Positions 1-39,731 of a DNA stretch of 39,731 nucleotides are shown in pieces. This DNA is from Chloroflexota bacterium (GTDB lineage: Bacteria > Chloroflexota > Anaerolineae > Anaerolineales > Villigracilaceae). The notes under the pieces are model-generated. The model saw only the letters and a program-made list of their open reading frames with translations, was not told the DNA's origin and ran no database searches. Location: the NCBI GenBank assembly GCA_026390015.1, contig JAPLGS010000113.1, positions 1 to 39,731 on the forward strand, in the 5' to 3' direction. Position 1 is the first letter of the stretch. Each line of letters begins with the position of its first letter. The position numbers and the translations under genes were made by a program.

Positions 1-54
1 GAAGGGCAAGCCTTTTTCTTGCTGATGGAAGCCGCTCGGAAAGAAATCCTATGA
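1..54 (+). CDS. C-terminal end of a glycoside hydrolase-like protein (partial)
   Basis: The first 17 codons of frame 1 are open and end in TGA at 52-54. They encode EGQAFFLLMEAARKEI plus a final Leu. An EGQAF...LLMEAAR tail resembles the C-terminus of GH88/GH105-type unsaturated uronyl hydrolases, which fits the next gene. The stop overlaps the start of the following gene (ATGA at 51-54), so the two are translationally coupled and in one operon. Only the tail is visible, so the family call is tentative. Confidence 0.5.
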   Translation, partial: EGQAFFLLMEAARKEIL

Positions 55-1184
55 CCAATCTCATCACTCCTCCAGAGTGGCTCGACCTCGCGCTTGAATT
101 CTGCGTCGCCAAAACGCGCCACAATCTGGCAACCCTCAATGGTTTTCCGGAACGAACCGAGGGCGGAAAATGGGTGCAAATGGATCCCGACCTGCATGGC
201 TGGTGGGTTGGAGGTCATTGGGTTGGATTGATTTGGCTGACGTACGCTGCCACCGGAGATCCATTACTCATTGACACCGCCCGTGATTGGGGAAATCGCC
301 TGTTACCACGCCAACCCGACCAGGATGATCATGATCTGGGATTTCTCTTCGAGTTGGGATTCGTTCTCGGCTACCAAATGACTGGCGATGAAACACTCAA
401 GCATCCTGCCCTGCAAGCTGCGGCAACTCTCAGCCAGAGATTCAACCCGCGTGGAAAATTCATTCAAGCCTGGGGTTTACTCGACGCTTCACCCGAACTA
501 CGCGGACGCACGATCATGGATACCATGATGAACCTCGACCTGCTTTTCTGGGCTGGCAAGGAAACCGGTGATCCTCGCTACGCTAAGATTGCCGCCGCCC
601 ACGCCCGCACCACCCTGACCCACCACCTCCGACCGGATGGCAGCACCTCCCATACCTGCGACTTCAACCCAGATACGGGTGCGTTCATCAAACAAGATAC
701 CCATCAGGGGCTGAGCGCCACCTCCTGCTGGAGTCGCGGCCAAGCTTGGGGTGTGTATGGCTTTGCAGATTGCTACCGCGCCACGGGTGATTCCGTTTTC
801 CTGGATACCAGCCGCCGCCTGGTGGAATATCTTTGGCCGCGATTGCCCGGTGATCTCATCCCATTCTGGGATTTCGACAGCCCTCTCATACCCAACGATG
901 TACGTGACAGTTCGGCCGCATCGGTATTGGCATCAGGCTTGCTCAATCTCGCGTCCGTCGAAAATGATTCCAAACTTGCCAGTCTCTGGCAAAGTCGGGC
1001 GATCAGCATTCTTGAATCACTCTGGCTAAATTACACCAGTCGAGATACAGGGGAAGCCAGCCTTTTGCTGCATGGCACGCGATCCAAACCGCACAACCTG
1101 ATGGATCACGGACTAATCTACGGCGATTATTACTTCGTTGAAGCGCTCATGCGTTTATCAAAACCAGAGTTGACCATTTCTTGA
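51..1184 (+). CDS. Unsaturated glucuronyl hydrolase, glycoside hydrolase family 88
   Basis: The 377-residue length and motifs match GH88 enzymes. These hydrate the 4,5-double bond left by polysaccharide lyases, splitting unsaturated oligo-uronides into a free sugar and 4-deoxy-5-keto-uronate. Visible signatures are the DHDLGFLFE block near residue 93 and DTMMNLDLLFWA near 156, which carry the aspartates used by the family for catalysis. The block SCWSRGQAWGVYGFADCY near 226 and the segment IPFWDFDSP...RDSSAASVLASGLL near 270 complete the six-hairpin barrel. There is no signal peptide, so it acts in the cytoplasm on imported oligosaccharides. The start overlaps the upstream stop by ATGA. The IolB/KduI-like and KduD-like genes that follow handle the expected product. 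Confidence 0.9.
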   Translation: MTNLITPPEWLDLALEFCVAKTRHNLATLNGFPERTEGGKWVQMDPDLHGWWVGGHWVGLIWLTYAATGDPLLIDTARDWGNRLLPRQPDQDDHDLGFLFELGFVLGYQMTGDETLKHPALQAAATLSQRFNPRGKFIQAWGLLDASPELRGRTIMDTMMNLDLLFWAGKETGDPRYAKIAAAHARTTLTHHLRPDGSTSHTCDFNPDTGAFIKQDTHQGLSATSCWSRGQAWGVYGFADCYRATGDSVFLDTSRRLVEYLWPRLPGDLIPFWDFDSPLIPNDVRDSSAASVLASGLLNLASVENDSKLASLWQSRAISILESLWLNYTSRDTGEASLLLHGTRSKPHNLMDHGLIYGDYYFVEALMRLSKPELTIS

Positions 1185-1209
1185 CCCAATCACAAATCCA
1201 GGAGTAACC

Positions 1210-2031
1210 ATGAAATATCATTCCCCCCTCACATCCAACCCGGGCCTCAACACCCTGCCCATCAATCCATGTCAACTGCTCGATTTCAACTTGCTCAAAC
1301 TTGAAGCCGGTGAAAAACATAGTGCCACCAGCGGAAATCGCGAAATCCTGGCGGTGATATTAGGCGGCAAAGCCACCTTCACCGTCAATGGAATCAGCTT
1401 CGAGAAGGTTGGCGGGCGACCGAATGTCTTCAACGGCAAGCCGCATTCAGTGTATATTCCTGCCGGGGCCGAGTACAGCATTCAGGCCGAGGGCGCGGTT
1501 GAGATCGGCCTGTCCAGCGCACCCAGCGACCAGACCGGTATCCAGCCCTACGTCATCAGTCCCTCACAGGTAGCCAACGGCGTCTGGGGGGCAGCCAATT
1601 TCAAACGCTACTTCCATCAGATTCTCACTCTCGCCGCCCAACCTGAACTACCTGCCAGCCGGCTAATAGTCGGTGAGACATTCACCCCCAGCGGCAACTG
1701 GAGCACTTATCCGCCACACAAGCATCAGGTAGATGATCTACCGCGCCAAGCCTTTCACGAAGAGATGTACTACTTCAGAGTTAACCCCGTCGACGGCTTC
1801 GGCATCTGCCATTACTACAACGAAGAAGGCGAGGATGAAAATTTCACCATCCGCGACAACAGTATCCACATGCTACCGCGCGGATATCACACCGTTGTCA
1901 GCGCCCCCGGTTACACCACATATTACCTGTGGTTCTTGGCTGGCAATCAGCGCGTCCAAGCTACAGTAGATGATCCCGCGTTAGGCTGGGTCACCAAGAC
2001 GATCCCCATGTTGAAAGAATTGGGACATTAA
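1210..2031 (+). CDS. KduI/IolB-family uronate isomerase (closest in motif to 5-deoxy-glucuronate isomerase)
   Basis: A 273-residue double-cupin protein of the KduI/IolB family. The C-terminal half carries GNWSTYPPHKHQVDDLP, HEEMYYFRVNP and LPRGYHTVVSAPGY, the metal-binding His/Glu pattern and the wording typical of IolB rather than of KduI. IolB isomerises 5-deoxyglucuronate in inositol breakdown, while KduI isomerises 5-keto-4-deoxyuronate. No other iol gene is present, and the flanks are a GH88 hydrolase and a KduD-type dehydrogenase. The likely job here is therefore the KduI step (inference). The ATG is preceded by CAGGAG with normal spacing. The next gene starts 3 bases after its stop. 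Confidence 0.82.
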   Translation: MKYHSPLTSNPGLNTLPINPCQLLDFNLLKLEAGEKHSATSGNREILAVILGGKATFTVNGISFEKVGGRPNVFNGKPHSVYIPAGAEYSIQAEGAVEIGLSSAPSDQTGIQPYVISPSQVANGVWGAANFKRYFHQILTLAAQPELPASRLIVGETFTPSGNWSTYPPHKHQVDDLPRQAFHEEMYYFRVNPVDGFGICHYYNEEGEDENFTIRDNSIHMLPRGYHTVVSAPGYTTYYLWFLAGNQRVQATVDDPALGWVTKTIPMLKELGH

Positions 2032-2034
2032 AAA

Positions 2035-2799
2035 GTGATACTCGATCTGTTCAAACTCGATGGAAAAGTCGCCCTCGTCACTGGCGCGGGGCGCGGATTA
2101 GGCCAGGCGATGGCAATTGCCCTCGCCGAAGCCGGAGCAGATGTAGCTGGGCTGGGTTCCGGCTCCCTGAACGACACTGCTACTCAGGTGCAAGCTCTCG
2201 GACGACGCTTCCTGCCACTCAAAGTTGATTTGCTCGAAGCACATGCCGAAGATATGACCAAAGTCGTCGAGCAAGTGGTGGTTGGTTTAGGCGCTCTGGA
2301 TATTCTGGTCAACAATGCCGGCACAATCCGCCGCGCGCCGGTACTAGAATTCAGCGAGAAAGATTGGGACGATGTGATGCAAGTCAATTTGAAAGCCGCC
2401 TTCCTGCTCTCGCAAGCTGCCGCGCGATTAATGGTGAAACGGCGCAAAGGCAAGATCATCAACATCGCCTCGATGCTATCTTTCCAGGGTGGCATTCGCG
2501 TGGCCTCGTACACCGCCGCGAAAAGCGGTATGGCAGGCATCACCCGATTGATGGCAAATGAACTAGCATCCAAAGGACTCAACATCAACGCCATTGCTCC
2601 AGGCTACATGGCAACCGATAATACCGCTGCATTACGCGTTGACCCCGAACGGGCACCAGCCATCCTCGATCGCATCCCGGCCGGCCGCTGGGGAGAACCT
2701 GCCGATCTGATGGGCGCGGTCGTTTTTCTCGCTTCCGCCGCCTCCGATTACATGAACGGCGCGATTGTTCCGGTAGACGGCGGCTGGCTGACTAGATAA
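2035..2799 (+). CDS. kduD: KduD-type SDR: 2-dehydro-3-deoxy-D-gluconate 5-dehydrogenase (probable)
   Basis: A 254-residue classical short-chain dehydrogenase. The Rossmann motif TGAGRGLG is near residue 17, NNAG near 92, and the catalytic Ser and YTAAK motif lie within ASMLSFQGGIRVASYTAAK. It ends in the usual VPVDGGWL. The start LFKLDGKVALVTGAGRG is typical of KduD, which interconverts 2,5-diketo-3-deoxygluconate and 2-keto-3-deoxygluconate. It starts at GTG only three bases after the isomerase stop and has only a weak Shine-Dalgarno sequence (GAAAGAA), so translational coupling is likely. SDR substrate calls are weak from sequence alone. The placement after GH88 and a KduI/IolB isomerase is the main support. 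Confidence 0.75.
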   Translation: MILDLFKLDGKVALVTGAGRGLGQAMAIALAEAGADVAGLGSGSLNDTATQVQALGRRFLPLKVDLLEAHAEDMTKVVEQVVVGLGALDILVNNAGTIRRAPVLEFSEKDWDDVMQVNLKAAFLLSQAAARLMVKRRKGKIINIASMLSFQGGIRVASYTAAKSGMAGITRLMANELASKGLNINAIAPGYMATDNTAALRVDPERAPAILDRIPAGRWGEPADLMGAVVFLASAASDYMNGAIVPVDGGWLTR

Positions 2800-2856
2800 T
2801 CAATAATACAGAGCTCAAATTCAATCGTTCTGATATTCTCCTATTAAGGTCAACCC

Positions 2857-5091
2857 ATGCCCATATCCCGTCGCTTTCAACTATTGGAAAAACGCGAAGT
2901 CAACCGCGAGACGTTTGTCGAACCGTGGCCTGAAGCTGGTCTGATTGTGGCTGATAGTCCGGCGGATCCTCAACCCAGCCTTCGTATCGAAGCAGGCCGT
3001 GTGACCGAACTAGATGGACGACCCCGCGACCAATTCGATATTTTGGACACCTTTATCGCAGATCACAGTTTGGATCTCGCCGCCGCGGAAATTGCGATGG
3101 CGACCCCATCTATTGATATTGCCCGTATGTTGGTGGATATCAATGTGCCCCGTGCTGAAATTCTGCATCTTGTTGCTGGCTGTACCCCTGCCAAACTTGT
3201 AGATATTATCCGGCATATGAATGTGTTGGAGATGATGATGGGATTGGGAAAGATGCGCGCACGCCGCACCCCGGCAAATCAGGCTCACGTCACCAACCGA
3301 CGTGAGCATCCCGCGCTTCTCGCTGCCGATGCAGCTGAAGCTGCCTTACGGGGTTTTGCTGAAATCGAAACCACCGTGGGCGTGGCGCGCTATGCGCCAT
3401 TCAACGCACTGGCAATCCTAATTGGCAGTCAAACCGGGCGAGGCGGGGTGCTCACTCAGTGCGCAGTTGAAGAATCGCTGGGGTTGGAATTGGCAATGAA
3501 AGGTCTCACAACGTATGCAGAGACTCTCTCGATTTACGGTACAGAAGGCACCTTTGTGGATGGGGACGATACTCCGTGGTCCAAGGCGTTTCTTTCGGCG
3601 GCTTACGCTTCTCGCGGAGTCAAGATCCGATTCACTTCCGGCACCGGATCCGAAGCGCTCATGGGTCACGCCCAAGGGTGTTCGATGTTGTATCTGGAGG
3701 CACGCTGTCTGCTCGTAACACGCGGAGCAGGGAGTCAGGGCGTGCAAAATGGTTCCATCTCATGCATCGCATTGCCCGAGTCTCTGCCCGGCGGAGTGCG
3801 CGCGGTTCTTGCTGAAAATTTGCTGGCAACTATGCTGGGGTTGGAGGTCGCTTCGGGCAACGATGCGCTTGCCTCACATTCGGATATTCGCAAAGCGGCC
3901 AAGCTCATGCTGCAATTTATCCCCGGCACCGATTTCATTACCTCCGGCTATAGCGCCATGCCTAGGCGTGAAAACCTGTTCGGCGGTGGTAATTTCGATG
4001 CCGATGATTTTGATGATTACAACGTTCTGCAACGTGATATGCAGGTGGATGGCGGCAACCGTCCGATCTCTGAGCAAGAAGCGTTGGCCATTCGCACTGA
4101 AGCTGCGCGCGCAATTCAAGCTGTCTACACTGAGTTGGGATTCCCAGCCATAACTGATGATGAAGTGGAGGCGGCAGTTCTGGCTCATGGAAGCGAGGAA
4201 ATGCCCTCACGTAATGTTGTGGCTGACCTCGCCGCCGCCGATAAGTTTTTGCCCAGCGAGCAAAATATTTTGAGCGTGGTACGCGCTTTGCAAATACGAG
4301 GCTTTGAAAAAGTGGCAGCCAACTTGTTGGAGATGGGGCGTCAGCGCGTGGCCGGTGATTACCTACAAACATCGGCGATCTTTGACAGAAACTTCAAAGT
4401 CCAAAGCGCGATCAACGATGTCAATGATTACTCCGGGCCCGGTAGCGGTTATCGAGTCAGTGCCGAGCGCTGGCAGGAAATACAAAACCTGCCACAGGTA
4501 AAATCCCCGCGCGATTTTATTGCTGATCAGATCGGGGAGCCATGCGCCCGCCTCGCGGAACTGGGTCCAGCGAGGCCCGGTGTATCCCCTGAAATCATCG
4601 TAGCTGTTGGGCCGGCCTTTGGCACCGAGTTGATTCGGACGATCAATGGACTCGATCACGAGGAAGTATTGGCCGCCATTCTCACGGGTGTGGCGAGTCA
4701 AGGTTTGGTGGCGCGTGTGGTTAAGATATATCGTACATCCGACTGCGCCGCCATCGGGTATATCGGGGCGCAACTCAGTGGGTCAGGAATCGCAATCGGC
4801 TTGCAATCGCGCGGGACCACCATCATCCACAAACGCGGACTGGCGCGGCTCAGCAATTTGGAATTGTTTCCTCAGTCGCCAAGTATGACATTGGAAACGT
4901 ATCAGGCCATCGGGGTGAATGCTGCGCGTTATGCGCTGGGCATGGTGACCACGCCGGTGCCGGTTCAAGTGGATAACTGGGCGAGGTTGCGGCTCATCGT
5001 CAAAACTGCGTTATTACACCGTCACGAAACAGAACAAGTGCAAGACCAGCCGCCGATGGAAATGCGTTTTGATTGGGAACCAGATTTGTAA
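2857..5091 (+). CDS. B12-dependent diol/glycerol dehydratase, fused large and medium subunits
   Basis: A 744-residue chain. Residues 1 to about 550 are a full PduC/DhaB1-like large subunit (RRFQLLEKREVN start, TGRGGVLTQCAVEE, RFTSGTGSEALMG, TRGAGSQGVQNGSISC, GDYLQTSAIFDRNF, GPGSGYRVSAERW). Residues from about 578 are a PduD-like medium subunit (IIVAVGPAFGTE, SDCAAIGY, LSGSGIAIGLQSRGTTIIH, LSNLELFPQSP, TLETYQAIGVNAARYA). The enzyme uses adenosylcobalamin to convert 1,2-diols or glycerol to aldehydes. In the well-studied enzymes these are separate chains of about 554 and 224 residues. Here only a linker of about 30 residues joins them, and the N-terminal tail of the medium subunit is missing. 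An AAGG lies upstream of the ATG. No reactivase genes (DdrA/DdrB) are visible nearby. Confidence 0.93.
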   Translation: MPISRRFQLLEKREVNRETFVEPWPEAGLIVADSPADPQPSLRIEAGRVTELDGRPRDQFDILDTFIADHSLDLAAAEIAMATPSIDIARMLVDINVPRAEILHLVAGCTPAKLVDIIRHMNVLEMMMGLGKMRARRTPANQAHVTNRREHPALLAADAAEAALRGFAEIETTVGVARYAPFNALAILIGSQTGRGGVLTQCAVEESLGLELAMKGLTTYAETLSIYGTEGTFVDGDDTPWSKAFLSAAYASRGVKIRFTSGTGSEALMGHAQGCSMLYLEARCLLVTRGAGSQGVQNGSISCIALPESLPGGVRAVLAENLLATMLGLEVASGNDALASHSDIRKAAKLMLQFIPGTDFITSGYSAMPRRENLFGGGNFDADDFDDYNVLQRDMQVDGGNRPISEQEALAIRTEAARAIQAVYTELGFPAITDDEVEAAVLAHGSEEMPSRNVVADLAAADKFLPSEQNILSVVRALQIRGFEKVAANLLEMGRQRVAGDYLQTSAIFDRNFKVQSAINDVNDYSGPGSGYRVSAERWQEIQNLPQVKSPRDFIADQIGEPCARLAELGPARPGVSPEIIVAVGPAFGTELIRTINGLDHEEVLAAILTGVASQGLVARVVKIYRTSDCAAIGYIGAQLSGSGIAIGLQSRGTTIIHKRGLARLSNLELFPQSPSMTLETYQAIGVNAARYALGMVTTPVPVQVDNWARLRLIVKTALLHRHETEQVQDQPPMEMRFDWEPDL

Positions 5092-5101
5092 GGAATACAC
5101 T

Positions 5102-5512
5102 ATGAAAACACGCCCCATAAAATATCCATTGATTGAGAGCGCCGCTGAAACTCTACGCGCGGCCAGCGGATGTTTGCTTGCTGATGTCACTGCCGACGCC
5201 GCGCGTGCTGGTGATCTTTCCATGGCAGATATCCAAATCAGTGCTGACACTCTGCGGATGCAAGCCGAGATTGCGCGGCAATCCGGTTACCCACAACAAG
5301 CTTCCAATCTCATACGCGCCGCCGAACTTACCGCCGTCCCCAATGCCGAGGTGCTGCGGATGTATAACACCCTGCGCCCGGGACGGGCAACTCACGCTGA
5401 ACTGGTGGCACTGGCTGACTCGTTGGAAACGGACTACCACGCTCCAGAATGTGCCCACTTGGTGCGTGAGGCCGCAGGGGTTTATCAGATACGCGGCTTG
5501 TTGCAGAAATAA
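5102..5512 (+). CDS. Diol/glycerol dehydratase small subunit
   Basis: 136 residues matching PduE/DhaB3: YPLIESAAETLRAASG, DLSMADIQISADTLRMQAEIA, NLIRAAELTAVPNAEVLRMYNTLRP, and a C-terminal LVREAAGVYQIRGLL. It would complete the dehydratase heterohexamer with the fused chain upstream. The ATG at 5102 is chosen because AAGGA precedes it by about seven bases. The earlier in-frame start at 5069 lies inside the previous gene and adds residues unlike the family. Known small subunits are longer, about 140 to 175 residues. The N-terminal extension that lowers solubility or targets microcompartments in Pdu enzymes is absent, as it is in the fused partner, and no shell-protein genes are seen. Confidence 0.9.
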   Translation: MKTRPIKYPLIESAAETLRAASGCLLADVTADAARAGDLSMADIQISADTLRMQAEIARQSGYPQQASNLIRAAELTAVPNAEVLRMYNTLRPGRATHAELVALADSLETDYHAPECAHLVREAAGVYQIRGLLQK

Positions 5513-5559
5513 GTCGGCAGTAAAAAACATTTAAACATTCCACTTGCCTTGATGATTTT

Positions 5560-6045
5560 CTACGTAGCAAGCCACCGTTGGAGGCCGGCGATCGCAAGCG
5601 CATGATCTTCCCATCCGGCGAGACCTGAGACAATCAGCGTACCAACCCGTCCCTTGCCACGGACGACCAGAGGCACGGCTCCACCCTCGGCCCGGAATAG
5701 CTCGGGGTCAAGTCCGGTCTCTGTCTGGAAATCAGCTTTGCGTTCGAGAAATTCCAACCGGATGGTCCATGAACTACGGTTAAACTTGCGAGCGACATTC
5801 TTTTTCTTGATGATCCAATCTGCGTTCCCAGCTCCTGTCCCATCCATAAAATAGATAAAAAGCGGATGGTTGTCAGTCTCGAGATGGACAGCAACCGGTC
5901 TGCCGGGAACAAGGACTGGTGCGAGTTCAAGGATTGACTGACCAATAGCCATAGCATCTGCGGCAGTCAAGTGTTCAAGCACGAGAGTTGATTCTTGTTC
6001 CGCACACTCGGCAGCAGTTGCTGGGGCACTCAAAATATTTCCCAT
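5560..6045 (-). CDS. UPF0303 / DUF336-like (GlcG/HbpS) protein
   Basis: 161 residues with the UPF0303 pattern: VAVHLETDNHPLFIYFMDG, NADWIIKKKNVARKFNRSSW, EGGAVPLVVRGKGRVGTLIVSGL and a final WEDHALAIAGLQRW. The family is related to the GlcG/HbpS fold, which is also found as the C-terminal domain of PduO. Members have been linked to heme or cobalamin-related roles, but the biochemical function of this subgroup is not known. The start is taken at 6045, where GAGGAGAG sits seven bases upstream. A longer frame to 6087 would overlap the aldehyde dehydrogenase. With this start there is a 13-base gap after the aldehyde dehydrogenase stop, so the two form an operon. Confidence 0.8.
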   Translation of the reverse strand: MGNILSAPATAAECAEQESTLVLEHLTAADAMAIGQSILELAPVLVPGRPVAVHLETDNHPLFIYFMDGTGAGNADWIIKKKNVARKFNRSSWTIRLEFLERKADFQTETGLDPELFRAEGGAVPLVVRGKGRVGTLIVSGLAGWEDHALAIAGLQRWLAT

Positions 6046-6058
6046 TCTTAACTCTCCT

Positions 6059-7513
6059 CTATTTGCTATTAAGATTAACCCAGACATTCTTCAATCGGGT
6101 GTAGGCTAAGACCGCTTCTGGCCCGCCCTCGCGGCCGAGACCGCTTAGCTTGACTCCACCGAACGGGACCTCGAACCCGAAGGCCGCTGAACCGTTTATC
6201 GTAACGTGTCCAACATCAAGTTTGGAAGCGACCGAATGGGCGGTGGCCAAATCGCTGGTCCAGATCTCAGCTGAAAGTCCGAAAGAATTATCGTTTGCTA
6301 AGGCAACTGCTTCATCTATATTGTCCACTGGAATAACTGTAATCACAGGGCCGAAAATTTCTTCATCAACGATGCGCATGCCGTTGTGACAATCGGCGAA
6401 AACAGTTGGGGCGACAAAAAATCCGCGCTCGTCGAAACCTTCTGGCCGGCCGCCGCCAGCGATCAACCGGGCGCCCTCCTCGATACCGATGCGAATATAG
6501 CCCATTACTTTCTCGTAATGTCTCTTCGAGGCTAAAGGCCCGAGATTAACTCCGGGCTGTGTGCCCGGACCGGGCGTAAGGCTTCGAGCACGAATAGCCA
6601 ATTGTTCGAGGAAGGGCTCGTAAAGATCGCGACGGACGTACCAGCGCGCGCGCTGTCCGCATGATTGTCCGGCATTCCAAGCTAGGGTTCCAGCCGCATT
6701 TCCAACAGGCCCATCCAATTCAGTTGCATCTTTTACAAAAACAAGCGCCGCAGCCTTTCCGCCGAGTTCCATGGAAATAACCGGTGTAATATTGCGGGCT
6801 GCGGCTTCGAGAACCCTGCGTCCCGTCTCGACCGAACCGGTGAATACGATACCGCGGACGCGCGGGTCTTCGGTGAGTACCTTGCCCAATTCTGGTCCGC
6901 CGGGAATCACGTTTAGTACGCCCGCCGGGATGCCTTCTTCCTGAAACAGACTGGCTAGGGCAAGTGTGACGAGTGATATTTCAGGTGCGGGTTTGACTAC
7001 GCAAGTGTTGCCCGCCGCCAAAGCGGGCGCAACACTTCGGCAAAAAATATCCAGTGGATAATTCCACGGTGCGATGTGCACCGTAACCCCGAGCGGCTCA
7101 CGCAGCACGTAATCCAGTTGCCCTGGTCCGAGATCGATCGTCATGCCTGTTAGTTTATCTGCCAACCCACCGAAATACTCAAGATAGCGAGCGGCATCCT
7201 CAACCTCGGACGAGGCTTGATGAAGTGGTTTTCCCTGCTCGTTGGTTAGGAGCATGGCGAGCTCCGAAACATTCCGGCGGACGGCTGCCGCCACAGATAC
7301 AAGGAAACGACCTCTGCGGGTCGGACTCCAAGTAGACCATTCGCCGGAAAGTGCCTTTTGGGCGGCTTCCAACGCCAGGCTGGCATCTTCTGCCGAACCC
7401 CAACTCACCTCGGCGAAGATTTCTTCCGTGGCGGGGTTTATAACTGGAACTTTTGTACCGTCTGAGCCTTCACGCCAAACGCCATCGATAAAAACTTGAT
7501 AAGAAGTATTCAT
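6059..7513 (-). CDS. NAD(P)-dependent aldehyde dehydrogenase (ALDH superfamily)
   Basis: 484 residues, full length. The oxyanion Asn is at 151 (APWNYP), the cofactor Lys at 174 (VVKPAPE), the NAD-binding FTGSVETGR near 224, the general base Glu at 249 (ISMELGGK) and the catalytic Cys at 285 (AGQSCGQRAR). The C-terminus EVPFGGVKLSGLGREGG is standard. It oxidises an aldehyde to the acid and resembles betaine- or succinate-semialdehyde-type enzymes; the substrate cannot be read from sequence. It is convergent with the diol dehydratase genes, whose product is an aldehyde, so removal of that aldehyde is a reasonable inference. GGAGCAAATTG precedes the ATG. It is followed in the same operon by the UPF0303 gene. 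Confidence 0.88.
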   Translation of the reverse strand: MNTSYQVFIDGVWREGSDGTKVPVINPATEEIFAEVSWGSAEDASLALEAAQKALSGEWSTWSPTRRGRFLVSVAAAVRRNVSELAMLLTNEQGKPLHQASSEVEDAARYLEYFGGLADKLTGMTIDLGPGQLDYVLREPLGVTVHIAPWNYPLDIFCRSVAPALAAGNTCVVKPAPEISLVTLALASLFQEEGIPAGVLNVIPGGPELGKVLTEDPRVRGIVFTGSVETGRRVLEAAARNITPVISMELGGKAAALVFVKDATELDGPVGNAAGTLAWNAGQSCGQRARWYVRRDLYEPFLEQLAIRARSLTPGPGTQPGVNLGPLASKRHYEKVMGYIRIGIEEGARLIAGGGRPEGFDERGFFVAPTVFADCHNGMRIVDEEIFGPVITVIPVDNIDEAVALANDNSFGLSAEIWTSDLATAHSVASKLDVGHVTINGSAAFGFEVPFGGVKLSGLGREGGPEAVLAYTRLKNVWVNLNSK

Positions 7514-7733
7514 GGTTCAATTTGCTCCATTGAAAAACTAAGATGATATTTAAATATAAGGAAAGAGTGCTCTGCATGTGCGGCTTCCGGTCAAATCACG
7601 CACATCAAAAAAACATGTTACATAGTTGAGCTTATTAAGTTCATTGTAATTCAGCCATACAACATCGTCCAGATACCGATCCATTTACATAATCAGAGCA
7701 GGCATTATGGCTCGTATGATCGAGTTCAGATTC

Positions 7734-7757
7734 GAGCGCATGCGCTCAGGTTATAAT
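7734..7757 (+). promoter_or_regulatory. Perfect 14-bp palindrome abutting a consensus -10 box
   Basis: GAGCGCATGCGCTC at 7734-7747 is a perfect palindrome. It is followed four bases later by TATAAT at 7752-7757. No good -35 hexamer is visible at normal spacing; the best is TTCAGA at 7725-7730 with a long spacer. A palindrome filling the spacer is a common place for a regulator to bind. The promoter would face the GNAT remnant and SDR side. The 7514-7821 stretch otherwise shows no gene. Confidence 0.4.
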
Positions 7758-7821
7758 TCGATGCGTAGTATTTTATGGAATAAAAAAAAGTAAAGGAATA
7801 AATTCGCGAACAATAAGGGAT

Positions 7822-8097
7822 CGAACCGCACAAGCAAAATGGACAGAAAAACACCCTTCATACGATTGGCAGTAGAAAACGATATTAAAAGGTGTTGGTA
7901 CAGAATTGTTGAAGCAGCTCGAATCAGTTTGCCAAACAGACAGGCTACTCACCTCGACAAATCTCTCCAATGTGCGAATGCAAGCACTATTCGCAAAATT
8001 GGGATATAAATTGAGCGGTGTGATTTACAACCTTGATGAAGAAGATCCTGAATTGGTCTATATCAAACGCTTGCAGCAAATCCAGAAATCTGGTTAA
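7822..8097 (+). pseudogene. Remnant of a GNAT-family N-acetyltransferase
   Basis: Reading from 7822 gives RTAQAKWTEKHPSYDWQ, an in-frame TAG at 7873-7875, then KTILKGVGTELLKQLE and STNLSNVRMQALFAKLGYK, ending in DEEDPELVYIKRL. The pieces match the last half of GNAT acetyltransferases in order, including the acetyl-CoA loop (KGVGTELL) and the STN..N.RMQ.L..KLGY segment. The N-terminal half of the fold is missing, there is an internal stop, and the stretch between the first and second piece is shorter than normal. Only the part from 7906 is open with a possible start, and it has no good ribosome binding site. This looks like decay rather than a functional small protein. Confidence 0.7.
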
Positions 8098-8128
8098 CAA
8101 ACTACTACAACTAACGAGGAAAATGTAT

Positions 8129-8833
8129 ATGATCAAAACCATCTTTATTACCGGCGCGGATAAAGGACTCGGATATTCGCTGGCTCAACGATTCCTCCGT
8201 GCGGGAGCGCATGTGTTTGCAGGTCAGCATCAGGCGAATAGTGACTTGTCTGATCTTGCCAAATCCTTTCCCAAAACACTCACTCCTATTTCTTTGGACG
8301 TTACGCAGTTGGAATCGGTGAGTCAGGCCGCTAACACCGTTACCAAACTGGTCCCCGCGCTGGATGTTCTGATCAACAATGCAGGAGTGATGCTGGAAAA
8401 TCGCACTCCCTTGCTCGAACTTGATCTTGCCCGTCTGCCGCTGTTCGAAACGCTGGATGTAAACACCTTTGGGCCGCTGCGCATGGTTCAGCAGTTTCTC
8501 CCTTTGCTCGAAAAAGGCGACCAAAAACTGATCCTCAACATTTCTTCTGAAGCGGGCAGCATCACCGATTGCTGGCGCGAATCGGAATTTGCCTACAGCA
8601 TGTCCAAGGTGGCTTTGAATATGCAATCCAAGATCCTGCAGAATCACCTCAAGCCGCGCGGATTCAAAATTCTGGCTGTTCACCCCGGATGGATGAGAAC
8701 GGATATGGGTGGAGCTGATGCCGATATTACCGCGGACGAGGCGGCTGAAGGTATTTTCAATCTGGCCATAAAAAAATGGGATCTGGATGACCAGATCTAC
8801 ATGGATTATCAGGCACAGCCTATCAACTGGTAA
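8129..8833 (+). CDS. Short-chain dehydrogenase/reductase (C-factor/sniffer-like)
   Basis: 234 residues with the NAD(P) motif TGADKGLG near residue 9, NNAG in the middle, a Ser in NISSEAGS, the catalytic YSMSK, and HPGWMRTDMGG after it. The HPGW.RTDMGG segment is typical of the C-factor/carbonyl-reductase-like SDR subgroup. The substrate is unknown. The start at 8129 has a GAGGA eight bases upstream. An ATG two codons earlier at 8123 is too close to it, and the longer frame from 8033 runs through the GNAT remnant and adds unrelated residues. It is probably co-transcribed with the ThuA-like gene 80 bases downstream. Confidence 0.82.
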   Translation: MIKTIFITGADKGLGYSLAQRFLRAGAHVFAGQHQANSDLSDLAKSFPKTLTPISLDVTQLESVSQAANTVTKLVPALDVLINNAGVMLENRTPLLELDLARLPLFETLDVNTFGPLRMVQQFLPLLEKGDQKLILNISSEAGSITDCWRESEFAYSMSKVALNMQSKILQNHLKPRGFKILAVHPGWMRTDMGGADADITADEAAEGIFNLAIKKWDLDDQIYMDYQAQPINW

Positions 8834-8915
8834 AACAGAAGAGAATTGCGTATGTTAATGCGAAGAAATTTTATTGAAGTTCGTAACTAAATTTAGGCGC
8901 GGATGGAGTTGTGAT

Positions 8916-9587
8916 ATGACATCAAATGGAAAAAACGTACTCATTCTGCTCGGCGGACTGTGGCATGATTTCGACGGCTTCGCCAGTGCCATGCAATCTC
9001 TGCTGAAACCGCATGGCTTTCAGGTCAAAGCCACTTATGATCTGGATAGTTTATTGCACCTTAATGAGAATCTCCATGATCTAGTGATCAGCTATACCTG
9101 TTTTTCTCCACATCGCGAGGGATTAAACGATACCAGCCCGGAGCGACTCACCGACGCTCAATTTGAGGGTTTGGCAAATTGGATTCGCAACGGCGGCGCA
9201 TTTCTAGCTGCGCACGCGGCAACTGTTATTGGCGAATCTGACGCGGCGCTCGGCGAACTTATCGGCGGAGTCTTTGTTTCCCATCCGACGGCATTTACCT
9301 TCAGCGTTCATCCTGTTTTTGGAGAGCATCCCATCACGATGGGAATTGAAGCGTTCACCGTCCATGATGAGTTTTATATGGAGACGCACACATCAGCCGT
9401 TCAAGTACACATGGTCGCATTTGACCGGGGTCTGGCGTACCCAATGGTATGGAGCAAGACTGAAGGCCAAGGCCGTGTGGCTCATATTGCGCCAGGCCAT
9501 TCTCGCGAAGTGTGGGACCTCAAACCTTATCAACAACTTCTTTTGCAAACGATTGATTGGTTGATGGAACAAAAAATATCAGATTAA
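8916..9587 (+). CDS. ThuA-like domain protein
   Basis: 223 residues of the ThuA (trehalose utilisation) family, which has a class I glutamine-amidotransferase-like fold. Signs are VLILLGGLWHDFDGF at the N-terminus, a DLVISYTCF strand, the NGGAFLAAHAATVIGES segment, HPVFGEHPITMGIEAFTVHDEFYME, and GQGRVAHIAPGHSREVW near the end. Family members sit in sugar-utilisation loci beside dehydrogenases, and their exact reaction is unsettled. The ATG at 8916 has GGATGGAG about seven bases upstream, better than the TTG at 8874. A strong terminator hairpin follows directly. Confidence 0.82.
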   Translation: MTSNGKNVLILLGGLWHDFDGFASAMQSLLKPHGFQVKATYDLDSLLHLNENLHDLVISYTCFSPHREGLNDTSPERLTDAQFEGLANWIRNGGAFLAAHAATVIGESDAALGELIGGVFVSHPTAFTFSVHPVFGEHPITMGIEAFTVHDEFYMETHTSAVQVHMVAFDRGLAYPMVWSKTEGQGRVAHIAPGHSREVWDLKPYQQLLLQTIDWLMEQKISD

Positions 9588-9588
9588 C

Positions 9589-9621
9589 AAAAATGCGTCT
9601 CCCGTGGGGAGACGCATTTTT
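9589..9621. terminator. Perfect 15-bp hairpin, bidirectional terminator
   Basis: AAAAATGCGTCTCCC (9589-9603) pairs perfectly with GGGAGACGCATTTTT (9607-9621) around a GTG loop. It has T-rich ends on both strands. It lies two bases after the ThuA-like stop and between convergent genes, so it can stop transcription from either side. Confidence 0.9.
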
Positions 9622-9686
9622 GTTTGAAGCAGGATCAACTGGTAAGGGCAGTGATTATTGCAGGAACTCCCGCCTATATTCTCTGC

Positions 9687-10418
9687 TTATAAGGTACCAA
9701 CTTTTCTAACGGCATCCTGCAATGACATACCGGTATAGTCTGGAGCATTAAAGAAACGTCCGCTCTTTGTGTCATCGACAAAGGCGCCGACCGCTACTCC
9801 GGGCAGGCTGCTTTCCGGCGAATTCGGGGCTTGCGGACCACCCAAATCTGTTCGGCACCAACCCGGGTCGGTCAGGTTGATCAATACATTAGTTCCTTCG
9901 AGCTTTGTTCCCAGGTCTTTGGTGAATTTGTCAAGCGCGGCTTTACTCGCCGAGTATCCAGCCTGCTCCGGCTGTTCTTTTATGCCGCTGGTGGTATTGA
10001 TGACCCTTCCAAAGCCCCGTTCGATCATTTTTGGGATCAATCTATAGCAAATTGTGGTCACCGCAATAAAGTTGATGCGGAAACTCAGATCCAATCCCTC
10101 TACCGGGGTTTTCCAGTAATCTGTCTGGTAAGCGACCTGTACGGCGGCATTGTTGAAAACAATATCAATCGCGGTTCCTTTGGATTCGATTTCATCAAGC
10201 ATTCCAATTACTTCCTGGTGGTTTGCAAGATCAGCTTGAACACAATACACCACTACCCCAAGCGCTTTTACCTCTTCCAATATTTTTTTTGTATGCCCGA
10301 GACTCCGGCTGTGCAAAACCAAATTGCACCCTTGTTTGGCCATAAATAAAGCAGTGAGATAACCAATCCCCCGGCTGGCGCCAGTGATCAAGGCCCACTT
10401 ATCTTTGACGGATATCAT
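9687..10418 (-). CDS. Short-chain dehydrogenase/reductase
   Basis: 243 residues. The cofactor motif TGASRGIG is near residue 12, NNAAV replaces the usual NNAG, NTTSGI carries the catalytic Ser, YSASKAAL is the catalytic Tyr/Lys pair, and DPGWCRTDLGG follows. It resembles carbonyl-reductase-like SDRs with a P-G-W-x-x-T-D-x-G-G loop, like the SDR at 8129, but the two share only family-level features. The start at 10418 is chosen because AGGAG lies eight bases upstream. A longer frame up to 10526 adds a basic tail without homology to SDRs. Substrate unknown. It is transcribed towards the shared terminator at 9589. Confidence 0.8.
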   Translation of the reverse strand: MISVKDKWALITGASRGIGYLTALFMAKQGCNLVLHSRSLGHTKKILEEVKALGVVVYCVQADLANHQEVIGMLDEIESKGTAIDIVFNNAAVQVAYQTDYWKTPVEGLDLSFRINFIAVTTICYRLIPKMIERGFGRVINTTSGIKEQPEQAGYSASKAALDKFTKDLGTKLEGTNVLINLTDPGWCRTDLGGPQAPNSPESSLPGVAVGAFVDDTKSGRFFNAPDYTGMSLQDAVRKVGTL

Positions 10419-10824
10419 AATTTTTGCTCCTTGTTTTGTTATAGATTTCTTTGATGTCGTTCCAGGGCGGATCGATCTGCTATATTTCATATCGAATTTC
10501 CGGATGCTTCGTTCAAACCTGACCACACAATCCGTGCGCTACTTGGCATCATTTCCTGTCGTCAGTTAGATTTTTAGGCTGGATGGTTGGCGTTCGCCTA
10601 TCTTATCATCCTTTTCCTTCCCATTCTTCATTGATTAACTGCGACTATGAATAAAGAACCCCTTATCTACAAAAGGTATAACTTAAGTTGGTTTTTATGA
10701 TAAATCCTGCTTTATATCCCGATCGTTCGCGAGGGTATTTCTAAAACAAGAATATGCCGATTTTTATTACGATGAAGGCTATCAAATTTATGACAGTTTG
10801 CTGTTAATCTAGTACGTTTATCAG

Positions 10825-10853
10825 TTGACATTCTCTTTTCATTCCCATACAAT
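10825..10853 (+). promoter_or_regulatory. Strong sigma-70-type promoter
   Basis: TTGACA (10825-10830, perfect consensus) and TACAAT (10848-10853, one mismatch) are separated by exactly 17 bases. The expected start of transcription is near 10860, pointing towards the giant surface-protein gene. The preceding 10419-10824 stretch is AT-rich and shows no gene. Confidence 0.7.
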
Positions 10854-10859
10854 CAACGA

Positions 10860-10992
10860 AATTATTCCATTTTAAAAAAATATGCGGGTACCGTGAATCA
10901 GCGTTTTGATCTGGTCGCTTTTCTCTTTATTGAGTAATGGCGCTGATGAGTTAATAGCGAAACCGACCGCTGGTTTTGCTATTAATTTTTTT
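10860..10992 (+). ncRNA. Candidate small RNA or structured 5' leader ahead of the giant gene
   Basis: Between the strong promoter and a terminator-like hairpin lie about 130 bases with no convincing reading frame. They contain a helix ATCAGCG/CGCTGAT (about 10898 and 10940) followed by the terminator hairpin. The unit could be a free small RNA or a leader controlling read-through into the gene at 11142. It matches no riboswitch class that I recognise. Short frames on both strands here exist only because of the inverted repeat. Confidence 0.4.
10951..10992 (+). terminator. Intrinsic-terminator-like hairpin in the leader of the giant gene
   Basis: TTAATAGCGAAACC (10951-10964) pairs with GGTTTTGCTATTAA (10972-10985), 14 bp with one G-T pair and a 7-base loop. 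It is followed by seven T residues (10986-10992). It sits about 150 bases before the ATG at 11142 and after the promoter at 10825, so it can act as an attenuator or end a small RNA. Confidence 0.65.
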
Positions 10993-11141
10993 AATGTACC
11001 ATATGACTTACGTAAGATCACCAGTGCTGCCACGAATTTCTCGAATTCACACGAACTATTTATATCTTGTAATTGGCGGCTAAAAGATTTTAAACTACGC
11101 AAGTCCTAGATCAACAACTTGATTTACGTGGAGTTGTGCTT

Positions 11142-14100
11142 ATGCCCCGTTCCCTTTCTTATTTAAGATTTGCCTTGATCGTAATACTGTTTGTATATCC
11201 TATTCAAACAGTACATGCACTTGCCATTCCTGCAGAGATTAATAAACAATTCACCCCCATATTAATTGACGCAGGTGGTATCTCTGTTCTTCGAGTAACG
11301 ATTTTCAACCCCAATTTATTTCAACTAACAAGTGCCAGTTGGAACGATAATTTGGTGGGTATCCAGCCTGGATTAAAAATAGCAAATCCTGCAAGTGTGG
11401 TAAGTACTTGTGGAGCTGGTGTCACCGCTGTTCCCGGTACAACAACATTTTCACTCAGTGCTGGAACAGTGCCTGCCCAGGTTGGGTCCACTCCGGGCGA
11501 GTGTTATGTGGAGGTCAATGTTACCTCCACCGTTTCAGGCAACTTGATCAACACGATCTTAGAGAACAATCTTTCGGCATCGGGGAATGACAATGGAACA
11601 GTTGTATCAATAACCAATACCACACCTGCCAGTGCGACCATTACTGTTATTGCAGTGACACCGCCATCCATCACAAAAGGTTTCAGCCCTAATACTGTTT
11701 GGGTTGGCCAAACCAGTACGCTGACAATTACAGTTAATAACAATGATACGAATACAGATCTGACCCAGACTTCATATACAGATACCCTGCCAACCAATGT
11801 GGTTCTTGCCAACCCAGTTTCTCCAAATCTGACAAACTGCGGAGCAGGAGCGTCTTTAGCCGCTGTTTCCGGGACGAGTACAGTAGGGCTGAGTAATGCA
11901 ACTGTCACTCCGAATCTAAACTGTGTGGTGACCGTTCAAGTAAAATCGGGAGTTGCGGGCTCCTACACCAATACTATTCCCGCTGGACCTGCAGGCCTAG
12001 GTGCAATCGTAACGCAACAAGGGGTTACAAATGCCGCCCTGGCTTCTGCTCCACTGAATGTTCAGCCCGTTGGAATTACAAAGATTTTTTCATCAGCCAA
12101 TGTCGTTGCTGGAGGTACAAGTACATTAACTATTACTTTGCAAAACCCAAACGGCTCTGACTATACCGGCGCCAACATAACCGATATATTACCTGCAGGT
12201 TTAACTATTTCTGGAACCCCGTCATCTCCACAATGCGGCGGTACGATCACCAATACATCCACTTCAGTGACATTAACTGGCGGCACGATTCCGGCGAGCG
12301 CGAGTCCGCCCTCCCCACTGGGTACTTGCACAATCGTTGTAACCGTGGCTGCGCCAGCCGATTCACCCACAGCAACACGCACAAATACAATATCGGCCGG
12401 CGCATTAACAACAACTCAACTCGTTACCAATCCTGCCCCTGCTACTTTCGCCCTTAATGTTCAATCTGGAATTACGGTACTCAAATCTTTTTCGCCACCT
12501 TCAATTACAGTTGGCGGAATCAGTACTGTGACGATCACATTAAGGAATCATACCGGTTCAAACTTTACCGGCGTGAACTTGACTGATTCCCTGCCGGCCA
12601 ACCTAACAGTTTTTGGGACGCCGGCTTCTCCCCAATGTAGTGGAACGATAACGAACACAGCAACCTCAGTCAGTATAACGGGAGGGACCATTCCATTTAG
12701 TGCAACGCCCCCTGGCGCCTGTACGATCACCTTTCAGGTTACAAGCTCGGTTGCTGCGACCTATTCGAACACCATTCCCGCAAATGACTTGACAACTGCC
12801 GAGGGGCCAAAAAATACAACCACCACAACCACATCTCCAAATCTGATCGTGAATCCTGCCGGCGGGCCGGTTCTGGTGAGTAAAGCATTTAACACCAGCC
12901 CGATTGCTCCCGGAGCCACCAGTAGATTAAGAATTACGCTTACAGCACCATCTGACATTGGCGTCAGCGGAATTAATATAAGCGACACCCTGCCTGGTGA
13001 TTTGGTAATTGCCGCATCACCCATTCCGGTCACTACCTGCGGTGGAACCTTGACAGCAACCATCGGCACGCAATTGATCAAATTAATTGGCGGCGCGATT
13101 GCCAGCGCATCTGGTACTTGTACGATCACGGTCTACGTGACGACCAACACGCAGGGTTTTTATCCGAACAACATTCCGGCCAATAATGTCACAACCACCC
13201 AGGGCCGTACCAATACCAGCGCCAGTAACACCCCCGTTTTGGAAGTGACTGGCTTTACCATGAGTAAGGCTTTCAATCCACCCATGGTCAATGCGAATGG
13301 TCTTTCGACTTTAACGATCACGCTTCAGAATACAGGCGACTCACCCTTAATCAATGTATCGCTGCTCTCAGACACTCTGCCCGGAAGTCTAGTGAATGGA
13401 GTCGTTGTTGCGCCATTTCCAAATAAAAGTACTACTTGCACAGCGGGGTCTGTCACAGCGGATACCGGCACTCAAACTATCTCCATGAGTGGCGCGATCG
13501 TCCCTGCACAGGTGGGAGGAGTTCCTGGTATTTGCACGATCAATGTGGATGTACAGGGGACAGGGAGCGCAGCCGCCCATGTTAATACAATTGCCAGGGC
13601 GAATGTCTCTGCAACGGTTCAGGATACCGGGACAGTGATTCACCCATTCGCACAGGCTCAATCAACGCTGACGCTCGGCGACCTGACCATCACAGTAGTA
13701 AAGGGCTTTAATCCAGTATTTGTTTATGGTAAAGGTTCTTCGACATTAAGCGTTCAATTGGTTAATCCAAATAATACTCAATTAACTGGAGTTACCTTTA
13801 CTGATGATTTGAATTACGTGCCCCCTGCCGGGGTTCAGTCTGGAATGCGTCTCGCGAATCCACCGAATTTTTATGTCGGCACCTGTGGTGGAGTTTTATC
13901 AGGCAATCCTGGCGACTCATCTTTTTCATTTAGCGGTGGTGTCATTCCAGCGAACTCCAATTGTATATTGACCCTGAGCATTGTCATGGATGTGAATGGG
14001 AACCTTACCAATACCATCCCTGCCGGCGCAGTCACCACTTTTAACGGTGCACGTAGTACACAAGCAGCGCAAGCTTCGCTTACTGACCTGCCAGGCGCTA

Positions 14101-17100
14101 GCGTTTCCAAATTCTTTAGTCCCAACCCGGTTCTTGTTGGAGAGTACTCTTCACTAACCATTACTATTACGAATTCAAGTAATATTGGTCTGGCAGGGAT
14201 GGAATTGAATGACACCCTGCCTGTTCTGCCTACAGGGTTAGTGATTGCAACACCTTCTGGAACAATACCTAATCCAACCAACAATTGTGGTGGGACTCTT
14301 ACTACAGTACCAGATACGCAATTGATTTCCCTGACTGGCGGGTCTCTTGTTAAGGCCGATGATAGCGTCAATCCATGGATTCCTTCCTCCTGTACCATTG
14401 TGGTAAGTGTGGTCAGCGCTGTACCTAGTGTATATATTAATACCATTCCTCCCGGCGGGTTAACTGCTACTGGTGGCGTAAGTAATAATCTGCCTGCCAC
14501 TGATACTCTCGTTGTGCTCTCCTCGTTGTATAGTTTGGGTAACCGTGTGTGGTTTGACACCGACAATAGCGGCACAATTAACGGCACCGAGATTGGAATC
14601 AACAGTGTGGATGTCCAACTATATGCCGCTGATGGAGGCGGCAGCCCTACTGGTCCATTGCTAGCTACCAAAACCACAGCCAATGGCGGGTATTATCGCT
14701 TTGACGATCTTGCTGCAGGTGACTACGTGGTTGTGATTCCATCCAGTGAGTTTGGTATTGGAGGTACGCTAGATGGATATTGGAGCAGCGCCACATCCCT
14801 GAGCGGCGGCGGCACCACTGAGACCGCCGCTCCAGACCCAGATACTGATATTGACAACGATGACAATGGCACATTACACACCGCCGTTGATGCATTCACT
14901 GGCGCCGTAATCAGCAGTGCTGTTACCTTGGGTGGAACACCTGCCGAGCCGATCACTGATACGAACGCAGACCCAACCAACCCTGCAGGCGAAGCCGTAA
15001 ATAATCGCAGCAATCGTACTGTGGATTTTGGTTTCTATCGTCAGGCTGTAAGCAATCAAATCTATGTGGACGCAAATAATGACGGTACCTACAACGCTGG
15101 CGACGTGGCACTTGCAGGCGCTCGTATTCAACTATTTGCCGGTGATGGGACAACAGAGATCAATGTAGGACCGGATGGAATTTTCGGTACGAGCGATGAT
15201 GCTCCCAATGGTGTGCTCACTGCGGCAAGCGGCACTTACCTATTCAGCGGCCTGCCGCAAGGTGACTATATAGTGAAGGTAACACCGCCAACCGGATACT
15301 CTAGCGCAGTGGATACTTTCAATAGCGGCGATACCACTACACCGAACAATAATATAAATAATAATGACAATGGCATTGGGACGGGCACCGGGCAGGTCTC
15401 AAGTAATCTAGTGACACTAACCCCGGGAAACCTGGGTGCCGCCACCAATAATGCTGTCAGCAATATTTCCGGTACGACCACCAACCCTACGTTGGATTTC
15501 GGGTTTACGATTCCATTGTTTAGTTTGGGGAACCGTGTGTGGTTTGACGCCGATAACAGCAGTACGATCAATGGGCTGGAGTCAGGAATCAACTTTGTCA
15601 CGGTCCGGTTGTATGCAGCCGACATTAGTGGCAATCCAACGGGCGCTGTATTGGCTACCAAAACAACAGCCAATGGCGGTTATTATCGTTTTGATAACCT
15701 GCTTGCCGGCGATTATGTGGTTATGATTCCCGCATTAGAATTCGGCACAGGCGGCGCACTGGATGGATATTGGAGCAGCGCCACCACATTAAGTGGAGCT
15801 GGTACCACGGAAACGGCAGCCCCCGACGCCGATAATGATATAGATAATGATGACAATGGCACATTACACACCGCCATTGATACATTCACTGGCGCCGTGA
15901 TCAGTAGTGCCATTACCCTGGGGCCTGGCGCTGTTGAACCTACCACCGATACAAACGCAGACCCAACCAACCCGTCTGGCGAGGCGATCGATGCTCAAAG
16001 CAACCGCACTGTGGATTTTGGTTTCTATCGTTCACAACTGGGAAATCAAATCTATACCGATGTGAACAACAACGGAACATATGATGCGGGCGACACTGCC
16101 CTCTCTACTGCAAATGTTCGGCTGTACGGAAGTGATGGCACTACCGAGATCAACGTTGGTCCGGATGGAATCTTCGGAACTGCAGATGATGCGGCCGGCG
16201 GCGTAACCACCGGCCTGGCCGGCACTTATTTATTCAACGGGTTGCCGCAAGGGACTTATATTGTGAAGGTAACACCACCGCTTGGATATACCAGCGCGGT
16301 GGATTCAGCTGACGCAACGGATACCTCCACGCCAAATACCAACATTGATGATAACGATAACGGCATTGGCATAGGTACCGGCCAGGTTTCCAGCAATACC
16401 ATAACGCTTACCCCTGGAAGTTTAGGCGCCGCAACCAACAACACGGTGACCAATTCCACGGGAACCACATTCAATCCCACGCTCGACTTTGGCTTCAATG
16501 CGCCCTTGTTTAGTTTGGGCAATCGTATTTGGTTTGATACCGATAATAGTGCCACAATCAATGGCGCCGAAGTCGGAGTAGATCTTGTTGCAGTGGAATT
16601 ATATAGGGCGGATATCAGCGGCAATCCCACTGGCGCGGTGTTGGATACCCAGACCACTGCCAATGGCGGTTATTATCGTTTTGATAACCAATCCGGTGGT
16701 GATTATGTGATTGTGATCCCATCCAGCGAATTTTCTGTTGGCGGAAAGCTCTTCGGTTATCTGAGCAGTGGAACAACTGTCAGTGCTGCGGGGGTTGTAT
16801 CAGAAACAGTAGTTGCACCAGATCCAGATAACAACCTGGACAGTGATGACAATGGCACCTTGCAAACAAGCGGAGTCTTCAACGGTGCAGTAATCAGCCT
16901 GGCTGTTACATTAGGGCCGACTCCAAATGAACCAACTACCGATACCGATGCAGATCCAACCAACCCGCCTGGAGAGGAAGCTAACAATCAAAGTAATCGA
17001 ACACTGGATTTTGGATTCTATCGTCAGATATTAAGCAACCAGATATTCATAGACGCGAACAATAATGGCACGTATGATACCGGCGACGGTAAACTGGCTG

Positions 17101-19961
17101 CTGCCACTGTCCGGTTATTTGCGAGCAATGGTTCAACAGAAATAAACATCGGCCCGGATGGCATTTATGGTACGGCTGATGATGCGGCCGGCGGCGTAAC
17201 CACCGGCCTGAATGGCACTTACTTATTCAGTAGTTTGCCCCAGGGGAATTACATTGTGAAAGTAACCTCCTTTGGTTTTACCAGCGCAATCGATACGGCA
17301 AACAGTGGTGATTCCACTACTCCGAACAACAACATCGATAACAATGATAATGGCATTGGCACGGGCATCGGTCAGGTCGCCAGTAATGTGCTCCCACTTA
17401 CACCCGGCAGCCTGGGTGCGGCTTCGAATAACTCTGTGGATAATGCGGCGGGCACCACATCCAATCCAACTTTGGATTTTGGTTTCACTCCATTATTCAG
17501 CCTCGGCAACCGCATCTGGTTTGATACCAATAACAGCGGCACGATCAACGGATCTGAAGTTGGCGCCAATGGAATCGGCGTTCAGCTATATGCGGCCGAT
17601 GGCAGTGGCAGTCCAACGGGCGCAGTTCTAAGCACCCAAATAACCGCCAATGGCGGCTATTATCGTTTTGATAATCTGTCAGCCGGAAATTATGTGGTTG
17701 TGATCCCATCCACTATATTTGGCGCCGGCGGCGCACTGGATGGATATTGGAGCAGCGGAACTGTCTTAAGCGGAGCTGGCACATCCGAAACGGCAGCTCT
17801 CGACCCTGATAATGATGTTGACAGCGATGACAACGGTACTTTGCAAACAAGTGGAACCTTTACTGGGGCAGTGATCAGCAAGGCAGTTACCTTGGGGCCG
17901 CTTCCCAATGAACCTTTGGGCGATTCAGATTCTGATCCTACATCACCTGTAGGAGAGGCTCCCAATCTTCAAAGCAACCGTACTGTGGATTTTGGTTTTT
18001 ATCGAGTTGAGCTGAGCAATCAAGTCTTTGTAGATGTGGTTGATGGCGGCTCGTATGGTGTTGGTGATTTTCCGCTGTCAGGAGCAACGGTACAACTCTT
18101 TGCCAGTGATGGAACCACTGAGATTAACGTGGGGACGGATGGTATCTTGGGCACGACGGATGATGTCAGTGGTGGTATGACCACAGGCGCCTCAGGTGTG
18201 TATCTTTTTAGCGGCCTGCCTCAAGGTTCATTTATCGTCAGAGTTATCCCTTTGAGCGGTTATGCCAGCACGGTGGATTCAGCTGTTCCTGGTGACACCG
18301 CAAACCCTGACCTCAATGCAGATAATAACGATAATGGTATTGGTACAGGTACAGGGCAAGTCTATAGCAAAGCGGTAACATTAACTCCCGGCGATGCGGC
18401 AACAAACAATCTCGTGACAAATTCAACCGGAACCACCACAAATCCAACGCTCGATTTTGGGTTTACATCCTCATTCACCAAGGCTTTGATCTCTTCAGAT
18501 GCAGCTCATACCACCGACCCGCACGTTGCGATTGGTGAGATTGCCACATATCAGATTAATATGTATATTCCGGTCGGCACTTTGAACAATGTTATTCTGG
18601 TGGATACCCCGCAAACCGGGCTTGCTTTCGTAGATTGTATTAATATAAGCATCCCGCAAAATGTGGCTAGTTCAAAGATTGTCAATGGCACCTGTGATAC
18701 CCGTGATGGTACATCAGCGGGAACCAGTAATCCACTCATCGAAAATTCCGGAGGCCGTGTCACCTTTGACTTTGGTAATGTAACCAACTCTTCTGCCGCG
18801 CCACTGGCCATCACTATTCAATATTCACTGATTGTCCTCGATATCTCCTCGAATCAGAACGGCGGCACATTAACGAATAATGTAGTCTGGTTATGGACGG
18901 GTGGAACTAAGACCACAAGCGCTCCCTTGGTTGATATGATTGAACCGGAAATAACGATTGACAAGAATGCCGAGCCAAGCATGGCTCCCTTGGGTGCTCC
19001 GATCACATTTAAAATAGATATTTCCCACTCAAATTTAAGCTCTGCAGATGCTTTTGATGTTGTCGTCACGGATGTCCTGCCCTCAGCTTTAACATTTATT
19101 ACAGGTTCAGAAAAATTTACCAGAACCTCGGGCACATTATTGCAAGCGCCTGTCATTTCGTATAACGTTGCTGCCACAACGCTTTCATTTATTTGGGATG
19201 AATTTCCCCTGGGTCAAAGCGCCCAACTGGAATTCCAGGCTACATTTATTGGCCCCTCACCGGCCAAGAATACTGCATCTGTCGAATGGACTTCACTTGA
19301 AATTGACCCCCTAACTCCAGGAGGTCCTCCACGCCAGAGATCTCCTTATCATGTAAATTCCACAGAACGTTGGTACGATCCTTTGGCTTCCGCTGGGTTG
19401 GATGATTATCGAGTAAGTGATTCGATCAGCATTGAAGTTCCCAGCGATCTGCCCAAAACAGGTTTTGCGCCGGGTGTTGTTACCACACTTCCACAGAGGC
19501 CACAGCACTTTTCCTACGCCCAAACTGACTTGATGATCGAGATCCCGCGGCTTGGCATCAAATTAAATATTGTCGGTGCGCCTTTCGGGAAGGATAATTG
19601 GGATCTTACCTGGTTGAGCAATAATGCAGGCTGGCTCGAAGGGTCCGCGTTCCCCACACATTCTGGCAATTCAGCCATCACGGCGCACTCTTATCTTTCT
19701 GACGGCACAGCCGGCCCATTTGCAAAATTGAATACACTGCGCTATGGAGATCAAATTATTATTACCCTCGCCGGATCGAAATACATCTACGAGGTTCGCC
19801 AGAATCTGCGAGTCAAACCGAACACGACATCTGTCTTAAAACACGAAGATCACTCTTGGTTAACCTTGATCACCTGCCAAACATATAGCGAGCAGTTGGG
19901 TGAATACATTTATCGTATTGTCGTGCGCGCGGTTCTGATCAAAATGGAACTGGAAAAGTAA
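11142..19961 (+). CDS. Giant secreted repeat protein (DUF11-like and SdrD_B repeats) with LPKTGF motif and C-terminal sortase domain
   Basis: 2939 residues from ATG 11142 (GGAG eight bases upstream; GTG 11136 is too close to it). The signal peptide is roughly residues 1-27 (hydrophobic FALIVILFVYPIQTVHA). Eight DUF11-like beta domains of about 135 residues fill about 30-1125, each opening like SKAFNPP...GGTSTLTITL. Four alternating pairs of SdrD_B-type domains fill about 1130-2442 (SLGNRVWFDTDNSG type, then NQIYVDANNDGTY type), with Asp/Asn-rich loops fit for calcium. Two further DUF11/D2-like domains span about 2445-2720. LPKTGF is at 2770-2775, then a class E/F-like sortase domain (about 2790-2935) with His2849 (ITAHSYLSDG), Cys2912 (LITCQTY) and Arg2925. 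The Cys-Arg spacing of 13 equals that of SrtA. There is no C-terminal membrane helix or basic tail. Probable role: surface adhesin or sheath protein. Confidence 0.88.
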   Translation: MPRSLSYLRFALIVILFVYPIQTVHALAIPAEINKQFTPILIDAGGISVLRVTIFNPNLFQLTSASWNDNLVGIQPGLKIANPASVVSTCGAGVTAVPGTTTFSLSAGTVPAQVGSTPGECYVEVNVTSTVSGNLINTILENNLSASGNDNGTVVSITNTTPASATITVIAVTPPSITKGFSPNTVWVGQTSTLTITVNNNDTNTDLTQTSYTDTLPTNVVLANPVSPNLTNCGAGASLAAVSGTSTVGLSNATVTPNLNCVVTVQVKSGVAGSYTNTIPAGPAGLGAIVTQQGVTNAALASAPLNVQPVGITKIFSSANVVAGGTSTLTITLQNPNGSDYTGANITDILPAGLTISGTPSSPQCGGTITNTSTSVTLTGGTIPASASPPSPLGTCTIVVTVAAPADSPTATRTNTISAGALTTTQLVTNPAPATFALNVQSGITVLKSFSPPSITVGGISTVTITLRNHTGSNFTGVNLTDSLPANLTVFGTPASPQCSGTITNTATSVSITGGTIPFSATPPGACTITFQVTSSVAATYSNTIPANDLTTAEGPKNTTTTTTSPNLIVNPAGGPVLVSKAFNTSPIAPGATSRLRITLTAPSDIGVSGINISDTLPGDLVIAASPIPVTTCGGTLTATIGTQLIKLIGGAIASASGTCTITVYVTTNTQGFYPNNIPANNVTTTQGRTNTSASNTPVLEVTGFTMSKAFNPPMVNANGLSTLTITLQNTGDSPLINVSLLSDTLPGSLVNGVVVAPFPNKSTTCTAGSVTADTGTQTISMSGAIVPAQVGGVPGICTINVDVQGTGSAAAHVNTIARANVSATVQDTGTVIHPFAQAQSTLTLGDLTITVVKGFNPVFVYGKGSSTLSVQLVNPNNTQLTGVTFTDDLNYVPPAGVQSGMRLANPPNFYVGTCGGVLSGNPGDSSFSFSGGVIPANSNCILTLSIVMDVNGNLTNTIPAGAVTTFNGARSTQAAQASLTDLPGASVSKFFSPNPVLVGEYSSLTITITNSSNIGLAGMELNDTLPVLPTGLVIATPSGTIPNPTNNCGGTLTTVPDTQLISLTGGSLVKADDSVNPWIPSSCTIVVSVVSAVPSVYINTIPPGGLTATGGVSNNLPATDTLVVLSSLYSLGNRVWFDTDNSGTINGTEIGINSVDVQLYAADGGGSPTGPLLATKTTANGGYYRFDDLAAGDYVVVIPSSEFGIGGTLDGYWSSATSLSGGGTTETAAPDPDTDIDNDDNGTLHTAVDAFTGAVISSAVTLGGTPAEPITDTNADPTNPAGEAVNNRSNRTVDFGFYRQAVSNQIYVDANNDGTYNAGDVALAGARIQLFAGDGTTEINVGPDGIFGTSDDAPNGVLTAASGTYLFSGLPQGDYIVKVTPPTGYSSAVDTFNSGDTTTPNNNINNNDNGIGTGTGQVSSNLVTLTPGNLGAATNNAVSNISGTTTNPTLDFGFTIPLFSLGNRVWFDADNSSTINGLESGINFVTVRLYAADISGNPTGAVLATKTTANGGYYRFDNLLAGDYVVMIPALEFGTGGALDGYWSSATTLSGAGTTETAAPDADNDIDNDDNGTLHTAIDTFTGAVISSAITLGPGAVEPTTDTNADPTNPSGEAIDAQSNRTVDFGFYRSQLGNQIYTDVNNNGTYDAGDTALSTANVRLYGSDGTTEINVGPDGIFGTADDAAGGVTTGLAGTYLFNGLPQGTYIVKVTPPLGYTSAVDSADATDTSTPNTNIDDNDNGIGIGTGQVSSNTITLTPGSLGAATNNTVTNSTGTTFNPTLDFGFNAPLFSLGNRIWFDTDNSATINGAEVGVDLVAVELYRADISGNPTGAVLDTQTTANGGYYRFDNQSGGDYVIVIPSSEFSVGGKLFGYLSSGTTVSAAGVVSETVVAPDPDNNLDSDDNGTLQTSGVFNGAVISLAVTLGPTPNEPTTDTDADPTNPPGEEANNQSNRTLDFGFYRQILSNQIFIDANNNGTYDTGDGKLAAATVRLFASNGSTEINIGPDGIYGTADDAAGGVTTGLNGTYLFSSLPQGNYIVKVTSFGFTSAIDTANSGDSTTPNNNIDNNDNGIGTGIGQVASNVLPLTPGSLGAASNNSVDNAAGTTSNPTLDFGFTPLFSLGNRIWFDTNNSGTINGSEVGANGIGVQLYAADGSGSPTGAVLSTQITANGGYYRFDNLSAGNYVVVIPSTIFGAGGALDGYWSSGTVLSGAGTSETAALDPDNDVDSDDNGTLQTSGTFTGAVISKAVTLGPLPNEPLGDSDSDPTSPVGEAPNLQSNRTVDFGFYRVELSNQVFVDVVDGGSYGVGDFPLSGATVQLFASDGTTEINVGTDGILGTTDDVSGGMTTGASGVYLFSGLPQGSFIVRVIPLSGYASTVDSAVPGDTANPDLNADNNDNGIGTGTGQVYSKAVTLTPGDAATNNLVTNSTGTTTNPTLDFGFTSSFTKALISSDAAHTTDPHVAIGEIATYQINMYIPVGTLNNVILVDTPQTGLAFVDCINISIPQNVASSKIVNGTCDTRDGTSAGTSNPLIENSGGRVTFDFGNVTNSSAAPLAITIQYSLIVLDISSNQNGGTLTNNVVWLWTGGTKTTSAPLVDMIEPEITIDKNAEPSMAPLGAPITFKIDISHSNLSSADAFDVVVTDVLPSALTFITGSEKFTRTSGTLLQAPVISYNVAATTLSFIWDEFPLGQSAQLEFQATFIGPSPAKNTASVEWTSLEIDPLTPGGPPRQRSPYHVNSTERWYDPLASAGLDDYRVSDSISIEVPSDLPKTGFAPGVVTTLPQRPQHFSYAQTDLMIEIPRLGIKLNIVGAPFGKDNWDLTWLSNNAGWLEGSAFPTHSGNSAITAHSYLSDGTAGPFAKLNTLRYGDQIIITLAGSKYIYEVRQNLRVKPNTTSVLKHEDHSWLTLITCQTYSEQLGEYIYRIVVRAVLIKMELEK
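14530..18466 (+). repeat. Four tandem copies of a two-domain SdrD_B unit, period about 990 bp
   Basis: First-type domains begin near 14530, 15520, 16508 and 17496, and second-type domains near 15046, 16036, 17026 and 18013. Every unit therefore alternates the same two domain kinds. Stretches such as GCCAATGGCGGTTATTATCG recur almost unchanged between copies. This is a coding tandem repeat inside the giant gene. It points to duplication of a two-domain block and may vary in copy number. Confidence 0.85.
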
Positions 19962-20013
19962 TCACGCAAGTAGATTGAAAAAAACAGGATCATTCCATCA
20001 GCGCTTCGTCCAA

Positions 20014-21375
20014 TTATCTGGCAATGACCTGGTCGGTAAGTTGGATGGCTAGACCGATATAGGACGCTGGCGAGAGACTCTGCAAACGCCTTCGAGTTTC
20101 ATCGTCCACATCGATCGCTTCGCACCATACCGTGTAATCTGATTCTGTTACGACGCGGCCGCGCGTCTGCTGTTTGAGCGACTCATACGCGTCAGGTTTT
20201 CCAACTGAGCGCAGGATGGTCTGTGCGCCCTCGGCGATCACTTCCCAATGGGAATTTAACTCGGCATTGATCTTATCCTCGTCAGCGGCGATGCGCTTCA
20301 GGCCGCGCTGAAAGTTGATCCACGCCACCAGCGTATGCCCAAGCGCAGTTCCAAACGTGCGGCGCACCGTTGAATCAGATAGATCACGTTGTAAGCGCGA
20401 GACCGACAGTTTTTGTGCATAATGGGTAAAGAGGGAATTCGCCACACCCAGGTTGCCTTCCGCGTTTTCAAAATCAATTGGATTCACTTTCTGCGGCATG
20501 GTCGAAGATCCCACCTCACCCTGAACAACTGCCTGCTTGAGGATCCCGTCGCTGATATATCGCCAGATATCCTGCGAGAAATCGATCAAAATGGAATTGG
20601 CCAGACGCAGCGCGTCAAAATAGCGGATCCAATTATCATAAGGCAAAATTTGAGTCGTGATCAGGTTTGGCACCAGATCATATTGTGCAATGAAATCTTT
20701 ACTGAAAGCCAGCCAATCAATTTGCGGGGCGGCGGATTGCAGGGCATTAAAATTACCGACCGCGCCTGTCAGCTTGGCTTCAAAACGATGTGCGGCAATC
20801 TCGTCACGCGCGCTTTTCAAACGGGCGATGGCGACGGCAAATTCTTTTCCCAATGTCGTGGGGACGGCGAATTGCCCGTGCGTGCGGGCGAGCATGGGCA
20901 GCGCGCGAGTCTGTCTGGCAAATTCGCAGAGTGAATTGATCAGCGCATCCAATGCGGGGAGAAATATCCCATCCCGCGAGTCTCGCAGGGCGATGGCTTG
21001 AGCAATATTATTCACATCTTCAGAGGTCAGTCCGAAATGGATCCAGGGCAATAGATCCTTGAGGGTTGTATCCTGGAATTTATCCTGTAAAAAATATTCG
21101 ATGGCTTTTACATCATGGCGGGTCTCGCGCTCGTGAGCCTGGATCGATTCTGCATCGGCGATGGAGAATTTTGTGTCGATGGATTCAAGTTGAGCAGACT
21201 CGGAAGATGTCAAAGGACGGATCAAACTGATTTTGGAAAGGGCCGCTAAAAAGTCCAGTTCAACGCGGACTCTGTCGCGCAGAAAAGCGAACTCAGAGAA
21301 GTGTCCGCTCAAAGGGGCGGTCATGTCTGCGTAGCGGCCATCCAAAGAAGAAAGAAGGTGAAGGGGGTCTGTCAT
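20014..21375 (-). CDS. purB: Adenylosuccinate lyase
   Basis: 453 residues, the usual length for the E. coli-like PurB class. The N-terminus LLSSLDGRYADM, the segment HFGLTSEDVNN, LARTHGQFAVPTTLGKE with the acid/base His, and the family signature GSSTMPQKVNPIDFENAEGN with the catalytic Ser are all present. It removes fumarate from SAICAR to give AICAR and from adenylosuccinate to give AMP. Its start abuts the stop of the IMP cyclohydrolase gene with no gap, so it is the last gene of a purine operon running 23231 to 20014. It converges on the giant surface-protein gene, with 52 bases between them and no clear terminator. Confidence 0.96.
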   Translation of the reverse strand: MTDPLHLLSSLDGRYADMTAPLSGHFSEFAFLRDRVRVELDFLAALSKISLIRPLTSSESAQLESIDTKFSIADAESIQAHERETRHDVKAIEYFLQDKFQDTTLKDLLPWIHFGLTSEDVNNIAQAIALRDSRDGIFLPALDALINSLCEFARQTRALPMLARTHGQFAVPTTLGKEFAVAIARLKSARDEIAAHRFEAKLTGAVGNFNALQSAAPQIDWLAFSKDFIAQYDLVPNLITTQILPYDNWIRYFDALRLANSILIDFSQDIWRYISDGILKQAVVQGEVGSSTMPQKVNPIDFENAEGNLGVANSLFTHYAQKLSVSRLQRDLSDSTVRRTFGTALGHTLVAWINFQRGLKRIAADEDKINAELNSHWEVIAEGAQTILRSVGKPDAYESLKQQTRGRVVTESDYTVWCEAIDVDDETRRRLQSLSPASYIGLAIQLTDQVIAR

Positions 21376-21945
21376 TTATTGATCCAAATAATTTGAAATA
21401 AGTGTATCGTAACTGGCTGTGGATTTATACCCTTTGAGCGCAAGTTTCTTTTTTTCTGCAAATGGAATTTCACCATGTTGCAGCATCAAAAGCACTTCGG
21501 CATAATCTGACGGATCACAGACCAGGGTAACACGTTCATGGTTTTTTGCGGCAGCGCGTATCAGGGTGACACCGCCAATGTCAATATTTTCGATGGCTTC
21601 GGCATACGTCACATTGGGTTTCGCGATCGTCTCTTCAAACGGATAAAGATTGACGGCGACAAGATCGATGTAATCCCAACCGAGGGCGAGCAGTTCATTA
21701 TGATCGAACTCGGTTGAGCGCGCTAGCAAGCCAGCGTGAATTGCGGGGTGCAAAGTCTTTACGCGACCGCCAAGAAGTTCAGGAGACTTTGTATAATCGG
21801 CAACTTCGGTGACGTTAATAGAATTATCGCGCAAAAGTTTAGCGGTTCCGCCAGAGGCAAGTAAAGACCAACCCAGAGCGGCAAGCCCTTTGGCAAAATC
21901 AACGAGGCCAGATTTATTGTGAACTGAGAGAATGGCTGCGGGCAT
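21376..21945 (-). CDS. purH: IMP cyclohydrolase, separate N-terminal half of PurH
   Basis: 189 residues corresponding to the N-terminal MGS-like domain of PurH, which closes FAICAR to IMP. Signatures are ILSVHNKSGLVDFAKGL, LLASGGTAKLLRD, ELLGGRVKTLHPAIHAGLLAR, VNLYPFEET and ENIDIGGVTLIRAAAKNH. In most bacteria this domain is fused to the AICAR transformylase in a protein of about 520 residues. Here it stops cleanly after the cyclohydrolase domain, and the transformylase is a separate gene 110 bases upstream. The AAAAGGAACTTAA before the ATG is a good ribosome binding site. This is a true gene split with its own signals, not a frameshift. Confidence 0.93.
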   Translation of the reverse strand: MPAAILSVHNKSGLVDFAKGLAALGWSLLASGGTAKLLRDNSINVTEVADYTKSPELLGGRVKTLHPAIHAGLLARSTEFDHNELLALGWDYIDLVAVNLYPFEETIAKPNVTYAEAIENIDIGGVTLIRAAAKNHERVTLVCDPSDYAEVLLMLQHGEIPFAEKKKLALKGYKSTASYDTLISNYLDQ

Positions 21946-22055
21946 TTAAGTTCCTTTTATTAATTGCTAAGGAGAAAACCTCTCCACAGATTTTATCGAT
22001 CAGGCAAATCTATTTTATCTTTTCTTGTGCGCTTGCTTCCTGTTTAAATATTCTG

Positions 22056-23231
22056 TTAGTGATGAAACAATCTTACACCACTAAACACCATGGCCATGTC
22101 ATATTCATCACAAACTGCGATGACATCTTCGTCGCGAGTGGAGCCGCCTGGCTGCAGAACATATTTCACTCCGCTTCCAGCCGCACGATCGATCGAATCA
22201 CGGAATGGGAAGAAGGCATCGGAACCGAGCACAACCTCAGACATGCCATCCAGCCACTCACGCTTCTCTGTTACTGATAATTGGCGCGGCAATTCTGCAA
22301 AGACATTCGTCCAATTGGATTTTTCCGCTTGGGTGACATCGGGCTGCAAAAATTGGTCAATGGCGTTGTCACGATCTGGACGTTTGATACCAGATTTGAA
22401 GGGAAGATTCAAAATATACGGGTGCTGACGCAGGCGCCACAAATCCGCCTTGGAAGCTGCCAGACGGGTGCAATGTACTCGTGATTGCTGCCCCGCACCC
22501 ACGCCTATCACCTGTCCGTCTGCTGCAAAACAGACCGAGTTGGACTGGGTGTACTTGAGAGTGATCCATGCGATCAGCATATCGCGGACTGCGTTTTCGG
22601 GCAACTCTTTTTTTATGGTGACCCTTTTGGCAAGATCCGCAGGGGTGACGAGACGCTCATGACGGCGTTGTTCAAACGTAACGCCAAAGACATCACGGGT
22701 TTCCTGAGCGGGCGGTTCATAAACAGAGTCAATTTGAACGACGGAATACTTGCCTTGTTTTTTCTTTTTGAGAATATCCAGCGCTTCCGATTCATAAGCA
22801 GGCGCAATGACACCATCTGAGACTTCGCGGCTGATGAGCTTCGCGGTGGGGACGTCAACAGTATCGGAGAGCGCAATCCAATCACCGAAGGAAGACATGC
22901 GGTCCACGCCGCGGGCGCGGGCATAGGCAACGGCGAGCGGCGAAAGTTCAATGTCATCTACAAAATAGATCTTCTTGAGCACATCTGAAAGCGGATTCGC
23001 GACCGCCGCGCCCGATGGGCTGACATGTTTGAAGGATGCCGCAGCAGGCAGGTGGATCACCGACTTCAACTCGCGGACCAATTGCCAGGAATTTAATGCG
23101 TCGAGTAGATTAATATAACCCGGCGAGCCGCTGAGAACTGTGATCGGCAAATCAACATCAGATCTCATAAAAACACGGGCTGGCGCTTGCTGGGGATTGG
23201 CGCCGTAGCGCAGTGGAAGTGAGGAAGGCAT
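22056..23231 (-). CDS. Stand-alone AICAR transformylase, resembling the eukaryotic ATIC domain
   Basis: 391 residues of the formyltransferase domain only. It transfers formyl from 10-formyl-tetrahydrofolate to AICAR. The catalytic Lys68-His69 pair lies in [15 protein letters not shown]. This is the KHVSPxGAAV wording of animal ATIC rather than the KHxNPCG wording of common bacterial PurH. Further matches to the animal-type domain are [61 protein letters not shown] and the final RLFHH. AAAAGG precedes the ATG. It is the first gene of the purine operon and is transcribed divergently from the his operon, whose HisF/HisH step releases AICAR, its substrate. Confidence 0.92.
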
Positions 23232-23375
23232 GAGGGATATCCTTTTGGGAGTTCAATATAACCAATTGTAAAACGGATTTGTTGAATGTTACACCCAAAC
23301 CAATGGCAACATTTCCTGGTGCGTATTTGGTGGAATGATTTGCAGATGTTGCCTTGAGTGTCCTTCGAAAATCTC

Positions 23376-23404
23376 TTGCCAAATCCAGTTGGGATTGGTA
23401 TACT
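23376..23404 (+). promoter_or_regulatory. Promoter of the his operon leader
   Basis: TTGCCA (23376-23381) and TATACT (23399-23404) lie 17 bases apart, each one mismatch from consensus, and TG at 23396-23397 makes an extended -10. The predicted transcript start is near 23411, only about four bases before the ATG of the His-rich leader peptide, so that peptide would be nearly leaderless. Confidence 0.7.
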
Positions 23405-23414
23405 GCCACCCATT

Positions 23415-23507
23415 ATGACTTCAATGTTCGCGCATAAGCACCATGTTCATCATCACATCCCACCCGAAAGGCCGGGATATTCTTTGCGCGTACCTGAAAT
23501 AAATTAA
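23415..23507 (+). CDS. hisL: Histidine-rich leader peptide of the his operon
   Basis: A 30-codon frame, ATG at 23415 and TAA at 23505-23507, reading MTSMFAHKHHVHHH followed by IPPERPGYSLRVPEIN. Six of eight consecutive codons (7-14, 23433-23456) are histidine. The frame lies between an extended -10 promoter and a terminator hairpin directly before hisG, which is exactly the arrangement of a ribosome-mediated attenuator. There is no Shine-Dalgarno sequence, and initiation is probably leaderless or from the second ATG at 23424. It is too short for usual gene finders. When charged histidyl-tRNA is scarce, the ribosome should stall in the His run. The name is given by analogy with the enterobacterial leader; homology is not claimed. 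Confidence 0.8.
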   Translation: MTSMFAHKHHVHHHIPPERPGYSLRVPEIN

Positions 23508-23543
23508 CAGGATAGTGTGCTTTGTAATATCAATCCCCGGTCT
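23469..23543 (+). promoter_or_regulatory. Antiterminator pairing of the his attenuator
   Basis: AGGCCGGGAT (23469-23478) can pair with ATCCCCGGTCT (23533-23543) through ten pairs, with one G-U and one bulged C. The second segment is also the left arm of the terminator, so the two folds exclude each other. The first segment starts 13 bases after the last His codon. A ribosome stalled early in the His run leaves it free, and one that reads through covers it. CGCGCA (23429-23434) and TGCGCG (23485-23490) are also complementary and could form a further competing stem. Confidence 0.68.
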
Positions 23544-23559
23544 ACGACCGGGGATTTTT
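23532..23559 (+). terminator. Attenuator terminator upstream of hisG
   Basis: AATCCCCGGTC (23532-23542) pairs perfectly with GACCGGGGATT (23546-23556) around a TAC loop. It is followed by a T run (23555-23559) and TTTT after GC. It lies 25 bases after the leader-peptide stop and about 30 bases before the hisG ATG. This placement makes sense only for conditional termination. Confidence 0.85.
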
Positions 23560-23587
23560 GCTTTTATCTCACTTCAAGGAAGATCCA

Positions 23588-24586
23588 ATGACCTCACAAC
23601 AAACCATCCGACTCTCTCTCCCATCCAAAGGCCGTCTCGAAATTGACGCGCTTGAATTTCTCTCCGCTGCGGGTTTGAAGATATTCAAACCCAATCCGCG
23701 CCAATATCAAGCGGAGCTGCCCGCGCTGCCCGAGTTGGGAGTCATCTTCCAACGCCCCGGTGACATCGTCGTCAGCGTGCGTCAGGGCAGCATTGACTTT
23801 GGCATTACCGGCCTCGACATGCTCGAAGAAAAGCGCGGCGACGACGATGAGATCATCATCCTGCATGATTCTCTCGGATTTGGGAGCTGTGCGCTGACGT
23901 TAGCCGTTCCCGAAACCTGGAAAACGGTAACAGATATCGCGTCGCTCAAAGACTATACAGCTTCATTGAAAAACCCAGTGCGGGTGGCAACAAAATTCCC
24001 GGTATTAACTGAACGCTTTTTGAATCAAAATAATATTTCCCATACTTTGATCGCGGCCGAAGGTACACTTGAAAGTGCACCCACCATTGGTTACGCTGAC
24101 ATGATCTCTGACCTCGTCTCCTCCGGCCAAACTTTAATAGACAATCGTCTGCGCCCGCTGCCCGATGGTGTGATTCAAAAATCGCAGGCCGTGATAATAG
24201 CGAATCGCAAAGCCTTGCAGGCCCGTCCCGAAGTTTTGGAAATGGCACGGCGCTTGCTTGAATACATTGAAGCCCACATGCGCGCCAAGGATAATTTACT
24301 GGTCATTGCAAACATGCGCGGCGACAGCCTCGAAGTAATTTCACAAAAAATATTCACGCAAACCAATGTCGGCGGGCTGCAGGGACCCACCATCAGTCCC
24401 ATCGGAGTGCGCGCAGGAACGCCCAACTGGTTTTCGGTGACAGTCGTTGTGCGCCGCGATCACCTGCCGCAAGCCATCTCTGAATTACGTCTGATCGGCG
24501 GCAGCGGCATCATTGTTTCGCCCATCACTTATATTTTTGAAGAAGAGCCGCCGCGTTACAAAGCCATGCTCGAAGCCCTCGCATAA
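23588..24586 (+). CDS. hisG: ATP phosphoribosyltransferase, long form
   Basis: 332 residues. It catalyses the first step of histidine synthesis, joining ATP and PRPP. Motifs include RLSLPSKGRL at the start, GSIDFGITGLDML, VRVATKFPVLTERFL, and the phosphate loop EGTLESAPTIGYADMISDLV. The C-terminal part (about 240-332, VGGLQGPTISPIGVRAG) is the regulatory ACT-like domain of the long, hexameric HisG form, which binds histidine. No HisZ partner is needed. The ATG at 23588 has AAGGA about seven bases upstream. The in-frame TTG at 23558 lies inside the terminator T run and is rejected. Expression is expected to be set by the leader attenuator just upstream. Confidence 0.96.
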   Translation: MTSQQTIRLSLPSKGRLEIDALEFLSAAGLKIFKPNPRQYQAELPALPELGVIFQRPGDIVVSVRQGSIDFGITGLDMLEEKRGDDDEIIILHDSLGFGSCALTLAVPETWKTVTDIASLKDYTASLKNPVRVATKFPVLTERFLNQNNISHTLIAAEGTLESAPTIGYADMISDLVSSGQTLIDNRLRPLPDGVIQKSQAVIIANRKALQARPEVLEMARRLLEYIEAHMRAKDNLLVIANMRGDSLEVISQKIFTQTNVGGLQGPTISPIGVRAGTPNWFSVTVVVRRDHLPQAISELRLIGGSGIIVSPITYIFEEEPPRYKAMLEALA

Positions 24587-24595
24587 GGAGATATC

Positions 24596-25942
24596 ATGCT
24601 CAAACAATATGATCCACAAATTGCTAAACAATCCATCCTCAAACGCACCCCGCCCGATGAATTTCCCGTCAGTCAACGCGTTCTGGATGGGATCACAAAA
24701 CTCTTCGGTGAATCGTTGACGCCCGAACAGGCAGTCACAAAAATTTTGAAGGATGTGCGGATGAATGGCGACTCAGCCCTTCAAAAGTGGACATTAGCCC
24801 TCGATTCGATCGACCGTGAGCCTGCTCCTGTTTCGACAGAAATGATCCAGGCTGCATTAGATTCGATCCCGTCCGCACAGCGTGACGCTCTCGAAAAAGC
24901 CGCCGCCCGCATTGAAGTATTTCATCGCAAGCAACCTTTGACATCGTGGTTCACCAATGATCTCGGCGGCACACTCGGGCAGATCATCCGCCCCATCCAA
25001 CGTGTGGGGCTATACGTCCCAGGCGGGACAGCTCCATTACCATCCACGGTTTTGATGAGCGCAATCCCTGCGCGGGTTGCGGGCGTGAGCGAGATCGTCG
25101 TTGTAACTCCTCCAAATCGCGCCCTGATAAATATCAACCCGCCCGTTGACCCAATCATACTCGCCGCCTGTGCCATCGCCGGCGTCGACAAAGTTTATTT
25201 GCTCGGCGGCGCACAAGCGATTGGTGCACTGGCGTATGGCACGCAAACCATTCAACCTGTAAATAAAATATTCGGCCCTGGCAATTTATTTGTCACCCTT
25301 GCCAAACGGCAAGTCTACGGCGTAGTTGGCATTGACGGGCTGGCTGGCCCAACCGAAACAGTGATCATCGCGGATGAATCCGCGAACCCTGCCTGGGTTG
25401 CCGCCGATCTGCTTGCACAGGCTGAGCATGATCTGTTGGCGTCTGCTATTTTACTGACCCCGTCACAGGCATTGATCAAAAAAGTAATAATGGAAGCCGC
25501 CAAACAACTGGAACAACGCGGCCGTGCCGATATTATTTTAGCTTCACTTGAAAATCGCGGTGGAGCTGTGCTGACTCGCGATCTGGATGAAGCCATGCAA
25601 TTGGCAAATGACTATGCTCCGGAACATCTTGCTTTATCTGTAAGCGAGCCGTGGCGCTGGGTGGAAAAAGTAAATAACGCTGGAGGTGTATTTGTCGGTG
25701 AGCATTCCTTTGAAGTGCTCGGCGACTATCTCGCGGGTCCAAGTCACGTCATGCCGACGGGCGGTTCTGCACGTTTTGCGTCGCCACTCAATGTATGGGA
25801 CTTTGTAAAAATCGTCAGCTTGATAGCGCTGGACAAAAACACAGTGCAGTCCATCGCTCCGGTCGCTGCGACAATTGCAGCATCTGAAGATTTGGATGCT
25901 CATAACCATGCCGCGATGATCCGCCTGGAGAAGTCAGTATGA
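24596..25942 (+). CDS. hisD: Histidinol dehydrogenase
   Basis: 448 residues, normal length. It oxidises histidinol to histidine in two NAD steps at a zinc site. Signatures are RVGLYVPGGTAPLPSTVLM, AGVDKVYLLGGAQAIGALAYGT, KIFGPGNLFVTLAK, DGLAGPTETVII, AEHDLLASAILLT, DYAPEHLAL and LGDYLAGPSHVMPTGGSARF, including the Gln, His and Asp residues used for zinc and catalysis. AAGGAGATATC precedes the ATG by a normal distance. It begins nine bases after hisG and overlaps hisC by ATGA. Confidence 0.97.
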   Translation: MLKQYDPQIAKQSILKRTPPDEFPVSQRVLDGITKLFGESLTPEQAVTKILKDVRMNGDSALQKWTLALDSIDREPAPVSTEMIQAALDSIPSAQRDALEKAAARIEVFHRKQPLTSWFTNDLGGTLGQIIRPIQRVGLYVPGGTAPLPSTVLMSAIPARVAGVSEIVVVTPPNRALININPPVDPIILAACAIAGVDKVYLLGGAQAIGALAYGTQTIQPVNKIFGPGNLFVTLAKRQVYGVVGIDGLAGPTETVIIADESANPAWVAADLLAQAEHDLLASAILLTPSQALIKKVIMEAAKQLEQRGRADIILASLENRGGAVLTRDLDEAMQLANDYAPEHLALSVSEPWRWVEKVNNAGGVFVGEHSFEVLGDYLAGPSHVMPTGGSARFASPLNVWDFVKIVSLIALDKNTVQSIAPVAATIAASEDLDAHNHAAMIRLEKSV

Positions 25943-27030
25943 AGATCCGCAAACATCTTGAATCCTTGCCGTCTTATACCCCCATCGAACCGTTTGAAGT
26001 TTTATCAGCGCGTCTTGGGCGAAGTTCTGATCAGATCGTCAAACTGGATGCCAACGAAAACCCATACGGCCCATTGAAGGTGGTGCGTGAAGCGTTGGCT
26101 GCTTTGGAATTCCCGCATATTTATCCTGACCCTGAGAGCCACGCCTTGCGAAAATCGCTCGCTGATTTTACAGGTGTCGGTGCTGAATACTTAATGGCGG
26201 GCGCAGGCGCGGATGAGTTACTCGATCTGCTCATGCGCGTCTTCCTTGAGTCGGATGATTGCGTCCTCTCCTGCCCGCCGACCTTTGGCATGTACTCCTT
26301 TGACGCAGAGCTCAATGCCGCACGCTGTATCGAAATCTCGCGCCGCCCAGATTTTTCACTGGATATGGAGGCCGTCCGTGAAGCAGTGAAAATTCATCAG
26401 CCGAAACTCTTCTTTATTACATCGCCGAATAATCCAGATGGATCAATTCTTGATGTGAAGATCATTGACGAATTATTGGAACTTCCGACTTTGGTTGTTT
26501 TGGATGAAGCCTACATTGAATTCGCAGATGAAAATCTTGGCGCAAGTTTGAGCTATATTCGCGAAGTGCCCTTGCGGAAAAACCTGGTGGTTCTGCGAAC
26601 ATTCAGCAAATGGGCGGGGCTGGCGGGTTTGCGAATTGGCTATGGCGCATTCCCACTCTGGTTGATGCCGACCTTGTGGAAATCCAAGCAACCATACAAT
26701 ATCAATGTGGCGGCGAGCGTGGCGGCGCAAGTCTCTTTGGAGCATGCAGATGAACTGGCTGAAATCGTGGAACTTTTGAAAAGCGAACGCGCAAGATTAT
26801 TTTCTGAGTTGCAGAAAATCACATATCTGAAACCTTATCCCACTCGGTCCAATTTTATTTTATGTCAGGTCATTGGCCGTGATGCGGCAGAGCTCAAAGC
26901 GCAACTGGCACAACAGCATGGAGTTTTTATCCGCTACTTCAACAAGGCTGGATTGCGCGATCATATCCGCATCAGCGTAGGCAGGCCGCAGGATTCAGAT
27001 GCGCTGCTGAAGGCGTTGGGAAATTTGTAA
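25939..27030 (+). CDS. hisC: Histidinol-phosphate aminotransferase
   Basis: 363 residues of the fold-type I PLP family. It converts imidazole-acetol phosphate and glutamate to histidinol phosphate. Visible are KLDANENPYGP, AGAGADELLDLLMR, the SPNNPDGS loop, VVLDEAYIEF with the cofactor Asp, and LRTFSKWAGLAGLRIGYG with the PLP Lys at residue 224. The C-terminal arginine region includes HIRISVGRP. The start overlaps the hisD stop (ATGA), so it is translationally coupled. It is followed by the only sizeable gap in the operon, about 190 bases, which holds a REP-like palindrome. Confidence 0.96.
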   Translation: MKIRKHLESLPSYTPIEPFEVLSARLGRSSDQIVKLDANENPYGPLKVVREALAALEFPHIYPDPESHALRKSLADFTGVGAEYLMAGAGADELLDLLMRVFLESDDCVLSCPPTFGMYSFDAELNAARCIEISRRPDFSLDMEAVREAVKIHQPKLFFITSPNNPDGSILDVKIIDELLELPTLVVLDEAYIEFADENLGASLSYIREVPLRKNLVVLRTFSKWAGLAGLRIGYGAFPLWLMPTLWKSKQPYNINVAASVAAQVSLEHADELAEIVELLKSERARLFSELQKITYLKPYPTRSNFILCQVIGRDAAELKAQLAQQHGVFIRYFNKAGLRDHIRISVGRPQDSDALLKALGNL

Positions 27031-27078
27031 AGTTAATAAGTTGATTAACCACCTGACAGTTTATTTGATGGTGACTAC

Positions 27079-27121
27079 GTTGGTCGAGTAGGCGGCGCTC
27101 TCCCGCCGTATCGAGACCAAC
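27079..27121. repeat. REP-like imperfect palindrome between hisC and hisB
   Basis: GTTGGTCGAGTAGGCGG and CCGCCGTATCGAGACCAAC flank a 7-base centre. The inner GGCGG/CCGCC stem is preceded by a GTAG tetranucleotide, the layout of REP elements moved by RAYT transposases. The same GGTCGAGTA...TATCGAGACC wording is common in high-copy intergenic repeats of other bacteria. The rest of the 27031-27221 gap shows no gene. Confidence 0.55.
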
Positions 27122-27221
27122 CTTGAGCAGAAAATGCCAGGTAGTTAGAAAATTGGCAGGTTGAAAGACGGATAAACGTTCAAACTTCTCAACTTGCAAC
27201 CTGTAACCCGAAGGAGTAATT

Positions 27222-27809
27222 ATGCGAACTGCTGAAATATCACGTCAAACAAATGAGACACAAATTACGATCAAACTAAATATAGATGGAAGCGGTCAGT
27301 ACGAAATCGCCACTGGCATTGGATTCCTCGACCACATGCTCACGCATCTGGCTGTGCATGGATTATTCGATATAACTGTTCAAGCGCACGGCGATCTCGA
27401 AGTAGATGCGCATCACACAATGGAAGACACCGCGCTGGTACTGGGACAAGCCTTCGACAGGGCACTTGGCGACCGCAAGGGAATTGTCCGCATGGGGGAT
27501 TGCTTCGCGCCTATGGATGAAACGCTGGCGCATGTTGCCCTGGATCTGTCGGGGCGCCCATACGCGGTGATACAGGCGGATTGGCACACGCCTCATGTCG
27601 GAAACATCCCAACCACTTTGTTTCCTCATTTCTTCGAGTCATTCGCGGTGACAGCACGCTGTAATCTACATGCGCGCATATTGTACGGCCGTGACGATCA
27701 TCATCAAGCAGAGGCATTATTCAAAGCGTGGGCGCGCGCGCTCGATCAAGTGACGCAAATAGACCCGCGCCGCGCGGGAGTGATCCCGTCTACAAAAGGG
27801 ACATTGTAA
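27222..27809 (+). CDS. hisB: Imidazoleglycerol-phosphate dehydratase, monofunctional
   Basis: 195 residues, the usual size of the single-domain enzyme. The two metal-binding repeats are visible: [17 protein letters not shown] with [17 protein letters not shown], and [19 protein letters not shown]. It dehydrates imidazoleglycerol phosphate to imidazole-acetol phosphate. The HAD phosphatase domain of the enterobacterial bifunctional HisB is absent, so histidinol-phosphate phosphatase must be supplied by another gene. GAAGGAG precedes the ATG by six bases. It is separated from hisC by a gap with a REP-like repeat and followed by hisH after 12 bases. Confidence 0.97.
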
Positions 27810-27821
27810 AAAGGATGAAGG

Positions 27822-28436
27822 ATGAAAAAAGTTATATTAATAGATGCAGGCACTGGCAATCTACGTTCCGTTCAAAAAGCGTTGGAAAGCATTGGCGCGG
27901 ATGTGCTGCGCACCGACGACCCGAATAAGGTTTTATCTGCCAAACAAGTTGTATTGCCAGGAGTAGGCGCCTTCGGTGATTTTATGTCAGGGCTGCGTGC
28001 GCGTGGATTAGAGTCAGTAATCAACGAGATCGCGGCACGAGGAGTTCCTTTGCTTGGAATTTGCGTGGGCATGCAAGCTTTATTTGAAACGGGTGAAGAG
28101 CTGGGCGAATACGCCGGGCTTGGATTATTACGCGGGCGCGTGGGGCGCTTTGCAGAATCGCTGTCAGTGAAGATTCCGCATACAGGGTGGAATCAACTCA
28201 CTGTCAAAAATGACGCGCTGCTTTTTGATCAGATAAAAGATAAAACCTATGTTTATTTCAATCACTCATATTTTTGTCAGCCAAAGAATTTATCGGATGT
28301 GATCGCGACGACGGATTATGGTTTGCAATATACGTGCGCGGTACAGCGCGAAAACATTTTCGGAGTGCAGTTTCATCCGGAAAAAAGTCAGGGTGTGGGT
28401 TTGCAAATCTTAAGAAATTTTTTGGAGGCGAAATGA
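27822..28436 (+). CDS. hisH: Imidazole glycerol phosphate synthase, glutaminase subunit
   Basis: 204 residues, class I glutamine amidotransferase. It shows IDAGTGNLRSVQKALE at the start, the oxyanion region LPGVGAFGDFM, the nucleophile Cys81 in LGICVGMQALFE, and His185 and Glu187 in VQFHPEKSQGVGLQIL. It releases ammonia from glutamine and channels it to HisF, where the ring closes and AICAR leaves. AAGGATGAAGG precedes the ATG. The stop overlaps hisA by ATGA, so the next gene is translationally coupled. Confidence 0.97.
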   Translation: MKKVILIDAGTGNLRSVQKALESIGADVLRTDDPNKVLSAKQVVLPGVGAFGDFMSGLRARGLESVINEIAARGVPLLGICVGMQALFETGEELGEYAGLGLLRGRVGRFAESLSVKIPHTGWNQLTVKNDALLFDQIKDKTYVYFNHSYFCQPKNLSDVIATTDYGLQYTCAVQRENIFGVQFHPEKSQGVGLQILRNFLEAK

Positions 28437-29158
28437 TCATTTATCCCGCGATTGACCTGCGCGGCGGCAAAGTGGTGCGCTTGAAAGAAGGCGACCCCAC
28501 GCGCATCACGTCCTACAGCGACGATCCTGCCGGGACGGCAAGGCGTTGGTTGACGATGGGCGCGAAGTGGCTGCATGTGGTTAACCTTGATGGCGCGTTC
28601 GGCGATGGCGATGACGCAAATCAAATCGCCCTGATTTCCATTTTGAAGACTACCAAAGAGTTTGGCGCGCACGTGCAATTTGGCGGCGGATTGCGTTCCT
28701 TGGATTCAATTGAAAAAACTTTGAATCTAGGTGTGAGCCGTGTTGTGCTTGGAACGATTGCGGTGGAACAACCCGATGTTACGGTAAGCGCGTTGAAAAA
28801 ATTTGGCGCGGAAAAAATCGCGGTTGGAATTGATGCCCGTGATGGAATAGTTCGCGTGCGTGGATGGCAATCGGATGGCGGAATTTCTGCGCAAGACCTC
28901 GCTCTTCAAATGCAAACATTAGGTCTGCGTACTGTTATCTTTACAGATATTCGCAGAGACGGTTTGGGCAGCGGCTTGAACATTCCCTCCACCCGTCAAT
29001 TGGCAGATGTGAGCGGCCTCGAAGTGATCGCCTCGGGCGGCGTAAATACGTTGGATGATGTGCTGGCGGCGAAAATTGCAGGCTTATCAGGTGTCATTGT
29101 GGGACGCGCTTTATATGAGGGGACGATCGATCTGAAAGCTGCTATAAACGGACTCTGA
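28433..29158 (+). CDS. hisA: ProFAR isomerase (phosphoribosylformimino-AICAR-phosphate isomerase)
   Basis: 241 residues, a beta/alpha barrel performing the Amadori rearrangement before HisF. It has [17 protein letters not shown] with the catalytic Asp8, two half-barrel phosphate sites (QFGGGLRS and [11 protein letters not shown]), and [14 protein letters not shown] with the second catalytic Asp. The start is the ATG overlapping the hisH stop, with GGAGG just upstream. A longer frame from 28274 lies inside hisH and is rejected. hisF follows after 35 bases. Confidence 0.96.
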
Positions 29159-29193
29159 CACGGATACGGACAAAATTTAAGAGGAGTTTTTAT

Positions 29194-29949
29194 ATGCTGG
29201 CAAAACGAATTATTCCCTGTCTTGACATAAAAGATGGGCGTGTGGTGAAAGGCATCAACTTTATCAACTTGCGTGACGCGGGTGACCCTGTCGAGCAGGC
29301 GCGCTTGTATGATACGCAAGGCGCGGACGAGTTGGTCTTTCTCGATATTTCCGCGACATTAGAAGGACGCAACACCACGCTCGAATTGGTCAGCCGCGTG
29401 GCGGAGACAGTGTTCATGCCGCTGACTGTCGGCGGTGGAATTCGCGCAGTGGACGATATGCGGAATCTTTTGCTCGCTGGCGCGGATAAGGTCAGTATCA
29501 ACTCGGCAGCGGTGAAGCGACCCGAATTATTATCTGAAGGCGCAGCGCGGTTTGGCGCGCAATGTATTGTGCTGGCGATTGACGCGCGCAAAATTGGATC
29601 AAGCTGGGAAGTATATGTCAATGGCGGGCGCACGCCAACAGGCTTGGATGCGATCGAGTGGGCAGTGCGCGGCGTTAAACTGGGCGCAGGTGAAATCTTA
29701 ATTACGAGCATGGATGCCGACGGCACACTCGCTGGCTACGATCTGGATTTGACCCGCGCCATTGCCGAAGCAGTCTCCGTACCAATTATCGCCTCAGGCG
29801 GAGCTGGTGCTTCATCCCATTTTGCATCAGTGCTGACTGATGGCAAAGCCGATGCCGCGCTGGCAGCCTCACTTTTTCATGATGGGAACTTACTCATCCC
29901 TGCGCTAAAGAGCGAGTTGCAATCGCTAAACATTCCAGTAAGAATATAA
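29194..29949 (+). CDS. hisF: Imidazole glycerol phosphate synthase, cyclase subunit
   Basis: 251 residues, the barrel partner of His[21 protein letters not shown] carries the catalytic Asp11. [11 protein letters not shown] and [13 protein letters not shown] are the two phosphate-binding loops, and [20 protein letters not shown] holds the second catalytic Asp. [22 protein letters not shown] is diagnostic of HisF over HisA. Products are imidazoleglycerol phosphate and AICAR, and the latter feeds the divergent transformylase gene. GAGGAG precedes the ATG. Confidence 0.97.
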
Positions 29950-29973
29950 ACATTTCAATATTGGAGGAAACCC

Positions 29974-30306
29974 ATGCAGGAATTTCAACCTAAAATTGAA
30001 TTTGACGCGAATGGATTAATCCCTGCGATCGTGCAGGATGTAAAAACGAATGAAGTACTGATGCTGGCTTATATGAATGCTGAATCCTTGAGACTCACAA
30101 TATCCACAGGTGAAACCCATTTCTGGTCACGCAGTCGTCAGGAATTGTGGCACAAAGGCGCGACATCGGGAAATATTCAACGGATGGTTGAAATCCGCGT
30201 AGATTGCGATGGGGACACTTTATTAATTTTCGTTCAACCCGCAGGGCCTGCCTGTCATACTGGAAATCAAACCTGTTTTTATCGTTCGATGGAGAATCAA
30301 AAATAA
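29974..30306 (+). CDS. hisI: Phosphoribosyl-AMP cyclohydrolase
   Basis: 110 residues, single-domain form. It hydrolytically opens the adenine ring of phosphoribosyl-AMP. [23 protein letters not shown] and the metal and zinc ligands in [30 protein letters not shown] are complete. TGGAGGAAA precedes the ATG. The stop and the hisE start overlap by one base (TAATG), so the cyclohydrolase and pyrophosphohydrolase, fused in E. coli, are separate but tightly coupled here. Confidence 0.97.
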
Positions 30307-30581
30307 TGAGCATTCAATGGTTGTTTGATGTAATTCAATCGCGCAAGGAAAACCCATCTGAAAAATCCTATACATCCAGTCTTTTCAAGAAGGGCCTGCT
30401 GAAGATCGCGCAGAAGGTTGGAGAGGAAGGCACGGAAGTTGTTGTGGCGGCACTTGCACAGGACGATCAACGTCTGATCGAAGAAGTAGCCGACCTCACT
30501 TATCACACACTCGTACTGTTGTCAGCCCGTGGATTATCTCCCGCAGATATACTGGCTGAATTGGAGAAGCGCCATAAATGA
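30306..30581 (+). CDS. hisE: Phosphoribosyl-ATP pyrophosphohydrolase
   Basis: 91 residues of the all-alpha MazG-like HisE family: LFDVIQSRKENPSEKSYTSSLF, KIAQKVGEEGTEVVVAAL with the metal-binding glutamates, and EEVADLTYHTLVLLSARGL. It removes pyrophosphate from phosphoribosyl-ATP. The start at 30306 in TAATG is chosen because the family begins just before LFDVI; a frame from 30204 would run through hisI. Its stop overlaps the next gene by ATGA, tying the HAD hydrolase gene to the operon. Confidence 0.95.
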   Translation: MSIQWLFDVIQSRKENPSEKSYTSSLFKKGLLKIAQKVGEEGTEVVVAALAQDDQRLIEEVADLTYHTLVLLSARGLSPADILAELEKRHK

Positions 30582-31708
30582 AAAAAGTGATCCTGCTCGA
30601 TATTGACGGCGTCCTCGTTCAGCATGGTGGATACCGCGCCGCTCTGCATGCCACATTAAATCATTTTGCGAATTTGATGGGGTTGTCACATTTTGATTTT
30701 CCAGAAGAAAAATTGGCAGAGCTGGAGAAACGAGGAATCTTCAGTGAGTGGGATATGGTTCCGCTGTTGCTGGCTACTTTATGGAACGATATTCTTTCTC
30801 ATCGCTCGAACCTTAACCTGTCCGCTGATTTATCCTCCGCGGCAATCGAGATCGGCCGCAATATAAATGGATTCACTCCCCGCGAGTTGACCATCCCTGA
30901 GTTTGAATATATCACGGGTCAATATCCAGCCGAAGCCGCCCTGCAGCATGGATGTTTTCCGTTCATCCCAATGGACTTGCGATTAAAAATACTTAGTCAA
31001 TCACGGAACGTTAATTTCTCGCAGACTATGCGGTTGTTTCAACATTATTCACTGGGCAGTCGTGCGTTTAGCGAAACATATAAACTGCCCGCAGAAGTTG
31101 AAACAGAATCTTTTCTGCTAACGCATGATAGGTCAAATATCAATGACGCGATCCGTGACAGATTGATTCAGCCAAATATTCATTTGGCCGGCCTGACTGC
31201 GCGCCCATCTGCGCCGCCGCGTGAAGTACATGATTCTCATTTTGGGTACGCACCTGAAGCTGAAATTGCGTTGAAACTTGTTGGACTTGCAGACATCCCC
31301 TTGATCGCTTTTGGAAAACTCTCCTATCTCGCGGCCCGCCGCGGGCTTGATGCGGGCGTTTTGATGAAGCCCTCGCCTGTCCATGCGTTGGCGGCGACCG
31401 CGGCGGCTCTCACTGGCGATGAATGGGCAGGCTTGCAATCCGCTGGGGATTGGTATCAGACGGGCAAACTCTCTGGCGTTTTTACAGACCTGCCGCAGGA
31501 GTTCGAATTGTTCGTTGTGGAAGACACACTCGGCGGAATAAAATCCACGCAAACGGCGGGTGAGATATTGATGGAAAACGGATTCAATGTGACGATCCAC
31601 GCAATTGGATTAACGTCTGGCAGCGACTCTAAAGGTGAAGCATTTACCCAGGCTGGAATTCGTCATTTTGAAAATTGGGAATCGCTACTTGCTGGAATCC
31701 ATTTATAG
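30578..31708 (+). CDS. HAD-superfamily hydrolase; candidate histidinol-phosphate phosphatase
   Basis: 376 residues. All four HAD motifs are present: LLDIDGVLVQHGG (nucleophile Asp8 and acid Asp10), a Thr in AGLTARPSAPP, Lys in VLMKPSP (with GKLSYLAARRG just before), and FVVEDTLGGIKST with the acidic pair. The segment between motifs I and II is long (about 190 residues), larger than in simple phosphatases, so it is a divergent member. It overlaps hisE by four bases and ends the his operon. HisB here lacks a phosphatase domain and every other histidine step is encoded in the operon, so the missing phosphatase is the natural inference. A general phosphatase or housekeeping role is the alternative. 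Confidence 0.8.
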   Translation: MKKVILLDIDGVLVQHGGYRAALHATLNHFANLMGLSHFDFPEEKLAELEKRGIFSEWDMVPLLLATLWNDILSHRSNLNLSADLSSAAIEIGRNINGFTPRELTIPEFEYITGQYPAEAALQHGCFPFIPMDLRLKILSQSRNVNFSQTMRLFQHYSLGSRAFSETYKLPAEVETESFLLTHDRSNINDAIRDRLIQPNIHLAGLTARPSAPPREVHDSHFGYAPEAEIALKLVGLADIPLIAFGKLSYLAARRGLDAGVLMKPSPVHALAATAAALTGDEWAGLQSAGDWYQTGKLSGVFTDLPQEFELFVVEDTLGGIKSTQTAGEILMENGFNVTIHAIGLTSGSDSKGEAFTQAGIRHFENWESLLAGIHL

Positions 31709-31721
31709 AGAACCAATAAAT

Positions 31722-32426
31722 CTATATCGCGAAATCCTCTCCATGCCAAATGCCGTGATCAGACATGTGCAATGCTGGGGAAGCGATGGCGTGACCATCC
31801 AGCCGTTTTTCGAGTTTTTCCACATGCGCTACCAGCGCGGATAAAGTTTCGCCAATGGTATCGGGAAGAAGCCCGTGTTCGAGGTCGGGCTTATCACCTG
31901 TGATCTGTCCCTGACTGCGGACGATGATCTGGCCGGGCACACCGATGATGACGGAGTTCGGCGGCGAAGGCTTGACCACGACAGCGTTCGCGCCGATTCG
32001 GCTATGCGCGCCAATGGTGATAGCTCCCAGCACTTTTGCGCCGGCACCGATGACCACATGATCCTCGATGGTGGGATGGCGTTTCTGCTTCTGTAAATTG
32101 GTGCCACCCAACGTCACACCGTGATACAGTGTGACATTGTCCCCAATTTCGGCTGTCTCCCCGATCACAACTCCCATGCCGTGATCAATAAAAAAATTTC
32201 GGCCGATGGTGGCGCCCGGGTGAATTTCGATCCCGGTCGACCGGCGAGCTATCTGTGAGATCCAGCGGGCAAGAAGTTTGAATCCGCGCTCCCAAATGCG
32301 GTGTGATATTCGATGCGCCCAAATGGCATGCAGCCCGGGATAGCACAATATGACTTCAAATAAATTGCGGGCCGCCGGGTCACGATCTAGAACGGATTGG
32401 ATATCATCACGAATGGTCTTGAACAT
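31722..32426 (-). CDS. cysE: Serine O-acetyltransferase
   Basis: 234 residues. The N-terminal helical part has [25 protein letters not shown], followed by left-handed beta-helix hexapeptide repeats ([57 protein letters not shown]). It acetylates serine for cysteine synthesis. The ATG at 32426 is preferred over the GTG at 32435 because AAGGG lies eight bases before it. It lacks the long N-terminal domain of E. coli CysE, like many bacterial short forms. It follows cysK on the same strand after 62 bases that hold a strong hairpin. It converges on the HAD gene with a 13-base gap. Confidence 0.95.
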
Positions 32427-32450
32427 TTTCTTCACCCTTCATTTTGGGAA

Positions 32451-32482
32451 GAAGTGCCCCAATATTTTTATTGGGGCACTTC
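32451..32482 (-). terminator. 14-bp hairpin between cysK and cysE
   Basis: GAAGTGCCCCAATA (32451-32464) is the perfect inverse of 32469-32482, around a 4-base loop. In the cysK-to-cysE direction the stem is followed by CTTCCC rather than a T run, so it is a weak terminator, an mRNA-stabilising hairpin or a processing site. It sits about 25 bases before the cysE start. Confidence 0.6.
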
Positions 32483-32488
32483 CATGTA

Positions 32489-33439
32489 TTACAGAGTTGG
32501 TTGCGCGTCTGCCAGGTCAGCAAATAAAGGTGTGGATAAATAACGCTCACCGAAGGAGGGAATGATCACAACGATCAGCTTCCCGACATTTTCGGGGCGA
32601 TTTGCCACCTGTATGGCCGACCAGGTTGCAGCGCCGGAAGAGATGCCGACAAGCAGACCTTCTTCACGCGCCATGCGGCGTGCGGTCAGGAAGGCATCCT
32701 CATTTTTGACGCGGATAATTTCATCATATATTTTTGTGTTAAGGATATCAGGTACGAACCCGGCACCGATACCCTGAATGGGATGTGGTCCTTTTACACC
32801 GCCCGACAACACTGCAGAAGCATCCGGCTCGACAGCAATTACTTTGAAGGACGGCTTGCGCGACTTGAGCACTTCGCCCACACCAGTGATGGTTCCGCCG
32901 GTGCCGATGCCCGAAATCAGGAAATCAACCTGGCCGTCTGTATCCTGCCAGATCTCCTCGGCGGTCGTCTTGCGGTGGATCTCAGGATTTGCCAAATTCT
33001 TGAATTGTTGCGGCAGAAAATATTTCTTCGGATCTGAAGCCGCGATCTCCTCAGCTTTGCGGATTGCACCGCCCATGCCATCGGGACCGGGCGTCAGGAT
33101 CAATTCCGCACCATAGGCACGCAGTAACATGCGGCGTTCCTTGCTCATGGTTTCAGGCATGGTCAGGATGATCTTATATCCACGCGCAGCGGCCACCATC
33201 GCCAACGCGATGCCTGTGTTTCCGCTGGTCGGTTCAACGATCACCGTATCCTTTGTGATCAAACCGGCTTTTTCGCCAGCGTCGATCATGGCTGCGCCGA
33301 TGCGGTCCTTCACTGAATGAGCAGGATTATAAAACTCCAGTTTGGCTACGACATCGGCTTTTGCTCCTTCGGTAATGCGGTTGAGTCTTACAAGGGGCGT
33401 ATTACCAATTAGTTCTGTTACGTTGTTTGCGATTTTCAT
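32489..33439 (-). CDS. cysK: Cysteine synthase (O-acetylserine sulfhydrylase)
   Basis: 316 residues, fold-type II PLP enzyme. The PLP Lys is at 44 ([11 protein letters not shown]), the substrate loop [10 protein letters not shown] begins at 70, and [15 protein letters not shown] binds the cofactor phosphate. [10 protein letters not shown] and [13 protein letters not shown] follow as in CysK/CysM. It makes cysteine from O-acetylserine, the product of CysE encoded next in the same direction. AAAGGAGAACCATC precedes the ATG. The C-terminus is short and lacks an obvious CysE-independent CysM signature, so cysK is preferred. A structured leader ending in 11 T residues lies 36 bases upstream, suggesting transcriptional control. 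Confidence 0.95.
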
Positions 33440-33474
33440 GATGGTTCTCCTTTGGGTTTTCCTAGCATAAAAAT

Positions 33475-33639
33475 AAAAAAAAAAACGGCTGCCTGCTACT
33501 GAAAAAAATTTCCAGTTCGCAAACGGTGAAAGAAACTCGCAAGCCGCTAAACGCGACTTTTATTTTGCGAGGTCAAATCCACCGTTTACGGCAGTCAGCC
33601 GTTGATCTTCAGAAAGAGGCGGTGGTTAGTGACCCCGCC
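33475..33639 (-). promoter_or_regulatory. Structured leader RNA with terminator upstream of cysK
   Basis: On the cysK strand three nested stems are visible. The outer pairs 33591-33601 with 33486-33496 (11 bp, one mismatch), the next 33580-33587 with 33521-33528 (AAACGGTG/CACCGTTT, perfect), and the inner 33565-33571 with 33536-33542 (CTCGCAA/TTGCGAG, perfect). Eleven T residues (33485-33475) follow the outer stem. The 5' arm can instead fold locally (CGGC-TGACT-GCCG, 33601-33589), and a GGCGG/CCGCC hairpin lies before it (33618-33639). This looks like an attenuator or riboswitch. It has no T-box, SAM-I or cobalamin core that I recognise. The rest of 33440-33740 shows no gene. Confidence 0.55.
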
Positions 33640-33740
33640 GGGTACAGATGCAATGCAGTTCTATTTTCATGTATTTATAGAAACCGTGAAGCCTTATTAT
33701 CTTACCTAGCCAAATCTGAGCGCCTTCGCTTTCATAGTCT

Positions 33741-35003
33741 TTAAAAAGCAAAGCAAAATATCAGATCGTTGACATTCGTGCCGCTGGGACCTGTCTTTAG
33801 CAGATCATCCAGTTTTGCAAAATAAGAATATGAATCATTTCTGGATAGGAATTCTGACGCAGCCATACCAAGCGCTTCTGCCCTGTGAGCTGATTCATTG
33901 CCAGCCCGCGCGCCCGCCGCATCGGTAGGCCCGTCTTCGCCATCCGTGGCGATCGATATAAGCATGACATCTTTCATCTCACGCAGAACATCCACTGCTC
34001 CCAGTACGAGTTCCTGATTTCGCCCGCCTTTGCCATGCCCTTTGATGGTGACGGTCATTTCTCCGCCTGCAAGTAAACAGAATGGGCGCGGAAATTTATC
34101 CTGGTACGTTTTGAGGTCCCAGGCAAGTTTTTTGCCTATTTCACGCGCCTCGCCTTGCAAACCCGAATAAATTATTTCCGAGAAAAAGCCTTCCTCTTCC
34201 GCTTTTTTTTTCGCCGCACGCAAGGCGATGTCATTGCTGGCAATGATATGATTCTGAATATTATTAAACGTGGGGTCATCGGGTTTCAAGGTTTCTCGAA
34301 ATGGGTAATTCAAGCCCCCTAACCGGTTTACCAACACAAGCGATTCCTCGCGGGTGGTCGGGTCTGCGGCAGTTGGGCCAGATGCAATGGCTTCGATCGG
34401 ATCTCCCACCACATCAGATAGGATCAGGCTGATGATTTGCGCGCCATTCGCTGCCAGTGCCAGACCGCCGCCTTTCAGCGAATCAAGGTGACGGCGCAGA
34501 GTATTGATCTGATCAATGCGCGCGCCATTGCCCAACAGAGTGGATGTGAGGGACTGCAATTCTGAAAGGGGAATGATGGGAGCAGCCATCAAGGCTGAGC
34601 CGCCGCCAGAGATAAGACATATCAGCAGATCATCGCGTGTAAGCTGCGAAACGAATCTAAGCGCGGCGCGTCCAGCCGTGAGGCTGTCTTCACCCGGGAT
34701 CGGATGATTTCCTTCGATAATAGTGACAGGTTTGAGGTCAAGGGGAGATGCGTGTTTGGTGATGATGAGGCTGTCAGTCAAATGAACCGACTCTGCAAAG
34801 GCTGAGGTCATCGCGCAGGCTGCTTTTCCCAGTCCAAAAGCATAAACGCGTTTTGCAGAAGGAAGCTGTATCTTTTGCAGGTAGTTTTTTACTGCTTCGC
34901 CCGCGTGTACGGATTGGAATGCAGAGGAAATAATGCGCGCAATGGAATCTCCGCGCGGGTGGAAACGAAGCGATGAAGTGAAAAAATACTCTGGGGGGAA
35001 CAT
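33741..35003 (-). CDS. Glycerate 2-kinase, MOFRL family
   Basis: 420 residues from the ATG at 35003, the usual length for this family, which phosphorylates D-glycerate to 2-phosphoglycerate. Signs are VYAFGLGKAACAMTSAF, EGNHPIPGEDSLTAGRAAL, LLICLISGGGSALMAAP, INTLRRHLDSLKGGGLA, LSDVVGDPIEAIASGPT, and the C-terminal MOFRL block GKGGRNQELVLGA with SIATDGEDGPTDAAGA. A frame extending to 35087 adds a hydrophobic stretch unlike the family and is rejected. No ribosome binding site precedes 35003, but a TATACT box does, so the mRNA may be leaderless. It lies upstream of cysK on the same strand. Confidence 0.9.
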   Translation of the reverse strand: MFPPEYFFTSSLRFHPRGDSIARIISSAFQSVHAGEAVKNYLQKIQLPSAKRVYAFGLGKAACAMTSAFAESVHLTDSLIITKHASPLDLKPVTIIEGNHPIPGEDSLTAGRAALRFVSQLTRDDLLICLISGGGSALMAAPIIPLSELQSLTSTLLGNGARIDQINTLRRHLDSLKGGGLALAANGAQIISLILSDVVGDPIEAIASGPTAADPTTREESLVLVNRLGGLNYPFRETLKPDDPTFNNIQNHIIASNDIALRAAKKKAEEEGFFSEIIYSGLQGEAREIGKKLAWDLKTYQDKFPRPFCLLAGGEMTVTIKGHGKGGRNQELVLGAVDVLREMKDVMLISIATDGEDGPTDAAGARAGNESAHRAEALGMAASEFLSRNDSYSYFAKLDDLLKTGPSGTNVNDLIFCFAF

Positions 35004-35009
35004 GCTGAT

Positions 35010-35015
35010 AGTATA
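35010..35015 (-). promoter_or_regulatory. -10 box giving a leaderless glycerate kinase mRNA (candidate)
   Basis: TATACT on the minus strand ends six bases before the ATG at 35003, so the A of the start codon would be the first transcribed base. The -35 region is T-rich without a clear hexamer, and no Shine-Dalgarno sequence is present. Confidence 0.4.
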
Positions 35016-35101
35016 GCCAACTATTGGAAAAAAAATAAAGCAGATATACAAATGCTGCGCGATAAAACCTCGCAGGCTTTTGAGCAATGAAAGAATATCA
35101 A

Positions 35102-35135
35102 AACAGGAGTTCTCATATTATTGAGAACTCCTGTT
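35102..35135 (-). terminator. Terminator of the aminotransferase operon
   Basis: AACAGGAGTTCTCA (35102-35115) is the perfect inverse of 35122-35135, a 14-bp stem with a 6-base loop. On the minus strand it is followed by a short T run (TTTTGATATTC). It lies nine bases after the DegT aminotransferase stop. Confidence 0.8.
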
Positions 35136-35144
35136 AGATTTTAG

Positions 35145-36425
35145 CTACTTCAATTCCTTCTTCCGTAGCTCAGCCGCCGCTTTATTTAATTCGTCAGCAT
35201 TCCTCTGGATCTTCTTGATCGCCGCCACTGCATCATCCACGCCTTTCGGGCCAGCGCGGAATATGTTTTCGTCGAGCCAGACGGCTTCATGTTCACAGGC
35301 GCGCACGGCTTCGGGCAGATGCATTTCCTTGAATTTGAAATATTCAGGAAATGCATTTGGCACCGCCAGCGTGGATTTTTGCGGCTGAAACAGTTCGTAA
35401 TTGTTCATGGCTTCATACCCCGTCCAGCAATCAATGCCTTCCGCTTCGAGCGCGGCGCATAGCACATCATGCTCCACTCCAAATTGATTCGGGTCAATGG
35501 CGAAGATGTAACGATAGAACGAACGCGTGGTATGTCGTTCATCATGCTTGAGAACGCGCACTCCGGAAATTTCACTCAAGGATTCATCCATGTAGGCCGC
35601 CATCTCTTCACGCTGTTTTGCCTGTGCGGGGAAACGCTCAATCCCAACCAGTGCGAGCGCGGCCTGTAATTCGCTCAGACGATAGTTCCCGCCTTGCAAA
35701 GAAAATCCATTTGAGTCCTCCGCCCCACCACCCAATGCATGTGGACGTCCACAGTCAATGATCGAGGCGGCTTTCGCGGCAAATTCGGCTGTGCTGCACA
35801 ATAAGATTCCGCCTTCACCTGAGGTAAGTGTCTTCGACGATTGCAAGCTGAACGACCCAAAGTGACCGATCGTCCCTGCCCCCCGGCCGCGCCATTTTGC
35901 ACCGTGTGCATGCGCGCAATCTTCGATCACGATCAAGTTATTTTTCTCAGCCAATTCCATGATCGCATCCATATCGGTCATGTTCGAGCCGAGGTGGACG
36001 GGGATAATAGCCTTTGTCTTGGGCGTGATGGCCTTCGCCACAGCCTTTGGATCAAGACAATATGTATTCGGGTCTACATCCACGATGACAGGGATCGCGC
36101 CCGCGCCCATTGGGGCTGATGCGGTTGCCTGGAATGTATACGCCGGGACGATGACTTCATCACCCCAGCCAATGCCCGCCGTGCGCAAAGCAACTTCCAT
36201 CGTGACGGTTCCATTAATCATCGGAACAGCGTAAACACCGCCCTGCAACTCGGCGAATTTCTGCGCCAATTCAGCGGTCTTCGGCCCGGGGTACGGGAAC
36301 CCGCCCCAACGTCCCGAACGAACCACATCCGCGACAGCTTGCACGTCGCGCTCATCCCACACAGGCCACTCGGGATAGGATTCAGTTCGGGTTTTTGATC
36401 CACCAAGTATTGCTAATTCAGACAT
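35145..36425 (-). CDS. DegT/DnrJ/EryC1/StrS-family PLP aminotransferase
   Basis: 426 residues. SELAILGGSKTR is the typical start of the subgroup close to aminocyclitol and AHBA enzymes. GDEVIVPAYTFQATASAP, VIEDCAHAHGA with Asp169, and SFSLQSSKTLTSGEGG with the PLP Lys198 complete the active site. Such enzymes aminate keto-sugars or keto-cyclitols, usually with glutamine or glutamate, or run in reverse in degradation. The ATG at 36425 has AAGGAG six bases upstream, and the frame to 36449 is rejected. The start overlaps the ceramidase-like gene by eight bases, making it the last gene of a four-gene operon. It lacks the glycan-assembly neighbours usual for biosynthetic DegT genes, so a catabolic role is possible. 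Confidence 0.88.
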   Translation of the reverse strand: MSELAILGGSKTRTESYPEWPVWDERDVQAVADVVRSGRWGGFPYPGPKTAELAQKFAELQGGVYAVPMINGTVTMEVALRTAGIGWGDEVIVPAYTFQATASAPMGAGAIPVIVDVDPNTYCLDPKAVAKAITPKTKAIIPVHLGSNMTDMDAIMELAEKNNLIVIEDCAHAHGAKWRGRGAGTIGHFGSFSLQSSKTLTSGEGGILLCSTAEFAAKAASIIDCGRPHALGGGAEDSNGFSLQGGNYRLSELQAALALVGIERFPAQAKQREEMAAYMDESLSEISGVRVLKHDERHTTRSFYRYIFAIDPNQFGVEHDVLCAALEAEGIDCWTGYEAMNNYELFQPQKSTLAVPNAFPEYFKFKEMHLPEAVRACEHEAVWLDENIFRAGPKGVDDAVAAIKKIQRNADELNKAAAELRKKELK

Positions 36426-37623
36426 TTTTTTCTCCTTGTAATAATTCACTAAATGCAGATATCACTTTGGGCGCAATTTCCCTGCCGATGGAATTGGTTT
36501 CTTCATAATGTTTTCCAGGTTTGAATGGATTCCACGGATACTTAAAATCTTCGACAGGCAGGATGTAACCGAGTTCATCATTTGCCAGGCCGATGATGCC
36601 CGCCACGTCCGCGCCTGCTTCCAGTAATTCGGCTTTGAGACTCAGCCCAAGCTTTGGCAATAATTCCCCGGGGACAGTTGCCAGCCACAGGCCGCCGATC
36701 TTGATAAGGTTGACCTCGGTTTCGATCTGTCCTTTTTTATTACGGAGATCAGGAAGAAGTTTGCGCCAGAATGCGATCTTGTAAAGCGGGTTGGTTAACT
36801 TCACAGCGAAGTTTTGTTTTTTTATACTGATCACTGACAACTGATTTCTGCTCACTGAACTCAACGCCTTCAGCCCCTCTTCAGCCAATTTTTTCCCCAT
36901 GTATTGTGCTTCTTCAAATGAATGATCTTTGACATCGGGAGTCATCATGCCGCCCAATGCTCCGGAGAAAAAGATGCATGGCGCCCCTGTCTGTTTTTCC
37001 ACTTCGTCACGCAGATAGCCAACATAATCAGAAGTAATATTTGGATTGTGTTCCCATAATGTTTCAGGATGACATGGAAAATTGAAAAGTGTGATCAACG
37101 GTCGACCATCATTGGACATGAATTGAGCGAGAGTCAACTCATCATCGACGATCTGTGGATTGCGTGCGTTCTTCGCCAGACCATGGACGTGGACAGATGT
37201 CATTGCAACTGAAGCAGGTTTGAGGTCAGATAATGAAGCGAGAATTACATCCGCTATTTTATTTTTAATGGAAGATAAATAATCCTGATCCACGCCGCGA
37301 GTTTTGTCGTCGGGTCCCCATAATCCCATAGTGTCGGGACCGTGATGAGTATGGGTTGAGGCAATAATAATTTGTGGATTTAAAACATTAAAGCTCCCGG
37401 AGACTTTTAGCGATTCGATCACATCCTGTACATCGGGTCGAAAAAAACCAATGAGGTCGAGCGCCACAAGCACAATGGTCGTCCCTTCATTTTGAATGGC
37501 AAGTGCGCGCGCATACAGGTGGTCATGAATGGTTTGGGCGCGGCGGTTATTGCCAAATCCCGCAAGAAAAACAGGCTTATCAAGTAATGGGGTGATAATA
37601 GTTTGGGCGAATCCGGTTTTCAT
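36418..37623 (-). CDS. Neutral/alkaline ceramidase-like N-terminal domain protein, cytoplasmic
   Basis: 401 residues of the neutral ceramidase superfamily catalytic domain. FAQTIITPLLDKPVFLAGFG is the family start, IASTHTHHGPDT (His91, His93, His94) and LFNFPCHPETLWEHN supply zinc ligands, and CIFFSGALGGMMTP is the conserved glycine-rich segment. The C-terminal immunoglobulin-like domain of secreted ceramidases is missing and there is no signal peptide, so this is an intracellular amidase-like enzyme, not a lipid-degrading exoenzyme. It overlaps the kinase gene by four bases and the aminotransferase gene by eight. In this context an amide bond on an amino-sugar or cyclitol is a more likely target than ceramide (inference). 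Confidence 0.82.
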   Translation of the reverse strand: MKTGFAQTIITPLLDKPVFLAGFGNNRRAQTIHDHLYARALAIQNEGTTIVLVALDLIGFFRPDVQDVIESLKVSGSFNVLNPQIIIASTHTHHGPDTMGLWGPDDKTRGVDQDYLSSIKNKIADVILASLSDLKPASVAMTSVHVHGLAKNARNPQIVDDELTLAQFMSNDGRPLITLFNFPCHPETLWEHNPNITSDYVGYLRDEVEKQTGAPCIFFSGALGGMMTPDVKDHSFEEAQYMGKKLAEEGLKALSSVSRNQLSVISIKKQNFAVKLTNPLYKIAFWRKLLPDLRNKKGQIETEVNLIKIGGLWLATVPGELLPKLGLSLKAELLEAGADVAGIIGLANDELGYILPVEDFKYPWNPFKPGKHYEETNSIGREIAPKVISAFSELLQGEKNV

Positions 37624-38591
37624 TTGATGATTTCCTTCGCGGTTTGGATCATTTTTTTGCGGACGGCATAGCCGTCGAAGTGTACCTGCTCCATGCCAAG
37701 GATAACGGCGCCCACAACTGGCGGGCCATCAAGACGAATGATCCTTGCTTTCGGTAAGTGTTTCATCACAACATCACGCATGGGGTTGGTAATGATCTCG
37801 CCCGCTTCAAACACACTGCCTGATTGAATGATCTCGACTTCATCATTTTCCATTTCAATTTGGCGCGCCACCGAAACTGCCAGCCAGCCGAGTTCCTGAC
37901 CCGACCAATGCAAAATATCACGTGCAGCAGAATCTCCCGCTTTCGCTGCGTTGATCACCTCCAACGCGAGAAATGGAAAGAGATGATATTGTTCAGTAGA
38001 CAAGCCTTCCATCAAGTCCATTTCATCTTTTGCGCCCAGCGCATTCATATAAGTTTTAGTTAATACCGTAGGCGGGATGCGATTGATCCAGGCATAATTC
38101 ACAAACTGTAACCCGCGCTGGACGATCTCAATTGCGCCTCCATATTCACCAAATGAAGCGCCGTTGCCAACAATGCGGCCTTCCTTCCCATACTTGTTTC
38201 GTCCGCGGCAATTGTTGGATGACCCCGATGTTACGTTCACACCAATCCCGCCGGTTGCACCTGCGAATAATCCATTGGCTCCATCGTTCACCACTTCCAC
38301 CGGACAGGATAAACCTAACGAGGCGATCGCTTCCAAATGCGGCACACGGTCGGACAGGAAGTCGTAGCCAGCGACGCCAAATCCCGCACCCGCAATCTGA
38401 TCAGCGGAAACGCAAGCCATTTTCCGAGCTTGATCAAGAGACTCTTTCAATACATTTTTTAAGCCGTCATAGCCAACGCCTTGATGGTTTCCGCCCCAGG
38501 CCTTGCCGAAGCCAATACACGCGCCTGTTTCATCCGAAATCAATGCGTGGGTTTTAGATGAGCCGACATCTATTCCAAGAAAATACTTCAT
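37620..38591 (-). CDS. BadF/BadG/BcrA/BcrD-family sugar kinase (N-acetylglucosamine kinase-like)
   Basis: 323 residues of the ASKHA ATPase fold. FLGIDVGSSKTHALISDETG is the phosphate-1 loop, AGAGFGVAGYD and VEVVNDGANGLFAGATGG follow with the catalytic Asp in NDG, and GVNVTSGSSNNCRGRN is a variant of the adenosine/phosphate motif. The size and layout match N-acetylglucosamine or glucosamine kinases rather than the iron-sulfur dehydratase activators, which need cluster cysteines. It overlaps both the transporter gene and the ceramidase-like gene by four bases (ATGA), so all are translationally coupled. It probably phosphorylates the imported or de-acylated sugar. Confidence 0.85.
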   Translation of the reverse strand: MKYFLGIDVGSSKTHALISDETGACIGFGKAWGGNHQGVGYDGLKNVLKESLDQARKMACVSADQIAGAGFGVAGYDFLSDRVPHLEAIASLGLSCPVEVVNDGANGLFAGATGGIGVNVTSGSSNNCRGRNKYGKEGRIVGNGASFGEYGGAIEIVQRGLQFVNYAWINRIPPTVLTKTYMNALGAKDEMDLMEGLSTEQYHLFPFLALEVINAAKAGDSAARDILHWSGQELGWLAVSVARQIEMENDEVEIIQSGSVFEAGEIITNPMRDVVMKHLPKARIIRLDGPPVVGAVILGMEQVHFDGYAVRKKMIQTAKEIIK

Positions 38592-39731
38592 AAACTACCC
38601 GCCCTCTTTTTCTCCAAAGTCTGTTTGATCTCAGCCAGATATTTTCCATGCAGCGGGTATAGCCAGAGTAAAAAGATGGACAGCAGAAAACCGATAGAAG
38701 TTGGGACCGTGAGGAAGATTCGAAAACCCATATCCACAGTGGCAGGCTGTGCTTCCAGAAGTGTGTCGTATCCAAAGGCCGGCATCAAAAACCCGAAGAC
38801 ACTGGAGACGAGCAGACCGCTCAGTGTGATCAGAAAACCGCTCATCCCAAAATACATACCTGCGCGTTGATGACCGGTTTTAACTTCATCTTCATCAACA
38901 ACTTCGGTCATGATAACATCACCGATCAAGACAAGCCCGCCGAGTCCGATTCCGAGCACAACCGCGGCGGCATATGTGAAGTTGATATTTGGCGAGAAAC
39001 CCATCGGCACAATTCCCAGGATCATGATGGCATTGGCCAGCATCAACGTGCGGCGTGAGTCGAGTCGGTTCGCGACCCAGTTGCGCCAGGGATACAGGGA
39101 CAGCATGGCGATGAAAAACGCCCCGCCAAGAACAACCGTGGCTAGGCTTTCATCCACTTTCAGGCTGTATTTCAAGTAGAAGAGAATGCCTGTTTGCAGT
39201 GAACCTGTCGCGAAGAAACGCATGGTTTGCGCACCTGCGGCAGTCAGATAACTTCGATTCACAAATGTGGATTTGAGCGCATCCATAAATGGGAAACTGG
39301 TGTCGGTCAGTAATTCCTTTCTTTCGAACATTGCCGGATAGCCCGCATAGATCGCAATGACCGAGATGCCCGCGAAGAGCATAGCCATATTGTTCCAGCC
39401 CATGATATTCGCCAGCATGGGTGGAAGCGCCGCGCCGATGAACAGCCCAAGGATCTGAAAAATATTCATCTTCGCCGCAACATCGGTCCGCTCTTCATAG
39501 GAGCCGAACATCTCAGGAAGCAGTCCGTAATAGCCAGTGGCAAGCGCGGTATAGAGACCTTCCCAAATAACGATGGCAGTGCCAAAGTAGAGCAACAATC
39601 CAGCAGGGTTCGACTTTCCATCATATGGCGCGGTGAAGAGCAATGCAAAAGCCAGAGCGTAGGGCAAACCGCCAAACAAAATGTATGGAAGTCGTCTTCC
39701 CCAGCGCGAGCGTGTGCGGTCTGATAGAAAC
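38588..39731 (-). CDS. MFS/GPH-type sugar transporter (5' end beyond the window)
   Basis: A multi-spanning membrane protein, about 380 residues visible, with its N-terminus cut by the window end. The frame stays open to 39731 and reads LSDRTRSRWGRRLPYILFGG before the segment FALLFTAPY. SDRTRSRWGRR.PYIL is the cytoplasmic-loop signature of the glycoside-pentoside-hexuronide cation symporters and related MFS carriers. About ten hydrophobic helices follow. A TTG at 39679 is an internal codon, not a start. It is the first visible gene of the overlapping operon with kinase, ceramidase-like hydrolase and aminotransferase, and is the expected entry route for their substrate. Confidence 0.88.
   Translation of the reverse strand, partial: FLSDRTRSRWGRRLPYILFGGLPYALAFALLFTAPYDGKSNPAGLLLYFGTAIVIWEGLYTALATGYYGLLPEMFGSYEERTDVAAKMNIFQILGLFIGAALPPMLANIMGWNNMAMLFAGISVIAIYAGYPAMFERKELLTDTSFPFMDALKSTFVNRSYLTAAGAQTMRFFATGSLQTGILFYLKYSLKVDESLATVVLGGAFFIAMLSLYPWRNWVANRLDSRRTLMLANAIMILGIVPMGFSPNINFTYAAAVVLGIGLGGLVLIGDVIMTEVVDEDEVKTGHQRAGMYFGMSGFLITLSGLLVSSVFGFLMPAFGYDTLLEAQPATVDMGFRIFLTVPTSIGFLLSIFLLWLYPLHGKYLAEIKQTLEKKRAGSL

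Follow-up and report, generated by a model that had tools for sequence, protein, structure and literature searches.

The region upstream of hisG in the window (the whole analysed stretch of 39,731 nt) raises the question of whether the histidine operon of a Chloroflexota genome is controlled by a leader peptide, as the earlier note proposed, and how ribosomes might load onto a leader frame whose ATG lies only 10 nt beyond the end of a -10 box, a short distance absent from that note. The window is part of contig C123 of a 4.3-Mb genome that is 95% complete, and NCBIfam assignment revealed a nine-gene operon, hisG-D-C-B-H-A-F-I-E, starting at 23588. The suspected Chloroflexota-like lineage was borne out by an identical HisG (100%) in the record of an uncultured Chloroflexi MAG and by the labels of the other loci retrieved with hisG (denoted L), nearly all of which were Chloroflexi, Anaerolineae or members of Anaerolineae. 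One locus (L018) was labelled Alphaproteobacteria; its HisG is 76% identical to that of the window, its upstream sequence looks unrelated, and mislabelling or misassembly is possible.

A total of 356 nt separates hisG from a divergent ORF starting at 23231 (purH-like, by eye), and the promoter, the leader ORF and the terminator are all located inside this interval. Beyond it, two minus-strand ORFs at 21376-23231 look like the two domains of purH encoded by separate genes (by eye), adjoined by purB, and a plus-strand ORF of 2941 aa at 11136-19961 shows repeated domains like those of surface adhesins and a sortase-like end (by eye). Within the operon, the hisC-hisB gap (27031-27221) comprises 191 nt with no annotated frame and one 11-nt inverted repeat.

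Sequence and comparison established the parts of a leader, their order and spacing, their covariation, a near-constant promoter-to-ATG distance and a tie to his genes (Table 1). The arrangement that the earlier note regarded as suited to ribosome-stalling attenuation was recovered in full in the window and found conserved and covarying in relatives: the 17-bp-spaced promoter and the 30-codon frame with six His codons in eight are present as described, and the terminator hairpin (23532-23556) has 11 perfect pairs, a 3-nt loop and a T run. The segment that pairs with the left arm of the terminator, 13 bases past the last His codon, was likewise confirmed, with its start corrected from 23469 to 23470. 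In the window, segments 2 and 3 pair over 7 bp (GGCCGGG/CCCGGUC, with one G-U), followed by an A-U and a U-A pair across a bulged C, and segment 1 is situated 7-10 nt beyond the last His codon. The stretch of six His codons is unique among the stop-free eight-codon stretches of the window (both strands, all frames), and none occurred in 40 dinucleotide shuffles of the window.

Table 1. Positions of the operon genes, the leader and its RNA segments in the window.
Feature	Positions	Strand	Basis or remark
Sigma-70-like promoter, TTGCCA-17-TATACT, TG before -10	23376..23404	+	10/12 consensus matches
Expected transcription start zone, 5'UTR about 0-5 nt	23410..23414	+	placed from the -10 position
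Leader ORF, 30 codons, MTSMFAHKHHVHHHIPPERPGYSLRVPEIN, no Shine-Dalgarno-like motif	23415..23507 (ATG 23415, TAA 23507)	+	sequence
Control codons, six His in eight (HKHHVHHH)	23433..23456	+	sequence
Segment 1 (CCCG)	23463..23466	+	can pair with 23473-23476 (CGGG), short 1:2 hairpin
Segment 2, antiterminator strand	23470..23478	+	pairs with segment 3
Middle hairpin GCGCGUACCUG...CAGGAUAGUGUGC, left arm GCGCGTACCTG	23486..23520	+	leader stop codon in loop
Segment 3, left arm of terminator	23532..23542	+	
Segment 4, right arm of terminator and T run	23546..23559	+	
AAGGA, Shine-Dalgarno-like motif of hisG	23576..23580	+	sequence
hisG	23588..24586	+	first operon gene; long form with C-terminal domain; TIGR00070, TIGR03455
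hisD, hisC, hisB, hisH, hisA, hisF, hisI, hisE	24596..30581	+	NCBIfam matches
hisE	30306-30581	+	last operon gene; NCBIfam

It is highly likely that these parts constitute a transcription attenuator of the ribosome-mediated kind, one that responds to charged tRNA-His, controls hisG-D-C-B-H-A-F-I-E and starts at or near the leader AUG; where the transcript starts, that the frame is translated, and that stalling and termination occur in dependence on histidine are predictions from sequence. The first base of the transcript would be the A of the leader AUG or lie a few bases ahead of it, and a ribosome would load on the bare 5' end without a Shine-Dalgarno motif. Under scarce charged tRNA-His, the ribosome would stall in the His run and cover segment 1, leaving segment 2 free to pair with segment 3 on its emergence, such that no terminator would form and the polymerase would continue into hisG. 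With ample histidine, the ribosome would move on across segment 2 and then the middle hairpin. Segment 2 would be masked or folded on segment 1, the 3:4 terminator would form and transcription would end near 23560.

Promoter geometry and the start of the leader transcript

In each of 62 non-identical leaders analysed, the distance from the end of the -10 hexamer to the ATG was 6-11 nt, and in 43 of them it was exactly 10 nt. Of this set, 43 leaders (the window and 42 relatives) stem from a scan in which a -10 box 7-12 nt upstream of the ATG was a precondition, the same 42 relatives having been found earlier by a scan free of this condition; the other 19 were added, several of their starts being picked by eye after the -10 box had been seen. 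Some retrieved leaders (e.g., L075, L104, and L105) lie outside the set. A -35 box with at least 4/6 matches was present in 59 of the 62, and an SD-like motif in none of them. By comparison, such a -10 box preceded 372 of 11750 background ATGs in the window and L002-L052 (leaders included), 79 of the 372 also having a -35 box, and among the first ATGs of long ORFs in the same loci, which are not necessarily true starts, it preceded 13 of 286, with an SD-like motif at 165 of 286. In the available part of PMC3160421, leaderless genes are recognized by a TA-like box located about 10 bp upstream of the start codon, and 4 of 12 Chloroflexi genomes are reported to contain such genes.

Given this short distance between -10 box and ATG and the lack of an SD-like motif in the 62 leaders, the leader transcript is probably leaderless, starting at the AUG or a few bases before it. 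The same attenuator could also work with a transcript that begins further upstream and has an ordinary 5'UTR, or with translation from an internal start, which would accord with the second in-frame ATG at codon 4 of the window's leader and with the distant hisZ leaders, described below, in which L141 and L142 appear to have a longer 5'UTR (L151 and L153 look leaderless; all by eye); however, the fixed position of the -10 box, the accompanying -35 box and the missing SD-like motif across very different leader sequences make such a start unlikely. The promoter-to-AUG geometry is so nearly fixed that one can test whether leaderless ribosome loading is able to drive the tight ribosome-polymerase coupling that attenuation needs.

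Conservation, RNA pairing and other modes of control

The hisG search yielded 53 loci, of which 51 were examined, with L053 and L054 left out as hisG fragments. A short upstream ORF with at least three His codons in eight was found in 42 of the 51, with L015 (27 nt upstream), L018 (by eye, another gene precedes hisG) and L026 (leader cut by the contig end) counted as misses; in six of the nine loci lacking a His-rich ORF (L039, L047-L050, and L052), all with a hisG from Chloroflexota, the region upstream of that gene is complete. A stricter mechanical scan for a His-rich ORF plus terminator detected 39/51 in the sense and 0/51 in the antisense orientation, missing L016, L017, and L022, which all carry leaders. 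Among further hisG loci, the ORF and terminator were found in 13/34 of the same class in sense and 0/34 in antisense orientation, and in 0/20 from other classes of the phylum. These 54 loci are the best-scoring ones from the genomes in which hisG was matched (116 of 150 for the class, 121 of 151 for the phylum), so that the fractions are not rates for the whole phylum. As such, aligning the upstream regions of hisG, which the earlier note had proposed as a check, uncovered a conserved His frame with a covarying terminator and antiterminator in relatives.

In a HisG tree of 75 rows (quick search, no bootstrap), comprising the window, 23 of the 51 hisG loci (thinned) and 51 of the 54 loci L075-L128, the 35 leader rows and one non-leader row (L039) formed a single clade with an SH-aLRT of 97. 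The leader label required 2 changes on this tree versus about 25 for shuffled labels, a comparison in which near-copies cluster by themselves. Loci omitted from the tree include two without a leader (L018 and L049), L084 (short upstream region), and L093 and L103 (no protein). L079 and L081, whose leaders have just two His codons apiece in the run, were labelled by eye. In L039, where hisG lies at 2010, a -10 box precedes the ATG by 12 nt, the short ORF has only two His codons and a terminator was recognized by eye, suggesting that it is a probable decayed copy of the leader; the simplest reading of the tree is one gain and one loss.

A covariance model of the leader (R1) matched 18 of 396 class genomes at E <= 0.001, mainly in the window's own family, a limit set by the strong divergence among leaders. 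Of the 20 places it marked, those in L070 and L074 have no His codons and are regarded as chance; there was also a weak match on the minus strand at 37564-37623 of the window (E 0.049). In L073 (G372:C47), a separate His leader, MRNCSLHHHHQALPSTGWAA, with a -10 box 10 nt before its ATG, stands in front of hisD; the hisG of that genome (by eye) has its own leader on another contig (L059).

In statistics that do not control for kinship among the leaders, the antiterminator (2:3, 7 bp) was paired in 95.4% of 217 cells in an alignment of 31 leaders, with 25 doubly changed cells versus 10.3 in shuffles and a covariation score of 0.256 versus 0.139 (0/500 shuffles as high), and the leaders' own segment 2/segment 3 duplexes averaged -15.3 kcal/mol versus -12.4 kcal/mol for partners swapped between sequences (0/5000 permutations as low). 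Sliding the partner by one base lowered the pairing to 62% or 36%, and with slides of up to three bases it reached at most 64%. The doubly changed 2:3 pairs are only two and adjacent, a count not above shuffles (299/500 as high), and further pair types fall below shuffles (500/500 as high); the changes consist of A-U/C-G in the window's group versus G-C/U-A in another group, with L006 showing C-G to U-A alone. The terminator was paired in 94.4% of 321 cells, with double changes at five pairs (3/500 shuffles as high), and segments 2, 3, and 4 change together because segment 3 pairs with both of the others. In distant families the letters are unrelated and the layout is the same, e.g., UCGAAGG/CCUUCGA in L078 and CCGAAGG/CCUUCGG in L079 (by eye).

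For the 1:2 hairpin (CCCG/CGGG), the four pairs are kept in 27 of 32 aligned sequences, counting G-U, and five sequences lose one. L014 and L016 have a compensated CCTG/CAGG form, in which the change in segment 2 keeps the 1:2 pairing and breaks one 2:3 pair. The middle hairpin was only slightly more stable than shuffles (mean z -1.03, 32 sequences), and whole-leader folding was moderately more stable (z -2.5 and -3.7), which was not counted as evidence.

The leader DNA GCGCGTACCTG after the His run is kept in close relatives though it is read in different frames, which argues that the RNA rather than the peptide is conserved at this place. This bears on a reading in which the ORF, being conserved and His-rich, encodes a functional small peptide (e.g., for metal binding) and the terminator acts as a constitutive brake on the operon; stalling in the window is a prediction, yet such a peptide is very improbable in view of the frame changes, the narrow distance from the His run to segment 2 (9-18 nt from the last His codon, median 15), the covariation of the antiterminator strand with the terminator, and the his gene found behind the leader wherever looked at, including hisD in L073.

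Control by a T-box or by a HisR/TrpR-type repressor, with the His-rich frame incidental, is more improbable still: the genome does contain seven T-box (RF00230) matches (L170-L176), three of them above the gathering score, but none is at his, the leader region matched neither RF00230 nor RF00514 (His_leader) even at E <= 10, and no protein of the Trp_repressor family, to which HisR belongs according to the available part of PMC9413887, was found in the 95% complete genome. No Rfam family reached gathering in the leader region, and eight matches there, all far under gathering, were taken as chance, the best by E-value being anti-hemB (E 0.037, 18.8 bits vs 49.5 at gathering). The three above-gathering T-box matches lie next to ileS, thrS, and pheS, and the four weaker ones next to leuS, serS, valS, and trpE, with the ileS and valS assignments cut by the locus end and below the NCBIfam cut-off. 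Thus, the contrast drawn in the earlier note with other phyla, which were said to use mostly T-boxes or repressors, needs qualifying, given that the host itself has T-box matches on other operons and none at his. Since the single-clade his leader sits in a genome with T-box matches at six aminoacyl-tRNA synthetase genes and trpE, leader-peptide and T-box strategies may operate side by side in one cell. A search for a leaderless Trp leader with one narrow pattern (TATACT, 9-11 nt, ATG, then TGGTGG) gave one match in 21 genomes, in another family, versus six for the reversed control pattern.

The preferred attenuator was further modelled by folding with a ribosome on the last His codon, 9 nt beyond it blocked and the transcript cut just after segment 3. 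In this placement, at least five expected 2:3 pairs formed in 32/32 leaders, so the 'on' side of the switch is well supported within the model. With the ribosome at the stop codon, at least five expected 2:3 pairs formed in 14/32, the window being borderline with 4.4, and mean 1:2 pairing was 1.75 versus 0; with no ribosome the number was 21/32, the window among them. A further modelled 'mid' state, in which pairing is masked, has zero pairing by construction and carries no weight. Segment 2 ends 16-31 nt upstream of the stop codon and would thus stay uncovered by a ribosome paused there. The 'off' side is thus only partly reproduced by folding, and, given this distance, the terminating state would have to rely on a moving ribosome (timing), on the 1:2 hairpin or on disruption of the middle hairpin.

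Histidine leaders before hisZ and the origin of the clade's leader

A second type of His leader was detected about 1.3-1.8 kb upstream of short-form hisG in L141, L142, L143, L146, L151, L153, L155, and L156, and also in L162 from another class. In this type, HHH lies near the end of the short ORF, the stop codon is spanned by a GGGTGAG/CTCACCC-like hairpin, and ACTAGTC or ACTGGTC often occurs within the terminator (all by eye). Its ORF plus terminator was found in 9/40 regions in the sense and 0/40 in the antisense orientation, and hisZ followed in the seven checked out of the eight from the window's class; inspection by eye gave no alternative pairing that would explain a switch. In L155, the leader ORF (1700-1772, minus strand) directly follows a tRNA-Thr gene, and its true start is probably further in, because the start given by the scan falls within the last ten bases of that gene.

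With moderate confidence, it is proposed that a whole Anaerolineae clade carries a leaderless his attenuator of its own origin, in which leaderless initiation replaces the Shine-Dalgarno motif in synchronising ribosome and polymerase, and that the non-classical hisZ leaders in other families, as part of the same proposal, point to repeated invention in Chloroflexota. A ribosome would load on the naked 5' AUG as the AUG leaves the polymerase. In this picture, the control elements would have diverged into unrelated sequences (GGCCGGG, GGUCGGG, and UCGAAGG types) while the start geometry stayed nearly fixed. The earlier note had called the attenuator independently evolved or little-described. The latter holds, as no description of a his leader peptide in Chloroflexi or Anaerolineae was found in the literature searched, which is weak evidence with most subscription papers outside coverage; an independent origin we only infer, from the lack of any Rfam His_leader match at E <= 10 and the confinement of the leader to one HisG clade of the Chloroflexota tree.

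Comparison with known leader systems

The leader described here appears to differ in outline from the fold of enteric hisL: its 1:2 hairpin is short, and its segments 2 and 3 would pair directly, enclosing the middle hairpin. The enteric hisL attenuator (RF00514), as presented in the available part of PMC9413887, resembles it in having a leader peptide with His codons and mutually exclusive antiterminator and terminator before the his operon, whereas the present leader gives no covariance-model match, has no SD-like motif and almost no 5'UTR, and belongs to another phylum. For Firmicutes, the same part of PMC9413887 lists candidate his attenuators in the Bacillus cereus group, Peptostreptococcaceae and Erysipelotrichales and gives the proteobacterial His-leader motif as not found among Firmicutes, and the available text of PMC2965389 describes two hisS paralogues of bacilli that are preceded by His leader peptides (hisZ/hisS leaders). 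Set against the Chloroflexota leader by description, these candidates likewise combine a His leader peptide, with 3-5 His codons in a row, and an attenuator with terminator and antiterminator outside Proteobacteria, but they belong to three separate groups of another phylum and carry no mention of a leaderless start in those portions of the two papers. In the excerpts of two further sources, Chloroflexi are named once, with the leader-gene distances there called insignificant (PMC4833913), and no conserved RNA structure is reported at the histidine operons of Actinobacteria (PMC1262725).

Leaderless loading in attenuation is not new in itself, because the leaderless trpL of Sinorhizobium meliloti and the polycysteine ORFs of mycobacteria are known. 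Polycysteine leaderless short-ORF attenuators of mycobacteria were reportedly described by Canestrari et al. in 2020. In the S. meliloti trpL attenuator, according to the available part of PMC7298713, the leader ORF transcript starts at the ATG, as is probable here; unlike the present leader, it concerns tryptophan in an alphaproteobacterium and has been studied experimentally. The mycobacterial ORFs (PMC9031893, in its available part) similarly use contiguous codons of one amino acid to regulate downstream genes, although the amino acid is cysteine, the action described is on downstream translation and that part makes no mention of a terminator switch. Leaderless leader peptides with histidine codons were not found described in the literature searched. 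Leader attenuation of his operons, described for Proteobacteria and, in the available parts of PMC9413887 and PMC2965389, as candidates for some Firmicutes, would now extend to a single deep clade of Chloroflexota. In summary, the mechanism itself is a known one, and its phylum, its probable leaderless start and its clade-wide conservation are new as far as the search reached.
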